Source: Bacteroidota bacterium
GTDB lineage: Bacteria; Bacteroidota; Bacteroidia; Cytophagales; Cyclobacteriaceae
Direction: 5' to 3'
DNA length: 64,000 nt
Assembly: GCA_016191555.1 (NCBI GenBank)
Contig: JACPVX010000018.1
Coordinates: forward strand, 62,001 to 126,000
The first letter of the stretch is position 1; every line of letters begins with the position of its first letter. The notes under the pieces were generated by a model that saw only the letters and a list, made by a program, of their open reading frames with translations, ran no database searches and was not told where the DNA came from. Positions 1-64,000 of the stretch are shown piece by piece. The translations under genes and the position numbers were made by a program.

Positions 1-383
1 CTCTTGAAAAATACCCTAATGCGACCGCAGTAATGTTGCGCTTGTTACTAGAACTTTCTTTGTTTCAATTTTTGGAATCGCTGGGTGAGATAAAAAAGAT
101 GAGAGCAAAAGCTGTAGCTGATCTTAAGCCGGGTCAGCAATTGCGTTCACATTGGACACCTGAATTAAAGGAAATGTTAAGGTGGACTGCAAAGGCTAAT
201 CTCGTAAACGGTCATATAGAGAGGAAAATCAACACTATCATTGAAAAGAATAGTAATGACCCTGTTTTGTATACAATGAATCAGTTTGTTCACAGTACAG
301 AGGAACTTCCAGATCCTCAGGGGCTTCTAAAAACCTGGTCAAGTTTAGAAGGTTTATTAAACATTACACTCAACCCACAATAG
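1..383 (+). CDS. Hypothetical protein, 5' end outside window
   Basis: The reading frame is already open at base 3 and continues past the first internal ATG (33), so the gene very probably starts upstream of the window. The visible C-terminal part, about 127 residues, is mostly helical and charged, with a Leu-rich stretch near its beginning and no motif I recognise. It ends 4 bases before the start of the adenine methylase, so the two are almost certainly cotranscribed. A methylase partner or specificity role is possible but is only an inference from position. Confidence 0.6.
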   Translation, partial: LEKYPNATAVMLRLLLELSLFQFLESLGEIKKMRAKAVADLKPGQQLRSHWTPELKEMLRWTAKANLVNGHIERKINTIIEKNSNDPVLYTMNQFVHSTEELPDPQGLLKTWSSLEGLLNITLNPQ

Positions 384-387
384 CCTG

Positions 388-1308
388 ATGTCGCAAAATC
401 ATAATTTCGTAAGTCCTTTGAGGTATCCTGGTGGTAAAGCTGGAATTAAGGATTTTTTGATAAAGATTATCGTTGAAAACAATATCGGCGGTGGCACACA
501 TGTTGAGCCTTATGCTGGCGGTGCGGGTGCGGCCTTGTCGCTCATGATGCAAGACTATATCTACCAGATATACTTAAATGATAAAGATCGCTTTATTTAT
601 TCGTTCTGGTATTCCGTTATTCATGATACCGATCGACTATGTCAGGCAATTCATTCCAAACGCGCAAGTGTAGCTGAATGGAAACGACAGCATAAGTTAT
701 TAAATGATAAGTATTATGAGCAAAATGGTGACCCGCTTGATGTTGGACTGACTGGGTTTTATCTCAATAGAACTACCCGTTCAGGTATTCTCAATTCAGG
801 TCCGATCGGCGGTCTAAAACAAACAGGAAACTATAAAGTAGGAGCACGATTCAATAAAGCTGACCTAATCAAACGAATAGAGAATATAGCCTTGTTCAAA
901 AGTCGGATTATGCTTTACAACATGGATGCCGTAGACTTTCTAAAAAAGTTATTTGACGATTTTATTCTAAATGACCAGAGACTTTTGGTTTATCTTGATC
1001 CTCCTTATGACATTGTTGGAAAGGATATCTACAGGCATTTTTATGTTAAGAAGGACCATGAAGACCTTTCCAATTTTCTTAAATCAGCAACAAACTTCAA
1101 GTGGTTATTGTCTTATGATGACACGAAATTAATCAAGGAATTATACGGTAATAGAGAGATTGGACTTCTTAAGAAGAATTACTTTATTAACAAAGCAAAA
1201 GTGGGAAAGGAACTCTTCATATCTTCCGATAACCTAGTTCTTCCAGACGAGTTCCGGATGTCAGAAAACCAGTCTTACAAATTTAATAAAGTACGAGTGA
1301 GCTTGTAA
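388..1308 (+). CDS. DNA adenine methylase (D12 class, Dam-like)
   Basis: Predicted N6-adenine DNA methyltransferase of the D12/Dam family (306 aa, usual size about 270-310). Residues 9-17 carry the RYPGGK form of the first conserved block, VEPYAGGAG lies near residue 40, and the catalytic DPPY is at 204-207. The start ATG follows the upstream stop by 4 bases. No restriction endonuclease is recognisable in the 1 kb downstream, so it could be an orphan methylase or belong to a unit whose other part is the cut upstream gene. The target sequence cannot be read from the protein. Confidence 0.9.
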   Translation: MSQNHNFVSPLRYPGGKAGIKDFLIKIIVENNIGGGTHVEPYAGGAGAALSLMMQDYIYQIYLNDKDRFIYSFWYSVIHDTDRLCQAIHSKRASVAEWKRQHKLLNDKYYEQNGDPLDVGLTGFYLNRTTRSGILNSGPIGGLKQTGNYKVGARFNKADLIKRIENIALFKSRIMLYNMDAVDFLKKLFDDFILNDQRLLVYLDPPYDIVGKDIYRHFYVKKDHEDLSNFLKSATNFKWLLSYDDTKLIKELYGNREIGLLKKNYFINKAKVGKELFISSDNLVLPDEFRMSENQSYKFNKVRVSL

Positions 1309-1469
1309 ATTATTCTCAGGTCTCCCAAGGACTTACAGCTTTCTAATAAAGATCAGGCTAGATCGAGCATCGATCGTTCGATTAAAGGCCAGTAAAGGCG
1401 ACACACGAGCAACTTTCATCCAGGTATTATAGATGCTTCAAAAATTAGAGTTATTTGAACCATTTACCA

Positions 1470-1625
1470 GTGGCATCTGAGTTATCACCAATTGAGATTT
1501 ATAGACTCCAGCAAAAAATTATTAAGAAGAGAAAGACGAGGTTAGGCACACGAAGAATAGTCTGGATGATGGTGACAACAATGATCGACTATAGACAGAT
1601 TGTTCAGTTTCAAATCTTACGGTAA
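1470..1625 (+). pseudogene. Possible IS4-family transposase N-terminal relic
   Basis: The stretch 1309-1609 has no full gene. One frame (1470-1625, about 50 codons) reads like the N-terminal domain of IS4-type transposases: a basic RKTRL segment followed by RRIVWMMVTTMIDYRQ, matching the family pattern of a basic patch, then a hydrophobic VW-rich helix, then YR. It stops inside the 3' end of the response-regulator gene and nothing of the DDE domain follows. The match is by eye and weak. Confidence 0.3.
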
Positions 1626-2254
1626 ATGCCCGACAACAGCATAAGCCTAGTTAATGCTGCTGTATTGGCACAACTAGTTTTCTTTAGAATCGATTTCCTA
1701 TTACTATTTACAGTTTGAGCTGACAAGCTTAGATCGATTCCAATGTCATCGGAATTAAGTCCTTTCACCAATAACCTTGCTACATCCAGTTCTCGAGCCG
1801 TTAATTCAAAATTTGCAATAGGTGATCCGTTCTTAAGAGTATGTTTTTTTAAAGTTTCTTCAGCTGTGCTATTATAGTAATGACCAATCGTGAGAACTGC
1901 ATTAATGGCTGTCTCTAACTCTTTCGGATCACATTCTTTCAACAAAAATCCTTCCGCTCCAATTTGAGCCAACAGTACGATTAGCGAGGGTTCGTCAAAT
2001 TCGGTAAGTACGATCACTTTAGTATCCGCAGACCGCTGCTTTACTTCTCTGAGGCATTCAATCCCATTCATTTTGGGCATTTGAATATCCAAGAGGATTA
2101 GATCAATTTTTTCTTTTTCAACTATTTGAAGGGCTTCTAGCCCATTGCCCGCTTCAAAGAATTTGAAGTTTCTGTCAAATAATGAAATTAATCTTACGAC
2201 CGCCTTCCTGAAAATTGGGTGATCGTCAGCGATAAGTAATGCTATGGTTTTCAT
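1610..2254 (-). CDS. LuxR-type response regulator (copy 1)
   Basis: Two-domain response regulator, 214 aa. The receiver domain has the acidic pair D10-D11, the phospho-acceptor D56 in LLDIQMP and a LLKECDPKE segment in its C-terminal half. The C-terminal domain (about 145-210) is a LuxR/NarL helix-turn-helix with the usual spacing (TARELDVARLLVKGL ... TVNSNRKSILKK). No sensor kinase is adjacent. A paralogue of the same length, roughly three quarters identical by eye, lies at 55613-56257 and shares the upstream 41 bp. Copy 1 lacks the divergent secreted-protein genes that copy 2 has. Confidence 0.9.
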   Translation of the reverse strand: MKTIALLIADDHPIFRKAVVRLISLFDRNFKFFEAGNGLEALQIVEKEKIDLILLDIQMPKMNGIECLREVKQRSADTKVIVLTEFDEPSLIVLLAQIGAEGFLLKECDPKELETAINAVLTIGHYYNSTAEETLKKHTLKNGSPIANFELTARELDVARLLVKGLNSDDIGIDLSLSAQTVNSNRKSILKKTSCANTAALTRLMLLSGIYRKI

Positions 2255-2263
2255 GAAATCTCG

Positions 2264-2304
2264 TACTTGTAATTATAGTGAAAAAGTCAGTACCCTAAAA
2301 ATGG
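2264..2304 (-). promoter_or_regulatory. Conserved 41-bp block upstream of response regulator copy 1
   Basis: This 41-bp block differs by one base from 56267-56307, at the same place upstream of the paralogous regulator (start codon 10 bp away in both). Read on the minus strand it includes CTGACTTTTTCACTATAAT. The leader conservation next to protein duplicates suggests a shared promoter or autoregulatory site; which one cannot be told from sequence alone. Confidence 0.5.
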
Positions 2305-2473
2305 TTATAGTGCGGACCAGAATACAAATAAGGTGTCGCTTCTCACATGTTTTTTAGACTTGAAGCCCCAAAAAAGAGCCTTAAAAATTGCCAACAACTT
2401 TAGACTATTCTAATAGTAAACAAGAGTGAAATAGACTGGTTAGAAAATGAACAAGTAAATTAAACTGGATTAG

Positions 2474-3501
<1,028 letters not shown>

Positions 3502-3529
3502 CTACAATTCAAGTTATCAATTAAGTATC

Positions 3530-3907
3530 CTAGCGTATCATGGGTAGATACTTCTCTCGGTTTTCCCAAATCACCCAAAGGTTGATGGCCATTAAAACTA
3601 TTACTTCAGGCAGTGTATTGTGGTCCGCAAGAATATGAGTAATTAAAATTCCTATCATCATAGGGAAAATAATGATAGCACCCAAGGCACGAAACTTATT
3701 GGTCATGAAAAGGATGCCACCCACTATTTCCATTGTTCCAAAAAATAGCCAAAGCCAGTCATTCTTTGCTATAGAATTAATGAGCCTTGTTAAACGGTGA
3801 GGTATATCTTCAGGAACAGGTGTGTAATTGAAAAATTTGCTAAGTCCTTCGTTCACAAACATTAATCCGAACAATATGCTTACTACCAAAATAATTTTCT
3901 CTTTCAT
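3530..3907 (-). CDS. DoxX-like membrane protein
   Basis: Small inner-membrane protein of the DoxX-like family (125 aa) with about four transmembrane helices: an N-terminal one through GLMFVNEGLSKFF, one around WLWLFFGTMEIVGGILF, one around GAIIIFPMMIGILITHIL and a last one through VIVLMAINLWVIW. The GLSKF and MEIVGG segments are typical of the family. Its cellular role is not established; it sits directly upstream of the aldo/keto reductase. Confidence 0.8.
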   Translation of the reverse strand: MKEKIILVVSILFGLMFVNEGLSKFFNYTPVPEDIPHRLTRLINSIAKNDWLWLFFGTMEIVGGILFMTNKFRALGAIIIFPMMIGILITHILADHNTLPEVIVLMAINLWVIWENREKYLPMIR

Positions 3908-4073
3908 ACCTAGTAATTAATTTTGAAATCACATTGTCCGCACCCTTCTCGTGGCACCTATCTCAGATCAATTTGCATTTCTACATGCTTAAATAGGTGT
4001 CTGACTAAACTTGAGACATTTAAGCTAGGTAAATATTACAAGATTAAAAAGATCATTTAGTCATGCTTGATTC

Positions 4074-4334
4074 TTACTTATTTGTAAATGAATACTTAAA
4101 ATAAATCAACAGCCCGCCTAGAAAGCAAATGAAGCCATTGGCCAAAATAACGGGCCAAAGCATGAGTGAGATTCCATACACTAACCATATTACCGTACTG
4201 GTAAAAACAATCAGCATCATGGCGAGACTTAAATCGCCCACACTTTTGGTCTTCCAGGCTTTATACACTTGTGGAATAAACGTAATGCTGCTCAACGCTG
4301 CGCCAACATGACCTACTATTTCTGTCCAATTCAT
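4074..4334 (-). CDS. SemiSWEET sugar transporter
   Basis: Three-helix PQ-loop protein (86 aa), the half-size bacterial relative of SWEET sugar facilitators that works as a dimer. The PQ-loop signature FIPQVYKAWKTKS is at about 18-30, followed by hydrophobic helices and a basic C-terminus. It starts 7 bp downstream of the radical SAM gene and on the same strand, so the two probably form one transcript. Which sugar it moves is not visible. Confidence 0.88.
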   Translation of the reverse strand: MNWTEIVGHVGAALSSITFIPQVYKAWKTKSVGDLSLAMMLIVFTSTVIWLVYGISLMLWPVILANGFICFLGGLLIYFKYSFTNK

Positions 4335-4341
4335 TTGTAAA

Positions 4342-5262
4342 TTATTTAGGTTGAAGTTTTTCTATGTCATAGTGTTTGTCGAAGAACTCATCGCACCACA
4401 AACAGATATTTTGCAATTCAGTTGTTCTGGTTTTTGCCTGTACTTCAGTTACCCCCATAGATTCACCCATCTTCCAAGGGTCACCTTCGTTCAGTTTTTG
4501 AAATACTTTTGATTGCGCCACACGGTTCATCACATCCACCACTTTTTCTTTTCGTGCATCGCCCATCGGAAATTTGGTGCCGGGGCAGCAAGGATTAATG
4601 CGCCAAAGTTGAATACTGATTTCTTGTGGTAATTCAGTTCCACCCAAAAAACCTTTAGCACCGGAAAGGATCGCACAAAAGTTATGGTTGGGGTCTTTCT
4701 TCCACACGTCCTTTTGCAATGCCCTGCCACGTGCCCAGTTGCCTCCCAGCCACATATCTTCGGTAGCGCCCCAATACCCCCAACTCAACCGATGTGGTGT
4801 GAGATAGGTTTCTTTTTCAATCAAAGGGTCTTTGTCATCACCATTCACACCACGCGATTCAAACAGACTTGCAATCTCCATCAACTTAGCGCCAGCCAGC
4901 TTATGATACCGGTCAATGCTGGCAATGTCAAAGCGTGTCACACCCTTGTGAATGAGTGTATCCAAAATCTCATCGGTAAGCAAATCACCATTGGTCTGCA
5001 ACATAATTTGTGTGGCGCTACCATATTTTTCTTTCAGCCGATCTAAAATCAGATACAGCTTTTTCTTGTCGGCCAGAGGCTCGCCACCCGATAAGATCAC
5101 CCGGTCGATGCGTTCGGGCAGATTGTCGATAATGGCTAAACATTCATCTTCCGAAATGCGCGCACCTTTCGGGCCGGATAAATTATAGCAATGATCGCAG
5201 GTGTCGTTACACAATTGCGTAAAAACCCAATATAGACTTTCACAATGATTGTAGTCTTTCAT
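4342..5262 (-). CDS. Radical SAM protein, SPASM-like C-terminus
   Basis: Radical S-adenosylmethionine protein. With the start chosen here (ATG at 5262, 306 aa) the [4Fe-4S] motif C18xxxC22xxC25 lies near the N-terminus as usual, followed by LSGGEPL, the SAM-binding glycine motif. The C-terminal half holds more cysteines (NPCCPGTKF, NICLWCDEF), suggesting an auxiliary cluster as in SPASM-type proteins. The frame stays open to earlier ATGs at 5349 and 5409, but those overlap the 3' end of the TonB-receptor gene, whose barrel-terminating Phe fixes its stop at 5300. The substrate is unknown; no small peptide precursor is obvious nearby. Confidence 0.85.
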   Translation of the reverse strand: MKDYNHCESLYWVFTQLCNDTCDHCYNLSGPKGARISEDECLAIIDNLPERIDRVILSGGEPLADKKKLYLILDRLKEKYGSATQIMLQTNGDLLTDEILDTLIHKGVTRFDIASIDRYHKLAGAKLMEIASLFESRGVNGDDKDPLIEKETYLTPHRLSWGYWGATEDMWLGGNWARGRALQKDVWKKDPNHNFCAILSGAKGFLGGTELPQEISIQLWRINPCCPGTKFPMGDARKEKVVDVMNRVAQSKVFQKLNEGDPWKMGESMGVTEVQAKTRTTELQNICLWCDEFFDKHYDIEKLQPK

Positions 5263-5299
5263 CTTTCCATTTGAGTAAAAAGTATTTTCACCGTCAAAT

Positions 5300-8200
5300 C
5301 TAAAACACAAATCGAACACCGAATTGAAATTGTCTGGGTGGTGCAGCATTTTTAGTAACGATTGGTGCACCCACGGGGCCCAGTTGTATCTGATTGCTTT
5401 GAGTGGCATTGTTACTATACCCGCTCAAGTTAACAGTATTCAATAGATTGAAAACATCGGCCCGTATTTCTAATCGGTTATTTGCTGAAAACGGAATTAC
5501 ATATTGAACGCTCAAATCAAATGTATACGCCCACGGCAGGCGGTCGCTGTTGCGGCTTGCACCCGGATAGCGGTCGCTGTTACCAATATAGGCATCTCCG
5601 AAAGCACCCCCATCACCATTTAAGTCATTCGTGGCGCCACCCAGCGGAGTGCCTTTGCTGTTGACGATGGCATATGTGGAAGCGTTGGGCACGCGGTTGA
5701 TGGGCTGACCACTTTGCACCAATGCCGCCAAGGTGGCGGTCAGATTCTTGGTGGGATAGTAATTCAAAATACCATTGATAATATGTCGCCTGTCATTAAT
5801 GGATGGCCCCCATTCATTCGCGAAATTGTTGGCATCCATGGCGCGAAAGTTGATATCTTCGGTATTGTTGCGCAGATACGACAAGGTATAAATGAGGCGA
5901 TACGAAAATTTTCCGTTGCCTCTGTCTTTTTGTAAGTTAAAACTAGCCGCATAGTATTCCGACTCTCCTTCGGTTTCCGTCAACACCACACTCTTTGCAA
6001 TACCCGTTACAGTTTGCCCATTGATCACGGCAGCGCTTCCGTAGATGGGAAGAAGGCGCGTGCTATCCGCTGTTGCTGTGGCTCGGGCCGTATTACCGGC
6101 CGCTACGGCATTCCAGGCAGTTGGCGTATTCAGGTTTCGCGTGCGAAAAAGGTTATTCGATTTATTATAAACCAAATCCACATAAAACAATTTATCACTG
6201 GCTATCTGATATTGGTAGCCAAGCGAAATCTGTTGGGTATACGGATTCTGATAACCATTGGGGTTTAAGATTCTTCGTTCGCTGCTAAAAGAATTTCGCT
6301 GACCTGCATACGTGGATGCCGGAGGCCCGTTAAGATAGCCAAAAGGCAAGCCTGCATTGTTACTCGTGCCAACACCCATGTTTCCATCAAAAGTAATCGC
6401 ATCAATGTTAGTCTTGCTCGGCAAGACTCCTTGGTCAACAAAGTATTGAAGCTGTTTTTTAAAATCGCTGTTCGTGCTGTTCTGCTGTAAAGCATCGCTG
6501 TAGATTGCGTATAAGATTTTGTCATAGAAGATACCGTAGCCACCTCGCAGGCTGCTGCGGTCGGTCAATTTGTAGTTGAAGCTGGCCCTTGGTGCGATGT
6601 TATTGTAGTCACCCTGGCTGCTGCCGCCTTCCGATAGATTGTCATAATCATAACGGAGGCCGAGTGTGATGTTTAGTTTGGACGTGGCCGCCCATTGATC
6701 TTCGGCATAAAAGCTGAAGATGTTTTGAGTCTTGCCAAAGCCGTTGGGGCGCAATTCAATGCCGTAGCTCAACACCTTGGCGGTAGCAGGAATGTCGGTA
6801 ACACCTAAATTAGCTCCCAGGTTCTTGGCCTTCACCGCATCCAACTCAGGTTGCGTCAATTGCACTGTATAACTACCGTTGGGATTTCCCCCGCCAAATA
6901 ATTCATGCTTTGCGCTGATCAACTCAGCTCCGAATTTCAAAGTATGATTGCCTTTGTATACCGTCAACTTTTCTTGCAACTGCACCGTGCTCTCGCGCGA
7001 ATCAAATACATAACCCGGATGGCCCAGATAGGCAATCGACTGGCCGGTAGGATCTAATACCGTAACGTTCGGGCTATCCGGATTTTCCGGCTTTCCATAA
7101 TTCCACCGGAAGCTGGCATACTGCACGTTGCTTTCAAATTTAAAATTACTTCCCACAAAAGTATTCTTGTTGGCAATCAATACCGAGTTTCGATCTTGAC
7201 TGTTGGCCGCAGACGGAAAACCATTGCCCCCGTTCAATCCTCCCGCTTGTCGGCCGATATTAACAAAGCCAAAATTGGTGCGAAGTGAAGAACTAAATTT
7301 AGCTGACCACTTTTGGTCAATCTTTGCAGAGAAATAGTTGAAGCTATTTTCGCCACGTGCCGTTTGGCTGATGCCCAATACAGGTGATGTGAGCAGGTTG
7401 TCTTTTAAGTCGGTGGTATGTTCAAAATTTACATAGTAAAATGTTTTTTCCTTTACGATGGCGCCACCTAAGCCAAAGCCCGCTTGGTATCGCTGAAAAC
7501 CATTCTTTACTTGGTTGCCCGATAAGTCGCGTTGCACAAAATCAGATTGTCCATCTATGGCAGGGCCGGGGCGAGTGATAAAAAATGCTTCACCACTCAA
7601 TTGATTACTGCCCGCCTTCGAAGTTACGTTGATAATTCCGTTGCCCGTGTTGCCAAACTCCACCGAGTAATTATTGGTGAGCACATTTACGTTTTGCACA
7701 AAGCCGACCGGAATAGCAAATTTCTGCCCGCCCAAAAAGCGTTCATTGTTGTCCATACCATCGATCAGGTAGTTGTTATAAAGCCCGTTCGCACCATTGA
7801 TGCTTACATTGGGTGCTTCCGGATAAAAACCGGTTGCCTGGCTCACGTTGGGCAATCGAAACAACATTCGCGTAATGTCTCGGCCTTCCACCGGCAGTTC
7901 TTGAATTTTATGGATGCTGATATCAGAAGCCACTTCGGCATTCACCGTGTTAATAGCGGTGGCGCGTGATGATGTGATGATAACTTCCTCCAATGTTTTC
8001 TCTACTTTTTTGGGAAGCACCAACGTAATGGAACGTTTAAAATTAGAGCGCAATTCAATATTCGTTGCTTCGGCCTCTAAATACTCGCTGCTCTCTTTTG
8101 TATAGACTCGATACACACCGCTCAGCGGCAAGGCTTTAAACAAAGCGGTACCAAATGAATTCGTAGTTGTAACCTGCTTATAACCAATGGCAGGGTTTTC

Positions 8201-8326
8201 AATTTGCACCTCGATGTTGGGCAGTGGCTGGCCATTGGCAGGGCTTAAAATCGTTACGTCTAAATCAACCTGTGCGTAAAGGAAGTGAATGCAGAAAAAT
8301 AGAATAAGGGTAAAAAATAGTTTCAT
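5300..8326 (-). CDS. Oar-like TonB-dependent outer membrane receptor
   Basis: Outer-membrane protein of 1008 aa. It has a signal peptide (about 1-19, ending LYAQ), a carboxypeptidase-regulatory-like beta-sandwich (about 20-110), a plug domain (about 120-240, with IDGMDNNERFLGGQ and VGFVQNVNVLTNNYSVEFG) and a long beta-barrel ending in the aromatic FQFGVRFVF, the BAM recognition end. The architecture matches the Oar/TonB receptor family of Bacteroidota. The ligand is unknown. Base composition looks higher in G+C than the islands downstream, consistent with core chromosome. Confidence 0.92.
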   Translation of the reverse strand: MKLFFTLILFFCIHFLYAQVDLDVTILSPANGQPLPNIEVQIENPAIGYKQVTTTNSFGTALFKALPLSGVYRVYTKESSEYLEAEATNIELRSNFKRSITLVLPKKVEKTLEEVIITSSRATAINTVNAEVASDISIHKIQELPVEGRDITRMLFRLPNVSQATGFYPEAPNVSINGANGLYNNYLIDGMDNNERFLGGQKFAIPVGFVQNVNVLTNNYSVEFGNTGNGIINVTSKAGSNQLSGEAFFITRPGPAIDGQSDFVQRDLSGNQVKNGFQRYQAGFGLGGAIVKEKTFYYVNFEHTTDLKDNLLTSPVLGISQTARGENSFNYFSAKIDQKWSAKFSSSLRTNFGFVNIGRQAGGLNGGNGFPSAANSQDRNSVLIANKNTFVGSNFKFESNVQYASFRWNYGKPENPDSPNVTVLDPTGQSIAYLGHPGYVFDSRESTVQLQEKLTVYKGNHTLKFGAELISAKHELFGGGNPNGSYTVQLTQPELDAVKAKNLGANLGVTDIPATAKVLSYGIELRPNGFGKTQNIFSFYAEDQWAATSKLNITLGLRYDYDNLSEGGSSQGDYNNIAPRASFNYKLTDRSSLRGGYGIFYDKILYAIYSDALQQNSTNSDFKKQLQYFVDQGVLPSKTNIDAITFDGNMGVGTSNNAGLPFGYLNGPPASTYAGQRNSFSSERRILNPNGYQNPYTQQISLGYQYQIASDKLFYVDLVYNKSNNLFRTRNLNTPTAWNAVAAGNTARATATADSTRLLPIYGSAAVINGQTVTGIAKSVVLTETEGESEYYAASFNLQKDRGNGKFSYRLIYTLSYLRNNTEDINFRAMDANNFANEWGPSINDRRHIINGILNYYPTKNLTATLAALVQSGQPINRVPNASTYAIVNSKGTPLGGATNDLNGDGGAFGDAYIGNSDRYPGASRNSDRLPWAYTFDLSVQYVIPFSANNRLEIRADVFNLLNTVNLSGYSNNATQSNQIQLGPVGAPIVTKNAAPPRQFQFGVRFVF

Positions 8327-8376
8327 GTAAACGGAATCAATAAGTAAATCAGATCAATTAATTTTAAAAGCATTGC

Positions 8377-8405
8377 CAGATGATTCTTTCTAAAGGAATC
8401 ATCTG
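8377..8405 (-). terminator. Perfect 10-bp hairpin between DUF2064 and TonB-receptor genes
   Basis: CAGATGATTC and its exact reverse complement GAATCATCTG are separated by a 9-base loop, between the end of the DUF2064 gene (8452) and the start of the receptor gene (8326). There is no long T tract directly after the stem, only a TTTTAAAATTAA stretch a few bases on, so it may be a terminator, a processing site or a leader structure of the receptor mRNA. Confidence 0.5.
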
Positions 8406-8451
8406 CACGTTGAAATTACATCAGTAGATGCCCAGCAGGCGTGGTTAAAAA

Positions 8452-9132
8452 TTAAATAGTAGAGGGAGGCGCTTTCAGTCCAAACGAAAACAAAGGAACC
8501 GTAAATGGCACTTGCTTACTGCGAAAGAAAGTAGCGGTGACAACGGCTAAAATGCCGCGTATGAAGTTAAATAAAGAGTGATTGACAAAGTGATGGATGG
8601 CATCAGCCAGATCTTTTGCATTGTCAATATCGGATAAAACAGGAAGCAGAGCCTGGCCCCCCAGCAGCGGAAGCAGGCTTTCCAACTGACGATATACGTG
8701 GCCTGTTTTCCAATCAATAGATTTGAAATCGCTGGTCTCAAAATGATGTTTAGACAGGCCCAGCAGGTAAACGCCTCCATCCTTCGTTGGACCCAATACA
8801 GCACCATGCGAACTTACTGCTTGAGATGCTTTTTGTATCATTGGTGCATGAAGCGCAGGGCAATCACTGCCGATAGCGATTACATGCTCATAACCTTTTT
8901 CAAAAATTGTTTGAAACGCATGGGTTAGGCGCTCGGCAAAATCAGCACCCACTTGCCGATTGGATCCCACAACAAAAAAATCAATACCGGTTTGTTGGCA
9001 CGTGGCAATGGCATGATCTATCAGCGCTTGCGCAATACGAGAACCCTTTTCTTCGTTGGGAGAAAATGCTTTAAACGCTGCTTCTTCCGAGGCAGAATTG
9101 GTAAACAGAAATAGGGCAGTAGAGCGTGAAAT
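8452..9132 (-). CDS. DUF2064 glycosyltransferase-like protein, start codon unclear
   Basis: DUF2064 family (glycosyltransferase-A-like fold; related to TIGR04282 proteins of sugar-nucleotide transfer). The core HVIAIGSDCPAL with the acidic SDCP motif and the GPTKDGGVYLLGL loop is clear. The first good start codon is GTG 8970, but the frame upstream, back to a stop at 9136-9138, still reads as family sequence (TALFLFTNSASEEAA, then KGSRIAQALIDHAI). That stretch has no ATG, GTG or TTG; only ATT (9132) or CTG (9108) could start it. So either a rare start is used, the start codon has mutated, or the base calls are wrong. Residues cut off by GTG 8970 would include the beginning of the fold. Confidence 0.75.
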   Translation of the reverse strand: MSRSTALFLFTNSASEEAAFKAFSPNEEKGSRIAQALIDHAIATCQQTGIDFFVVGSNRQVGADFAERLTHAFQTIFEKGYEHVIAIGSDCPALHAPMIQKASQAVSSHGAVLGPTKDGGVYLLGLSKHHFETSDFKSIDWKTGHVYRQLESLLPLLGGQALLPVLSDIDNAKDLADAIHHFVNHSLFNFIRGILAVVTATFFRSKQVPFTVPLFSFGLKAPPSTI

Positions 9133-9291
9133 AGTCTATTCTGAAAATGATGAGCTTAAAAGTACGTTTTTTGGAACGAAGAATCACAGAATGAGTGTCT
9201 CGTTTGCGACAAACAACAGACTAAGAGCTAATAGCTTTAGAGACTTGGGTTTGGTAAAAGTTTGGCCATTTCCACGACCCAACCCCAAAAC

Positions 9292-10044
9292 TTATTTAAT
9301 CGTAAAATGCTTATCAATGGTGTAGATCAAGCTTACATTCCAATCAAAATCCTTGGCTGGTATGGTTGACTGAACGGCTTTATTCACTATTGAGGAAATA
9401 GTGAATGGGAAGCCCTTTATACCTATTGTTGTTGATGCATTTACATAATAGCCGTCATCATTGTCTAGTTTAAGGTAAAATACCTGTGGATTAAAATTGA
9501 AATACGACTTTCCTATCAGTTTAAGTTTTGTGAAACTTCCTTGAAGAGAAAGAAAATTTGAAATCTGCGGACCGTGTTGCTGAAAGCCATGGCCGCGAAG
9601 ATAATAGATTCCGATACTGGCGTGGTTGGAGATTTTGTAAGTAGGCATTATTTCTAGCGCAAGGAAACGCCTTGTCACGGAAAGTTGCTCATCGATCCCA
9701 TTCACGTTTACCGTACGAGTGATGTAGTTCAATCCAGGTAGATGACCTCCCAGTGTCAGCTGAAACTTAGGCTTTACAATAGCTTTGTAACGATAGATAA
9801 AGACAAATGACCAAGGGCGTCCTTCCAATGCGTACCGAAACTGTGGTTCGAAGCTCAGTCGTCTGTTTCCAATGCGCATATCCAAAAAGGCAGCAGGGTT
9901 CCCAAGTGTGAAAGCGGGGATAATTGAAAATCCATTGTTGGTTATGCTAAGGTCTGCACGAAAATAAAATGTACTGTCAGGATTGGCGAAGGTGCCAGAA
10001 AAGCAGAACGACAGGCACAAAGCCCATAAAATTTTTGGACGCAT
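9292..10044 (-). CDS. Predicted secreted or outer-membrane protein
   Basis: 250 aa with a signal peptide (about 1-20, ending SGTFA). The rest alternates short polar and aromatic beta strands (FRYALEGRPWSFVFIYRYK, NFNPQVFYLKLDNDDGYY), as in small outer-membrane barrels. It ends FTIK, not with a terminal Phe. I do not recognise the family. It is separated from the DUF2064 gene by about 160 bp and is probably transcribed on its own. Confidence 0.6.
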   Translation of the reverse strand: MRPKILWALCLSFCFSGTFANPDSTFYFRADLSITNNGFSIIPAFTLGNPAAFLDMRIGNRRLSFEPQFRYALEGRPWSFVFIYRYKAIVKPKFQLTLGGHLPGLNYITRTVNVNGIDEQLSVTRRFLALEIMPTYKISNHASIGIYYLRGHGFQQHGPQISNFLSLQGSFTKLKLIGKSYFNFNPQVFYLKLDNDDGYYVNASTTIGIKGFPFTISSIVNKAVQSTIPAKDFDWNVSLIYTIDKHFTIK

Positions 10045-10171
10045 TGACTCTGAATTAAGTTAGGTATGTTAAAAGTAATAATAAGATTACTTTTATAAGC
10101 ATTGTCTATTTTTTTCGGATATGGCTTTTAAGTTCAAGCGTTGCCCTACCCTTTTCTTTTGGAGAAATTAC

Positions 10172-10270
10172 ATGAATCGTAGCACTACTGCTGTTCTAGG
10201 CGTTATTTTAATACACTTCTTTCTACTACCTGTGCGTGCAAAATTTCACAATGAGATCAACAAAGCCTAG
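10172..10270 (+). CDS. Short signal-peptide-like ORF, possible gene relic
   Basis: In the 330-bp gap before the sensor kinase, an ATG with a plausible GGAGAA ribosome site 7 bp upstream opens a 32-aa frame with a hydrophobic signal-like core (TAVLGVILIHFFLLP) and then a stop. Directly after the stop, another frame reads LLITLKDSNA, reminiscent of the start of TPR-type sensor proteins. It is either a tiny secreted peptide or the N-terminal stub of a decayed gene. Confidence 0.25.
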   Translation: MNRSTTAVLGVILIHFFLLPVRAKFHNEINKA

Positions 10271-10372
10271 CTACTGATTACTTTAAAAGATTCAAATGCT
10301 TAGATAGAATATACATTCAGTTATCAATTAACGGGTAGAAAAAATTATATTTATGGTAAGGGGTAAATATCG

Positions 10373-12562
10373 ATGAAGTCTTTGAAACTCAAATATCTCA
10401 TTTTTATAGGTTCTGTTGTTCTAACGATTTTTATATCACAACTCGTCATTCAATATGATCTCAATGAGCAAAATTCAGATGCTAGGCTGATAAATTTGGC
10501 AGGCAGGCAGCGAATGCTTAGTCAGCGTATTTCAAAACTCACATTATTTCTTCAATATAATAATTTGAACAAGAGAGATTCATCTTTCTACAGAGTTGAT
10601 ACGCTTAAAAAATTGGTAGACGTATGGGAAGAAGTTCATTTTCAACTGATCAAACAAAATCAGTTGTACTCTAAAAGTGTTGAGATTGATTCTTTACTTA
10701 GAAATAACACCGAAGGTCTTCAGCAAGTGGTTAGCTCTTGTAGACAGATAATAAGGAGTCCAGATTCTTCGACTGTAAAGCAGGCCATTGCCAATATCGC
10801 GAAGTATGAATTGCCTTTTCTATTACGAATGGAAAAAACTGTCCAAACCTATCAAAAAGAGGCAGAAAGGAAATTAAAGTTCTTAAAACAACTTGAACTC
10901 ATCCTTTCGGTAATTGCTGTTATCATCCTTATTTCAGAGTTTGTTTTTATCGTCATACCCGGCTCAAATCAACTAAATAAAGCTAATCAAGAATTGATTC
11001 AACGTAACGGAGAGCTCGTCGCGTCAGAGGAAGAGATACGGAGTAGTTTAGAACAGATTAGGGCCTTACAACTCGATTTAGAAGTAAAGCAAAGACAGTA
11101 TGAAGGATTGATCGATGGCGCTTTAGATTCCATCTATGAGCTAGATCATCGGGGAAACTTATCTTTCATAAATCCTTTGATGGAGAAAATGACGGGGTTT
11201 TCAAAACATGAGTTGCTGGGAAAACACTATCGTGGGTTAATATATCAAGACGATATTGAACAAGTTGTTGCGTTTTATAAAGGTCAGTTAAGTAATAAAA
11301 AAGAGGATTCATATTTAGAATTTCGAATACAAACAAAAGGCGGTTCTTTTACTTGGGTCGGGCAAAATGTCCGTTTGTTTTTTAATGAAAGGAAGGTATA
11401 TAAGGTGAGTGTGGTTGCTAGAGATATCAATCAAATCAAAGAATCTCAATTAGCTTTATCCAGAGAGAGAATATTGATGCGGACCATTGTTGATAATATT
11501 CCGGCTCATATCTATGCAAAAAATCTTCGATCAGAGAAGATTCTAGCCAATAGAACAGAGTATCTATACCTTGGAGGGCAAGTCGAGAGTGATGTTCTTG
11601 GTAAAAGCGATTGGGATTTATATCCAAATGAAATCGCAGAAATCTCAATAGCAGAAGATAGACTCATATTTGATGGAGAAGCCATCTTAAATCGAGAAAC
11701 ACTAAACAGGAGGAAAGACGGTTCCCAAACGTGGTTTTTAACTTCGAAATTACCTCTTCGAAACGAACATCAACAGATAGTTGGATTGGTCGGTATCAGT
11801 ATAGACATCTCATCACAAATCAAAGCAAAGGAAGAGTTAGAGCGTAGCGAAAAATTGTATCGGTTGTTGGCGGAAAATTCACAAGACGTCATCAGTTTAC
11901 ATAAACTTGATGGTACTTTTGAATATGTCTCACCTTCAAGCATTAACCTTCACGGATATTACCCCAATGAACTTGTAGGTAGGAATGGCCTTGAATTTGT
12001 TTTGGTAGATGATTCTCAACGAATACTTGCGACCGCGCCATGGCTCTTAGAGCGAATGAAAAACAATGAACCTCTGGAGCCTAGCCAATTCCGGATTGTT
12101 ACTAAAAATCGAGGTATTGTGTGGGTGGAGAACTTAATCAAGCCATTGTTTGATAGAGGTGAGTTGTCAGGGTTTCAGTCAACAGTGAGGGATATTTCTA
12201 CACGAAAGGCCTACGAGGTTGCCTTGGAAAAGGCAAAGCTGGCAGCTGAGCATGCCACATTAGCTAAAAGTCAATTTTTGAGCATGATGAGTCATGAGAT
12301 TAGGACTCCCATGAATGGAATTATCGGTATTACCAATATTTTACTAACCGAAAACCCACGTGTGGATCAATTAGATAATTTAAAGCTACTTAAGTTTTCA
12401 TGCAATAATCTACTTTCAATCATTAACGATATTCTTGACTACAGTAAAGTAGAAGCTGGTAAGATCGAACTTGAAAATATATCATTTAACTTAAATGACA
12501 TTCTCTATCATTATAAGAAGCTTCACGAGCAATCTGCCAAACAAAAAGGGATGCTTTTTTAG
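10373..12562 (+). CDS. Hybrid sensor histidine kinase, N-terminal part (broken gene)
   Basis: N-terminal 729 aa of a large hybrid histidine kinase. Order: transmembrane helix (7-26), a PilJ/type-IV-pili-like sensor region opening with LAGRQRMLSQRISK, a second helix (about 177-197), three PAS/PAC modules (about 240-355, 370-490, 500-615) and a HisKA dimerisation domain with the phospho-accepting H641 in MMSHEIRTPMNG. The frame ends at 12562 just after AKQKGMLF, inside the linker before the ATPase domain. The continuation lies in another frame directly downstream, so the gene is split. As it stands the product has no ATPase domain and should not autophosphorylate. Confidence 0.85.
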   Translation: MKSLKLKYLIFIGSVVLTIFISQLVIQYDLNEQNSDARLINLAGRQRMLSQRISKLTLFLQYNNLNKRDSSFYRVDTLKKLVDVWEEVHFQLIKQNQLYSKSVEIDSLLRNNTEGLQQVVSSCRQIIRSPDSSTVKQAIANIAKYELPFLLRMEKTVQTYQKEAERKLKFLKQLELILSVIAVIILISEFVFIVIPGSNQLNKANQELIQRNGELVASEEEIRSSLEQIRALQLDLEVKQRQYEGLIDGALDSIYELDHRGNLSFINPLMEKMTGFSKHELLGKHYRGLIYQDDIEQVVAFYKGQLSNKKEDSYLEFRIQTKGGSFTWVGQNVRLFFNERKVYKVSVVARDINQIKESQLALSRERILMRTIVDNIPAHIYAKNLRSEKILANRTEYLYLGGQVESDVLGKSDWDLYPNEIAEISIAEDRLIFDGEAILNRETLNRRKDGSQTWFLTSKLPLRNEHQQIVGLVGISIDISSQIKAKEELERSEKLYRLLAENSQDVISLHKLDGTFEYVSPSSINLHGYYPNELVGRNGLEFVLVDDSQRILATAPWLLERMKNNEPLEPSQFRIVTKNRGIVWVENLIKPLFDRGELSGFQSTVRDISTRKAYEVALEKAKLAAEHATLAKSQFLSMMSHEIRTPMNGIIGITNILLTENPRVDQLDNLKLLKFSCNNLLSIINDILDYSKVEAGKIELENISFNLNDILYHYKKLHEQSAKQKGMLF

Positions 12563-12591
12563 TAGGCGATCCAGTTAGAATAGGACAGATT

Positions 12592-13698
12592 TTGAATAAC
12601 TTATTAAGTAACGCAATTAAGTTCACCGATGCAGGGTTCATTGAAATGCGGGTCAATTATATTGGGGTACAGAATAATCTACACAGGATTTCTTTTGTGA
12701 TCAAGGACACGGGCATTGGCATTGCCGAAAATAAACTAGATTTTGTTTTCGAGGGATTTAATCAAGCATCAACTGATATAACCAGGAAGTTTGGTGGAAC
12801 CGGTTTAGGTCTTGCAATTTCAAAGCGTTTCTTAGAATTAATGAACAGTCGAATTGAAGTTAAAAGTACATTGGGCAAAGGATCGGAATTTTCTTTTACG
12901 CTGAAACTGCCCGAAGGGAATGAGATATTATTCACTGAGCCTGAAAAGAGCCAATCATGGTCTGATCAACTCATTGAAGTTCTTCTTGTAGAGGATAATA
13001 GGGTTAATCAATTGGTGGCAAAGAAGACCCTAGAAAAATGGGGACTACATGTTACTATAGCAGAGAATGGCTTGGAAGCCATTGAGAAGATTGAAGAAAA
13101 TAAGTATCAATTAATTCTGATGGATATACATATGCCTGGAATGACAGGATATGATGCAACAAGAATCATTCGCTCCATGGTTGGTGATTATTACAAGCAC
13201 ATAAAAATCATCGCACTTACAGCAGACGTTTCCAGGGAGATAAGGCAGAACGCAATTGATTCAGGAATGGATGATGTTATCGGAAAGCCTTTTAATCCTG
13301 ACGAGCTAAAATCTATAATTCACAAACATGTTTCTACCATTCCATTGAACACATCTGAAAGTGTAAGCGCGAGCCACATATTTCCGAAACTTAGGCTCTT
13401 TGCTGGTGGTGATCTTAAATTCGAATCTGAATTGAAGGTATTGTTAATGAATAGCCTAAGAGAGCTTTTTGGTGTAGTGAAATCAGTATTAACGGACAAG
13501 TCGTTACCTACGGATTTAGATTCTATTTTACACAAAAGTAGAACTACACTTAGTTTAGTTGATGATTTAAAAATTAACGACTTACTAAGTCAAGTCAAGC
13601 GTGAGATCGCGGTCTTACCGAAGCACGAAAATAGAAGGCAACAGCTCGTCAAAGAGTTTGAAGTTTCAATCTCAAGGGTAATTAATCAACTGAATTAA
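12592..13698 (+). CDS. Hybrid sensor histidine kinase, C-terminal part (broken gene)
   Basis: Continuation of the split kinase. The frame is coding from about 12562 (VGDPVRIGQ precedes the nominal ATG). Domains: GHKL ATPase with N box (NNLLSNAIKFT), G1 (DTGIGIAE) and G2 (GGTGLGLAI); receiver domain with the phospho-acceptor in LILMDIHMPGM; and a C-terminal region with ILHKSRTTL that looks like a weak HPt domain. Compared with other kinases, about 13-16 residues are missing between AKQKGM and VGDPVRI, so a small out-of-frame deletion explains both the gap and the frame change. A separate translation start here is unlikely to give a useful protein. Confidence 0.8.
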   Translation: MNNLLSNAIKFTDAGFIEMRVNYIGVQNNLHRISFVIKDTGIGIAENKLDFVFEGFNQASTDITRKFGGTGLGLAISKRFLELMNSRIEVKSTLGKGSEFSFTLKLPEGNEILFTEPEKSQSWSDQLIEVLLVEDNRVNQLVAKKTLEKWGLHVTIAENGLEAIEKIEENKYQLILMDIHMPGMTGYDATRIIRSMVGDYYKHIKIIALTADVSREIRQNAIDSGMDDVIGKPFNPDELKSIIHKHVSTIPLNTSESVSASHIFPKLRLFAGGDLKFESELKVLLMNSLRELFGVVKSVLTDKSLPTDLDSILHKSRTTLSLVDDLKINDLLSQVKREIAVLPKHENRRQQLVKEFEVSISRVINQLN

Positions 13699-13758
13699 TC
13701 GTTTTGATTATTTTTAGCCTCATCGTTTCAGATAGAGATATCAATTCCCTAGAATAAA

Positions 13759-14337
13759 GTGAAAGCATTTAGACAATTCATTGAAAACTACGTAATACTT
13801 TCAGAAAAGGATTGGAATCAAATTTCCGATTGCTTTGTAAAGCGGCTTGTTGAACAGGACGAAATACTTTTGACAGAAGGCCAAATTTGCAGACATCTGT
13901 ATTTTATTGAAAGCGGACTGCTTCGCTACTTTATCAATAAAGATGGTAATGACATTACAAAATTCTTTACCGATGCACCCTATTGCTTTACGTCTCAAGT
14001 CAGTTTTAACGCTGAAAAGCCATCGACTGAAAATATACAGGCTATTGAGCAATCTGTTATTTGGCAAACAGATTTGAAACAAGCGAATGACCTTTTGGAA
14101 TTAAAATGCTGGAATACATTTGTTCGCAAACTCATTCAAGAAGTTCAATACTACACGGAAGAAATTTTGCAAGAAATTCAGACTGAAACGGCAGAAAATC
14201 GTTACAAAAAAATGATTGAAACCAATCCTCAATTGCTTCAAAAAATTCCATTGAAATATTTAGCTTCTTATTTTGGTATTGCCCCACAGTCTCTGAGCAG
14301 AATTAGAAAGAAAATCGTATCCGCAAATCGAAGTTAA
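13759..14337 (+). CDS. Crp/Fnr-family transcriptional regulator
   Basis: 192 aa with a GTG start. The N-terminal cyclic-nucleotide-binding-type beta barrel (about 20-110, with LLTEGQICRHLYFIESGLLR) is typical of the Bacteroidota subgroup that lacks the classic cAMP pocket. The C-terminal part (about 140-190) has KIPLKYLASYFGIAPQSLSRIRKKI, the winged-helix recognition region. It lies 65 bp upstream of the SRPBCC gene on the same strand and may control that short operon. Confidence 0.88.
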   Translation: MKAFRQFIENYVILSEKDWNQISDCFVKRLVEQDEILLTEGQICRHLYFIESGLLRYFINKDGNDITKFFTDAPYCFTSQVSFNAEKPSTENIQAIEQSVIWQTDLKQANDLLELKCWNTFVRKLIQEVQYYTEEILQEIQTETAENRYKKMIETNPQLLQKIPLKYLASYFGIAPQSLSRIRKKIVSANRS

Positions 14338-14402
14338 CATAGGTGTAGTAGATTGAAATAGCGAATAGCAAACTTTGTTTCATAATTTAATAAATCGAAA
14401 AG

Positions 14403-14882
14403 ATGAAGCAATTATTTCCAATCATTTCAATTCTGTTCGCAATGGCTACAAACGCTCAACAAACAAATTATCATTTTAGTCACACCGACAGCACATCAGT
14501 CACAAGTGATAAAATTTGGGAGGTTTGGACAGATGTTCCAAACTGGAAACAGTGGGATCGAGGCTTGAAAGAAGCAATTCTTGATGGCGAATTTATAGTA
14601 GGCACAAAAGGGAAGTTAATTCCCGATAAAGGGCCAAAATCGAGGTTTGTAATTAGCGAACTTGAACCGAACAAATCCTATACTTTCAAAACTAAAATCC
14701 CCTTTGGTTGGCTAATCATTAAAAGGACATTGGTCGTGAAAGAAGGAAAAACCTTTTTCACGCACGATGTTGAGTTTACGGGAGTTTTAAAAAGGGTTTT
14801 GGGCAATAGACTCGGTAAAAATTATCGAGCAATGTTGCCTAGTGTTTTAGCTGAAATCAAGCGAATTGCTGAGAGCAAATGA
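14403..14882 (+). CDS. SRPBCC-family (START-like) protein
   Basis: 159 aa. The middle matches the polyketide-cyclase/SRPBCC hydrophobic-pocket fold: KIWEVWTDVPNWKQWDRGL, then a GTKGKL turn and the long C-terminal helix after GNRLGKNYRAML. The N-terminus is hydrophobic (about 1-18, ending TNAQQ), suggesting export or a membrane anchor, which is less common in this family. Its stop overlaps the next gene's ATG by 4 bp. The ligand is unknown. Confidence 0.8.
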   Translation: MKQLFPIISILFAMATNAQQTNYHFSHTDSTSVTSDKIWEVWTDVPNWKQWDRGLKEAILDGEFIVGTKGKLIPDKGPKSRFVISELEPNKSYTFKTKIPFGWLIIKRTLVVKEGKTFFTHDVEFTGVLKRVLGNRLGKNYRAMLPSVLAEIKRIAESK

Positions 14883-15334
14883 AAGCCATTGTTTTATTGG
14901 TTTCATTTTTATGCCTTCAAAGCTGTTTTGCGCAAACTATACCGGAAAACAATCCTGTCGCAAATGTCAGGTTGAGTTTTTTGTTATTTCCGCTTACTCC
15001 GCTATTGACATTAGAAGTTCGAACGATTGGAGACTTAACACTTCAATTGGAAACAAACTTTGTTAATACGCATGGAGCCAACTTGAAGTATTTTACTAAA
15101 AATGGCATGGACGGACATTATGTTTTTATCGGCATAGCATTAGTTGAAAATAGACTATTGCGGCAAGACGATAAAATGACATTTTTACCCTATGCTGGTT
15201 ATGGCTACGCCTACAGATTTGGCAATAAAAATCAGTGGACTTTTGATAGCAGGATAGGAATTGGAGCAACAACAAACGCAGACAGAAATTCCGTTTATCC
15301 GGTTATAAAAACAGGCATAGGGCGAATATTTTAA
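14879..15334 (+). CDS. Small predicted outer-membrane beta-barrel protein
   Basis: 151 aa with a signal peptide (about 1-19, ending SCFAQ). It has amphipathic beta strands (GHYVFIGIALVENRLL, LPYAGYGYAYRFGNK, WTFDSRIGIGA) and ends in the aromatic GIGRIF, as barrel proteins do. It overlaps the SRPBCC gene by 4 bp, so the two are translationally coupled. I do not know a specific function. Confidence 0.6.
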   Translation: MKAIVLLVSFLCLQSCFAQTIPENNPVANVRLSFLLFPLTPLLTLEVRTIGDLTLQLETNFVNTHGANLKYFTKNGMDGHYVFIGIALVENRLLRQDDKMTFLPYAGYGYAYRFGNKNQWTFDSRIGIGATTNADRNSVYPVIKTGIGRIF

Positions 15335-15343
15335 ATAAAGGAA

Positions 15344-15715
15344 ATGACAGCAATTAAATTAGTTTACATCGCAAACGTTATTTTTGCAGGCTACATAGGA
15401 ATGATATCGTTATTTTCTCCTAAGCTATCAGCCGCAACCATATTCCAAAACTCATATCAAACAACCGACATCATAAGACTTGTGGGCTGTTTATGGTTAT
15501 CTATTGCCATTTTATCATTATTTGGACTTTGGCGACCAATGACTTTTTCACCAGTTTTATTGCTTCAACTCCTTTACAAAGGCTCTTGGCTTTTGGTAGT
15601 TGCGCTACCAGCACTACGACATAACCTAGCTTACCCATCAGGTATGGCGATATTTTTTGTGGTTTGGGTATTAGTTTTGCCTTTTGTTATTCCATGGTCT
15701 GAGTGGACGAAATAG
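15344..15715 (+). CDS. Four-helix membrane protein
   Basis: 123 aa with about four transmembrane helices (first through LVYIANVIFAGYIGMISLF, last through MAIFFVVWVLVLPFVI). It starts 9 bp after the barrel gene, as the last gene of the Crp-SRPBCC-barrel run. The spacing and hydrophobic pattern support a real gene; I recognise no family with confidence. Confidence 0.65.
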   Translation: MTAIKLVYIANVIFAGYIGMISLFSPKLSAATIFQNSYQTTDIIRLVGCLWLSIAILSLFGLWRPMTFSPVLLLQLLYKGSWLLVVALPALRHNLAYPSGMAIFFVVWVLVLPFVIPWSEWTK

Positions 15716-15719
15716 GCAG

Positions 15720-16080
15720 ACCGAGAGGAAGCCTGGAAGGAAACAAAGCATTTCTTTAAACCAAAAGTTAATCCAGTGCCACTAGGAAACTACCCTGCCC
15801 GCCCAACTGAAATACTGTTACAAAAAAGTTGCGACAGACACCAATGGCTTACAGGTTATGCACGACCGGAGTGCAAAGAGAATGGTAAACTTCAATGACA
15901 TTCCGGACGAACAAATCGAATCGATTAAAGCGCCGACTTTAATCATAATAGCAGACAAAGACGTTATTACTCCGAACCCGCTATTGAAATTCACAGACAA
16001 ATTGTAAAATCTGAATTAGCATTAATTCTAGGCGGACACGGATAATATATTAGAGAAATTACAACAGTAACGCCCCGACT
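15720..16080 (+). pseudogene. Alpha/beta-hydrolase, decayed C-terminal half
   Basis: One frame from 15828 reads ATDTNGLQVMHDRSAKRMV, then IKAPTLIIIADKDVITP, which is the beta-7 strand and catalytic-Asp loop of alpha/beta-hydrolases. After CCGAAC a one-base shift gives AIEIHRQIVKSELALI and then GGHG, the catalytic-His segment. The N-terminal half with the nucleophile Ser is not recognisable before 15720. So this is a frame-shifted fragment; the bases around it hold no other gene. Confidence 0.6.
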
Positions 16081-16180
16081 CTAAAGAAAGCGACCTTATA
16101 GTTCCAATGATTGAAAAAATTCCTTGATAAAAAGCTGACAAAATGATGCTGACCGACACAAGCGAGAAAGCACCACGAAC

Positions 16181-16317
16181 CGCTAACACGGGTTTTGCGT
16201 CAGGTGGGCTGACTTCCAAACTTGCAGCTTTTTGCTTATATTCAAGATCACTGTAGGTTGATAGTTTTGTGCTCTGAAACCGCCCGAACGCAAAGCTCGA
16301 AACCATTGTGCGCAACC
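16181..16317 (+). repeat. Imperfect inverted repeat, possible dispersed repeat
   Basis: Two arms share TTTGCGT (16194-16200) and its complement ACGCAAA (16288-16294), with further partial complementarity on both sides (GGTGGG against CCGCCC). The stretch CGCTAACACGGGTTTTGCG resembles short intergenic repeats seen scattered in Bacteroidota genomes. It ends just before the methyltransferase gene. It could be a mobile-repeat or cassette recombination site; this window has only one copy that I can see. Confidence 0.3.
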
Positions 16318-16337
16318 CACTTAAAAAAGATTCGATC

Positions 16338-16970
16338 ATGAAAAATGAAACGCCTAAAGAACATTGGGATAAAATCTATGCAACCAAACAACCAAGCGAG
16401 GTTAGCTGGACACAGGAGAACCCGAAGACATCATTGGACTTCATACATAGTTTTAACTTACCAAAAGAGGCAAGTATTATTGATATTGGTGGCGGGGACA
16501 GCAGACTCGTTGACAGACTAATTGACGAAGGTTATGAGGACGTAACAGTGTTAGATATTTCTGAACAAGCATTAAAACGAGCAAAAGATAGGCTCGGGGA
16601 CAAAGCGAAGAAGGTTAATTGGGTCGTTGCCGACATAACTGAATTTAAGACTGAGAAAACATTTGACTTGTGGCACGACCGAGCAACTTTTCACTTCATG
16701 ACAACAGTCGACCAAATAAATGAATACTTGGAGAGAATAAAGAAGAATCTAAAATTCAATGGATTTTTGACCATCGGGACTTTTTCCGAGAACGGACCAA
16801 AGAAGTGTAGCGGACTTGAGATTAAACAATATTCAGAGCAGACACTTCAGGATGAATTTAGAAACGGATTTAAGAAACTCAAATGTATAATTGAAGACCA
16901 CCAGACGCCGTTTGACACTTTACAGAATTTTCTATTTTGTAGTTTCCGTAGACAAACAAGGGTGGACTAA
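16338..16970 (+). CDS. Class I SAM-dependent methyltransferase
   Basis: 210 aa from the ATG at 16338 (an earlier in-frame ATG at 16308 adds ten poorly conserved residues). Motif I is IIDIGGGDSRLVDRLI, motif II VTVLDISEQALKRAK, then WVVADITEF and the DLWHDRATFHFM segment, which is characteristic of a small methyltransferase subfamily close to thiopurine/tellurite-resistance types. The substrate cannot be deduced. It stands alone, next to the repeat and hydrolase relic upstream. Confidence 0.85.
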   Translation: MKNETPKEHWDKIYATKQPSEVSWTQENPKTSLDFIHSFNLPKEASIIDIGGGDSRLVDRLIDEGYEDVTVLDISEQALKRAKDRLGDKAKKVNWVVADITEFKTEKTFDLWHDRATFHFMTTVDQINEYLERIKKNLKFNGFLTIGTFSENGPKKCSGLEIKQYSEQTLQDEFRNGFKKLKCIIEDHQTPFDTLQNFLFCSFRRQTRVD

Positions 16971-17088
16971 GCGGCACCACACCTCCAGATTATCATCCAG
17001 TTTATATTAAAAGGCTGCTCATTTATTAAGCTTGAGACCGAATTATATCTTTGATTATTTTGCTCAGATTATAGACTTAATTACGGCA

Positions 17089-17442
17089 CTATTTTGGTGC
17101 GGCTTTACCCAACCCCTTGCTTTTGCGGAGATGGAGCACTGTGGGATCTTGCTCTATTCTTTCTTTTAAAGCTACTTTTAACAGACGATTGAATGTCGGG
17201 TAATTAACATCTCGTTTCAGGTAGCTATTCATCTCTGGATTGAGTCTTTTCTGGCATGAGTCAAGAAACCATCTTTCAAAAACTACATGTTCTCCAGTAA
17301 GAATATATTCATCTATGATCGAGTTAACTTTTTGGGAATGTATTCCGGCTTTCTCAAAATATGGTATAAGAAGGGGTAAATGAGCAGACTTAAAAGCGAT
17401 TTGGATTTCAATATCGATACCATCTATTCTAGTATATTCCAT
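17089..17442 (-). CDS. Conserved small protein of unknown function (copy 1)
   Basis: 117 aa. Not a family I can name, but a paralogue lies at 46999-47370. Shared blocks include SIIDEYI or its close variant, VFERWFLD, CQK, NPEMN, PTFNRLL and VVHLRKS/VLHLRKS, in the same order and spacing. The pattern suggests a compact helical domain under selection. Here it follows a long membrane-protein gene on the same strand; the other copy follows a gamma-glutamylcyclotransferase-like gene. The C-terminus (GLGKAAPK) is basic. Confidence 0.7.
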   Translation of the reverse strand: MEYTRIDGIDIEIQIAFKSAHLPLLIPYFEKAGIHSQKVNSIIDEYILTGEHVVFERWFLDSCQKRLNPEMNSYLKRDVNYPTFNRLLKVALKERIEQDPTVLHLRKSKGLGKAAPK

Positions 17443-17490
17443 TATTGATGAGTGAGCTATTGATAATTGCGCAATTTAGATTTTAGCAAG

Positions 17491-19959
17491 TTACTGTGTG
17501 CCTATAGATTTCAACTTTTCCTTTAAATATTCTTTGTCTTCATCATTAACTAATTGGGGGATAATAGTTTCCAGCGATTCAATGGCTTCTTCTCTTTTTC
17601 CCATAGCCAATAAAATCTCTGCTTCCAATTTAAGGTCTTCTGTAAAATTCTTGAACTTAAATAGTTTAATGATTTTATATTCTTGGTTAATAGCCTTTAA
17701 TGCAAGGGGAAGTAAAGTAGTATCAACCGTATTTGTTGACTCCTGTGGTTTTAATGCGGCGATGGCAAAATCTCCGTATTCCATTGCTAAAGCACGATAA
17801 ACTTCTGTAAATCCGAATTGGTCACCGTATTGCTGAAGATACCAATCACTTTTAGATAAGCCCTGCTCGAGGGCATCATGTCTTCGTAAAAGAAAATCAC
17901 TGCTATGGTTTTTTTCTACGGTATCAACAATATTGTTAATCTGAAGTGTTTGGTGATCATATGAAATTTGTAAAATCAATCTTAGCTTGTTCAACGGGGG
18001 AGAAAAGTAAAGCCCAATTATAAGAGTAGCCACACAAAAACGAATCATGAGAAAGTGAAAAGCCTTTCTTTTCCACACAATAAGGGGAATTAATACTAGT
18101 GAACAGCTGATTCCAATAATTCGCATTTCGTCTGCCCCTGCCCAATGCTGTATTTTGAATAAAGCACCAATACCGCTAATTGACATAATTAATCCGCAAA
18201 GAATTCCAATCCATTTTATTTTTGTCAGGTAATAGCCAACAAAATACATCGTATACCCAGTGAGAGTTAAACCGATAATTAACATTTCGTTGGCTCCAGA
18301 TAAATGCTGCTGTTTAAGCGATAGGCCAATACTTACAAGTAAAATCAAAACAGCTAATGTTGTTTTGAAAAAATTCCATCTGCTTAATCGAATCTTCTCA
18401 CTCTTACTCGCTTCAATTTCTCCAAACTGCTCATCTACATGAGCAGCTAGTAGGAGCCATGCAAATAAGTATAGCCCCATTAAAAAATAGCTTACCGCAA
18501 ACAGAAAATCTGTGTCTCTTACATGAAAAATTACGCGCAGTACAAAAGCCAACGCTTGAGGCAGTAAAGTAGCAGCAAATAGCCAATACCCCAGCTTCAC
18601 AAATGCAATTCGGAAGCTGAGAAAAAATGATTTTATGCGAATGTTGATCTTTGATCGATTAAAATACAGATAGGTGGCAAAAGTGAGCGCCAAAAATGTC
18701 CAACCCAAAATACTGGTAATAAATAAGCTGCTACTTATAAGTATGATTAAAAAAACAAGTATGCCAGCATTTCGAAAGTACTCCATGTATTGCATCACCG
18801 GGCTGATCTCCTCTAACGCAATTGAAGCTTGGCGTAATTGTTCGTTTACTTTTGCAGTCAATAGCTCAAGTCTCTTGGTAGTCTTCCCGGTTATTGCCTG
18901 TTCATCATGAAGCACTTCTTCTTTGGTGTTATAGGCTTTTGCCAAGTTCAACGCGGTTCGCACTTTGTCTGCGATATCGCTAAAGCGAAGGCGGGACGCG
19001 ATCACTGCCAAGAAGAATATTGAGCAGATCAAACTTTGTGCTGACACCAGACAAAATAAACTTTTTTTGTTACTAAGGCCTACAATCCCGACATCAAACT
19101 GGGTCCAATTCAAATGGATAAATGCTTGGGAAGTAGAAAAAATGTATGATGCAAAATCTTCTAAGTCTTTAAAGGAGACTAAATCCGTGGCCATAATCTG
19201 CAAAAACCCACTGAATGTCAAGGCACCAAACAGTGCGCTCTCCAAAACGTATGCTTCCAATCTACTCGTCGCAGAGTTTAGTTTTGTTTCAAGAGCTACA
19301 ATTACTTCGTCATTCTCATCTACGGTGAGTTCTTTGGTATCCAATCCTTTATTTTCTAATTGTCTCACCAAGTCATTCTCACCTAAACGGCCTATGCGGA
19401 AATACCGGAGATATAAGAAATAGTAAAAACTTAATCCGAACAGTGCCAAGATGTGCAACCGATCGGGTAGCAGATAGCTAATAAAAACACTTGAACTTAG
19501 AAAAAACGCTAACCACGTATATTGATTAACTGAAACGCTGTATTCGATTTTATAGGCACCCGCACCTCCATAGGTATCCAGTAATTTTGAATTGGCCTTT
19601 TTATGTGCTTTACCAATTAAATACACATAAATAAGTGTTATAAGGGGGATAAACAAAATGTTAAGTAGCGCCAAGTAGTCCTTTTTCAGATCCCAAAAGC
19701 TAAAGCTTAATAGAAAAGCGAACCGAATTAGATAGTCGAGAGCAATCGGCCAAATCTTGGTTTGAATTTTTAGTATCGGACGGTTTTGAAATAAAAGAAC
19801 CTCATGTTCGATTTGATCTTTTTCTTTTTGGATCAATTCCTGATGCTTTTCTAAGCAGAATAAAGAAGATAACTCTTGACTAAGTTTCCCTATTCTCCGA
19901 GATAGAATTCGATCATCTACTATCTCCGCCTGTTCCTGAAGCCGGCCCAAAGCAGCCAC
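17491..19959 (-). CDS. Large multi-pass membrane protein with GldL-like motifs
   Basis: 822 aa from a GTG start. The frame stays open about 22 codons further upstream without a standard start. Layout: a charged coiled-coil-like N-terminus (1-60), about twelve hydrophobic helices between 70 and 670, and a soluble helical C-terminus resembling TPR repeats (about 690-822). Two adjacent segments, LSGANEMLIIGL and GALFKIQHWAGADEMRIIGI, are repeats of a motif seen in GldL-type gliding proteins and other Bacteroidota membrane proteins. No function can be assigned. Confidence 0.65.
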   Translation of the reverse strand: MAALGRLQEQAEIVDDRILSRRIGKLSQELSSLFCLEKHQELIQKEKDQIEHEVLLFQNRPILKIQTKIWPIALDYLIRFAFLLSFSFWDLKKDYLALLNILFIPLITLIYVYLIGKAHKKANSKLLDTYGGAGAYKIEYSVSVNQYTWLAFFLSSSVFISYLLPDRLHILALFGLSFYYFLYLRYFRIGRLGENDLVRQLENKGLDTKELTVDENDEVIVALETKLNSATSRLEAYVLESALFGALTFSGFLQIMATDLVSFKDLEDFASYIFSTSQAFIHLNWTQFDVGIVGLSNKKSLFCLVSAQSLICSIFFLAVIASRLRFSDIADKVRTALNLAKAYNTKEEVLHDEQAITGKTTKRLELLTAKVNEQLRQASIALEEISPVMQYMEYFRNAGILVFLIILISSSLFITSILGWTFLALTFATYLYFNRSKINIRIKSFFLSFRIAFVKLGYWLFAATLLPQALAFVLRVIFHVRDTDFLFAVSYFLMGLYLFAWLLLAAHVDEQFGEIEASKSEKIRLSRWNFFKTTLAVLILLVSIGLSLKQQHLSGANEMLIIGLTLTGYTMYFVGYYLTKIKWIGILCGLIMSISGIGALFKIQHWAGADEMRIIGISCSLVLIPLIVWKRKAFHFLMIRFCVATLIIGLYFSPPLNKLRLILQISYDHQTLQINNIVDTVEKNHSSDFLLRRHDALEQGLSKSDWYLQQYGDQFGFTEVYRALAMEYGDFAIAALKPQESTNTVDTTLLPLALKAINQEYKIIKLFKFKNFTEDLKLEAEILLAMGKREEAIESLETIIPQLVNDEDKEYLKEKLKSIGTQ

Positions 19960-20130
19960 GCACCAAGCCTTATCTTCGATTGAAAAAGTGAGTGCGGCTT
20001 TTTTCTTGGAATATAGTATTTAGAAGCAAACCTAGTTCATAAAAAGTTACTGGTATTTTTTAATGTCAATACTCTTGATTCTTCGGTCTGCTACTAATTT
20101 AGACCGTAACTAAACGCACTGATAGCAACC

Positions 20131-21033
20131 CTAGATGATTTTTCTCTTCTCAGCTTCGATTTTTTGAGGAGACATATGTCCACACTTTTCCATGAAGGGA
20201 ATAGTGATTTTACGCTCGCTATTCTTAATTGCGAAAACAGTGGCATCCCTTAACAGTTCGTATATGTTGCCGATGGTTCTATCAGTATTGGTAAGAACAT
20301 AACGGACCATATCGTCACTGGCCAAGTCGGACGGTTCTTCTAAAGGTAATAGTGCTTCAAAGGAGGCGAGCAGTGATTCTAGTTCTTCTCCGTCCGACCA
20401 AGTTGGGATCACTGCCGGTAAGAAGCGATTCTTAAACTGGTCGTCAAACGAAAAAATATTAATGGCTGAGGGTGCACCGGCTACGATAAATGAAACTTGC
20501 AATATGCTAGAGATGTTTTTCATCATATTAACCATCAGATGTTGTTCCCGTGAAGTACCGGCTGCGATATGTTGTATTTCGTCGATCAGAATAACTTTGC
20601 AATCAATCCTTTCAAGAGAATGGTACAATTGCTCCAACTTACTAGCAAAAGTGTCTGTTCTTTTTATTGTAAGTTGAACAGAGTTTAGAAGGGCATTAAC
20701 AAATAATATTTCAGTTGGATCATGAGGCATAACGGTCGCAATCACCGGTGCTATCAGCTGCCCAGAATGCTCGTCAAGTGTAGCTAGATGAGCTTTCGCA
20801 AAGCGCCGAAGTAAAGTAGTCTTTCCGTTATTTGATCTAGCAACTATGTTTAAGTCTCGCATTCGATGCGATCTGGGGTGTTCAAAAATCTCTTCCATTT
20901 TAGCCCAGACTTTTTCAACTTCCCGGTGCATGATCCATGGAGTTTCTCTAACGAAGGAAATCTTTTTTTCCTTTGCATCAGATCCCTTACAGTTTTCTAA
21001 GAATTTAATTGTTCTCTGATCCAAATGCTCCAT
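20131..21033 (-). CDS. tnsC: TnsC/TniB-type AAA+ transposition regulator (left module)
   Basis: 300-aa AAA+ ATPase of the TniB/TnsC family, which links target recognition to the TnsAB transposase. Walker A is ARSNNGKT (the allowed A-x4-GKT form), Walker B is KVILIDEIQHI, and a sensor-1-like segment follows (FIVAGAPSAIN). Its start overlaps the TnsB gene end by 29 bp. The right-hand module has a homologue, clearly diverged. Confidence 0.9.
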   Translation of the reverse strand: MEHLDQRTIKFLENCKGSDAKEKKISFVRETPWIMHREVEKVWAKMEEIFEHPRSHRMRDLNIVARSNNGKTTLLRRFAKAHLATLDEHSGQLIAPVIATVMPHDPTEILFVNALLNSVQLTIKRTDTFASKLEQLYHSLERIDCKVILIDEIQHIAAGTSREQHLMVNMMKNISSILQVSFIVAGAPSAINIFSFDDQFKNRFLPAVIPTWSDGEELESLLASFEALLPLEEPSDLASDDMVRYVLTNTDRTIGNIYELLRDATVFAIKNSERKITIPFMEKCGHMSPQKIEAEKRKII

Positions 21034-22918
21034 GGTCTATATTAAATCGTTTAGGTTTTTTCTTTTCCTTTTTTTCTGAATTTTCAGCAGCATTGCTGAC
21101 TTCAGGTAAAACCGAATACTCCCCAACCACTTCACCTTTAGGCATGGGTTTTGACTGGCGCTCTGCTTCTCTACTCTGACGCCTTCTCGACTGTTTTGTT
21201 TTGTTGATAGCTGATTCTTCTAGCGTCCTCATAGCAAGATATCCCTCAATAATAGCATTTGTATCAATGTCCTTATTTTCAGCTTTTAGCTTACGTTCTA
21301 CTTCGCGCTTCTCCCAGATGCTCATATCAGGGCAACTGAGGTTGATACTTGGAATTTCATAATAAACCTTCGAGTCTGGATCCATGAAATAGATCTTCTT
21401 TATGTTCCTTATGTCCATCTTAAAAATGAACTTCTTTTTCTCTCTCTTTTTCTCGAATTCGAATTCTTCCTTTAAATTAATATAGGGTGCAAGTAATGGA
21501 TGGTAGTATTCCATGTTTTCGATTTGTACCCCTGAACTCTGTATAGTTCGTTCATATAGCGGCATAAAATCTAAACGCAGAGTATCTTCATCTTCATGAA
21601 GTTCAGTAAGTCCTGCTGCAGGCACTCCACCATATTCTCCCATTAAACCTTTTTTCAACCTTGAAAGCGGACTAGTCCCAATCCCTGTGTGCGGGCGGAT
21701 CATGTACACTTTTGTGATGTAAGTGACGAGCCATTCTTCGAATTCTTCTAAAGTAAAGGCTGCGTACATTTTTGAATCGTATTCGAAATACTTCCGTTCT
21801 TTGATATTCGAAAATGTTGTGCCTGGCAGTGTATGAATCTCCCTGTTAAAGGTCCCCAATAACCTTTCGATGTGAGCGCCATAGTGCGGTTTTTTCTTCG
21901 GACGCCATTGTATCCCTATCCCGTAAGCGAGGCAGGCCTTCTCAATCATTTTGCTATGAAATTCGCCAGCATTATCAGAATGGATTGTTTTCATGGCACC
22001 CCAGCAAGGCCATTCTTCAGTAATATTATATTTGGTCAGTAGTTTGATTTTTGGGTACATCGCATTTGCAATTGCTTGCCCCGTACCAAAATTACCTGGA
22101 GGATCAAGGGAAAGATAAAAGCCCATTGGGCATCGGGAAAATACATCTATTAGAAGTGTCAGCCATGGTCTTGTTAGCGGTTTACGGTAAACTGGATCTA
22201 CTAATATTATATCGAGCCGTGTGTGATCTATTTGAACAATACTGAACGGATATTTAGCATCAGGTATTTTACCAGGCTTACCTTCGAATTGTTGATTTGC
22301 TATTTGTCTGCTCCTGCGAAACTTAATAGCTGTTTTCTCAGTTTTTTGAGCAATCCTCTTTTTTACAGTGTTCAAGTTAGGAACTGATAAGCCACTCCTG
22401 GTGCATTGAATTTTAACTTCCAAGAAGGTATCTGCAATGGACTTTTTTTTGTAGTACTTAGAGGAAATGGCTTCCTGTATTATTTTCTCTTGTTCGTCTG
22501 ATATCTTACTCTTACCCTTACCACCTCGTCCTTCTCGATCAATTAGCGAAGACAGATGTCTGGTTTTTTGGTAACGAGCGCGCCAGCGATAAATAGTGGA
22601 CTTGCCGACTTTGTTTTTTCTCGCTGCTAGTTCCAATTTGTCAGGATCAATATATTTATCAATGAATGGCGCAATAATTTTAAGCCTTTTCTTAGCAATG
22701 GCCTCTTCTTGTTCGGTAAGTAGATCTGCTGGTATTACTGGGTAAAGTTGTTTTATATCCGGAAGGATTGGCTTTCGAATATCAACGATGGGTACCATTT
22801 TTGTTTCACGGGTCTCTAGGTTCTCACCAACCACATGGATTCGATCTGAGATGACCCGCTTTATTCGGAAATTGACCCCTTCATAGCTAAATAATTCGTC
22901 ATTGATTATTTTGATCAT
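21005..22918 (-). CDS. tnsB: TnsB/TniA-type DDE transposase (left module)
   Basis: 637-aa Mu/TnsB-type transposase that cuts and joins the 3' ends. The N-terminal helix-turn-helix region has KVGKSTIYRWRARYQK. The catalytic core has D in QIDHTRLD, D in IHSDNAGEFHS and E in AHIERLLG, the complete DDE triad. A basic C-terminal tail follows the beta barrel (RTIQSSGV region), where TnsC contact is expected. It begins 4 bp after the TnsA gene. Confidence 0.93.
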   Translation of the reverse strand: MIKIINDELFSYEGVNFRIKRVISDRIHVVGENLETRETKMVPIVDIRKPILPDIKQLYPVIPADLLTEQEEAIAKKRLKIIAPFIDKYIDPDKLELAARKNKVGKSTIYRWRARYQKTRHLSSLIDREGRGGKGKSKISDEQEKIIQEAISSKYYKKKSIADTFLEVKIQCTRSGLSVPNLNTVKKRIAQKTEKTAIKFRRSRQIANQQFEGKPGKIPDAKYPFSIVQIDHTRLDIILVDPVYRKPLTRPWLTLLIDVFSRCPMGFYLSLDPPGNFGTGQAIANAMYPKIKLLTKYNITEEWPCWGAMKTIHSDNAGEFHSKMIEKACLAYGIGIQWRPKKKPHYGAHIERLLGTFNREIHTLPGTTFSNIKERKYFEYDSKMYAAFTLEEFEEWLVTYITKVYMIRPHTGIGTSPLSRLKKGLMGEYGGVPAAGLTELHEDEDTLRLDFMPLYERTIQSSGVQIENMEYYHPLLAPYINLKEEFEFEKKREKKKFIFKMDIRNIKKIYFMDPDSKVYYEIPSINLSCPDMSIWEKREVERKLKAENKDIDTNAIIEGYLAMRTLEESAINKTKQSRRRQSREAERQSKPMPKGEVVGEYSVLPEVSNAAENSEKKEKKKPKRFNIDHGAFGSENN

Positions 22919-22922
22919 AAGC

Positions 22923-23654
22923 CTATGATTTTATATACCATACTGGTGAATCCATAGTTAATGGTTTATCCAATTCGCAACCTATGAACCTAGTAGCAAC
23001 TAAAAACCATAGTGCTGGAATCAATGCTGCTTTACGATAAAAATCATTTGCAGCGATTTTTATAATGTGTGCAGGAGTCGCATGATCTTCTAGTTCGTGC
23101 AGGGCATCCATGACGTTTTCAATAAGACCAATGCTAGGAGTTTTACGCATGTAGGGGACAAGAAACTTAGCGTTCTCAACATAGGGCGTATTGAGCTCCA
23201 CTTCGGTTATGATCTTAAACCTCCATCCTTTAGTATCGCAGTAGCGGATAGCGGCCATGAATTTTGGTTTAAGTTCATTCCAATTTTTTTTTAAAATCTC
23301 CCGAGTTTTAACCTCAAATAATGTCGGTTTTATTTTATCAGGACCTAAATCATCTGAGAAGTATGCAAGGAAATCTGGTGTATAATGAGCTGGCTTCCCG
23401 CTTGGGCTTATGTAATCAATTTTTACAGGTTGTTCAACGAATCTCTTGACTCCAGTGCTGAACTCAAGAAAATAAGCCATGTTTCTTTCAGGAATGCTCT
23501 CATATTGCACCATAGCTTTATTTTTCCTACTAGGAATAACCCCGGGAGCTGTAAAACCATTGCTTTTTACGTCCCTTAAGGACGCGAGGAATTGTTCTCT
23601 TAATTTCATATGTAGAGCAGGGGCATTCTCATATTTTACTAGTCTTTTTCTCAA
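22923..23654 (-). CDS. tnsA: TnsA-type endonuclease (left module)
   Basis: 243-aa TnsA-like protein, which cuts the 5' ends so the element moves by cut-and-paste. The restriction-endonuclease-like catalytic residues are visible: E in ESIPERNM, D in YTPDFLAYF and the E-x-K pair in LFEVKTR. The C-terminal domain (about 160-243) is the TnsC-interacting winged-helix region. It lies about 60 bp from the probable element end. Confidence 0.9.
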   Translation of the reverse strand: MRKRLVKYENAPALHMKLREQFLASLRDVKSNGFTAPGVIPSRKNKAMVQYESIPERNMAYFLEFSTGVKRFVEQPVKIDYISPSGKPAHYTPDFLAYFSDDLGPDKIKPTLFEVKTREILKKNWNELKPKFMAAIRYCDTKGWRFKIITEVELNTPYVENAKFLVPYMRKTPSIGLIENVMDALHELEDHATPAHIIKIAANDFYRKAALIPALWFLVATRFIGCELDKPLTMDSPVWYIKS

Positions 23655-23715
23655 TTTATAATGTTCAAGTGCATGTGTTTATTGTGTAAATTCTCACAAT
23701 TTTATAATATTCACA
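23655..23715 (-). repeat. Probable transposon end, left module
   Basis: Read into the element on the minus strand, the sequence starts TGTGAATATTATAAAATTG at 23715 and repeats as TGAACATTATAAATTG about 40 bp further in. Terminal TGT and short repeated A+T-rich sites next to tnsA are what TnsB-binding ends look like. comM coding sequence begins directly outside it. Confidence 0.6.
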
Positions 23716-24326
23716 TGCCCTCTGCATACTTTCCGCCTCGGGCCAAATTGAAACCGACTTACTCGAACAATATGTCATCATGGGCGAGCTGGCCCTCGAT
23801 GGAAAGTTGCGGCCTATCAAAGGCGTGTTGCCGATCTCTATCCAATCCCGTAAAGAAAATTTTAAAGGACTGATCTTACCGAAGGCCAACGCCCGTGAAG
23901 CCGCCATCGTCAACAACCTCGACATCATTGGTGTCGATACGCTGCAGGAAGCCATTGATTTTATTGAAGGACATTTGGTGATTGAACCGCTCGTGGTGGA
24001 TACGCGCGAAGTGTTTCAAAGCAAACTCAATAGCTACGATGCCGACTTTCGCGATGTGCAAGGGCAGGAGAATATCAAGCGTGCGCTGGAGATTGCTGCA
24101 GCCGGTGGACACAATGCGATTATGATTGGCCCACCCGGTGCGGGCAAGACCATGTTGGCAAAACGGTTGCCTTCCATCTTGCCGCCACTTACCCTCAACG
24201 AAGCATTGGAGACTACCAAGATCCACTCCGTAGCCGGAAGGGTAGGGGCCGATGCATCGTTGATGACCACGCGCCCTTTTCGATCTCCCCATCATACTAT
24301 TTCTGACGTGGCACTGGTAGGTGGTG
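23716..24326 (+). pseudogene. comM: comM (YifB) fragment, truncated at both ends
   Basis: About 203 codons of a ComM/YifB Mg-chelatase-like AAA+ helicase used in natural transformation. It starts mid-domain (ILSASGQIETDLLEQYVIMG), runs through GELALDGKLRPIKG, DVQGQENIKRALEIAA and the Walker A GPPGAGKTML, and stops at SDVALVGG before Walker B. Both ends coincide with transposon ends. Its G+C content is visibly higher than the flanking tns genes, as expected for a core gene. Neither the missing N-terminal nor C-terminal part occurs elsewhere in the window. Confidence 0.9.
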
Positions 24327-24416
24327 ACAGAAACATAAGAATTTGATAATATTCTTGCTTTTTACAGTACAATATGATAAAATTACATAAGATAATGAGA
24401 ATATTGTATTGTTTCA
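24326..24416 (+). repeat. Probable transposon end, right module
   Basis: comM homology stops at about 24326. From there ACATAAGAATTTGATAATATT recurs as ACATAAGATAATGAGAATATT near 24382, and TGATAAAATT lies between them. Three short related sites immediately before tnsA fit TnsB-binding sites of a Tn7-like right end. The exact terminal bases (TGACAG or GACAG) cannot be fixed without the other end. Confidence 0.55.
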
Positions 24417-25133
24417 ATGAAGAAAAGCGAGCAAACATTGACTACAGGTTTAGAGCCAGTTAGGGAGATAAATCCAAATTATCGTTCCTTAACGGGTGCT
24501 ATTCCAAGCCTAAAAAATAATCGTCTTAACAGGTTTGAGTCATCGCTTGAACGCGATTTCGCCAGAATCATTGAATTCGATTCGGCTGTTAAAGATTATG
24601 TTGAGCAACCTGTCGAGATAGAATTTTTGCATGAAGGCAAACAGGTTAAGTATGTCCCCGATTTTCTGGTTAACTACAAACACAGCATTGTGTCAGGAGT
24701 ATGGATTAAGCCCATGCTTGTTGAAGTAAAGTATCGAAGTGACTTGAAAGTAAAATGGAATGAGTATAAACCCAAATTTAGTGCAGCTATCAATTTTGCG
24801 AGAACCAGAGGATGGCGATTTAAGATAATGACTGAGGTAGAGATTCGTACAGAGTTTTTGCAAAATGCAATTTTTCTTCAACACTATAAAAAAGCTATGG
24901 TTAATGTTGACGATCGCGCAGTCATTTTGCGTGAAGTAGAAAAATTAGGTCTGACTACACCTAATGAGTTACTTGCCAATCTTACGAGTAATACTCAAAG
25001 ACGTGCTTCATTGTTGTATTGTTTGTGGCATATTGTATCTAATGCTGAGATAGGTGTCGACCTGGATAAAAAAATCAAAATGAATTCAGCAATTTGGGAC
25101 AACTCTAGTAATTCTAAGAATTTAGTATTATGA
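24417..25133 (+). CDS. tnsA: TnsA-type endonuclease (right module)
   Basis: 238 aa. Same catalytic layout as the left copy: E in SSLERDF, D in YVPDFLVNY and E-x-K in LVEVKYR, followed by the conserved WNEYKPKFSAAI and GWRFKIMTEVEI blocks. The stop codon overlaps the TnsB start (ATGA). The two TnsA proteins are clearly homologous but too different to be recent duplicates. Confidence 0.92.
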   Translation: MKKSEQTLTTGLEPVREINPNYRSLTGAIPSLKNNRLNRFESSLERDFARIIEFDSAVKDYVEQPVEIEFLHEGKQVKYVPDFLVNYKHSIVSGVWIKPMLVEVKYRSDLKVKWNEYKPKFSAAINFARTRGWRFKIMTEVEIRTEFLQNAIFLQHYKKAMVNVDDRAVILREVEKLGLTTPNELLANLTSNTQRRASLLYCLWHIVSNAEIGVDLDKKIKMNSAIWDNSSNSKNLVL

Positions 25134-26983
25134 CTTTTAATCTTTCCGCAGGTTCATTAGTCAAGTATCAAGGTGAAACATTTATCATCGTCAAGAACTT
25201 GGACACCAATTTTGTTCTTTTGGAAAACGGAGCAGGAAAAGTTGAACAAACTACGATTGACAAACTTGAACCTTTGACAGTTGAAACAGGAATAGAAATT
25301 TCAGCTCTTCGTCAAGAAGATTGGAATGAAGCTAAGAGAAGGTTTACCATAATTCAAAAGATCATTAATTCGGAAGATAGTCATGAAGCTATCATCAAAG
25401 CCGCACTCGATCACAAGGTAGGTGAATCTACTATTTATCGATGGCTAGCTAAATACAAAAAGACAAAATTAGTTTCCTCGCTCGCACCTTCTCCAAAGAC
25501 AGGTGGTAAAGGTAAAAGCCGACTGACAAATGACCTTGATGACATCATCAAGCAAGGAATTGATATTCATTATCTGGACAAACAAAGAAAATCAGTAAAA
25601 AAAGTCATAACAGAAATATCATTGGTCTGCAAGGAAAAAGGAATAGAACCACCACATTATAATACAATACGGGCTAGAATTGCGATGATATCCAATCGCG
25701 AAAAAATAAAAAGTCGATTGGGGCGAGAGGCGGCTAAAAAATCTTCTCCAAAAGTTGATCACTTTCCAGATGGCATTTTTCCTCTCTCCTCGGTACAAAT
25801 TGATCATACACCTGTGGATGTTATTGTTGTCGACGAGGTGCAAAGAAAGCCTATTGGTAGACCATGGATCACACTTGCTATCGATACCTATAGTCGAATG
25901 GTAATTGGCTTTTACCTTGGTTTTGAAAAGCCAAGTGCAATGAGTGTCGGATTATGTTTAGCGCAAGCCATACTTCCAAAAGAGGAATGGCTTGCCCAAC
26001 GCAATATATTTTCAGAATGGCCTTGCTGGGGCCCTATGAAAGTAATTCATATGGACAATGCTGAAGAATTCCATTCCGATATGTTAAAGGCGGCTTGCCT
26101 CGAATATCATATCGAAGCCAACTTTCGCCCTCAAGGTGGGCCAGAGTTTGGTGGTACCATCGAACGTATGCTGGGGACACTAAGTACGGAAATTCACTCC
26201 CTCGAAGGAACAACATTCTCTAACGTACAAGAAAGAGGCGAGTATGATTCAGAAGGTAAGGCGATCTTAACCATAAAGGAGCTCGAGAAATGGTTGCTGC
26301 ATCTTATCGTTGAAGTATATCCTAACCGCTTTCATTCCTCACTAAACAAAACCCCGCTCGCTAAATGGAAGGAAGGCTTGATTGGAGATTCAGAAAATGT
26401 AGGGGTTGGACTTCCACCTAGGATATTAAACAAACGAAAAGTATACATCGACTTCATGCCATTTGAGGAAAGAACAATCCAAGATTATGGTGTTATGATA
26501 GATAATGTATGTTACTATTCTGATGGCCTTCGCAACTACATTGATTTCACGGATTCTGAATCTGGAAAATTAAAAGCGAAGAAGAAGTTTATTTTTAAAA
26601 GAGACCCAAGAGACATCAGCACTGTTTATTTCCTTGATCCTGAGCGCAAAGAATATTTCCCTATTCCTTATCGCGATACCTCTAAACCAGCAATAACTAT
26701 TTGGGAGTTTCGAGCAGCGCGCGACCGACTTGTTCAAGAAGGGCGAGCTACAGTTAATGAAGACGCAATTTTTGCGGCATACCGACAAATGAAGGACATC
26801 GAACAGAAGTCATCTGAATCAACTAAAAAGCAAAAGCGACTTAACGCAATAAAGGCCCAACAACTGGACCATAAAAGCATTTTAATGGATTCGCCAACAC
26901 CACCGGATCCACCTGCTAGTGACTCGTTCGATGAAGTAATAGAGGCCTTTGAAGAAATTGACGATGCAACACCTTACAAATAA
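25130..26983 (+). CDS. tnsB: TnsB/TniA-type DDE transposase (right module)
   Basis: 617 aa. N-terminal helix-turn-helix KVGESTIYRWLAKYKK; catalytic residues D in QIDHTPVD, D in IHMDNAEEFHS and E in GTIERMLGT. The C-terminal beta barrel has the same RTIQ..GV turn as the left copy, and a Pro/Asp-rich tail closes the protein. The end overlaps the TnsC frame. Confidence 0.93.
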   Translation: MTFNLSAGSLVKYQGETFIIVKNLDTNFVLLENGAGKVEQTTIDKLEPLTVETGIEISALRQEDWNEAKRRFTIIQKIINSEDSHEAIIKAALDHKVGESTIYRWLAKYKKTKLVSSLAPSPKTGGKGKSRLTNDLDDIIKQGIDIHYLDKQRKSVKKVITEISLVCKEKGIEPPHYNTIRARIAMISNREKIKSRLGREAAKKSSPKVDHFPDGIFPLSSVQIDHTPVDVIVVDEVQRKPIGRPWITLAIDTYSRMVIGFYLGFEKPSAMSVGLCLAQAILPKEEWLAQRNIFSEWPCWGPMKVIHMDNAEEFHSDMLKAACLEYHIEANFRPQGGPEFGGTIERMLGTLSTEIHSLEGTTFSNVQERGEYDSEGKAILTIKELEKWLLHLIVEVYPNRFHSSLNKTPLAKWKEGLIGDSENVGVGLPPRILNKRKVYIDFMPFEERTIQDYGVMIDNVCYYSDGLRNYIDFTDSESGKLKAKKKFIFKRDPRDISTVYFLDPERKEYFPIPYRDTSKPAITIWEFRAARDRLVQEGRATVNEDAIFAAYRQMKDIEQKSSESTKKQKRLNAIKAQQLDHKSILMDSPTPPDPPASDSFDEVIEAFEEIDDATPYK

Positions 26984-27845
26984 CACACGGGATTTTTTGG
27001 AAAAATCGAATCCGGAAAGGATATCGTTTATACGTGGATATAAATGGATAGGCTACACTAGGGCTAAAGAGGCATTGAAAAAATTTGAAGACTTATTAAC
27101 CCAACCGCCAATTCCGCGGATGCCAAACCTACTATTGATAGGAGAAGGCAATAACGGGAAAACTAATTTGGTTGAACGTTTTCAGATGAATCATCAGGCT
27201 CGCATTGATGAGCAGCAAGATAAGGTTGTGGCCAAAGTAATGACCATAGATGCCCCAGCAGAAGCAGATGAAAAAAGACTTTACGAGAGAATATTGCAAG
27301 CTTCCTATACACCGTACCGCAGTAACCATAAAGCTGAAATTCTAAAGACACAAGCATGCGAAGTACTAAAATCGCTCGAATTGAGAGTTTTAATAATTGA
27401 CGAAATACACCACGTACTAGCAGGAAAGATTGGGAATAGACAAATTTTCTTAAATGCATTGAAGACTCTGGGCAATACACTTAAGATTTCAGTAATAGCA
27501 GTCGGAACTAAGAATGCTTTTCATGTATTTCAATCTGATCCACAAATGGCGAGTAGATTCGAACCATTTCCCTTGCCTCGCTGGCAGATGGATACAGAAT
27601 ATCAGCGTTTTTTGGTGTCTTACGAAAAACTTCTTCCATTAAAGAATCCATCAAATCTTGTTGACCGGGCAGTTGCTTCCAAAATTCTTTCTTTAACTGA
27701 CGGCACAATTGGCGGCATCGCGCGTGTGCTTCAGACCGCTGCCATAGATGCCATAGAACAGGGGACTGAGAAAATCACCTTGGACATTCTACAGTCACTG
27801 AAAGTACCGCTACCTGAAGATCGAAACCGAATGCCTGTAGTTTGA
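26949..27845 (+). CDS. tnsC: TnsC/TniB-type AAA+ transposition regulator (right module)
   Basis: 298 aa (an ATG at 26964 is an equally good start and removes five residues). Walker A GEGNNGKT, Walker B VLIIDEIHHV, then a sensor-1-like VIAVGTKNAF. The last 4 bp overlap the tniQ start, so stoichiometric translation is likely. Closest relative in the window is the left-module TnsC. Confidence 0.92.
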   Translation: MKKLTMQHLTNNTRDFLEKSNPERISFIRGYKWIGYTRAKEALKKFEDLLTQPPIPRMPNLLLIGEGNNGKTNLVERFQMNHQARIDEQQDKVVAKVMTIDAPAEADEKRLYERILQASYTPYRSNHKAEILKTQACEVLKSLELRVLIIDEIHHVLAGKIGNRQIFLNALKTLGNTLKISVIAVGTKNAFHVFQSDPQMASRFEPFPLPRWQMDTEYQRFLVSYEKLLPLKNPSNLVDRAVASKILSLTDGTIGGIARVLQTAAIDAIEQGTEKITLDILQSLKVPLPEDRNRMPVV

Positions 27846-28870
27846 TGACCACTAATGGACATACTCATTTTCAGCGTTTAGGTCGACCGCTTCTTCCGCT
27901 TTTAATTAAGCCTTTGCCAAACGAATTATTGAGCAGTTGGATTATGAGGTATGCAAAGGCATTGAAGACTAAATCCCATACTTTTTGCAAATTTATTCTA
28001 GCTGAGCAAAATGTTTGGAATGCAGACATCGATTTGTATCCATCAGAGAATTTTATAAAACAGTTTGCGCTGAAAGCTGGCATAACTGAAGAGCAAGTCA
28101 AAGCCACGACTTTGAATAGTTTGTATCCCAACCTATTTGTTGAGAGGTCAAACGTATGGTTTTTGCCAATTCGCATTTTTCATCGCACTAGGAAAGGAAA
28201 CGGCCAAATGGCGTGCCCTTCATGCTTGAAAAAGGACCCTGTACCGTATTTTAGAATATACTGGAGAGTCTCATTCATGGTGGCATGCCCAGAGTGTGAA
28301 TCGATGCTTATTGATCATTGTCCTAAGTGTGATTCTCCTATTGCTTTTCATCGTTTGGAGGTAGGAACAAAAGAATCTCCACTGGAGAAGGATATTTGCA
28401 TTTGTTACAAATGTGGTTTCGATTTGAGAGAATGTAAACCTATTCCATGTGAGAATAACCTTTTGCGACTTCAGAAGAGATTTAAGATACTCATGGAAAG
28501 AGGCTACGATCAGCAATTTCAATACTCGCATCTTTATTTTGAGGTGGTTCGACAAATAGCGTGGTTATTGGATTCGGCCACACCCAAACTTGCTGCCTTT
28601 AATGAACTAGTTTCAACTCAATCTGGAATCAATAGTCGGCAAACAAAAAAAACAGAATATCAAAAGAAGGATCTGGCTCAACGAGCACTTATTCTAATAA
28701 AAGTGGCTTGGATGTTTGAGAAATGGCCCCATCGCTTGATAGACGTTTCAAGAAAGACAAAGACATACAAAAGTTATCTGCTACGAGATATGGTGCATGT
28801 ACCTTACTGGTTTTGGAAGCTTGTGATTGAGAACTTATATGTACTCTATTCAGCCAAGCAAAAAAAGTAG
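27842..28870 (+). CDS. tniQ: TniQ/TnsD-type target-selection protein
   Basis: 342 aa. The N-terminal TniQ domain opens with RPLLPLLIKPLPNELLSSWI, the family start. Two zinc-binding knuckle groups follow: CPSC with CPEC, then HCPKC, CYKCGFD and LREC. A helical C-terminal part would bind the attachment sequence in TnsD-type proteins. The length is between short TniQ and full TnsD. As the module lies in comM, this protein may be what recognises comM. Confidence 0.88.
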   Translation: MMTTNGHTHFQRLGRPLLPLLIKPLPNELLSSWIMRYAKALKTKSHTFCKFILAEQNVWNADIDLYPSENFIKQFALKAGITEEQVKATTLNSLYPNLFVERSNVWFLPIRIFHRTRKGNGQMACPSCLKKDPVPYFRIYWRVSFMVACPECESMLIDHCPKCDSPIAFHRLEVGTKESPLEKDICICYKCGFDLRECKPIPCENNLLRLQKRFKILMERGYDQQFQYSHLYFEVVRQIAWLLDSATPKLAAFNELVSTQSGINSRQTKKTEYQKKDLAQRALILIKVAWMFEKWPHRLIDVSRKTKTYKSYLLRDMVHVPYWFWKLVIENLYVLYSAKQKK

Positions 28871-28938
28871 TCCCGTAATTATCAAAGAGCTATCAGTTTT
28901 TAAGGTCTAGGCATAGTTTCATGTATTTCAATTTGAAT

Positions 28939-29274
28939 TTAAATCAAACGCCGCTGCCTCAAAAGTAGTACTTTCAGTTCCTCAAAAAGAATTGCTTCAT
29001 GATACAACTTAACACACCATTTGTTTTCGGCATTTTTAATTAAAGAGTCTATCTCACAGATATAACAATAGTCAAGTTCGCGCAAGTCACTCTTTTCCGC
29101 GATGAAGCGACATTGTTTCAATATCAGGTTCACTTGGCAGAGGTCTAGAATTTTCCAACGTAAATGCAAAATTAACCTATTCAAGAGGGATTCCATTGCG
29201 GAACAAGCGGGGTGATTTATAGCCTTATTCAACCTCTGAACCTCTTTCTCAGAGAGTATGGGTTTTGCTTTCAT
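28939..29274 (-). CDS. Small protein of unknown function next to TnsE-like gene
   Basis: 111 aa, helical and charged, with several Cys (HPACSAM, CQVNLILKQC, DYCYIC) that do not form a pattern I recognise. It starts 4 bp after the TnsE-like gene on the same strand, so it is in the same operon and is convergent with tniQ. No homologue is seen near the second TnsE-like gene. Confidence 0.55.
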   Translation of the reverse strand: MKAKPILSEKEVQRLNKAINHPACSAMESLLNRLILHLRWKILDLCQVNLILKQCRFIAEKSDLRELDYCYICEIDSLIKNAENKWCVKLYHEAILFEELKVLLLRQRRLI

Positions 29275-29278
29275 AGGA

Positions 29279-31156
29279 TTATTGTTTTTCAGGGTTGATT
29301 TGAAATTGAAACTGCTTTAAAAAATCACTGATTGAATAAAAAGTTGTGGAAGCACCATTTTTGAAATAATGATTCACGCAGGTGTATTTAAATCCGGCAA
29401 GTTCTTCTTCCGAATTCATCTGCTCATCTGTAAGCCAAACGCGAATATTAGTCGCGCAACAGTGTAAAACTTTCCTAACTAAATTGCTATTTAAACGCGA
29501 AGCATCATGATAATAAAGACATAGTATTTTACCACCAGTTTGTGATTTTTCATTTTTAGTTTTGATCCAGTCGAGAAGCATAAAAGATTTATCGCCCTTG
29601 CGTTCAGTGATTCTGACTGAAATAGCTGAACGCTCTCCAATCCACGATCCACGTTTACGACTGTATTCTGCACTACACCACTTATAGTTTTCACTAAACG
29701 GGCTGAATTTTAAAGGATTAAACCGTACGTAGTCTGATTCATTACTCGAAAATTTTTCTATGATAAATAAACCTGTCCTATCAAACATCGATATAACCTC
29801 GCGAAAATGTTGTTCATATTCATCTACCGATCGAATTTCCTTTGTGTCTCCATTTTCTTTTGGTTCTTTTGGCTCTTTTGTTTTAATGTCTGCATCTCCT
29901 GTACTTGGTTCATCACCTGCCACCGGGCAAACAGTGAAGTCATCTGGTTCAGTAGTTGGTGGAAATTTATTTTCCGGCTGACTTCGCGAAGTCTGTTCTG
30001 ATCGCTTTTTCTTTACCGCATTTGGCGCGTTTAGGAAACGATGATCAGTCACAGTGATGCTTATTTTTTTTGCGTTGTAATTTTTCGGCTTTCCAGAGCC
30101 TAAACTAGGATTAGTGCCATTCCCGCTTCCATTATTATTCCACTTTGAATTTGGCAAATCGTCCTTGCTGTTGGGGTCGATTAAATTACTATTTTCACGA
30201 TCGTATTCGATTTCTGAATAAGGGAAAGGTCCGGAGCAACTTATAATGTTATACACCAAAAATATTTTTTTATTGGTGAACTTGTTATCAAAACCATTTG
30301 CCTTGATTTCAGTCCCACAGATTTTCAGCTCGGCTTTTCCTTCGAATGGAAACTTGCAATCAGGATATATCTGCTGCTTATTCATCTTGGCGAGCTGCAC
30401 TGAATTATATACTGATTTTGCAGCCTTGAATCCAATGTCGCTGTAGGCGATGCGAGCTACAATTTTAATGTCTGTATCTGGAATCCTTGTTCGTAAGTAA
30501 ATGAATGGTTTTACTCCGTTGTCAATTTCTGATTTGGGTGTAATATATCTCGGATCATAAATTCTATTTGCTGGATCATGCAGTCCACCTAAATAGAGTT
30601 CCTGAGAAATGTCGTCCGAACCGCCAAAATAGAATCTAAATACTTCTTGGCATGGAACAATAATGAAATCATAATTTGAATCTTGTTCTATGCCTTTTCT
30701 TAATACTTGCACTTTTGCATCATGGAACATGATAAGCGGAAAGTCGTAGTTAAATAAAGTTTGAATTATACCATCATCGTTAATTCGTGATTTTTGCGTA
30801 AGATGAAATTCTTTGATTGATAGAGTTAAATTATTATTGTAATCAAGATTAACTTCTACTTTTTGGATGGGCATAAACTGCTTCGGTCGAGCAATTACTG
30901 TATCATTTTCAATGATGGATCCAATTGAGTATACTGGCGTATAGCCAACGTCAACTTGGACACGTCTGAATCCGCCTAAGTTTAATTGACTAATATGAGC
31001 ACGAAATTGATTTAATGGAATCTCATCTTTAATCGGATAAATTAGAAGATTGACCAGCGCCGATCCGAACGAAATTATTTCCTTCATGTCACCTGACCAT
31101 CCAATAAGCCACCTCTTTCCAGTTGAGTGAGTTTTGAAATCAGTAAGTTTTTCCAA
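29279..31156 (-). CDS. TnsE-like protein
   Basis: 625 aa. Not matched by a short motif, but the overall order resembles Tn7 TnsE: an N-terminal beta-rich part, a strand with FPFEGKAELKICGTEI, then a long low-complexity acidic linker (about 345-440, PKEPKENGDTKEI) and a C-terminal domain. That domain has a helix followed by GLFIIEKF, a strand SAISVRITERKGDKSFMLLD and the closing VNHYFKNGAS. Tn7 TnsE has comparable segments (QRNGSEFVLLEVD, VNHPKGLGE) in this order, from memory. TnsE targets replicating DNA such as conjugal plasmids. It is divergent from the ubiquitin-like operon. The alternative is an unrelated transposon-cargo protein. Confidence 0.5.
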   Translation of the reverse strand: MEKLTDFKTHSTGKRWLIGWSGDMKEIISFGSALVNLLIYPIKDEIPLNQFRAHISQLNLGGFRRVQVDVGYTPVYSIGSIIENDTVIARPKQFMPIQKVEVNLDYNNNLTLSIKEFHLTQKSRINDDGIIQTLFNYDFPLIMFHDAKVQVLRKGIEQDSNYDFIIVPCQEVFRFYFGGSDDISQELYLGGLHDPANRIYDPRYITPKSEIDNGVKPFIYLRTRIPDTDIKIVARIAYSDIGFKAAKSVYNSVQLAKMNKQQIYPDCKFPFEGKAELKICGTEIKANGFDNKFTNKKIFLVYNIISCSGPFPYSEIEYDRENSNLIDPNSKDDLPNSKWNNNGSGNGTNPSLGSGKPKNYNAKKISITVTDHRFLNAPNAVKKKRSEQTSRSQPENKFPPTTEPDDFTVCPVAGDEPSTGDADIKTKEPKEPKENGDTKEIRSVDEYEQHFREVISMFDRTGLFIIEKFSSNESDYVRFNPLKFSPFSENYKWCSAEYSRKRGSWIGERSAISVRITERKGDKSFMLLDWIKTKNEKSQTGGKILCLYYHDASRLNSNLVRKVLHCCATNIRVWLTDEQMNSEEELAGFKYTCVNHYFKNGASTTFYSISDFLKQFQFQINPEKQ

Positions 31157-31354
31157 TTCGGAGAGTTTATTTTGACGATTTGAATCGGCTAATGAGGAAA
31201 TTGAATTTCGATAATTCTTGCGATATTCTCAAATACTTTCGTTAAAAATAGCAGAAAAGGCATTAAAAGATTACCTGACGTCTTACAAGAACACTGTTTT
31301 TTTGCCAAAAATTGAGATTATAGCTGAAATAGGACTTGTTAGAATTTAAACAAT

Positions 31355-31368
31355 GATAACGCGTTCTC
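31355..31368. promoter_or_regulatory. Near-palindrome between TnsE-like gene and ubiquitin-like operon
   Basis: GATAACGCGTTCTC is a 14-bp palindrome with one mismatched pair, centred on AACGCGTT, and is flanked by two copies of CAATGAT. It lies in the 289-bp divergent spacer, about 78 bp before the first operon gene. It could be an operator; nothing else stands out in this spacer. Confidence 0.25.
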
Positions 31369-31445
31369 AATGATTAAGGGGGTTTTTCGTTCTTCGTAAA
31401 TTTCCTTACCTTGATTAGGGTTTAATTCCTTAATAGAATAAAATT

Positions 31446-31718
31446 ATGAGCACTGAGAAAAACCAAAATTTAATTTCGTTACGATTTGTAGTAAACGGCG
31501 AAGAGACGGTTGTTGAAAAAGTAAATATTCATCAACCGCTTAAGGTTGCCGCTGAGAAAGCCTTACAACAGACAAACAACACGGGGCGTGACCTGTCAGA
31601 GTTTCAGGCTAAGTACAATAACAATGATATAAATCTTAGTCACAAAGTAGAAGATTTTCACTTCCCAACAGATGCGACAATCTACCTGAGTTTAAAAATT
31701 GGTCAAGGTGGAAAATGA
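31446..31718 (+). CDS. Ubiquitin-like protein (DUF2604 type)
   Basis: 90-aa beta-grasp protein. It begins with a strand LISLRFVVNGEE, a helix PLKVAAEKALQQTNNTG and ends IYLSLKIGQGGK, which matches the DUF2604 family of bacterial ubiquitin-like modifiers (single domain). The di-Gly is G88-G89 with one extra Lys after it, so removal of K90 by the JAMM peptidase encoded two genes downstream would be needed to expose the conjugation-competent GG. It overlaps the next gene and is the first gene of the operon. Confidence 0.85.
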   Translation: MSTEKNQNLISLRFVVNGEETVVEKVNIHQPLKVAAEKALQQTNNTGRDLSEFQAKYNNNDINLSHKVEDFHFPTDATIYLSLKIGQGGK

Positions 31719-32298
31719 TTTTCAATACTCTTCTGTTGAAGTCACCAAATTAAAATTTGGGAAAGAGCTCGACTCCTTTAAAAAATTAGCCAATGACTGG
31801 CGTGCAAAGGGAGTATTCTTAGTGAAGGACGAATTTCCTAAGCTTGAGTTTATTTTTACTTCTCCTAAGCTAACACCAGCATCGGTGGTGTTCTGCGCGC
31901 AGATAGATTTCACAAACTATGATACTGAGCCCTTATCAATTCAATTTATTAATCCGTTTACGTCAACTCTTCTGACAAGGAAGGAGATTCCGATCAATTT
32001 TTGGCAAGTTAATTTGCCTCAAAATTTTGTACCAGGAAGCCCCATAGCCCCTCTTGATCTTTTGCAAGGGCGTCCTGATGACATTCCATTCATTTGTATT
32101 CGAGGGGTTAGAGAATATCACAATCATCCTGCGCATTCCGGAGATTCGTGGTTTCTTTACAGGACTCGGGGTGAAGGAAAGTTAGGCTTCATATTAGACC
32201 AATTGTATAATTTCTCCATTGACATCTTGCAGAATTACAACATCGACTTGCAGTTCTTAATTAAGTATGCACAGATGCCAAAGGTTAGCATGCCTTAA
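31708..32298 (+). CDS. E2-like ubiquitin-conjugating protein (prokaryotic E2 family)
   Basis: About 196 aa from GTG 31708 (a TTG at 31699 is possible). Placed between a ubiquitin-like protein and JAB/E1 genes, it fits the prokaryotic E2 families, whose sequence is too divergent for certainty by eye. The likely active-site Cys is in PFICIRGVREYHNHP, followed by a HPAHSGDSW segment as in this group. The start overlaps the modifier gene by 11 bp and its stop touches the JAB gene start. Confidence 0.7.
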   Translation: MENDFQYSSVEVTKLKFGKELDSFKKLANDWRAKGVFLVKDEFPKLEFIFTSPKLTPASVVFCAQIDFTNYDTEPLSIQFINPFTSTLLTRKEIPINFWQVNLPQNFVPGSPIAPLDLLQGRPDDIPFICIRGVREYHNHPAHSGDSWFLYRTRGEGKLGFILDQLYNFSIDILQNYNIDLQFLIKYAQMPKVSMP

Positions 32299-32787
32299 AT
32301 GAATTTTAAATTGATTCGAAATATTAGGATTCCGGACTCGTGCATTGCCGAGGCCTATAAGCACATCCGCTTAGCCGGATTGAAACGGCTGGAAGGAGTT
32401 GTTTTATTTGCAGGCAGTTATCACGAAGGTGAATTTATGTTTGAGGTAAAAGAAACTATTGTTCCTAAACAACTTAGTGTTAGTTTAGAAGACGGATTAC
32501 TTTACGCGGTCGATGGAGATGAACTACATCGAATTAATGTCTACTTACATATGTCCGGTCAGACTCTTTTGGCGCAATTACACAGTCACCCAACTGAAGC
32601 CTATCATTCACTAACTGATGACGCTTACCCAATTGTCACCAAAGTGGGAGCATTGAGCATAGTAGTTCCAAATTTCGGTATGGAAGAATTTGCTCTTGAT
32701 AAGTGGGCTGTTTATAGATTAGACGATGAAGCTAATTGGGAAGAACTCGCAGTAGAAGATGTTAAAAAACTAATAACAGTTATTTGA
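32299..32787 (+). CDS. JAB/JAMM-type metallopeptidase (deubiquitinase-like)
   Basis: 162 aa. The zinc site is visible as LHSHPTEAYHSLTDD (HxHP ... S ... D), with a candidate catalytic Glu in the first third (GVVLFAGSYHEGEFMFE). In bacterial ubiquitin-like systems this peptidase trims the modifier and removes conjugates. It starts one base after the E2-like stop and overlaps the E1 gene by 4 bp. Confidence 0.88.
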   Translation: MNFKLIRNIRIPDSCIAEAYKHIRLAGLKRLEGVVLFAGSYHEGEFMFEVKETIVPKQLSVSLEDGLLYAVDGDELHRINVYLHMSGQTLLAQLHSHPTEAYHSLTDDAYPIVTKVGALSIVVPNFGMEEFALDKWAVYRLDDEANWEELAVEDVKKLITVI

Positions 32788-34316
32788 GAATGGCTCTTGC
32801 AAAATATTTTACTAAGGATCTACTAGCAATCAAACAAGTATTTAGCCAAGGCTCCAGAGAGAAATTTGAACAACTATTAAATAGTCATGTTGTTGAAATA
32901 GCTTTTGATGATGAAGTAAGTAAAATGGAAGTCCAATCATTGCTTGACTTGCTGGTCAGACTTACAAGCAGACTTTATCCGCAGTTAAAATTTTCATATT
33001 TGGGTAAAGAAAAAGGATCAGCAATAATTTCAGATTATATAAAAAAGGCAAAATCGATAAACTCTCAAATTGAAATCGTTGACTCAGCTTCTTCATTCTC
33101 CATTATTTTAGGAAGGACACCTGCAGGTGTTGAAGGGAAGAGAATTTATGTCGGGTCTGATGGATGGAATGCAAAACTATCGACTATTAATCCAGTAGGA
33201 TGTGGTAGCTCTATGAACCCTTTTGGAGCCGGTGTAGCTGCATGTCTTGCATCTTCAAATGCATTCCGATATGTATTTCAGGAATTTATCGGTCGGTTAG
33301 AAATGGATGATGAAGTGGTTTTGGATGTCTCCAATTTAAATCAGGGGACTTCAAATAACGATTTCCCGGAAATAGACTTAGGAGTCATTCACCTTGTAGG
33401 TATGGGTGCTATTGGCAACGGCTTTTTGTGGGCATTCTCAAAAATGCAGAATTGTCAAGGTGTCTTGAAAGTAATCGATGATCAAACTGTATCGCTGTCA
33501 AATCTGCAGAGATATGTGTGTACTGATGAACTAAGTATAGATAAAGTAAAATCAGCCTTTGCAAAGGAATTCTTGAAGGCCAATTCAATAATCACTGAGC
33601 CTTACAATATGAAATGGGCAGGGTACGTGGCAAAAACAAATGAAGGAAACATCGATATGGTTGCAGTTGCTGTCGATTCTGCTAAAGACAGGATCGGCAT
33701 TCAAAGTTCACTTCCACATAGAATTGTTAATGCATACACTGAGAACAATATTACAGGGATTACCAGGCACTTAAATTTTGGTGTTACCGCATGTCTAGTT
33801 TGTGGTTATATTCCAGAAAAGAAAATGAAGGATTATTCGCAAGAAGTTGCAGATAACTTAGGCATACCAAACCTTGAAAATCAAGTCAGGCACTACATTG
33901 CCTATGATTATCCAGTTGACGATAACTTACTCATGTGGATATCGCAGGGTAACGGAATTGGTATAGAGGATCTTTCTAAATTCAGAGGGCAGCGATTTTC
34001 TAATTTTTATTCCGATGCAGTTTGTGGTGGGGTTTTGCTTTCTCTTACTGGGGCCACCCAAAATAATTCAAAAATGGAGGCTCCGCTTGCTTTTCAATCA
34101 GCAGTTGCCGGAATTCTGTTAGCGTCTGAAGTAGTCTTGTTAAAGTTGGGGGCGCGCAATGAGCAATTTCCAAACAGCTCGCAGCTATACCCACTTTTAA
34201 AAATTAAGTCATCAACCAATCCTTACAATACCCAACTATCCAGAGACTCTTCTCAACGATGTATTTGCTATGATAAGGACTTCAAGTTGGTTTATGACAA
34301 AATGTGGAATTCGTAA
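32784..34316 (+). CDS. E1-like ubiquitin-activating enzyme (ThiF/MoeB fold)
   Basis: 510 aa. The adenylation domain has the nucleotide motif VGMGAIGNG at about 205-213 and IDDQTVSLSNLQRYV, the ThiF signature with the R finger. Cys residues in CLVCGYIP could be the zinc site or the thioester Cys. The N-terminal 190 residues form an extra domain, so the protein is longer than minimal ThiF. The end overlaps the next gene by 13 bp. Confidence 0.88.
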   Translation: MRMALAKYFTKDLLAIKQVFSQGSREKFEQLLNSHVVEIAFDDEVSKMEVQSLLDLLVRLTSRLYPQLKFSYLGKEKGSAIISDYIKKAKSINSQIEIVDSASSFSIILGRTPAGVEGKRIYVGSDGWNAKLSTINPVGCGSSMNPFGAGVAACLASSNAFRYVFQEFIGRLEMDDEVVLDVSNLNQGTSNNDFPEIDLGVIHLVGMGAIGNGFLWAFSKMQNCQGVLKVIDDQTVSLSNLQRYVCTDELSIDKVKSAFAKEFLKANSIITEPYNMKWAGYVAKTNEGNIDMVAVAVDSAKDRIGIQSSLPHRIVNAYTENNITGITRHLNFGVTACLVCGYIPEKKMKDYSQEVADNLGIPNLENQVRHYIAYDYPVDDNLLMWISQGNGIGIEDLSKFRGQRFSNFYSDAVCGGVLLSLTGATQNNSKMEAPLAFQSAVAGILLASEVVLLKLGARNEQFPNSSQLYPLLKIKSSTNPYNTQLSRDSSQRCICYDKDFKLVYDKMWNS

Positions 34317-35173
34317 AAAGCGTAGACCTAGAAAATTCGATGGAGTATGCTTTAAGTGGTGATTTGAGAACTAACCTGATGGGATTCAGGAAGCTCGTGC
34401 ATCTTTACGATCTTGTATCACAATATGAGGGTAGCCGATTGAAACTAAATTTTGGTAAGATTAATTTTTTTGATGCGAACATGTCAGCTGTTCTGTTGGC
34501 GATGTTGCAGAAATTGGAAAGCGATAACAACAATAAAATCATTATAGACTACGATCAAATTGATCAGAACTGCGAAGTGCTAAGAAGAAATGGCTTTGTT
34601 TCACATTTGAGTAAAACAACTGAGGTTGTAGAAGATATCAGGAAATCTACCGTTCCGCTCAAAACATTCAAATCAACAGATGCTGATGCTTTCGTATCTT
34701 ATATCGAAAATGACTTTTTAAAGCACCGAGGCTTAGATGGCCATCTTTCCGAAAGTGCCTTTGGGAAAATAAAGGATAGCTTTTTAGAAATATTTTGCAA
34801 CGTTGAATTGCATTCAGAAACAAATCGTCCCATGTATACATGCGGCCAGTTTTATCCAACCAAGCAAGAGTTTAAGTTTACGGTAGTAGATGTTGGAGTA
34901 GGCTTTTTGAAGAATATTAACAAGAAGGACAGGGCAATCTCCACCTACGAGGAAGCGATAGATTGGGCGGTAAAAGGCAATTCAACTAAGAAGGGCACTA
35001 CTCAGGGAGGAACTGGATTATCTACAATACTGAGGTATTGTAGATCCTCGAAAGGCGAAATTCACATCGTTTCGGGGGATTGTTACTGGCGATTCAATGG
35101 AAAAGAAATAGAAAAGTACAGCTTGAATAAGTATTTTTGTGGCGCAACAGTGCACCTTATCTTTCGTTATTAG
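34304..35173 (+). CDS. STAS-like plus GHKL ATPase protein
   Basis: 289 aa, GTG start overlapping the E1 gene. N-terminal half (about 1-115) reads as a STAS-type fold with LKLNFGKINFFDANMSAVLL, the region where anti-sigma-antagonist-like proteins carry a regulatory residue. The C-terminal half is a GHKL ATPase: N box in FLEIFCNVELHS (about 160), G1 DVGVGF (about 200) and G2 GGTGLST (about 235). No histidine-kinase H box is present, so it is likely an anti-sigma/switch-type ATPase, not a sensor kinase. Confidence 0.8.
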   Translation: MEFVKSVDLENSMEYALSGDLRTNLMGFRKLVHLYDLVSQYEGSRLKLNFGKINFFDANMSAVLLAMLQKLESDNNNKIIIDYDQIDQNCEVLRRNGFVSHLSKTTEVVEDIRKSTVPLKTFKSTDADAFVSYIENDFLKHRGLDGHLSESAFGKIKDSFLEIFCNVELHSETNRPMYTCGQFYPTKQEFKFTVVDVGVGFLKNINKKDRAISTYEEAIDWAVKGNSTKKGTTQGGTGLSTILRYCRSSKGEIHIVSGDCYWRFNGKEIEKYSLNKYFCGATVHLIFRY

Positions 35174-35206
35174 TAAACTATTTTGTAATTTCACTACATT
35201 AGAGCC

Positions 35207-35554
35207 GTGCAAGAAAATACCCCATCTATTAATGTATCAGATGCCATTGGCACATCGAATGCGATTCTCCATTCCTTTGGCATGACCGTATATGACACCG
35301 CAAAACCGCTTGTGCAAGAAAATAAGCCTGTTATTATTGATTTTAATGGAATCAGAAATTTAACGTCAGCTTTTTTACATGCCTCAATCGGTAACTTAAT
35401 GACGGTAAACCCCAACAGTATTCACCTTATTACTGTAAACGGCCTAGCAAATCCGGAATGGAACGATAAACTGCAGGACGCAATTAAATTGGCATTAAAC
35501 CCAGAAAAAAGGGATGCTATTGCATCTGAGTTGAATGAACTATTCAACAGTTAA
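35207..35554 (+). CDS. STAS-like DUF4325 protein
   Basis: 115 aa, GTG start 33 bp after the STAS-ATPase gene. It resembles DUF4325: PVIIDFNGIRNLTSAFLHASIG is the core strand-loop-helix, where the loop Ser/Thr residues would be the phospho-acceptor in classical STAS switches. The C-terminal helix is acidic. DUF4325 genes are often paired with GHKL ATPases, as here. Its last base is the first base of the PIN gene start codon. Confidence 0.75.
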   Translation: MQENTPSINVSDAIGTSNAILHSFGMTVYDTAKPLVQENKPVIIDFNGIRNLTSAFLHASIGNLMTVNPNSIHLITVNGLANPEWNDKLQDAIKLALNPEKRDAIASELNELFNS

Positions 35555-36195
35555 TGGCTGTTACCATCCTAGACATTTCAAAGGTTTTCCCTAAAACCTA
35601 CTCCTATTACTTCTTCGATGCAAATTGCTGGGTAACTCAATTGCTATACACTAGCGGAACCCTTAATCAGGTGCAAAGAAATCAGCCGCAGAAATACGTC
35701 AATTTTTTTTCTAGTGTAATTACGGCTGCAACTTCTCATGGCAATAAACCAACTGCCAATAAACCAAAGATAATTGTTACAAGTCTTCTTATATCTGAGA
35801 TATTTAATGCTTACATGCATTTGAAGCACTCTGTTTATCAAAAAGTAAATCCAAACTGTAAAAAATTCAAGAAGGATTATAGGCCGACAACCGACTATGA
35901 AAAACAGACCAAGACTCTAATTTCTGACTTCGAAGCGTTCAAAGACTATGTCCTTATCGAATCGGACTACGTAAAAGAGATAGATCCATTTACGTTATTT
36001 CAATCGGTGTCATCAACTAATGATTTCAATGACGTTTTTCTTTATTTTCAATTAAGAGAGATAAAGAGAAATATAAATCCAATTGCCATTGTCACAGACG
36101 ACTCAGATTTCGTTTTTGAAGGAATTGATATAATCACTGCAAATACTACACTACTCGGCTTGAATAAAAACAAGAACTCTTCTCACAAAAAATAA
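35554..36195 (+). CDS. PIN-domain-like protein
   Basis: 213 aa. PIN-type acidic residues are in the usual order: YYFFDANCW (first Asp), SLLISEIFNAYM (Glu), FTLFQ (weak position) and AIVTDDSDFVFEGI (late Asp pair), followed by the ITANTTLLG strand. PIN domains are Mg-dependent RNases. The start overlaps the DUF4325 stop, making it the last gene of the seven-gene operon and a plausible effector. Confidence 0.7.
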   Translation: MAVTILDISKVFPKTYSYYFFDANCWVTQLLYTSGTLNQVQRNQPQKYVNFFSSVITAATSHGNKPTANKPKIIVTSLLISEIFNAYMHLKHSVYQKVNPNCKKFKKDYRPTTDYEKQTKTLISDFEAFKDYVLIESDYVKEIDPFTLFQSVSSTNDFNDVFLYFQLREIKRNINPIAIVTDDSDFVFEGIDIITANTTLLGLNKNKNSSHKK

Positions 36196-36406
36196 CAAGC
36201 AGCTTAATTCTCTATTCCCAACCACATTATTTAATCGCGATGCTAATCTAAATCCTAGATCGGACTGAGATAGTCTCTCGTGGTTATGAAAGAAGGCACT
36301 TTTAGTTGGTAGTATAAATTATTTTTTTCCAATTAATCGAGCTACATCTGGCCGGAGAATACATTTGATTTCGGAATCAAAAAATAATGAGAATAAGTAC
36401 TAAATA

Positions 36407-38335
36407 ATGAGAAATTCAGCAAGGAATTGGACGCTGGGTAACTTAAAGCTTGACGATATTAAATCGATTGTAAAACAAAGGTTCAATCCTGAGGTTTTCA
36501 AACCCGACGCTTATTGGATGATTTATTGGGTCGATCGATATTTCGTTGATGGCAAAAATAACCTTTTGTTCAATGCATTGGTTGTTGAGGTAAAATACTT
36601 CAACTTCCGGAATCTTGATTTTTCAAAAGCACAGATGGTGCAACTTCCTCTTAGATTGATTAGGATATTGCCCTCTGGAACAATTATAAAGGATGGTGTT
36701 GTTCTTTTCAAAGCGCAAAAGAATTATTTACGTAAGAGAACGATAACCATCAACTCTCTTACCCTAAACCATCTAGAACTTCATCAATGGAAAAATTATC
36801 GAGACCTTATGTATGCACTTGGTTTTGCAAAATTTGATAGAGTAAAAACAGCAGACTTAACAAAATTGACAGAATTCAGCCCGCGTTCAAGAATTTATGC
36901 ATTCGATATCAGCTTAACTTCTAGGCGATTTAATAAAGAGTACATTGTATTTCAAGATGCTGATCTTGCACGATTCTACTGGTTCACTTCAACTCGAATG
37001 ATGCAGGTGTTGCTCACCCCTGGAACAGTGTGCAAACATCAAAATCGATTATGGGTGCCAAGCTCAGTTGTTACCCCGACTATTGCAGATCGACATCATT
37101 ACTTGCATATTCGTGATCAGATGTATCTCAGAGATGCCCACGTTATTTCAAGAATCGCTTTTGACGATACTGCATCCCAGTCTGCTAAGCTCATATCAAC
37201 ATCAGTATTGAACCGAGAAATGGAAGGTGGGAATAATAGTTCATTTTATCCTAAAACGGCTTTCCCGTTCAAAGGGTCAAGTAAAATAAGCTTTTACTTG
37301 ATTGATCTGCGGATAGAGAAAACAAAGATAACTTTGGTTCTTGAAATGTCCAGTTGTTCAGTGGAATTGCCGTTTAAATCACTAAGGTACGATCGTGAGA
37401 CAGAAGAGGTTGTTGAAGATTTGACTAAGAAAACAAGTGGTGAAAAGAGAACTTTCATTAATAAACCAAAAGAAACAAAAAATACCAACGATAACGATCC
37501 TGAGGACGACTTTAAAGAAGGAACAGATTTTTCTAAATATGATCCCTTGTTTGACAAGGATAAGTTTGACGATGGACCAAAACCAACTTAACGATAGACA
37601 AGTAAAGAATGCAAAAATTATTGACCGAGGCCGGCGTTTTTCTTCTCTACCGGAAGACATTAAGCGTCAGAAGAGAATAAAACTTGTACCGCCGAAAAAA
37701 AATTACCGTCTATAATACGTAAGGTTGGGAATATCTCAACAAATGAAGGTACTACCAGCCAACCGGGTAGTACTGGCGAAGCCGTGGTGCCGGAAGAAAC
37801 CTCGGAAGACAAGGATAGAAAAGACAAAAAGGAGGGTAACCCTAAAAGTAAGGCTAGTTTGAGTTTATTTGTAAAGGAAATGGCAGCAGAGTTTAAAAAA
37901 AGAAGTGCTGCTGTTCGGTACCATAATTTTCATTCTGATTTTGGTGAAGAGTCATTTTGTGTTGTTATGCTGAGTCCTCCTGATGAATCGAAAAATCAGG
38001 AAAGGAAATTTGCAACTATAGACAATAGATCCCGGTGACTGATTCTTTTATACGTTGAATATAAAGGCTACAATTTTTTGCTTTGCGAGTTGGAGCCAAA
38101 GAACAAAACGCAGCAGACCTCCCTGAAAGTGTTAGTGAAGTTGAAGCCCACCGATAATTCCATGAGAATATCCAAGAAAGATGCAGAGATAGTCAGGTTG
38201 GCTGTAATCTCGTCATACGGTAAATTGACTTCTATTTCGAATTTTAAGACTTATAAATTCAATCATGGACATGGTACTGGCGCTCAATACGTGAACAAGA
38301 TTTTGAGTAAAATATGCCCAGCCGAGAAAGATTAG
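36407..38335 (+). pseudogene. TnsE-like gene, decayed
   Basis: Fragments in two frames together resemble the TnsE-like protein at 29279-31156. Part one (36407-37591) has FPFKGSSKISFYLI followed by SLRYDRETEEVVED, matching FPFEGKAELKICGTEI and IEYDRENSNL there. Part two begins with an ATG at 37572 in another frame (GRRFSSLPEDIKRQKR, matching DHRFLNAPNAVKKKR). After an A8 run at 37695-37702 the frame changes again to an acidic linker and KASLSLFVKEMAAEF. An in-frame TGA at 38036 then interrupts the C-terminal domain, which continues LILLYVEYKGYNFLLCEL to 38335. At least three lesions separate the pieces. Confidence 0.5.
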
Positions 38336-38555
38336 ATCATGCCGATAGAGATACTCGATATTTGACTAATTCCTTCCGAATTTCTTAGATAACTACCATT
38401 AAGCATCAAGAATCGGAGTACGGTGATATCTGTCTAGTTGGTAAATAGATAATCACTACAGGTATAAATAACAGAAGAACATAATATGTGATTTAATTAA
38501 GTGTAAATCATTTAGGAGCAGACTCTCCTCAAATGTCCTTCGATAAAATTCTAGC

Positions 38556-38939
38556 TTAATTAAAAGTAACTTTCGGTTCTGGTCTTGATTTGCAAATTTC
38601 ATTAATCAACCATATGGTACCAAAACCTAGGGCAGTATACGCAATACCTTTCCAAATTCTATTTGATGTTGATGCTGGCATCCCTTTTACGCCAAACTTT
38701 GAACGGACATATCTATTTGATCTGTTGCCTTTCTTCCGATTACAATGTGTATGTGCAACACGAAGATTAGAGAATCCATTATGACCTTTTTTGGACCGTG
38801 GTCTGACATGGTCAACTTCCCACCCATCAGGGTGAGAGTAGTCCCCGTAAGCATCAAATTTGATAGGTTGGTGGCAGAGATGGCAATCGCAACCGGTTTT
38901 CTCTGCAATAAAATTAAGTTCGCTATCTGTATATTTCAT
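38556..38939 (-). CDS. HNH endonuclease-like protein
   Basis: 127 aa. HNH core: a CDCHLC zinc knuckle at 17-22, the catalytic WEVDHVRPRSKKG around 40-52, a structural NL and the final HTHCNRKKG. A C-terminal hydrophobic helix (about 104-118, IAYTALGFGTIWLI) suggests a membrane anchor, unusual for HNH nucleases. It is the last gene of a five-gene minus-strand run headed by XRE. Confidence 0.85.
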   Translation of the reverse strand: MKYTDSELNFIAEKTGCDCHLCHQPIKFDAYGDYSHPDGWEVDHVRPRSKKGHNGFSNLRVAHTHCNRKKGNRSNRYVRSKFGVKGMPASTSNRIWKGIAYTALGFGTIWLINEICKSRPEPKVTFN

Positions 38940-38975
38940 TTCGAATCGATTAAGTTTTTTATTTTGTACTCAAAA

Positions 38976-39557
38976 TTAATTTCTGTATTTGAGAATTAAC
39001 TTTTCTACTTCCAATTCCTTTAATGAAATGCTTTTTTCAAGCACTGGTATTAGTCCAGGGTCATAGTTATACTTTTTGTAAACAGTATTACGCACCCATC
39101 GAATAAAAGAATCAAGAACAGCGTTTGGTTCAGTAAACCGATTCGCAATTAATAGTGAACCTCCAAAGAAAAGTAAACTTAGAATACTTGCTGCATTTAA
39201 AAGGGATGTCACGATATCCATTCCATTCGCATACAAAAGAAAGACAAAGGCAAAAAAGGCAATAATAAATATACCGATTACAATTTTGACATAGTTAGCG
39301 ATTTTCCTTTCAAGCATTGCTTCCATTTCTTTCGTGAGTTGCAGATCCTTTAACTCCATACTTATCTGATCGATAAGCTCGGACCATCGGTGAATGAACC
39401 TGGTTAATCTATTCTTCTTTTCTTTCTCTTGTTCTTTTATTTCGTTTCTGTCTTCTTTTTTCGAATCATTAATTGCCATAATTGCAATAGCGACAATCAT
39501 CAGGACCACTATTGCTATGATAACCCAGTCTGATTTTTTAAATCTTATCGTTTCCAT
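38976..39557 (-). CDS. Membrane protein of unknown function
   Basis: 193 aa. One N-terminal helix (about 12-30), a charged coiled-coil-like part rich in KE, then two hydrophobic helices (about 88-110 and 116-134) and a soluble tail. It starts 3 bp after the PIN gene on the same strand, so it belongs to the XRE-ImmA-PIN transcript. No family recognised. Confidence 0.6.
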   Translation of the reverse strand: METIRFKKSDWVIIAIVVLMIVAIAIMAINDSKKEDRNEIKEQEKEKKNRLTRFIHRWSELIDQISMELKDLQLTKEMEAMLERKIANYVKIVIGIFIIAFFAFVFLLYANGMDIVTSLLNAASILSLLFFGGSLLIANRFTEPNAVLDSFIRWVRNTVYKKYNYDPGLIPVLEKSISLKELEVEKLILKYRN

Positions 39558-39560
39558 TTC

Positions 39561-40115
39561 TCAGTAGTTTGTTTTCTTCATATCAAATTTATCTTTTATA
39601 AAATCTTCCACCTTATTATAATTCGGGAGACGGCCGCGCTGTGATTTAATTATGTGGATACTGTAGTCAGCCTCTGCTGCTGTTAGCTTCCCCTTGAGGA
39701 ACCCCACGGCTAAAATATCCATTGTAGTTAGATACTCGATTTCAAATTCCTTACAATATGGTTCAATGTCGCTCAGGTTGTTACTTGCAATTATATTTTT
39801 TTGAAACCTACATACTGCCATGCATGCGCTTTCACCTTTTCCTTTATCTTCTCTCTTTAATCGATTGTATTCAGTTAATATTTCACTACTTGATGTAGGA
39901 AACGTCATCTCCCTCAGGATACCAAGTTTGATTATAAATTCTAGTTGTGATGAAGCGAACGACTTCAGCTCCTCCATTACCACATCTAGAATTAGAACCC
40001 GGCCAGGGTATAATTCTTTAAGAAGACTCAATCTTTCTGCCCTAAAAAGATGAAAGATCACGTCGGCATCAATAAGTATCAGTTTTTCATGCTCTTCCGT
40101 TTTCATCGTCCGCAC
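39561..40115 (-). CDS. PIN-domain toxin-like protein
   Basis: 184 aa. PIN residues: LILIDADVIFHLF (first Asp near residue 18), VVMEELK (Glu), GKGESACMAV (second Glu) and IIASNNLSDI (late Asn/Asp). The start overlaps the ImmA-like gene by 29 bp. A PIN RNase coupled to an ImmA-XRE pair looks like a toxin controlled by a peptidase-regulated repressor. Confidence 0.78.
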   Translation of the reverse strand: MRTMKTEEHEKLILIDADVIFHLFRAERLSLLKELYPGRVLILDVVMEELKSFASSQLEFIIKLGILREMTFPTSSSEILTEYNRLKREDKGKGESACMAVCRFQKNIIASNNLSDIEPYCKEFEIEYLTTMDILAVGFLKGKLTAAEADYSIHIIKSQRGRLPNYNKVEDFIKDKFDMKKTNY

Positions 40116-40845
40116 TTTGATCTAATGGATTAAAACCTATCGCACCCATTAATTCGAGATAATGGGACTCTGAAATCTTATCTACTTCTAAAAGTTTGTT
40201 GGCAAGAACGCCGTAGTCGCCTATTATTTCATTTGCGTTGCCTCGTTCGTATAAATGCGTAGGGTAACCATTTTGCCTAGCTCCTTTCATTACTGTTTTT
40301 AGGTACTCGTCATACTTTGCCTGTTTAATGAATTCCAGATTGAAAAGTCTATACAGTAAAGCTCGGCGCGATACACTGTAGTAGTTCTCTATCTTAAGTA
40401 TGGTTTGTAGTGTAATGTCAGCCCCCCGTTTGAGTTCTTCATCAGGTATCATTTGTTTAATACCTTCTTCAGGTAACAATAGAAATGCAGCGAACAAATC
40501 TGCTCGATATTCTTCAGGGTCTTTCGCTCCATCGAAGATGCCGACAGAACATTTTTGTGATATGAAGTTTTCTTGAACGAAAAGATGGTATAACTCGTGA
40601 CCAATTGTGAAGTGCTGCTTGCCCAGACTCTGCTCACTATTAACCATGATAAAGCGGTTTTGGTCACTTGTCTTAAGTGCCATGCCTGAAAATGACTCTG
40701 ACAAAGGCTTAAATACTGTCAGTACATTATTTTTCAACAAAAGGCTTTTCAAGCGAATGGGTTCAGCACTGCTGAGCCCATTCAATTGCCTGAAAGCAAA
40801 GGCTTTTTTTTCAATCTCAAGCTCGATGGCTCTGTTCTTTCTCAT
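40087..40845 (-). CDS. ImmA/IrrE-family metallopeptidase
   Basis: 252 aa. Zinc-peptidase motif H83-E84-L-Y-H87 in IGHELYHLF, with the third ligand in the EEYRADLFAAFLLLPEE helix. In ImmA/IrrE pairs the peptidase cleaves the partner XRE repressor; here the XRE gene overlaps by 29 bp just upstream. The C-terminal 90 residues are a helical region of unknown role. Confidence 0.9.
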   Translation of the reverse strand: MRKNRAIELEIEKKAFAFRQLNGLSSAEPIRLKSLLLKNNVLTVFKPLSESFSGMALKTSDQNRFIMVNSEQSLGKQHFTIGHELYHLFVQENFISQKCSVGIFDGAKDPEEYRADLFAAFLLLPEEGIKQMIPDEELKRGADITLQTILKIENYYSVSRRALLYRLFNLEFIKQAKYDEYLKTVMKGARQNGYPTHLYERGNANEIIGDYGVLANKLLEVDKISESHYLELMGAIGFNPLDQSADDENGRA

Positions 40846-41182
40846 TGCTCAATCGTTTCAGTTTGAGATAATTTTTTACAACCTTCTGAAAGCTGCCTAT
40901 GCTTTGAAGGTCTGCTGCTGATAGCCCATCGGTGCGAAACGCGAAGGCAAATGATGCCTGTTGCTCGACTGATGGTTCTTCGGCAGTCAAATCAGCTACT
41001 TCCACGCAAAATAAATCAGCCAGTTTTTCGAGATGAATTAGGGGGATTTCTCGCTGAGCTGTTTCGTAGTAGCTGATTACCGGTCTGCTCACTCCTAGGT
41101 ACATTGCGGCCTCTTCTTGTGTGAGACCCCGTTTTTCACGCAATGCAGCTAGGTTTTTGCCGATAATAGTGTTGTAGTCCAT
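40817..41182 (-). CDS. XRE-family HTH repressor
   Basis: 121 aa. Cro/CI-type helix-turn-helix at about 8-60 (LAALREKRGLTQEEAAMYLG, then SRPVISYYE). The C-terminal half (AEEPSVEQQASFAFAFRTDGL) is the part an ImmA peptidase would cut. It heads the operon XRE-ImmA-PIN-membrane protein-HNH, and a palindrome lies about 20 bp before its start codon. Confidence 0.92.
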   Translation of the reverse strand: MDYNTIIGKNLAALREKRGLTQEEAAMYLGVSRPVISYYETAQREIPLIHLEKLADLFCVEVADLTAEEPSVEQQASFAFAFRTDGLSAADLQSIGSFQKVVKNYLKLKRLSNEKEQSHRA

Positions 41183-41199
41183 GGTTTTGGTTAGGTGGG

Positions 41200-41214
41200 G
41201 TTTTGTTACAAAAC
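41200..41214. promoter_or_regulatory. Palindromic operator candidate for XRE repressor
   Basis: GTTTTG-TTA-CAAAAC is a perfect 6-bp inverted repeat 18 bp upstream of the XRE start codon. A second, looser TTGTAAC..GTTACAA-like stretch lies nearby at about 41241-41262. Position and symmetry fit autoregulation by the XRE protein. Confidence 0.5.
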
Positions 41215-41396
41215 AACACCTATTTTATGTTTTATACAATATTTGTAACGTAAAATTACAGTTAAAAGTTCATTAAAGCGCTGATATTCAGTGCAAATAA
41301 TCTTTTTAATGATCGAAAATACATCCTAATAAAATTTGATTATCCCCTTTTAATTGTCCCGTTTAGAGCTCTATGCACGTCGATTATTTATTTTAT

Positions 41397-41975
41397 TCAA
41401 AAATCAAATTCATGAGCACTTAGATTGGGGATTTGAAATTTTAACAGACTATCTCTAAATAAATTCATGGAAAATGATAATGGCAGTATGCCATCCTCGT
41501 GGTATTGTTTAAAAAACCGGATCACCTGGCCGTGCGTAAAAATATACACCATTTCGCATTTTAGATTCCTTAATCGATTTATACAATTGATTACTCTCAT
41601 TGAGAACTGCTCATACGATTCTGCATCTGTGCCATGCACAAAATAAGGATCGCATTTTTCCCAGTACTCCAATACCAAAGGCGCACGTTCGTCTCCAGTT
41701 GTGTTTCTGCACATAGCAGGCGATAAATAAGTAAATTCATGAAGTGGCCATGTTTCGACTTTTGTAGCTGGAAATCTTTTCATAGTCGGCATCGCAGTTT
41801 GATCAGTTCTTAGGTAAGGCGTTACAATAATTAAATCTGGTTGTTGGGTGATCTTTTCCGCGAAATCAATTGCTTGTAGACGACCCAACTCGGTCAGCTC
41901 GATTGATGCTGGGTCAGAGGTTGTGACCCCTGCGTTCGCTTCACTTTCACCATGTCTGATCAAAGTCACCTTCAT
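41397..41975 (-). CDS. Histidine phosphatase superfamily protein
   Basis: 192 aa. Phosphohistidine motif LIRHGESEAN at residues 5-14; the later conserved His is in YIFTHGQVIRFF. The short form and the acidic insert resemble phosphatases such as SixA or broad-specificity members. It lies in the minus-strand island, 77 bp after the reverse transcriptase remnant, with no obvious functional link. Confidence 0.85.
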   Translation of the reverse strand: MKVTLIRHGESEANAGVTTSDPASIELTELGRLQAIDFAEKITQQPDLIIVTPYLRTDQTAMPTMKRFPATKVETWPLHEFTYLSPAMCRNTTGDERAPLVLEYWEKCDPYFVHGTDAESYEQFSMRVINCINRLRNLKCEMVYIFTHGQVIRFFKQYHEDGILPLSFSMNLFRDSLLKFQIPNLSAHEFDF

Positions 41976-42052
41976 TACGAAACATTTCTGAATTTATTCA
42001 AGTTCAATACTACTGCTCATGGAGTAGTAGTACTGATGATTCTTCCCTCAAG

Positions 42053-42727
42053 TTAAATGGGGTTTTTGTTTTCACGGGATACTATTTTTTTCCGTAAAAA
42101 AGCATGATAACTAAATGGAGCACCGAAGAATTTCAAATTTGACTTATTGAATATGTCAGGTTTTATTGTTGGATTGGTTAGTTTACTTAGTTTTTTCTTA
42201 AAGTCTTTAACAACTTTCGTTCGATTGGTATCAAGTATTCTTAGTTGCCTTAAAGCTGTTTTTGATCCGTTTAACGCTCTAAATCCATTAACCCAACATA
42301 ATGTTTGACTTCTCTCTTCGAAAATACTTATCCTTCCGACAGACATGCTTATAAGCCGCTGCTGCAGAGCAAATACCTGCTGCCTTTTTGATTTTTTAGA
42401 AGTTGCATTCAAGGAACTTTTATCCAGATTTAATGCTGTTAGAACTGTTTTACTTTCTTCTTTTTGTTTCTTCAATTCTTTTTTGATTGATTTCCATCGT
42501 ACACGTATTGATCCATCATACTTAATATTATACCCCACAAAAGATAACCATGGAACACAAGGTTCACCTTTACTTCGAGCTCCCCATTTGTATGGCTTCT
42601 TCGATTTCAATTTCTTACCCCAGAATTGCTTGGAGTATTCATCAAATGATTGAGGCTCGTGAATAAGGATTTTCAGTTCTTTGATCTTTGATTTGTAACG
42701 TTCAAGAGCATTCTCACCTAAGTCCAA
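42053..42727 (-). pseudogene. Reverse transcriptase, C-terminal part (gene broken)
   Basis: Frame starting with GENALERYKSKIKELKILIHEPQ, the helix that normally follows the YxDD motif in defence-type (UG/Abi-like) reverse transcriptases, then KKPYKWGARSKGE, PWLSFVGYNIKYDGSIRVR and a basic alpha-helical thumb/C-terminal domain. It overlaps the N-terminal fragment by 14 bp in another frame. It lacks its own palm catalytic site. Confidence 0.75.
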
Positions 42728-43655
42728 TCTCTTTTTGTTCCGGGTAAAAGCTAGTCAATAGCTCTTCTTCAACCCATTTAAAGTTACAACCAAGCAGTTT
42801 ATCTTTGAAATAGCCACTTTTATTTAAGGGATAAACATCTTTACTGAAACTGTAAGAGTCTAAGTATTGCTTAAAGAAAGTGACGGCGGTTGGATGTACT
42901 ATTACTTGATTCCGTTTCTGGAATTCATCAAACGCATTAAGTATTTCAATATGATTTAGGCAATCATAAAATTTTTGGATGTCGCACTCTGAAGCGTACA
43001 CATCTTCTGATTGATGCCTGGATCTATATTCGCATAGTTTAAGTATTGTATCATGATGGGTTACTGGAGATTTTTTCCCTTTCACAGACCTAAATGCATA
43101 TGAGCAATCTAAAAAATACGGATCAAACAAATCCGTAAGATATTTAGCGGTCTGACTAATTATTATTTTGTCTTCCAGATCATCGTAAAGTGAAATGGGT
43201 CTACATTCATTACATGAAGGCGTATTTTCCTTTAAAATGGCTACTATTTTTGGTTGTTTTATTGATTCTTTTGATGGATTGCTAATTCGTTCATTTATCC
43301 TTTTTAAAAATTCGTCGAGCTCTATATACCAATCTGGTTTGGTAGTGATATTGCTTTTTATTCTAAGTCCTTCAGTTTTTATCGTTTTATTAATTGCATA
43401 CTCTTGGAGCTTTTGAGAACTCGCGAATTTTGCTCTTTCGTCTTTGTTTGGCTTATACCATTTCCTTCTCGGTGGTAGCAGCTTTGTAATTTCATTTGGG
43501 GTTAAGCACTTCTTTTTAAAGTCTTCTATTGTTTTTTCAGACTTGCTGATATCAGCTAAGAGATGGGATTTATGACGATCTAGCGCAACTTTAGCTCTAT
43601 ACTTGCACAGTAGCTTTATGACATTTGCAGGTTGGAAATAATCTTCAAATTTCAT
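42714..43655 (-). pseudogene. Reverse transcriptase, N-terminal part (gene broken)
   Basis: 313 aa. RT motifs seen: an N-terminal extension, then CRPISLYDDLEDKIISQ (RT2-like block), DPYFLDCSYAFR and YASECDIQKFYDCLNH, the palm region with the first catalytic Asp. It then runs KEIGLR and stops, where the PQGG and YxDD motifs should follow. The rest of the protein appears in the next frame without those motifs, so roughly 80-90 codons have been deleted out of frame. Homology places it in the unknown-group/Abi RT types that act in phage defence, by general resemblance only. Confidence 0.8.
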
Positions 43656-43665
43656 AGCTTGAAAA

Positions 43666-43805
43666 TATGGAGTAGCTGATATTTAATAGTTCCAAATAAT
43701 TACATGTTCTTTATTAATCAGCGAAACCACCAGAACAAAGGTATTCTACTTATTTTGTAAGCACTCGCCTAGACTCAGGTGCAAGCACCCCTTAGCTACT
43801 CCATA
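43666..43805 (-). ncRNA. Candidate structured RNA upstream of reverse transcriptase
   Basis: A perfect 12-bp inverted repeat (TATGGAGTAGCT at 43666-43677; complement at 43794-43805) closes a 140-base segment whose last arm ends 10 bases before the RT start codon. Inside, GGTG-CTTG-CACC makes a short hairpin on the minus strand. An RT-adjacent RNA with paired ends is typical of retrons and of several defence RT systems. No coding frame fills the 207-bp spacer. Confidence 0.45.
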
Positions 43806-43862
43806 CTCCAATATAGTAAAAACAATTAAAAATTGTAGCAGGCTATTTCCAAATGATACTAA

Positions 43863-44918
43863 TTATACATTGAATAACAATCTAGCGAGCATAAATCCGA
43901 TAGCAATACCAAGAAGAATTAGCATGGTGAGAAAGGTTTTATTTTTCTTCTGTTCTAGTATTCTCATCTCATTACTTTTCGCAAGTTCTCTGTCTTTTTG
44001 ATTCACTATTTCCTTGAGTGAATTAAGTTCTAGTGAGTATGCTTTCCGAAGGCTAGATTCAACGCTTGCAATAACTTCGCTCTTTGATTTGTTGATTTCG
44101 TCAATCGTTAAATTGTAAAGTTCTCTGAGAAATCCGCCAAGTGCCGTGGGTGTACTAAATGACCGATCCGCAACCTTGTCCAATAAGCTGACGTCCTCGC
44201 GGTGTCCTATAGCAGTAACCACTATTGGCTTAAGCATTATGGCAATTCTGGCTATTTCTAAATTATTAAAGACTTCAAGATTTTCACCACCTCCTCTTGA
44301 AATAACGATAACATCGGATTCACTGTCTATTTGCTTTAGTGCCATAGCTACGTGGGAAGCCACACTCATGTTTACTCTAATGAAAGTTGGATCAAAGAAA
44401 TTTATTGTTTCCCCTAACGCATGTAGTATATCCTTATCGATGATTGAGGTAGAGCCAATTAATGCTATAATCTTAGGTTTTCTGTCTTCAATAATGCATC
44501 TTTTAATATGATCTTCTAAGTCACGATAACCTAAATTAGATTTAGCTCGCTGGATATCCAGTGACAGACTATCACGCTCTGAAAATTGTGGTGCAACTTG
44601 ATCGTATAGTTCCGATAAATTCAAATTGAGTTTGATATTACCTTTATCATCAACTCTTCGAGTAATAAACCCATTGAATTTAATTACTTTTCCTGGGGTG
44701 AGTTTTTGCCTTATGATTGCTGGAACAATCAAAGTTAAATTTGATTCAGTTCCCTCTTCAAACAATTGATCATAATAAAATCCTCTATATTCATTACCAT
44801 TTCCGGGAATGTATAGACCTTTTATATCTAAGAGAATTCGCTCCTCGTTAACTTTCAGGGCATTGTTAAACAAATTGAGAATTGCCCTGGTAGTATAAAA
44901 GGAAGTTTTAATTTCCAT
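43863..44918 (-). CDS. XseA-like (exonuclease VII large-subunit-like) membrane-anchored protein
   Basis: 351 aa. The middle (about 145-270) has the XseA nuclease-domain pattern: VIVISRGGGENLEVFN, then PIVVTAIGHREDVSLLDKVA and RSFSTPTALG, as in the exonuclease VII large subunit. The N-terminus is a divergent OB-like region and the C-terminus has a coiled coil and one transmembrane helix (about 330-348). Normal XseA is soluble, longer and paired with XseB; neither applies here. It is upstream of the RT on the same strand. Confidence 0.7.
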   Translation of the reverse strand: MEIKTSFYTTRAILNLFNNALKVNEERILLDIKGLYIPGNGNEYRGFYYDQLFEEGTESNLTLIVPAIIRQKLTPGKVIKFNGFITRRVDDKGNIKLNLNLSELYDQVAPQFSERDSLSLDIQRAKSNLGYRDLEDHIKRCIIEDRKPKIIALIGSTSIIDKDILHALGETINFFDPTFIRVNMSVASHVAMALKQIDSESDVIVISRGGGENLEVFNNLEIARIAIMLKPIVVTAIGHREDVSLLDKVADRSFSTPTALGGFLRELYNLTIDEINKSKSEVIASVESSLRKAYSLELNSLKEIVNQKDRELAKSNEMRILEQKKNKTFLTMLILLGIAIGFMLARLLFNV

Positions 44919-44954
44919 CTGTTAATGTTAAGTAGAATTGTTTTATGCCTTTGT

Positions 44955-45701
44955 CTATTTGCTTACCTCAAGGTTTACGTCTTCACGATACTTTGGAATT
45001 TTTGGCATATCGTTATAAGTAGTCCCGTTCAGTGTCCTGCCTGCTTCTTTTTTATTTTTTCCACCCCACTGTTTAAAGAAAAATGGGATATCAGCAGCCT
45101 TACACTGGCGTCGTATATCTTGAACCCAAGTCGATTTCATTGGGCGTGGTTTTGCGCCGCTTTCTCCCCCAACTATGACCCAGTGTATTCCGTCTAGGTT
45201 GAGATTTTCTAATGGCCCAATCAAGGGTTCCAGGGAAAGAAAACGAACATGCGCATTTACTTTTCTTAGGTGGTCAATTCTGTCAACCACCTTATTATCT
45301 TCTACACTGACTCCAATCCATATATTGGGAGTGAATTTCAAAAAGGGTGCATACTCTTCAAGAATGTCACCTCTTTTTGTAAGCACTTGGTATGTATGTT
45401 GTGGAGTACTGTTCATCACTTCGAAAACGTTTTTAACGAATTCGAGTGGCACGTCTTTATGAAATAGATCGCTCATCGAGTTGACAAAAACCAATTGAGG
45501 TTTTGTCCACGAATAGGGCGTCATTAATGCGCTAGGATGAATTGCCAACTTGAACCCATTTTTGTACTTCTGCTGGCCCATACCTTTTAGTCTGCGAGTC
45601 ATAATTTCGGCATAGCAGAATTTACATCCAGAGGATATCTTATTACACCCTGTAGTTGGGTTCCATGTCATCTCAGTCCATTCAATAGATGATTTTGCCA
45701 T
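44955..45701 (-). CDS. DUF5131 (phage Gp37/Gp68-type) radical SAM-like protein
   Basis: 248 aa. Three cysteines in TTGCNKISSGCKFCY (C19, C26, C29) form the three-Cys motif; then WIGVSVED, LSLEPLIGP and IVGGESGAKPRPM are all family blocks. Its start is directly adjacent to the stop of the TcmP gene. DUF5131 and TcmP are known partners; their joint reaction is not established. Confidence 0.88.
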   Translation of the reverse strand: MAKSSIEWTEMTWNPTTGCNKISSGCKFCYAEIMTRRLKGMGQQKYKNGFKLAIHPSALMTPYSWTKPQLVFVNSMSDLFHKDVPLEFVKNVFEVMNSTPQHTYQVLTKRGDILEEYAPFLKFTPNIWIGVSVEDNKVVDRIDHLRKVNAHVRFLSLEPLIGPLENLNLDGIHWVIVGGESGAKPRPMKSTWVQDIRRQCKAADIPFFFKQWGGKNKKEAGRTLNGTTYNDMPKIPKYREDVNLEVSK

Positions 45702-46841
45702 TTATTTGAATTCTAGTAAACAATGTTCATTTAGTAATACTGTTACCTTATGTTCTGATCCATTGGTATATTTTGATTTTACTTTCCCAACCTCAACCAT
45801 TCGTCGCAAAGTTTTAGAGTAATGGGTAAATGCATATTTTGTTGTAGGATGATGTTCGTTAAATAGATCCAATGCCGTAATACTTCGACCTTTGTATTTA
45901 TTTTCTAGGATATCCGATAACGCGGCGACATTTTGATCTCCGAAATTCAACATAGAATCAGAAGATTGGCCCATTCGTTTAACGTCAAAAGTGTAACTTC
46001 CATCTTTCTCTAAAGTGGCTCCCAAGTTATCAAATTCATAATAGATTTGTTTTACTAATTCATATCCTTTTGGATGTTTTGTAAAATGAACTATGAAATG
46101 ACTGGTTGCTGTGTTGTCTTCTTCTTGAAATTTAAAAGCGCAATGATAGAGATTGTCATTGACAGCATTTTTAAATTCGGAAGCCAAGTTCTCCATGATG
46201 AGATTTAATCTATCGTAAACGGTGGCCTTATATTTTCGATCTTTTCGTAACTGTTCAATTGTCGTGGGAAATAATGACTGCATTAGTTCATCAAATTTTT
46301 CATTCTCAATGGCGGCATGAATTCTTTTTATATTAACAAACAAGAATATTTCGTTACCCCAATTTGCTAAAAACTTTGCTAGTACTAAGGTGTCAATTCC
46401 TTTATATCCCCACGGATCAAAGAACAAAAGAGTTGGACTGGGGTTTTTTCCACCTACCGGGTCTTTCGAAAGGAATTTTTTAATTTCATCACTTTCACCT
46501 ATGGTTAAGCTACCAAATCGGGGTTTATGAACAAAAGTGCCATCTGGGAAATATTTATCGAAATTTTTCTTCAGCTGTTCTGAATATTTGTTGTCATTAA
46601 ACATAAGGTGAACCTTACTTGACAATATTGGGTCCTCAGCACAAGTTTTTGCGAGCAGTAAAGGTGTGGAGTGGTTTGAGTCTTCATATAAGCCGGGACC
46701 TGCAAATAAATCAAGATATCTGATCATTTTTTGGGGTTTGCTGAGTAGAATCCGGCAATACTTCGGGAAATATTCAGCAACTATTTTAGCTTTTATAGAT
46801 GAAGACGCTGATTGTCTTTTGAAAAAATCTTCCTCTTCCAC
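45702..46841 (-). CDS. tcmP: Three-Cys-motif partner protein (TcmP)
   Basis: 379 aa. Opening segment KIVAEYFPKYCRILL, the methyltransferase-like RYLDLFAGPGLYEDSN and LLFFDPWGYKGID are typical of the TcmP family (TIGR04474). The C-terminal 80 residues look like a winged helix. It directly precedes its partner DUF5131 gene with no gap, which supports the assignment of both. Confidence 0.88.
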   Translation of the reverse strand: MEEEDFFKRQSASSSIKAKIVAEYFPKYCRILLSKPQKMIRYLDLFAGPGLYEDSNHSTPLLLAKTCAEDPILSSKVHLMFNDNKYSEQLKKNFDKYFPDGTFVHKPRFGSLTIGESDEIKKFLSKDPVGGKNPSPTLLFFDPWGYKGIDTLVLAKFLANWGNEIFLFVNIKRIHAAIENEKFDELMQSLFPTTIEQLRKDRKYKATVYDRLNLIMENLASEFKNAVNDNLYHCAFKFQEEDNTATSHFIVHFTKHPKGYELVKQIYYEFDNLGATLEKDGSYTFDVKRMGQSSDSMLNFGDQNVAALSDILENKYKGRSITALDLFNEHHPTTKYAFTHYSKTLRRMVEVGKVKSKYTNGSEHKVTVLLNEHCLLEFK

Positions 46842-46998
46842 TTAGTGTTGATTAATGTTATAATAAAATGAATTCTCCTATGTAAATCTACTAAAGTCTA
46901 GGGAATTAGGTTCTCTTATTTTGACTATATAATTGAACTCTTCAGTTTTGATATTCTGCGCGATTTAAAAAGAAAGAATGTCAGAGATAATCATATTA

Positions 46999-47370
46999 CT
47001 ACTCGTTTTTTAACTCACTTTTACTTTCACTCTGTAAATTTCTACGACTTTTCCTAAGATGTACAACAATCGTATCTTTTTCTATAATCGCCCGGAGCGC
47101 AACGTTTAACAATCGATTAAATGTTGGGTGATTAATTTCCCTTCCTAGAAATTTATTCATTTCTGGATTTATTTTTTTTTGACAAGTATCTAGAAACCAT
47201 CTTTCAAACACAAGGTTTTCTCCGGACTCAATGTACTCATCTATAATTGAGTCAATTTTTGATTGCGAGACACCAGCTCTTAAGAAATAGGGTGTAAGAA
47301 TAGGCAGGTGTGAAGCTTTAAAAACGATCTGAATTTCAACATCAATGCCTTCTATTTTGGCAAATTCCAT
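46999..47370 (-). CDS. Conserved small protein of unknown function (copy 2)
   Basis: 123 aa. Paralogue of 17089-17442; both have IEIQI/VEIQI near residue 11, SIIDEYI, VFERWFLDTCQK/SCQK, INPEMN/LNPEMN and VVHLRKS/VLHLRKS. The C-terminal tail differs in length and charge. It lies 65 bp downstream of the GGCT-like gene on the same strand and may be the end of the operon with the two giant genes. Confidence 0.7.
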   Translation of the reverse strand: MEFAKIEGIDVEIQIVFKASHLPILTPYFLRAGVSQSKIDSIIDEYIESGENLVFERWFLDTCQKKINPEMNKFLGREINHPTFNRLLNVALRAIIEKDTIVVHLRKSRRNLQSESKSELKNE

Positions 47371-47435
47371 AAGTCTTTTATTAAACTATAATTACATAAT
47401 CCACTAGTATGTATTTCTATTTAATTAGCGCAACT

Positions 47436-48101
47436 TTACAAGCTATCATCACTCAATTCTGGTTTATTAGCCTGCTTGGCTTTTTCCCGCATACTGTCGA
47501 GAAACTGAATAGCATCTTCTAGAGAGGTTGTATTAGTAATTATTAAGATTTCTCGTTCGTAGTCTTCACTAAGTGGGGTTACTATATTATTTTTCTTTGC
47601 ATTAAAAAGGTAACGAACGCCATCCTTATGTTTAGCACCCGCATCTTTCGAGATTGATTCTAATGCGAAATTGGCAAGTAATTCAGGTGTAACCTCATCC
47701 TCAATATTGTTTCTTAGCGATGTATAGATTACCCGATCAATGCCACAGAAATCTTTAATTTCTTCAACCAACACTGAGTTAGAATTTGGATTTTGAGGGC
47801 GAGAGTAGCTTTGTGACGTATCAACTATATGCCGTTCCCTTCTCCATAGCATTGAACTTGCATCCTCAATGGAAACAGTTTCTTTTAATACAAGTACTTG
47901 AGCCTTAACTGGACTACCACCTTCAAGAACTGGAATAAGAGTTGGCGCATAATCTCGTGATTTACTTACTCTGGCAAATTCAACATTAAATGGAGTATCA
48001 CAATTTATTCTATCAATGATCAAAGGCATTAACTCGATACCAGGGTCATCAATAAGTGATCCGTATGCAAGAATGCCAATTTTGTACGATTTACTTTCCA
48101 T
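47436..48101 (-). CDS. Gamma-glutamylcyclotransferase-like protein
   Basis: 221 aa. The substrate-binding loop ILAYGSLI at about 10-17 and the following strand-helix organisation match the GGCT-like fold. The usual catalytic Glu is not certain by eye (ERHIVD is a candidate). It starts 33 bp after the 1265-aa gene, so it is likely to be translated with it. In an accessory island it may act on a small-molecule or peptide substrate; this is inference. Confidence 0.65.
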   Translation of the reverse strand: MESKSYKIGILAYGSLIDDPGIELMPLIIDRINCDTPFNVEFARVSKSRDYAPTLIPVLEGGSPVKAQVLVLKETVSIEDASSMLWRRERHIVDTSQSYSRPQNPNSNSVLVEEIKDFCGIDRVIYTSLRNNIEDEVTPELLANFALESISKDAGAKHKDGVRYLFNAKKNNIVTPLSEDYEREILIITNTTSLEDAIQFLDSMREKAKQANKPELSDDSL

Positions 48102-48134
48102 GGCTATTTTAGCGGGTAAATATTTAATTTAGCT

Positions 48135-51100
48135 TCATGAAATATTAAAAAAAATGTGAAAAAAAGTAATTCCATCGCAATGCAAAGTTTTTCCAACTCT
48201 GATATTTCTCGTTCCTATAAAAACAGATGTTATATCGTGGAATTCATTCTTTAAAAGCTTAAAGCTATCATCAAAGGTAATGGCCAAAACATCATTTTTG
48301 TATGATTCCCATGTTTTTATAAATTTCTCAGACCTTCCTTTATAATAGGACACCAGATAAAAACGAGTTGTGTGGCTAACATACTTATTGCATTTAGCAA
48401 CATGTTCAGAGGTCTTGGATTTATTCTTGCCCTCTATAATCATTGCCTCGATCAGTGCAATGCTTTCATTTGCGCATTGAACAATGAAATCTGAAGATCC
48501 TAAATCATCCCCTCCTGAGTCTGATGCACCCGTTCTACCTTGGTCCGAAATAGTCCATCCCCATACAGGAAATCTGAATCTTAAAATTGATTGTAACAGG
48601 TCATTATACTTGTTTTCGATCGGCACCTTGTCGAGTGCTCTTACTTTTTCCATCAAGATTTTTCCAGCCCTAACAATTTCGTTTAGAATAAATTCCTCAA
48701 CTGTATTTCCATTATTTAAACTTCGTGGAACCGTTTTTATGAACTTATCTGGTGGTAATGTTTGAATTTCTAAAAACGATGCCTTTAAGCGGTTAATGTA
48801 CTTAGTGTCATCAATTGTGCTGTATAGATATTCAATCATTTTTGGCACTAGTAGCCCGTTATCAACATAGTATCTTCTGGCTTGCGAAAGGTAATTATAT
48901 GCCAATTCATCAAGGTTTCTCTTCAAGTAAGTGTTAAATATACTTGGTGCAATTTCTGAATCGTATAAATAAGCTAAAGGAAGATTTTCTAGGCTTGTAT
49001 CTAAATTGGAAAATTCTTCAAAGTGTTCATAGTAGAAAATAGACGTATACCTAATATTATGATCTAGGGATTGCATGGTTCTCTTAGCTTTGTCGGGTGC
49101 ATTTTTAGTAAATGCTTTCCATTGATCCATGGCTAATTTCATTTCCGCGGAATCCATATTAGTTTTAGCCTTAACTGTGCGAGTATGAAAAAGTCTATAT
49201 GCATATTCTGCATTACTTGTGTCATTTGAGTGAAGCTCCTCAAATATATTTAGTGCTTTATCATACTCACTGGAATTGTAGAGTTTATGCATCCCAATAA
49301 AGAAACGTTTTAGTTCTTGAGCGGGCCATTTGAGGTTGCGACTTGCAGGGACTACAATATTATTGAGATCATCCAAATTCTTCGTCTTGAAGGCGTACAA
49401 CAATTTGACTTCAAACAGTAAGTGGCTATCATTTTCGTGTAAATGTCCTACTTTTTTGAGATGAGCCTCAAGGCGTTCGGATAACGGCCGTGCAAACTCG
49501 AAGAAATCATCCGTATTAATCGCTTCGATCATTGCCTCCCTCCATTCAGTAGTAACTCTGCTTGCTAGTATAAACTCTTCAATTGATGAGTTTTTTAGCT
49601 CATCAAATAATATCTTTTTGGAAGAATGACCTTCAATTAAATTTACTATACCGAGTAGTCTGAGTAGATGTTTATCCTCTTGAATGTATTGTCTAACAAA
49701 CTCCGCCTTTAGTTCTTCTGTTTGATGATTCATCGCTTTAAAGACGACTGTCAATACACTTAAATAATGTAAGTCATGAGTCAGATGAAATCTCTCATCA
49801 AATGCATTTATTCTATCTTTTTTGATATCATCAACGGAGAATCGTAATGAGTATTTTTCTAGTAAGTTAAAAAGCGTATCAGTAAGTTCATTAATGTTGC
49901 TGGACAGCACTTCATATGTTGCAGGAGATTCCTTTATTTGGATGACTGCACAAGCAATCGATTTAAGATACAGTCTAGCTTTCTCGTAAATATCAGTATT
50001 CTGGTCGTGGTATCGTCCTTCCTGGTGATTTTTTTCAAAACGAAACTGCGATTCAATTGTTTTTTCAAATTTACTTAACTGACCAATGTTATGAATATGA
50101 CTGAAGAAAAGGCCCCATTCCAGTAATTCAAAACCAAACGGATGACTGCCCCACTGCGGCTTTTTCATTTCAGTGAGGCCCGTATTGAAATCTAATACTT
50201 GAATTTCTTCGCATGTATAATATTTTTGAACGAGTTCGAGCAAATAGGCAGCGACTTCATCGCTTAAAAGCTTTAGTGAATTAGAATCATTCTTAGGAAT
50301 CTCGCTTTTTAATAATGGAGTATTGCATAATTTGAGCAAATAAATTGCAAATTTGAATGCAGGTTGATTGAATTCAATAAATTGATAGTGTGTGACTTCA
50401 TTTTGCTTTTGAAGTATTTGAAAAAGCTCACCTATTATCCTTGGGAAAATTCTGGGTTTTACTCCGCCATGGTAGTTTCCTTGAAGTCGTATTTCTGACA
50501 ATTTCTTTGTTGCAATCTCAAAACGTTTTCGTTCTTCTGAGTGAATTTCGTGATCGTAATTTGTAGGCCTTTTGAAGTGCAATTTTGCCTGGCTCCATAG
50601 AATTTGAAACAATGCTTGTATTGTATCGCTATCATGATTATGGTTTGTGGATAACTTCAGAAGGAATGTTTCAAACGCGTCTATCCAGAGTTCCGACTTT
50701 AGTTTATAACTAGCACTTCTAATTTGATGAACTGTTTCGTTTTCAACGGTTTTTACAAGTAGCTTTTCGTTAATGTCAATTTCATTAGTTAGTTTGAATA
50801 CGATGGGCGCAAGCTTACTCGAATTCAAAAGTACCGGTATTACGAATTGATAATCTCTTTGTATATAAAATATTAGTTGTCTTACTAAGTATGGTCGACT
50901 CAAATCACTAAGAATTGTTTTAACTCCAAGATAACTCTTGTCCAAGCTTTGACCTTGTAATTCAGTTTGAATCATTAGAATCAATAGTATATCGTAGAAA
51001 CGACGAGACTCGTCAAATTCTATTTCACCCTGAAACCATTTATCTAAAGAGTCTATCTCTTCTAGTAATTTAATTGTTGACTCTTTGCTAAGTGTTATAC

Positions 51101-51932
51101 TTGGAATGCTATTAAATAATGATTTCCGTTCATATCTCGGACCGTCAAGCCATGATTTTTTGAACTCATTTCCCGTGTCCACCAAGTCGTTTTCCGAGAA
51201 TAATACACTTAGTGCAGCATCATGTATTTTTTCGAGTTCATCCGATTTAAGAAAATTGCTTAATTGGTCAGGATAGGCAATTTGGTAAAATTGGATAATC
51301 TCGGCACAGTACCTAATACGTTCATCAAAATCAGCAAATAAGATGTTGTCACAAACTAATATCCACAATGATGAACATATCTCGTTTCTGAGATGCCTTG
51401 TGTATTCTGATTTGTTCCAATTGTATTTATCATCAGAGTTTTTGTGAAGTATATTTATATCTACTAGTAGCTTAATTTCTTCATTAGTCAACTTAGCAAG
51501 CAAAGCGTTCACATCGAACATGAATGAATCACCTATAGACTCAGCGTGCAGTTCTCTTAAGAATCTAACATGATTAACCAACTCTGCTGGTATAATATCT
51601 TCTTCTGTTGAGCCAATAACTCTAGCGACACTCGATGGAAAGATTATTTTATTGTTTATAATCCGAATCCATTGATTGGACAGAAACCACTCAGCTGTTA
51701 TTGAAGTCCTGTAAAGCCGATTGAATTCACCAACCTTATTATTGAAACTTGCCAAGGTTGGTTTTTCGGGTATGCCGACAGCAAGAATGGCTTTTGCAAT
51801 CGTATGAGAAATGTTGTATATAAGATTATCCTCCTTTATGTTGGTATCAACATAGTCTTTGTGTGTGGATTCTGATCTAAACGCCTTTATCCTAGCTGAA
51901 AGGCTTTCAATTTTAGATTCTAGCAGGTACAT
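48135..51932 (-). CDS. Giant protein with C-terminal nuclease-like motif
   Basis: 1265 aa, no family recognised. Most of it (about 1-1130) is helical with a repeat-like feel. At the C-terminus, SSDFIVQ (Asp 1148), then 14 residues to IEAMIIEGKNKSK (E1167-x-K1169), is the D...ExK spacing of PD-(D/E)XK nucleases. The gene follows the 963-aa nuclease-like gene by 34 bp and precedes the GGCT-like gene by 33 bp on the same strand, so the three or four genes look like one operon. Confidence 0.7.
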   Translation of the reverse strand: MYLLESKIESLSARIKAFRSESTHKDYVDTNIKEDNLIYNISHTIAKAILAVGIPEKPTLASFNNKVGEFNRLYRTSITAEWFLSNQWIRIINNKIIFPSSVARVIGSTEEDIIPAELVNHVRFLRELHAESIGDSFMFDVNALLAKLTNEEIKLLVDINILHKNSDDKYNWNKSEYTRHLRNEICSSLWILVCDNILFADFDERIRYCAEIIQFYQIAYPDQLSNFLKSDELEKIHDAALSVLFSENDLVDTGNEFKKSWLDGPRYERKSLFNSIPSITLSKESTIKLLEEIDSLDKWFQGEIEFDESRRFYDILLILMIQTELQGQSLDKSYLGVKTILSDLSRPYLVRQLIFYIQRDYQFVIPVLLNSSKLAPIVFKLTNEIDINEKLLVKTVENETVHQIRSASYKLKSELWIDAFETFLLKLSTNHNHDSDTIQALFQILWSQAKLHFKRPTNYDHEIHSEERKRFEIATKKLSEIRLQGNYHGGVKPRIFPRIIGELFQILQKQNEVTHYQFIEFNQPAFKFAIYLLKLCNTPLLKSEIPKNDSNSLKLLSDEVAAYLLELVQKYYTCEEIQVLDFNTGLTEMKKPQWGSHPFGFELLEWGLFFSHIHNIGQLSKFEKTIESQFRFEKNHQEGRYHDQNTDIYEKARLYLKSIACAVIQIKESPATYEVLSSNINELTDTLFNLLEKYSLRFSVDDIKKDRINAFDERFHLTHDLHYLSVLTVVFKAMNHQTEELKAEFVRQYIQEDKHLLRLLGIVNLIEGHSSKKILFDELKNSSIEEFILASRVTTEWREAMIEAINTDDFFEFARPLSERLEAHLKKVGHLHENDSHLLFEVKLLYAFKTKNLDDLNNIVVPASRNLKWPAQELKRFFIGMHKLYNSSEYDKALNIFEELHSNDTSNAEYAYRLFHTRTVKAKTNMDSAEMKLAMDQWKAFTKNAPDKAKRTMQSLDHNIRYTSIFYYEHFEEFSNLDTSLENLPLAYLYDSEIAPSIFNTYLKRNLDELAYNYLSQARRYYVDNGLLVPKMIEYLYSTIDDTKYINRLKASFLEIQTLPPDKFIKTVPRSLNNGNTVEEFILNEIVRAGKILMEKVRALDKVPIENKYNDLLQSILRFRFPVWGWTISDQGRTGASDSGGDDLGSSDFIVQCANESIALIEAMIIEGKNKSKTSEHVAKCNKYVSHTTRFYLVSYYKGRSEKFIKTWESYKNDVLAITFDDSFKLLKNEFHDITSVFIGTRNIRVGKTLHCDGITFFHIFFNIS

Positions 51933-51966
51933 GTTTTTTTAAGATTACATTTATTGAAGGTACAAT

Positions 51967-54858
51967 TCAAAGCAAAAAATACTTGACCAAAATCTCTGCG
52001 AGCCGTGGGTCATATGATTTTTTGAGTTGAGTCTTTACCAACTCAGGTAGTTCAGTGACTTTTTTTAATTCAGGTAGAAAGCTTTCAATCCAAATGGCCA
52101 ATAGCCATTCAGCATTAAACTTTTCGTAATCAAATGTATCAGGCGAAAGTATCCATTTATCAAATTCACTCAATTTTTCAATTTGACGCAGGGCTTCATT
52201 TGTCGAAGGGATACCCAGTTGATGCAAGAGTAATACGAAATTATAAAAATAGAAATTGTCGAATTGAGGTTCGCCATTTTCAAACCCAGTGAATCCAATA
52301 CCCTTGACTTCATTTATAATCCCTACGTATTTAAAAAAGTAATCTTTTTCTTCGTAAGAGTAGATTTTATTTCGGAGTAAGCGTTGATAAATATCAATAT
52401 TGAATTGTTCATCTAGACTCTTTCCATATGCCTCTTTGATGATTGTTTTTCCTTTGTCATCTACGACTTTCCAATAATAAATCAGTTGATTATCTAATTG
52501 CCCTTTTTCGTTTGTTGAAGTGGCTATAGCTTTTTGAAGAACTGAATGATTGTTTAACTTATCATTCGGATAGAACTTGTTTAGAGCATAGCAACAATTT
52601 TTAATAAACCCTTGATATTTATTGTTACCCGGCTCCTCCTTTGTATTAGCAATTTTAAGTAGAGAAAGAATCTCGTCAGAAGTCAGGTAATCTCCTTTTT
52701 CTTTAAGGAATTTGCCAAGCTTGTCAAGATGGTACCAGTATAAATAGTCTTCGACCTTCAGGAAGTTGATTATTGATTGAACCAATGATTTATCCCAATC
52801 TTCTTTTTTAATGTTTATTTTTAAGAGAAGTAAGAAAATATTTCCAAATATCCTTCCGCACTTTTCGTTAAAATCATAATTAAGGAGATATTCTTGCAAT
52901 AGTCTATTCAATTGAGGAGCAAAAGGTCCTTGATCGACAAATGAATTGAGAAAATTTATTGCCCTACCCTGAAATACTATCAGGTCTTCAGTTTTTACAT
53001 CGAGGCTTGAAACCTCCTTAAGTAATTCCTCAAGTTTTTGGGTCGTTACATTTAAAATTACTTCTGAAAGTATGTACCTATCAAAAGTAACAAGGCGATA
53101 TGGATATCTCTTGAGAGAATGACTTACCAAAAGACCATCAAATATTTGTGATACGATACTTTGATATTCCGAATATGCGTCAGCAACTATAAAGTTTCGG
53201 TTAACATAAGTGTAGAGTAGACTGAATTGGTGATAAAGTTTGCTTGTGTAGTTTCCGATTGCTGAATAATTGCCACCTCGTTCGTAGTGTTGCTTTGCAG
53301 CAATCAATTCTTTATATACTTCTTCTATGTTTTTTTTGATTTGATGAATGAATGATCCATCTCTTATGTCTTTAAGGGTCTCCTTTACATCTCTGTTAAG
53401 AACATGGAGTTCTTCCCAGAGCATTCGATCTAAATCCAGGGATTTTATATACTTACTTATTTTTTTATCATCTCCATCCTCATAGTAAGAAACTAAATTG
53501 AAAAGCGCTATAAGATTATAAGCAGCTAAATAGGCTTCGATGGGATTACTCGTACTCTCTTTCCATATAGCGATTATTTGGCTGTAATATTCAAACGATA
53601 TTTTATACCCAGATGCGCTTACTAGATAATTACCGTATCCGAGTTCATAGAGTGATATATTTTGTGAAGTTGTTTTTAATTTTTTTAACATCGCTTTAAA
53701 ATCCAAACTTCTAAAGTTACAGCTAAGGCAATCACATGATTGGTTTTCATTTAGTAAAATCTTCTTGGTGACTCCTACGTCTTTTTCATCTCTGAGTCTA
53801 AAGATATGCCTAATGCTAAATCCAAATGTGTTTGGTTTTTTGTTTCTCTCCGCTATCTCTTTATGATCTTTTATCGCGGTTAATTGGAAAACATGAGAAC
53901 GGTTAAGTGTTTGGAAAATAAATGCAATCTTTTCTTCGGGCTTAGTCACTTTTTTTATTTTTAACAGCTTTGCCCAATCTCGATCAATGATTATTTGCCC
54001 ATTTTGTATTTCTATATTTGTTAATAGCGAATATATTTCTGGATTTAAAGAGAAGATGCAATAGCTCTCATAATGCCAAACGTAATCATCAAGAATGTTA
54101 AACGGATAGATGTTTGCGAGTCGATTTGGATCAATGAAAGTCAGGCCATCGAAGGCCTTTAGCGTTTTGTAGAGTTCATCAATGATGTGTTCTTTATTCG
54201 ACTTGGACTTTTTGGAAGTATATTCATTTCGCATTTCCAAAAATTTGCTTGTTCTTGATTTTATGGGATGAACTAAAGCATTTTTATGACAGACAATAAT
54301 AAATTGCGTTAATATTTCGTCATCAATCAATGCTTTAAGTTCGAATCTTTGAAATTCTAATTGACTCAGCGAATAATAAAATCTGATTTCTTTGAAATTT
54401 GATACAAAAACCCAGGGAGCTCTTGCTTTAGGGGCGTAGCTAAATGCCTGCTCTACAGGTGATGTACCCTTAATTTTCTCATCTAAGTCAGTATTAAAAT
54501 CTTTAATTTCAACTACGGCAACCACATTTGCAGAGATTGAATTTTCGTGAAGCTGAAATACACCAAGAGCGGCATCAGGTTTCGTTCCGTCAGCTCTTGA
54601 TTTATGTTCGGGATCCAATTGCCATTCGGTTGGATGATCTTCATTAAATCCAAGAATTTTATGGAAAATGTCCTGTAAAAACCTGTACTTGATACTTTCT
54701 TCTTTCGATTTAGATAGCTTTCCGGAATTTATTTCTTCAATCCATTTATTGATAAGCTCCTTGATTGGTTGTAATTCTTGTTGTGGAACTTGAAATTCAT
54801 TCGCCTTTTCAATCAGCAATGATGGTGGAAATAGTGAATCAACAGACTTGATCTTCAT
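51967..54858 (-). CDS. Large protein with N-terminal PD-(D/E)XK-like domain
   Basis: 963 aa from ATG 54858 (the frame opens 24 codons earlier with a hydrophobic stretch that looks non-coding). The N-terminal 150 residues resemble the nuclease domain of type IIG-type restriction enzymes: KPDAALGVF (D near 95) and VVAVVEIKDF (E-x-K near 117-119). No methylase motif (NPPY) follows. Later CDCLSC could bind zinc. The rest is helical and of unknown role. It is the first gene of the run with the 1265-aa protein. Confidence 0.7.
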   Translation of the reverse strand: MKIKSVDSLFPPSLLIEKANEFQVPQQELQPIKELINKWIEEINSGKLSKSKEESIKYRFLQDIFHKILGFNEDHPTEWQLDPEHKSRADGTKPDAALGVFQLHENSISANVVAVVEIKDFNTDLDEKIKGTSPVEQAFSYAPKARAPWVFVSNFKEIRFYYSLSQLEFQRFELKALIDDEILTQFIIVCHKNALVHPIKSRTSKFLEMRNEYTSKKSKSNKEHIIDELYKTLKAFDGLTFIDPNRLANIYPFNILDDYVWHYESYCIFSLNPEIYSLLTNIEIQNGQIIIDRDWAKLLKIKKVTKPEEKIAFIFQTLNRSHVFQLTAIKDHKEIAERNKKPNTFGFSIRHIFRLRDEKDVGVTKKILLNENQSCDCLSCNFRSLDFKAMLKKLKTTSQNISLYELGYGNYLVSASGYKISFEYYSQIIAIWKESTSNPIEAYLAAYNLIALFNLVSYYEDGDDKKISKYIKSLDLDRMLWEELHVLNRDVKETLKDIRDGSFIHQIKKNIEEVYKELIAAKQHYERGGNYSAIGNYTSKLYHQFSLLYTYVNRNFIVADAYSEYQSIVSQIFDGLLVSHSLKRYPYRLVTFDRYILSEVILNVTTQKLEELLKEVSSLDVKTEDLIVFQGRAINFLNSFVDQGPFAPQLNRLLQEYLLNYDFNEKCGRIFGNIFLLLLKINIKKEDWDKSLVQSIINFLKVEDYLYWYHLDKLGKFLKEKGDYLTSDEILSLLKIANTKEEPGNNKYQGFIKNCCYALNKFYPNDKLNNHSVLQKAIATSTNEKGQLDNQLIYYWKVVDDKGKTIIKEAYGKSLDEQFNIDIYQRLLRNKIYSYEEKDYFFKYVGIINEVKGIGFTGFENGEPQFDNFYFYNFVLLLHQLGIPSTNEALRQIEKLSEFDKWILSPDTFDYEKFNAEWLLAIWIESFLPELKKVTELPELVKTQLKKSYDPRLAEILVKYFLL

Positions 54859-55374
54859 TTTGTAATCTTTTGAGTTCTCCGAAAAATATAGGTTTATGAT
54901 GAGAAAAATGGTGAAAGTTGAATTTACCAAATAATGAGATATTCGTGTTAAAATAGCTGGTTAGTAGTGAAACAAGATTATCTCCGACCGGGATACACAA
55001 GATCCAGTAGAAATACTTTAAGAAAAGCCATTAACCTGAGAAGGCCCAATAGTCACATTAATTAAAAAAATGTTAATCCATTGATTTGGCAGAATATTCA
55101 AAATATGATTGAAGTAGTCAGTGATTTTACCAGCCGTATTGGTTGACGTTTTTTATGCTGGTAGGAAGCCTTCCAAAGGAATCAACCTTTAGGCAGGGAA
55201 CAACAACTAGGTCTATCACAGATGAGCTCGTGCTATAATAACGTTGACTAGAATTCCTCCTAATCCAAAATAGGATTCATATTCACTGGTTATAAATAGA
55301 GAACAATGAAAGCAAGTAAAGTTATTTTGTTAAAAGATCATGGCTTGATACTTGTTTCTGTTTAATGATATTTA
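54859..55374. other. Intergenic region with no gene recognised
   Basis: About 500 bases of AT-rich sequence without a convincing frame on either strand. It separates the minus-strand defence-like island from the small basic-protein gene. I see no transposon end or strong hairpin in it; it should contain the promoter for the nuclease-like gene on the minus strand. Confidence 0.5.
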
Positions 55375-55527
55375 TTATTCATTGGTAAATGATGACCTAA
55401 GAATTTCTTTACTGTCCTCTCTACGCTTTTTCTTGCTTTCTAATTTCGCTTCAGACCGTTTACCATGGTATCCGGTTCCCCTGTTTTTAGCGCCACTATG
55501 TTCGGTATTTTTAGCTTTGTTTGCCAT
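55375..55527 (-). CDS. Small basic conserved protein (50 aa)
   Basis: 50 aa, rich in Lys, Arg, Ser and Asn (for example NTEHSGAKNRGTGYHGKRSE, then KKKRREDSK). The composition and the KNTEHSGAKN and GKRSEAK segments resemble a small-protein family scattered in Bacteroidota genomes, by memory only. A start context AAATTATGG and a clear stop define it. The opposite-strand frame here is its shadow. Confidence 0.6.
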   Translation of the reverse strand: MANKAKNTEHSGAKNRGTGYHGKRSEAKLESKKKRREDSKEILRSSFTNE

Positions 55528-55612
55528 AATTTATTTTTGTGGGTCAGGTTGCGGTGCGTATTAGGATTAATACTAGGATACAAATGATCAATCTACATCG
55601 GAGTTACAAATT

Positions 55613-56257
55613 TTAAATTCTATAAAAGATACCTGAAAGTAGTAGTAGTCTAGTTAATGCCGCTGTATTGCTACAACCTGTTTTTTTGAGAATGGATTTC
55701 CTATAGCTATTTATCGTCAATGCTGACAAACTCAATTGCTCTCCAATTTTCTCAGAACTAAGTCCTTTCACTAGTAATTTGGCTATATCCATTTCGCGAG
55801 AAGTTAAATCAAGGTTAGCGATTGGTGAACCTTTTTTCTGATTATAATTTTTTATCGCTACTTCAGCTACGTTATTGTAATAATACCCAATCGTTAGCAC
55901 CGCATCAATAGCTGTTTCTAATTCTTTGGGATCACATTCTTTTAGCAAAAAACCTTCTGCTCCTAGTTGAGCTAGTAGTACAATTAGGGAAGGTTCATCA
56001 AATTGGGTAAGTACGATCACTTTTGTGTTTGGAGAGAGAATTTTTACTTCTTTAAGGCAATCAATCCCATTCATTTTTGGCATTTGAATATCAAGAAGTA
56101 TTAAATCAATCTTCTCTTTTTCAATTATCTGAAGGACCTCAAGTCCATTTCCAGCTTCAAAGAATTTAAAATTTCTGTCGAATAATGAAACTAATCTTAC
56201 AAGGGACTTTCGGAAGATTGGATGATCATCAGCGATAAGTAATTCGATAGTTTTCAT
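55613..56257 (-). CDS. LuxR-type response regulator (copy 2)
   Basis: 214 aa with the same domains as the paralogue at 1610-2254: acidic pair D10-D11, phospho-acceptor D56 and a LuxR helix-turn-helix ending KSILKKTGCSNTAALTRLLL. It is divergently oriented to the SpvB/YD-repeat gene cassette 200 bp away, which it may control. No kinase partner is adjacent. Confidence 0.9.
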   Translation of the reverse strand: MKTIELLIADDHPIFRKSLVRLVSLFDRNFKFFEAGNGLEVLQIIEKEKIDLILLDIQMPKMNGIDCLKEVKILSPNTKVIVLTQFDEPSLIVLLAQLGAEGFLLKECDPKELETAIDAVLTIGYYYNNVAEVAIKNYNQKKGSPIANLDLTSREMDIAKLLVKGLSSEKIGEQLSLSALTINSYRKSILKKTGCSNTAALTRLLLLSGIFYRI

Positions 56258-56266
56258 AAAATCAAA

Positions 56267-56307
56267 TACTTGTAATTATAGTGAAAAAGTCAATACCCTA
56301 AAAATGG
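56267..56307 (-). promoter_or_regulatory. Conserved 41-bp block upstream of response regulator copy 2
   Basis: Matches 2264-2304 with one base changed. On the minus strand it has TTGACTTTTTCACTATAATT. The block lies 10 bp before the start codon in both copies. The intergenic sequence beyond it is not conserved between copies. Confidence 0.5.
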
Positions 56308-56459
56308 GGTATAGTTGATTCAAGAAAAATAGAATTTAATAGATAAAGGTACACCCGTCTAATATTAGGCTAAGATCAAGATTGATTTTTTTGTTTTCAT
56401 TTTTTCCAAATAGATGGTAAATAGACATTGTTAGCAATTCAAATCGAAGACTTTAAGAA

Positions 56460-59400
56460 ATGAAGAAGAATACCTACCTACAACCCAACCTCACCCGACT
56501 TCCAGTTGTACTAATATTAACTGCTTTATGTTTGGTTAATCAACTCAACGCACAAAGTGTAGACCCGCTGACTGGCAGAGCCATCATTAATGTACCTCTG
56601 GGCAGTATTAGTTCGAAAGGCTTAAGTATGTCTGTTGGTCTTTCCCATAATGGGGGTGCACTTCGAGTGGATGAAGGGCCAGGTAATGCCGGATTGGGTT
56701 GGTCGTTAGTCACGGCTGGATATGTAAGAAGAGAAGTTCGTGGCTTACCGGATGAGATTAATGATTCACGGAAAGGATGGTTAGTTAATAATAGCGCCAC
56801 AACGGTTCAGAATTTCGTACCAGCTGCAGATGATAACCTTTCCGTTTGTACAGACGAAGTTACCGATTGGACGTTTCTAAATGGGCTTGGCTACTTGATG
56901 GACCCCGAGCCTGATGTATATTATTTTTCAGCACCGGGGATTTCCGGAAAATTTGTTTATGGTGCCGATGGGTTTCCCAAACTAATTCCCTATCAAGATT
57001 TAGTTATTACCAAATCGGGTGGAGTCTTTGAGATAAAGACGAATAACGGAATTACCTACACGTTCAGCCTAACGGAAACAGTAACAAGACAGGCAATTCC
57101 ATTCAAAGAAAATACAGTTATAGATTACTATCGGACTAATTATAACTTCTATAAAGATCCTGCCACTTTTGTTTCAACTTGGAATTTATCGAGTGTCCAA
57201 AGCGCCATCACCGGAGCAGTAATGACGCTTAATTATACCGATCAAGAGCAGTCTGAAGGTGTTCAATACTATTCTAAGATAGCACAAGGATCTACCAGCC
57301 AGGTGGACACGCTCTACTACATTAAAGATTCATATATGGCCAAGCAAATTAACTCGATTAATTTGATGTCCTTCTCTATCAACTTTACTTGGGCGAACTC
57401 ATTGATTAATGAGATCAGTATTAATGAATCTGAAACGGGCGATAGTAAAGGCTTTGGATTTGTTTATCAATCCGTTACTACGAGCGCTTATGAACCTCTG
57501 CCTCGTAAGAGTAAGCCTTTTTTAATGGAAATCATACAATCCAGTAACTGCAATATACTGCCGGCCTACAAATTCTATTACCCGGATGCTTCCATCCACA
57601 CCGTCCCTTGGCGCACCAATTGGGGGCAAGATTATTTTGGTTACTATAATGGGCAAAACACGAATCGGAATATTCCAACCGTCTATTTTTATCAATCTGA
57701 AAGTGGGGCAAGGCGATACAGAGTTACTCCTATTCCAAACGCTACCGCTACACAGATTATGACCGGAGTTTCTGGTAGTAACATGTCCGTGAATTCGCAG
57801 TATAATTCTTTTGGAGTTTTGACGATGATTACCTACCCAACTGGTGGTACTACTTCTTATACATACGAACCAAATACTTACTTTGATGCAACTACTAATG
57901 AAGAATTGCTAGGGCCGGGTGTTAGGGTAGCGAGCATTACGACAGCCGGTGGAGATGCAGCTTTTGGAAAACCGACCTCTAGTAATCCGATTTGGCATAC
58001 GCTAACGAAGACTTATCAATATTCCGCTGCTGGCTCTTCAGTGACGAGTGGAAGAATCACCTATCCTCCTTCATTTGCATTCACGGATGGGATTTCTCAT
58101 ATCCGAAATCAAACTGACTTAGGCCAGGGGTCTGAGGTTCTTTACGGAAGAGTAACGGAAATTAGCGCAGGACTTGGCTACAAAGAATACATCTATGACT
58201 TGACCAATATCTATCCGGATGCCACTTCGGCCGCTACCAAGAGTAAGCTGGCAAGACCCTCTAATGCGACTTGCGCTACTGGACTGTTTTCGAATGGTTC
58301 TTACCAATGGCCGTTTGCACTACTCACCGATTGGAATTTTAAGAGAGGTTATTTAAAAAAGCTATCTGAGTACAGTGAGTCGGGAGTTTTGACCGGTGAG
58401 AAAAGAATGACTTATTCAATTTCAGGTAGTGGGTCTACTATGAAGGCACTTCGCTATGAATCTCTTGCAGATGCACAAGGGAAAAATATATTTTATTACA
58501 GTTTATATGAGATTCCAATAAATCAGGCCTTGGTTCTGACGGAAGAAGTGACCAAGACTATCGGAGAAGAGTCTGTTGCAGACTCTACCAAAACGATTAC
58601 GGGGTATCTCTATAACGCTAAAAATATGGTTACACAAACTACGCTCACCAACGGTGACGGCTCGATTGTAACTCAGAATATAAAATATGCGCTCGATTAT
58701 GTTGTTACCAATCCTGCTGTAGGCGATATGCAAGCGAATGCAATCTATAAACTTAATACCACCAATCGATATGGAGAAGCTATAGAAACATATCAGACCA
58801 CTACCCATCCTGATGGAACTGTTGTAGTGACGGATGCTCGCTTAAGCTTACTGAAGGACTATGGAACATACGTTTTGCCTTTCCAATCCAAACATTTGAA
58901 TCAAAACACCGCTGCATCCTTTACATCCTCCTATATTTCAGGTACGACTTCTCAAACCTTTAATCCAAGTGGCCGGTATATATTAGATGCTGGTTATGAA
59001 TATGTCAATGGTCTATTGTACAATCAAACGGGTAATTTAACATCAACGATCCCTTCCACTGCTTACTCGAGTACTCATTATTCGCAGGTCGGTGCTCAAC
59101 CAATAGCCAGTTTTTCAGGCTGTAAGTCGGAAAATGCAATCTATGATGGTTTTGAAATGTCGATGATTCGTGGCTTATCTTATGTAGGCACGTCTCCAAC
59201 GTATTCATCGGGCAGAACCGGAAATAAGAGCATACTGCTTTCGTCTTCCTTTGACCTTGTTTCGGCATCTGTAACACTCGCAAATTATACTCTTGGTAAA
59301 AACTATTATCGAATATCAGGATGGCTTTACGCATCAGCATCTGGCAACGTTACAGTCAGAGCGATGAATGGAAGCACTATTATAAACACTGCTACTTTGA

Positions 59401-60323
59401 GTTATACAACGCCCAATCAGTGGGCATACGTTGAAACAACGATGGACATGAGTGCAGTTATTTCGACATTTACGTGGAAGGTGTCAGGAAATAATATTCA
59501 ATTAGATGATTTTGTAGCCATACCAAAATCGGCATCTATCTCCTTTAGTACCATCAAGCCATTTAAAGGGATAACCTCTCAAAGCGATAATCGTGGAAAT
59601 AGCGTGGTAATCGAATATGATAATCTGGGTCGGAAGGTGAATACCTATGATAAAAATAGAAATCTAGTTGAGCACATGGACTATGGTCTCCAAAAACAAT
59701 CCCCTTTAAAATTGAATGCCAACTTTACCTATAGTTCAACAATTCTTACGCGTGGCGTTGGTGTGGTTTTGACTGCGGGTAATACATGTATACCATCCGT
59801 CACATATCAATGGGAGTTTACGGATGCTACAGGTACCGTAACAACAGCTACAGGAAACCCTGTTGTAAAAGCATTTAATATGTATGGTGCATACACGGTG
59901 AAGCTTACCGCATCGAGCCCAGGTTATGGCACTTCTTCATTTACGGATAACGTTTGTGTTCAAATCAATAGCCTAGTGCCATCTTTAACCGTTAGCCCAA
60001 ATGCTTACTATCATCAATGTTCCCAGACCTCAGAGCGATATAAGACGTTTACAGTGGATTTGGGCAGCTTCAGCACCGCTGGGATGACCGTACAATACGC
60101 TTGGTCTGTGACTGATGCAAACGGAAATTGGATTGGGGTTCCAAATGCAACTGGTAACACGGTTAGCAATTTTGAATCACCACAATATAGTTACCAAATG
60201 AGGTGCCAAGTGACTGCATTGGGTACTTTAAACAATCCAAACTTCTGCAGCGCATACACGCAGGCCACTAATATTTCAAATACAATCGGTATCACTTTCT
60301 ACCCTGAGACACAATGCCAATGA
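56460..60323 (+). CDS. SpvB/YD-repeat-type secreted surface protein with PKD-like domain
   Basis: 1287 aa. Signal peptide to about residue 32 (ending LNAQ). The N-terminal SpvB-like part has DPLTGRAIINVPLGSI and GNAGLGWSL. The middle carries YD-repeat-like sequences and a galactose-binding-type beta module; near residue 1045 VIEYDNLGRKVNTYDKNRNL is a YD-repeat. The C-terminus has PKD-like domains (TYQWEFTDATG, GAYTVKLTASS). It overlaps the next gene by 10 bp. Likely a cell-surface or exported toxin-cassette component. Confidence 0.8.
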   Translation: MKKNTYLQPNLTRLPVVLILTALCLVNQLNAQSVDPLTGRAIINVPLGSISSKGLSMSVGLSHNGGALRVDEGPGNAGLGWSLVTAGYVRREVRGLPDEINDSRKGWLVNNSATTVQNFVPAADDNLSVCTDEVTDWTFLNGLGYLMDPEPDVYYFSAPGISGKFVYGADGFPKLIPYQDLVITKSGGVFEIKTNNGITYTFSLTETVTRQAIPFKENTVIDYYRTNYNFYKDPATFVSTWNLSSVQSAITGAVMTLNYTDQEQSEGVQYYSKIAQGSTSQVDTLYYIKDSYMAKQINSINLMSFSINFTWANSLINEISINESETGDSKGFGFVYQSVTTSAYEPLPRKSKPFLMEIIQSSNCNILPAYKFYYPDASIHTVPWRTNWGQDYFGYYNGQNTNRNIPTVYFYQSESGARRYRVTPIPNATATQIMTGVSGSNMSVNSQYNSFGVLTMITYPTGGTTSYTYEPNTYFDATTNEELLGPGVRVASITTAGGDAAFGKPTSSNPIWHTLTKTYQYSAAGSSVTSGRITYPPSFAFTDGISHIRNQTDLGQGSEVLYGRVTEISAGLGYKEYIYDLTNIYPDATSAATKSKLARPSNATCATGLFSNGSYQWPFALLTDWNFKRGYLKKLSEYSESGVLTGEKRMTYSISGSGSTMKALRYESLADAQGKNIFYYSLYEIPINQALVLTEEVTKTIGEESVADSTKTITGYLYNAKNMVTQTTLTNGDGSIVTQNIKYALDYVVTNPAVGDMQANAIYKLNTTNRYGEAIETYQTTTHPDGTVVVTDARLSLLKDYGTYVLPFQSKHLNQNTAASFTSSYISGTTSQTFNPSGRYILDAGYEYVNGLLYNQTGNLTSTIPSTAYSSTHYSQVGAQPIASFSGCKSENAIYDGFEMSMIRGLSYVGTSPTYSSGRTGNKSILLSSSFDLVSASVTLANYTLGKNYYRISGWLYASASGNVTVRAMNGSTIINTATLSYTTPNQWAYVETTMDMSAVISTFTWKVSGNNIQLDDFVAIPKSASISFSTIKPFKGITSQSDNRGNSVVIEYDNLGRKVNTYDKNRNLVEHMDYGLQKQSPLKLNANFTYSSTILTRGVGVVLTAGNTCIPSVTYQWEFTDATGTVTTATGNPVVKAFNMYGAYTVKLTASSPGYGTSSFTDNVCVQINSLVPSLTVSPNAYYHQCSQTSERYKTFTVDLGSFSTAGMTVQYAWSVTDANGNWIGVPNATGNTVSNFESPQYSYQMRCQVTALGTLNNPNFCSAYTQATNISNTIGITFYPETQCQ

Positions 60324-60730
60324 GAGCAATTATTTTAACAACAGCTTTTCTGTTTTCTTTTGCAGGTTTGGCAGCCAAAGATGTGCTGAACCAAAAATTG
60401 AATTGGGGTGTGACTCACCTAAAGGATATAGCTAAAGATACTGTCACAAGCTATCAATGTTCATTTATTACCAATGGAGATAGAAACATCTCTTGGGTGC
60501 AAGATGAAGGAGATTTCGTCACGACATTGAGAGTAAATAGTATGGAAGGTCAATGGACTAATGTAGCTTCTCCTGGGAAGGTAACTTATTCTATTTCTGT
60601 AGATAGCCAGTCAGGTATATTAATATTCGAACGGGATCAATCCGGATTATGGGTAACTCTTGATTTAACCTTAGACTCAGGTATTCGAATACATCACCAG
60701 TACACCGTTTCACAAGTCGCCATAAATTAG
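60314..60730 (+). CDS. Small secreted protein in YD-repeat cassette
   Basis: 138 aa with a signal peptide (about 1-22, ending AGLAA; the first and third codons are both Met). The rest is beta-rich with no recognised motif. It overlaps the upstream gene and precedes the long DUF6443-type gene by 11 bp, so the three form one unit. Confidence 0.65.
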   Translation: MPMRAIILTTAFLFSFAGLAAKDVLNQKLNWGVTHLKDIAKDTVTSYQCSFITNGDRNISWVQDEGDFVTTLRVNSMEGQWTNVASPGKVTYSISVDSQSGILIFERDQSGLWVTLDLTLDSGIRIHHQYTVSQVAIN

Positions 60731-60741
60731 ATTATTCTTCT

Positions 60742-63700
60742 ATGAGAATCCGTTATAAATTCTTAAACCAATCATTGTTTATCAAATTGTGCATTGGTGC
60801 TTTATTTTACTTTTCCCCAGTGGCGTTATATGCACAAGCTATTCAAGGGACTGCAACACCTTGTTCGGGGACTACTGTAACGTATACTTTAGATAATGGT
60901 ACTGTCTATCTTTTTGCATCATGGGTCATAACGAATGGAACTTTAGTTAGTAGCAGTTCGTCAGGCACATCCTATTCGGCAGTTGTTCAGTGGTCAAATA
61001 CAGCAGGTGCAGGTTCGGTTCAGTTTCGAAATAAAAGCGCTTATACTACTACTCTAAGCGTTACGGTGAATGCAACCCCTTTATCTCCATCTGCTTTAAA
61101 CACCTCGCTTTGCGGAAGCGGAACCATTACGGCAACTTCTGGTACGTATGGGAATACCGTTAAGTGGTACAATTCTAGTTATGCAAGTAATCCGCTGGCT
61201 ACCAGCCTGACCTCTCCTGTTACGACCGCCACAACTACGTATTATTTAAGTAGTCTCAATACCACTACCGGATGTGAGAGTACAACAGCCAGAGTGCCGG
61301 TTACTGTAACGATAAATCCTGTGCCCGGTACACCCAGTGCCACCCCTAGTTCATTTTGTGGAACAGGAACAATTACAGCAATCTCAGGAAGTGATGGAAA
61401 CTCCATTAACTGGTATAGTGGCTCATCCGGTGGCTCGCCCTTGGCCTCTAGCCTCACATCTCCTTCTCCTACAGCAACCACTACTTATTATATGAGTAGT
61501 TATAATACCAACACCGGATGCGAGAGTACCACGGCACGAGTAGCGGTAACAATTACCATTTATCCAATACCAATTGTTTCCGTTGCGGGTCCAACTGCTA
61601 TGGTTTATGGCACCCCTACTCAACTTTCTACATCCGCTGCTTATTCCTATCAATGGAAGCTTGATAATGTGGATATATCTGGGGCAACCCAAAGTAATTA
61701 TACGATTGGCATAATTGGTAACTACACTGTTGCGACCAAAGCAAATGCGTCTGCGCTTACTTGTATGTCACCAACAATTGCAATAACCAATTCACTAACT
61801 AGCCAGCCGGCTCCCGTAAACTACGTAAGCACCACTCGAATCATGAAGGAGGGTGTCACAGCAAACACAAGCTTGTATTCGTTAAAGCCAAAAGATTTAG
61901 TTCAATCTCTTGTTTATACAGATGGATTAGGACGTGCGTTTCAAACCGTTGCTGTGGGGCAAAGTGGTGCGCAAACTGATATTATCAATCCGATAGGCTA
62001 TAGCAAGCAGGGGCTTATTGACACTACATTTCTTTCTTATGCTATTGCAACCAAGGAGGGCAAATATCGAACGAATGCAATTCGTACAGCCACCAATACC
62101 TATACAGGTAGTGAACAATATACGTTTTATCAAAGCACAGCTCAAGTCGCAACTGACTCCAAGCCGTTTGCAAGATCAATTCACAAAGCTACATTGGATG
62201 CGCGAGTGACAGAACAAGGAGCACTAGGAAATGATTGGCAGCCGGGCACGTCTCACACGGTAAAGGATACGATTACGTTAAATACAGTAAAATACCCAGT
62301 GAGATATTGGAAGCCAAACGGTACATCTACCTCTAACTATCCATTGAAAACAGTGGTTGTTCACATAACTGTCGATGAAAATGGAAATAAAGTCCGTACG
62401 TATACCAACAAAATGGGGCAAACAGTTCTGAAACAGGTCCAAGAAGGAAGCGCTAACTGGCTTAATACTTATTTTGTTTACGATGAATATGGCAGAATAA
62501 AATATCAGGTGCCACCGAATGCGGTCATATTGTTAGGTTCTAGTTTACCAGTAACCGATCCGTCAGTTGCAGAATTAATCTATATCTATAACTATGATCC
62601 AAAAGGTCGGTTGATTGAAAAGAAAGTACCCGGTGCACAGTGGGAGTATATCGTTTATGATAATCTCGATCGAGTTTGTTTTACGCAAGATGGTGATCAA
62701 CGAAGTCAGTCCAAATGGATGTTTAGTAAATATGACATTCAGGGCAGGCCTGTTTATGCAGGTTATTATTCGAGCGCAGCTACTCGAAGTTCGTTGCAAT
62801 CAACCATGGATGCAGTAAATTATTCTGCCGGGAGAAGATGGTATGAGGTAGACACGGTGAGTACTACAGGCTACAGTAACATTGTTTTACCTACTACAGG
62901 AATTACAATACTATCTATCAATTATTATGATAACTACGATTTTGATCGCAGCACCCCCAATACGAATACTCCGGACTATACATTTTCGAATGCAGACTCT
63001 GTAGGAATACCGGTACTATCCAAAAACACTCGCGGATTATCAACGGGAAGTAAAATTGTTGTTTTCAATTCTGCGGGCAACCCAACCAGCAATTGGTTGA
63101 CATCTGTGGTGTTTTATGACCAATATGATCGGGTTGTGCAGACGCAAAGCAATAACCATCTCAATAGCGGCCTCCAGGATATCAATAGCATGTCCTACAA
63201 AGACCTAGCCGGACATATAGAAAAGACTAAGTCAAAACATGTAACTCCTGCCGCGACAATCACTATTTTGCAACGTTATCAGTATGATGACAACTGGCGT
63301 ACAAAAGCCATATACCATTCGATTAATGGTGCGCCTGAACAACAGTTAGTAGATTATACTTATAATATTTTGGGACAGCTTGTAGATAAAAAGCTGCACG
63401 TGACGGGAAATAACTATTTGCAGAGCGTTGACTTAAGATATAACATCAGAGGATGGCTACGCTCCATTAATGGTGCTCAGCTAACTACCGGAACAGATAA
63501 TGATGACCCGAATACAAGCGACTTGTTTGGAATGGACATCCTTTATAATGCTACAGACGCCAATTTGGGTAATAGCCCTATTTATAATGGAAGTGTGGCT
63601 GCCATCAAATGGAAAGGCCCCGGAATAGCGGTGGGGACGAGTAATCAGCGAAGCTATAAATTCACCTACGATAAGAGCGACCGCCTAAAAACGGCTACAT

Positions 63701-64000
63701 TTCAGGCATCTCAAGGAACCGCATGGAATAAGGAAGTAAATACCTTGAATGAAAGTCTAACTTATGACGCGAATGGCAATATACTCTCGCTGACCCGCAA
63801 CCAGAATAATAAAGGATTAAGTGGAACCACGGTCACTAGTTCACCTGAATCGATCGATAATTTATCCTACACGTATACTACTAACACCAATCGAATTGAA
63901 AAAGTGGAAGACAGTGCCAACCCCTCAGTAGCTGCCCAAGGTGACTTCAAGAATGGCACTACGCAAACTATCGAGTATTCCTATACAGGAGATGGTAGTA
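60742..64000 (+). CDS. DUF6443/RHS-type repeat protein, 3' end outside window
   Basis: Open frame of at least 1086 codons from ATG 60742 to the window end. Signal peptide (about 1-33, ending YAQA). Two Ig-like repeats lie at about 110-270, followed by a DUF6443-like segment beginning VYTDGLGRAFQTVAVGQSG. YD-repeats such as YDEYGRIKYQ, YDNLDRVCFTQ and YDQYDRVVQTQ extend to the edge. This is the core of a polymorphic toxin or surface adhesin; its variable C-terminus and any immunity gene are beyond the window. Confidence 0.85.
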   Translation, partial: MRIRYKFLNQSLFIKLCIGALFYFSPVALYAQAIQGTATPCSGTTVTYTLDNGTVYLFASWVITNGTLVSSSSSGTSYSAVVQWSNTAGAGSVQFRNKSAYTTTLSVTVNATPLSPSALNTSLCGSGTITATSGTYGNTVKWYNSSYASNPLATSLTSPVTTATTTYYLSSLNTTTGCESTTARVPVTVTINPVPGTPSATPSSFCGTGTITAISGSDGNSINWYSGSSGGSPLASSLTSPSPTATTTYYMSSYNTNTGCESTTARVAVTITIYPIPIVSVAGPTAMVYGTPTQLSTSAAYSYQWKLDNVDISGATQSNYTIGIIGNYTVATKANASALTCMSPTIAITNSLTSQPAPVNYVSTTRIMKEGVTANTSLYSLKPKDLVQSLVYTDGLGRAFQTVAVGQSGAQTDIINPIGYSKQGLIDTTFLSYAIATKEGKYRTNAIRTATNTYTGSEQYTFYQSTAQVATDSKPFARSIHKATLDARVTEQGALGNDWQPGTSHTVKDTITLNTVKYPVRYWKPNGTSTSNYPLKTVVVHITVDENGNKVRTYTNKMGQTVLKQVQEGSANWLNTYFVYDEYGRIKYQVPPNAVILLGSSLPVTDPSVAELIYIYNYDPKGRLIEKKVPGAQWEYIVYDNLDRVCFTQDGDQRSQSKWMFSKYDIQGRPVYAGYYSSAATRSSLQSTMDAVNYSAGRRWYEVDTVSTTGYSNIVLPTTGITILSINYYDNYDFDRSTPNTNTPDYTFSNADSVGIPVLSKNTRGLSTGSKIVVFNSAGNPTSNWLTSVVFYDQYDRVVQTQSNNHLNSGLQDINSMSYKDLAGHIEKTKSKHVTPAATITILQRYQYDDNWRTKAIYHSINGAPEQQLVDYTYNILGQLVDKKLHVTGNNYLQSVDLRYNIRGWLRSINGAQLTTGTDNDDPNTSDLFGMDILYNATDANLGNSPIYNGSVAAIKWKGPGIAVGTSNQRSYKFTYDKSDRLKTATFQASQGTAWNKEVNTLNESLTYDANGNILSLTRNQNNKGLSGTTVTSSPESIDNLSYTYTTNTNRIEKVEDSANPSVAAQGDFKNGTTQTIEYSYTGDGS
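61075..61560 (+). repeat. Two tandem Ig-like repeat units
   Basis: Within the RHS-type gene two units of about 80 codons repeat: each has an SxCGxGTITA opening, a WY turn, a PLAxSLTSP segment, TTTYY and a closing TGCESTTARV. The units are similar at the DNA level in the TCTCCT and GAGAGTAC parts, indicating duplication. Confidence 0.75.

Follow-up and report, generated by a model that had tools for sequence, protein, structure and literature searches.

The locus described here raises the question whether seven genes packed on one strand form a single, undescribed system, in which ubiquitin-like conjugation controls a switch ATPase and a PIN nuclease, as a first-pass annotation of the sequence had proposed, or are two known systems placed end to end. 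The genes lie in a 64,000-nucleotide stretch of DNA (C83:62001-126000, hereafter the window) from a Bacteroidota genome of 4.1 Mb, rated 77% complete. The tight packing on one strand is as annotated: the list of open reading frames confirms all seven genes (Table 1) and their spacings, which are, from the first to the seventh, a 20-bp overlap, no gap, a 4-bp overlap, a 13-bp overlap, a 33-bp gap and a 1-bp overlap. The 13-bp overlap, between bilD and vapK, holds for a GTG start of vapK at 34304, and is replaced by a 23-bp gap if the gene starts at the ATG at 34340.

Table 1. The seven-gene locus, the transposon carrying it and neighbouring cargo (window positions, except where C83 is given).
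Feature	Position	Strand	Length	Remark
bilA (gene 1)	31446-31718	+	90 aa	
bilB (gene 2)	31699-32298	+	199 aa	
bilC (gene 3)	32299-32787	+	162 aa	
bilD (gene 4)	32784-34316	+	510 aa	
vapK (gene 5)	34304-35173	+	289 aa	alternative ATG start 34340
vapS (gene 6)	35207-35554	+	115 aa	
vapC (gene 7)	35554-36195	+	213 aa	
Tn7-like transposon	C83:86325-129936; window part 24325..64000		43.6 kb	in comM
TnsA	24417-25133			Pfam TnsA_N
TnsB	25130-26983			Pfam Mu-transpos_C
TnsC/TniB	26949-27845			TTG start; Pfam TniB
TniQ	27842-28870			Pfam TniQ
FL2	36407-38335			frame changes within gene
Reverse transcriptase, UG39-type	42053-43655			split in two ORFs
First Tn7-like element	C83:52700-85715			in the same comM

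Judged by homology and conserved residues, genes 1-4 are a complete BilABCD operon for bacterial ubiquitin-like conjugation, with the modifier (Ubl), E2, JAB and E1 genes following one another on one strand, as on rhizobial plasmids, and with homology to solved Bil proteins (structures of this operon type: PDB 8tyx, 8tyz and 8u38). Profiles composed of the window protein and three rhizobial ones match 'Ubl(BilA)' (profile A3: 8tyx_A, E 1.2e-48; 8tyz_B, E 9.9e-48), 'E2(BilB)' (A2: 8tyz_C, E 1.3e-108) and 'E1(BilD)' (8tyz_A, E 7.7e-282), and, for BilC, a profile of seven rows (A10) matches PDB 8tyx_B, 'DUB(BilC) E33A Mutant' (E 4.6e-78). All these values are inflated, since the profiles include rhizobial rows that closely resemble the solved proteins. 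A more cautious figure comes from the window BilD taken alone, the one Bil protein of the four used in a single-protein structure search, which matches 8tyz_A with an E of 2.2e-97 over residues 3-507.

Domain and residue analysis gives the same picture. The bilA product is a single domain, Pfam DUF2604 (E 1.6e-15), with a C-terminus reading GQGGK, one residue past Gly-Gly. The bilB product falls into Pfam Metal_CEHH (PF14455, E 5.5e-41), and its motif C133-E139-H141-H146 is invariant in all four rows, with the same spacing as the C138/E144/H146/H151 given for BilB in the available part of PMC11354881. The bilC product reaches Pfam Prok-JAB with an E of 0.003, below Pfam's cut-off, and the PADLOC BilC model with 2.7e-14; its JAB/JAMM residues E32, H95, H97, S104 and D107/D108 are invariant in seven rows out of seven. 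The bilD product matches Pfam Prok-E2_C and ThiF, as well as PADLOC BilD (E 1.7e-14), and the Prok-E2_C name falls on the N-terminal part of this E1, a region whose equivalent is described as an inactive adenylation domain in the sections of PMC11354881 at hand. The adenylation residues are kept along with the CEHH and JAMM ones: G206/G208/G211, D232, N240, R243, K256, D298 and C414, and also C337/C340/C493/C495, are invariant in BilD (4/4 rows). PADLOC returned no match for genes 1 and 2. The catalytic residues of the E1 and E2, whose absence would count against a working conjugation operon, are thus present at all positions checked, and the annotation of genes 1-4 as a conjugation cassette of antiphage type holds, as does the label 'E2-like' for gene 2, which the structure match identifies as BilB. 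The Pfam name Metal_CEHH might suggest that gene 2 encodes a mere metal-binding protein; this candidate was ruled out by the same match.

Some features set the window operon apart from other Bil operons. Its BilD is only about 37% identical to rhizobial BilD, and the best E1 hits from the plasmid collection reach the same level (37%); a search of viral_contigs with the E1 profile found no relative. The BilA described in the accessible text of PMC11354881 has two domains, whereas the window BilA is one 90-aa domain ending in GGK; two domains are not a feature of the whole family, since the solved 8tyx_A is also short (98 aa) and was matched end to end. A literature search on DUF2604 found no paper. 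Upstream of bilA lies a divergent gene, FL1, for which a search of solved structures returned nothing credible, while two other Bil loci have a pair of HTH and IrrE-type genes at this place. A further difference lies downstream, where the window operon is directly followed by genes 5-7; these are absent from the three rhizobial places examined, which feature the same four-gene order.

Genes 5-7 are, by similar comparisons, a complete VapKSC operon, made of kinase, STAS antitoxin and PIN toxin genes. This three-gene operon was named by Chambers et al. (EMBO J 2026; PMC13373217; PDB 9z7o), who report 289 instances in the part of the paper available. Taken alone, the vapK and vapC proteins have no credible match in Pfam, and were placed through profiles of their relatives; vapS falls into Pfam DUF4325 (E 1.2e-10). 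Profiles of 14 rows with the window protein first match the solved 'Escherichia VapS' (A5: 9z7o_A, E 2.9e-33) and 'Escherichia VapC' (A6: 9z7o_C, E 4.6e-34). In VapK, the GHKL motifs E162-N166-H170, D196-G198, T228 and G236-G238 are invariant in 13 rows out of 13; its N-terminal part gives a weak alignment to STAS structures (E 0.07), the Pfam STAS cut-off is passed by the related VapK L007, and the family assignment also rests on the position of the gene in the trio. In VapC, D22, N24, D157, D160, D183 and D185 are invariant in all 14 rows, and E82 in 13 of them.

The phospho-acceptor position of VapS is retained as well. VapS is the antitoxin, and a VapSC complex has been shown for a homologue; a phosphomimic of S48 in VapS abolishes both the inhibition and the binding of VapC (PMC13373217, available part). 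In the window, the candidate phospho-acceptor is Ser54, a Ser or Thr in 14 rows out of 14, which was matched to Escherichia S48 through the alignment with 9z7o_A, S48 being placed by discounting the tag of the construct. The window VapS has 115 aa, within the 107-125 aa range of stand-alone VapS (14 rows), a length compatible with the C-terminal helix that inhibition is reported to need (PMC13373217, same portion). VapK F54 is the aromatic residue proposed there to touch ssDNA. Its place in the window is uncertain: one candidate column, that of F55, is aromatic (F or W) in 11 of the 13 rows, and in another, that of V63, F is confined to the rows closest to E. coli. The order of the three genes, the conserved Ser/Thr and PIN acidic residues, and a kinase with no HTH match are all as in published VapKSC, from which the window copy differs in standing directly behind a Bil operon, with no upstream region of its own.

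VapK and VapS might instead work as a DNA-damage transcription switch of the CapK/CapS kind, governing the whole operon, bil genes included. The type of pair is the same, a STAS-GHKL kinase with a STAS partner, and elsewhere CapKS precedes Bil and Bub operons (PMC13373217, in the text available). According to that text, CapK has an HTH at its N-terminus and CapS a wHTH at its C-terminus, whereas Pfam analysis of the window VapK (289 aa) and VapS (115 aa) gave no match to an HTH, a wHTH or any other DNA-binding domain. Both proteins have the lengths of their trio relatives, a PIN toxin gene comes next, as in VapKSC, and the pair lies downstream of Bil and before vapC, unlike the five published CapKS cases, located upstream of Bil. 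Membership in CapKS was rejected, because no DNA-binding domain was found, and a switch of this kind is hardly credible as an account of the locus.

Relatives of the window ATPase are present in 31 of 395 genomes sampled from the phylum, the window's own included. Searches of plasmids and phages with the window PIN protein gave no match, and viral_contigs searched with the window ATPase alone yielded no relative. The identity of genes 5-7 agrees with their annotation as a switch kinase controlling a PIN nuclease. The further suggestion, that conjugation controls ATPase and PIN protein as parts of one system, is not supported: in the published operon, kinase and STAS protein themselves control the PIN toxin. 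Nor is the system undescribed, as the annotation had it, genes 1-4 being BilABCD and genes 5-7 VapKSC, published in June 2026 (PMC13373217).

If the two halves belonged together, their association should recur in other genomes. In the material searched, the seven-gene order was found in the window only. None of the 65 BilD places outside the window has vapK, vapS or vapC in the DNA available around it. These places comprise 62 genome_contigs loci and three further ones, from a set of 394 other genomes belonging to the class. The 62 loci derive from one scan of one genome per species (84,980 species), which catches only relatives keeping one of two short peptide patterns; they form 25 clusters at 95% identity, seven of them are titled as Bacteroidota, and all have at least 2 kb of downstream sequence, except L060, with only 0.8 kb. 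A rare, lineage-specific partnership could therefore be missed, because few Bacteroidota Bil loci are included and the scan is limited by its patterns.

The reciprocal search led to the same result: Bil genes are found at none of the 32 places outside the window where vapK, vapS and vapC occur together. This set is made of 26 places and six more in the window's family; 'all three genes' includes split ones (vapK in L106 and L107, vapC in L127 and L171), while a place with vapK and vapS only (L121), four TnsC-adjacent ones (L118, L119, L164 and L166) and the two weakest of the further matches (G746 and G767) were left out. Matches to the ATPase in the phylum amounted to 35 rows, corresponding, minus the window and one duplicate, to 33 other places; a larger context was taken for 20 of these, and short flanks only for the other 13, mostly weak matches. 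Iterated profiles recognized all three vap genes in 17 of the 20, vapK and vapS in L121, and a VapK-like protein beside TnsC in L118 and L119. The surroundings were checked for Bil genes with profiles of E1, E2 and Ubl, and also by tblastn, for which the four Bil proteins of the window served as queries; absence is weak evidence where the contig is short or truncated (L076, 3.0 kb; L123, 5.2 kb; L124-L127). Bil-free VapKSC trios occur on a Deinococcus plasmid, in which an HTH gene is followed in turn by ATP-binding, STAS-like and PIN genes, in a Streptococcus prophage between regulator and integrase, on five IMG/VR contigs and, in E. coli, beside tail genes. No paper on a pairing of Bil with VapKSC was found in the open-licence literature, and the published list of 289 loci (Dataset EV3) could contain a Bil neighbour.

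These counts bear directly on the possibility that the seven genes are one composite, in which VapS, VapK or VapC is a target of BilA conjugation, for example to release the toxin, or VapKSC serves as a fail-safe when Bil fails or is inhibited. The genes do overlap or nearly touch, and CapK/CapS, related STAS/GHKL regulators, precede the Bil operon in five cases of the published survey, as far as the available part of PMC13373217 goes. None of the 65 BilD places, and none of the 32 vapKSC places, has the arrangement seen here; moreover, the window VapS is as long as stand-alone VapS, and so shows no sign of adaptation to Bil. A composite is, on balance, improbable. The same degree of doubt applies to a two-step response of tagging and arrest, in which one promoter would serve the conjugation system and a damage-triggered RNase, with BilA tuning VapS or VapC. 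In the material searched, the seven-gene order is not kept in other genomes, no other genome pairs the halves and the trio occurs mostly alone, contrary to the view that they belong together. Neither half is undescribed; the pairing is unusual, and is seen nowhere else in the sample.

The genomic setting suggests how the two operons came to be adjacent. On the window's contig, comM (TIGR00368) is in three pieces, and two Tn7-like elements lie at two positions of this one gene, with junction repeats TGCCC and GGTGG. The GGTGG repeat is found at both junctions of the 43.6-kb element, in a register that is ambiguous because the target reads GGTGGTGGTGG, a GGT run. The seven-gene locus sits in this second element, 2.6 kb after TniQ. 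Defence genes are a known cargo of Tn7-like elements (PMC8649781, part available), and comM is a known target of those of the Tn6022 type (PMC10293859, part available). The window element resembles the latter in its TnsABC and TniQ genes, comM target, short duplications and defence cargo, the site being judged at gene level, and differs from published cases in that a single comM holds two elements, each at its own position. Among the other cargo are matches to the PADLOC candidates PDC-M30/M41, an UG39-type reverse transcriptase and a group of HTH, IrrE-type and PIN-like genes, the last recognized by eye and by a weak PDC-S70 match.

Parts of this region look broken: FL2, next to the locus, changes frame, the reverse transcriptase is split in two ORFs and comM in three pieces, as might be expected if the stretch were decaying, non-functional cargo. 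All seven ORFs of the locus are open, with the checked residues intact, and decay of the locus itself is thus highly unlikely.

The locus is very probably a BilABCD operon followed by a VapKSC operon, the two being defence cargo of a Tn7-like transposon in comM and probably forming one transcriptional unit. Adjacency is best read as stacking of cargo, since both halves are carried by a Tn7-like transposon along with other candidate defence genes; the family assignments, the conserved residues, the occurrence of each half without the other, the transposon ends with short duplications and the defence-type cargo all support stacking. Against it counts the GTG start, with which the vapK frame overlaps the end of bilD, so that a separate vapK promoter has no room between the two genes; genes so closely coupled may also have been selected to co-operate. 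Bacteroidota-type -7 motifs were found neither before vapK nor before bilA; being negative also before bilA, the scan decides nothing. In the host, the two halves are probably co-transcribed, and would be expected to act independently.

Under stacking, each half would be self-sufficient, with at most a promoter upstream of bilA in common. BilD would activate BilA, BilC would be expected to trim this modifier after its glycines, and BilB would attach it to targets. The targets of Bil in published work are phage structural proteins. VapS would keep the PIN RNase VapC inactive until the kinase VapK is activated by ssDNA that forms during infection or DNA damage; VapK would then phosphorylate the conserved Ser/Thr of VapS (Ser54 here), and phosphorylated VapS would release VapC, leading to RNA cleavage and growth arrest. 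In the portion of PMC13373217 available, the activation of VapK by ssDNA is deduced from the example of CapK, from a model and from a mutant, and vapKSC protects by about 2 logs against phage Bas42. BilABCD and VapKSC each gain a member, and two separately described antiphage systems, back to back in a mobile defence island and probably under one promoter, offer a natural setting in which to ask whether such systems remain independent when stacked.

A different association was observed in four genomes of the window's family, where a Tn7-like TnsA-TnsB-TnsC operon is directly followed by a VapK-related STAS-GHKL protein of 283-306 aa. The window's own genome is one of the four, with a copy on contig C16, where TnsA, transposase and TniB are confirmed by Pfam. 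A search beside these operons with the window TniQ as query gave no match, and a divergent TniQ could escape it; the words GHKL, HATPase and STAS are all absent from the available text of PMC10293859. Matches of the TnsC-adjacent proteins to HATPase are weak. By eye, three of the four show the GHKL N-box and the first Gly motif, the second Gly motif seems to be gone, and the remaining protein is more degenerate; these VapK-like proteins are apparently degenerate. Since CapK is activated by ssDNA (PMC13373217, available part), one may guess that they steer transposition to ssDNA, or sense damage. As a target selector for transposition, or as a damage sensor for it, the TnsC-adjacent protein would matter more than the pairing in the window, and this lead may be the more novel one.

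One comM gene is split into three pieces by two Tn7-like elements, inserted at different positions and each bounded by a short repeat; the second carries the BilABCD-VapKSC cassette. This cassette is flanked by two paralogues of an unknown protein family, a third copy of which lies in the first element. Matches came from 2 of 395 genomes, this one included; two of the three paralogues had no match in Pfam or PADLOC, and a PDB search with the copy at 29279-31156 returned nothing credible.

Features of the two elements and of related loci (bare coordinates, window; C83, numbering of its contig; L, loci in other genomes or contigs)
Feature	Coordinates	Strand	Remarks
First Tn7-like element	C83:52700-85715		window 1-23715 (part inside); repeat TGCCC
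Second Tn7-like element	C83:86325-129936		window 24325-64000 (part inside); repeat GGTGG
Paralogue 1	29279-31156	-	flanks cassette
Paralogue 2	36407-38335	+	flanks cassette; frame shifts within copy
Paralogue 3	C83:52829-53740		left end, first element
HTH, IrrE-type peptidase, PIN-like genes	39561-41182	-	overlapping
UG39-type (DRT) reverse transcriptase	42053-43655	-	across two ORFs; PADLOC RT_UG39
Exonuclease VII large-subunit-like protein	43863-44918		adjoins reverse transcriptase
HTH/IrrE-type pair	L061:5356-6245		divergent, close upstream of bilA
HTH/IrrE-type pair	L065:5605-6473		same; HTH judged by eye
TnsA-TnsB-TnsC + STAS-GHKL operon (Tn7-like)	L119:5021-9325		own genome, contig C16
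Same	L118:8392-12834
Same	L164:8758-13077
Same	L166:about 4630-8893
BilA-profile match	L146:978-2405		open frame 476 aa
BilA-profile match	L147:9037-10410		open frame 458 aa

Further cargo of the second element includes, besides the reverse transcriptase and its neighbor, a three-gene group reminiscent of the CapH/CapP regulators or of a toxin-antitoxin locus, its HTH gene matching Pfam HTH_3 and its peptidase PADLOC capP (E 7.5e-25). The pairs upstream of bilA at two Bil loci elsewhere are placed like CapH and CapP at other defence operons.

In four Tn7-like operons a VapK/CapK-like STAS-GHKL gene immediately follows TnsC, a slot taken by TniQ in the window's element. The encoded proteins, which apparently miss the second Gly motif, are possibly new target selectors or damage sensors. 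Three of these operons are preceded by two divergently oriented genes, one of them of the IrrE type.

Given the open frames at L146 and L147, some BilA proteins may bear long N-terminal extensions, or the start may be over-called.
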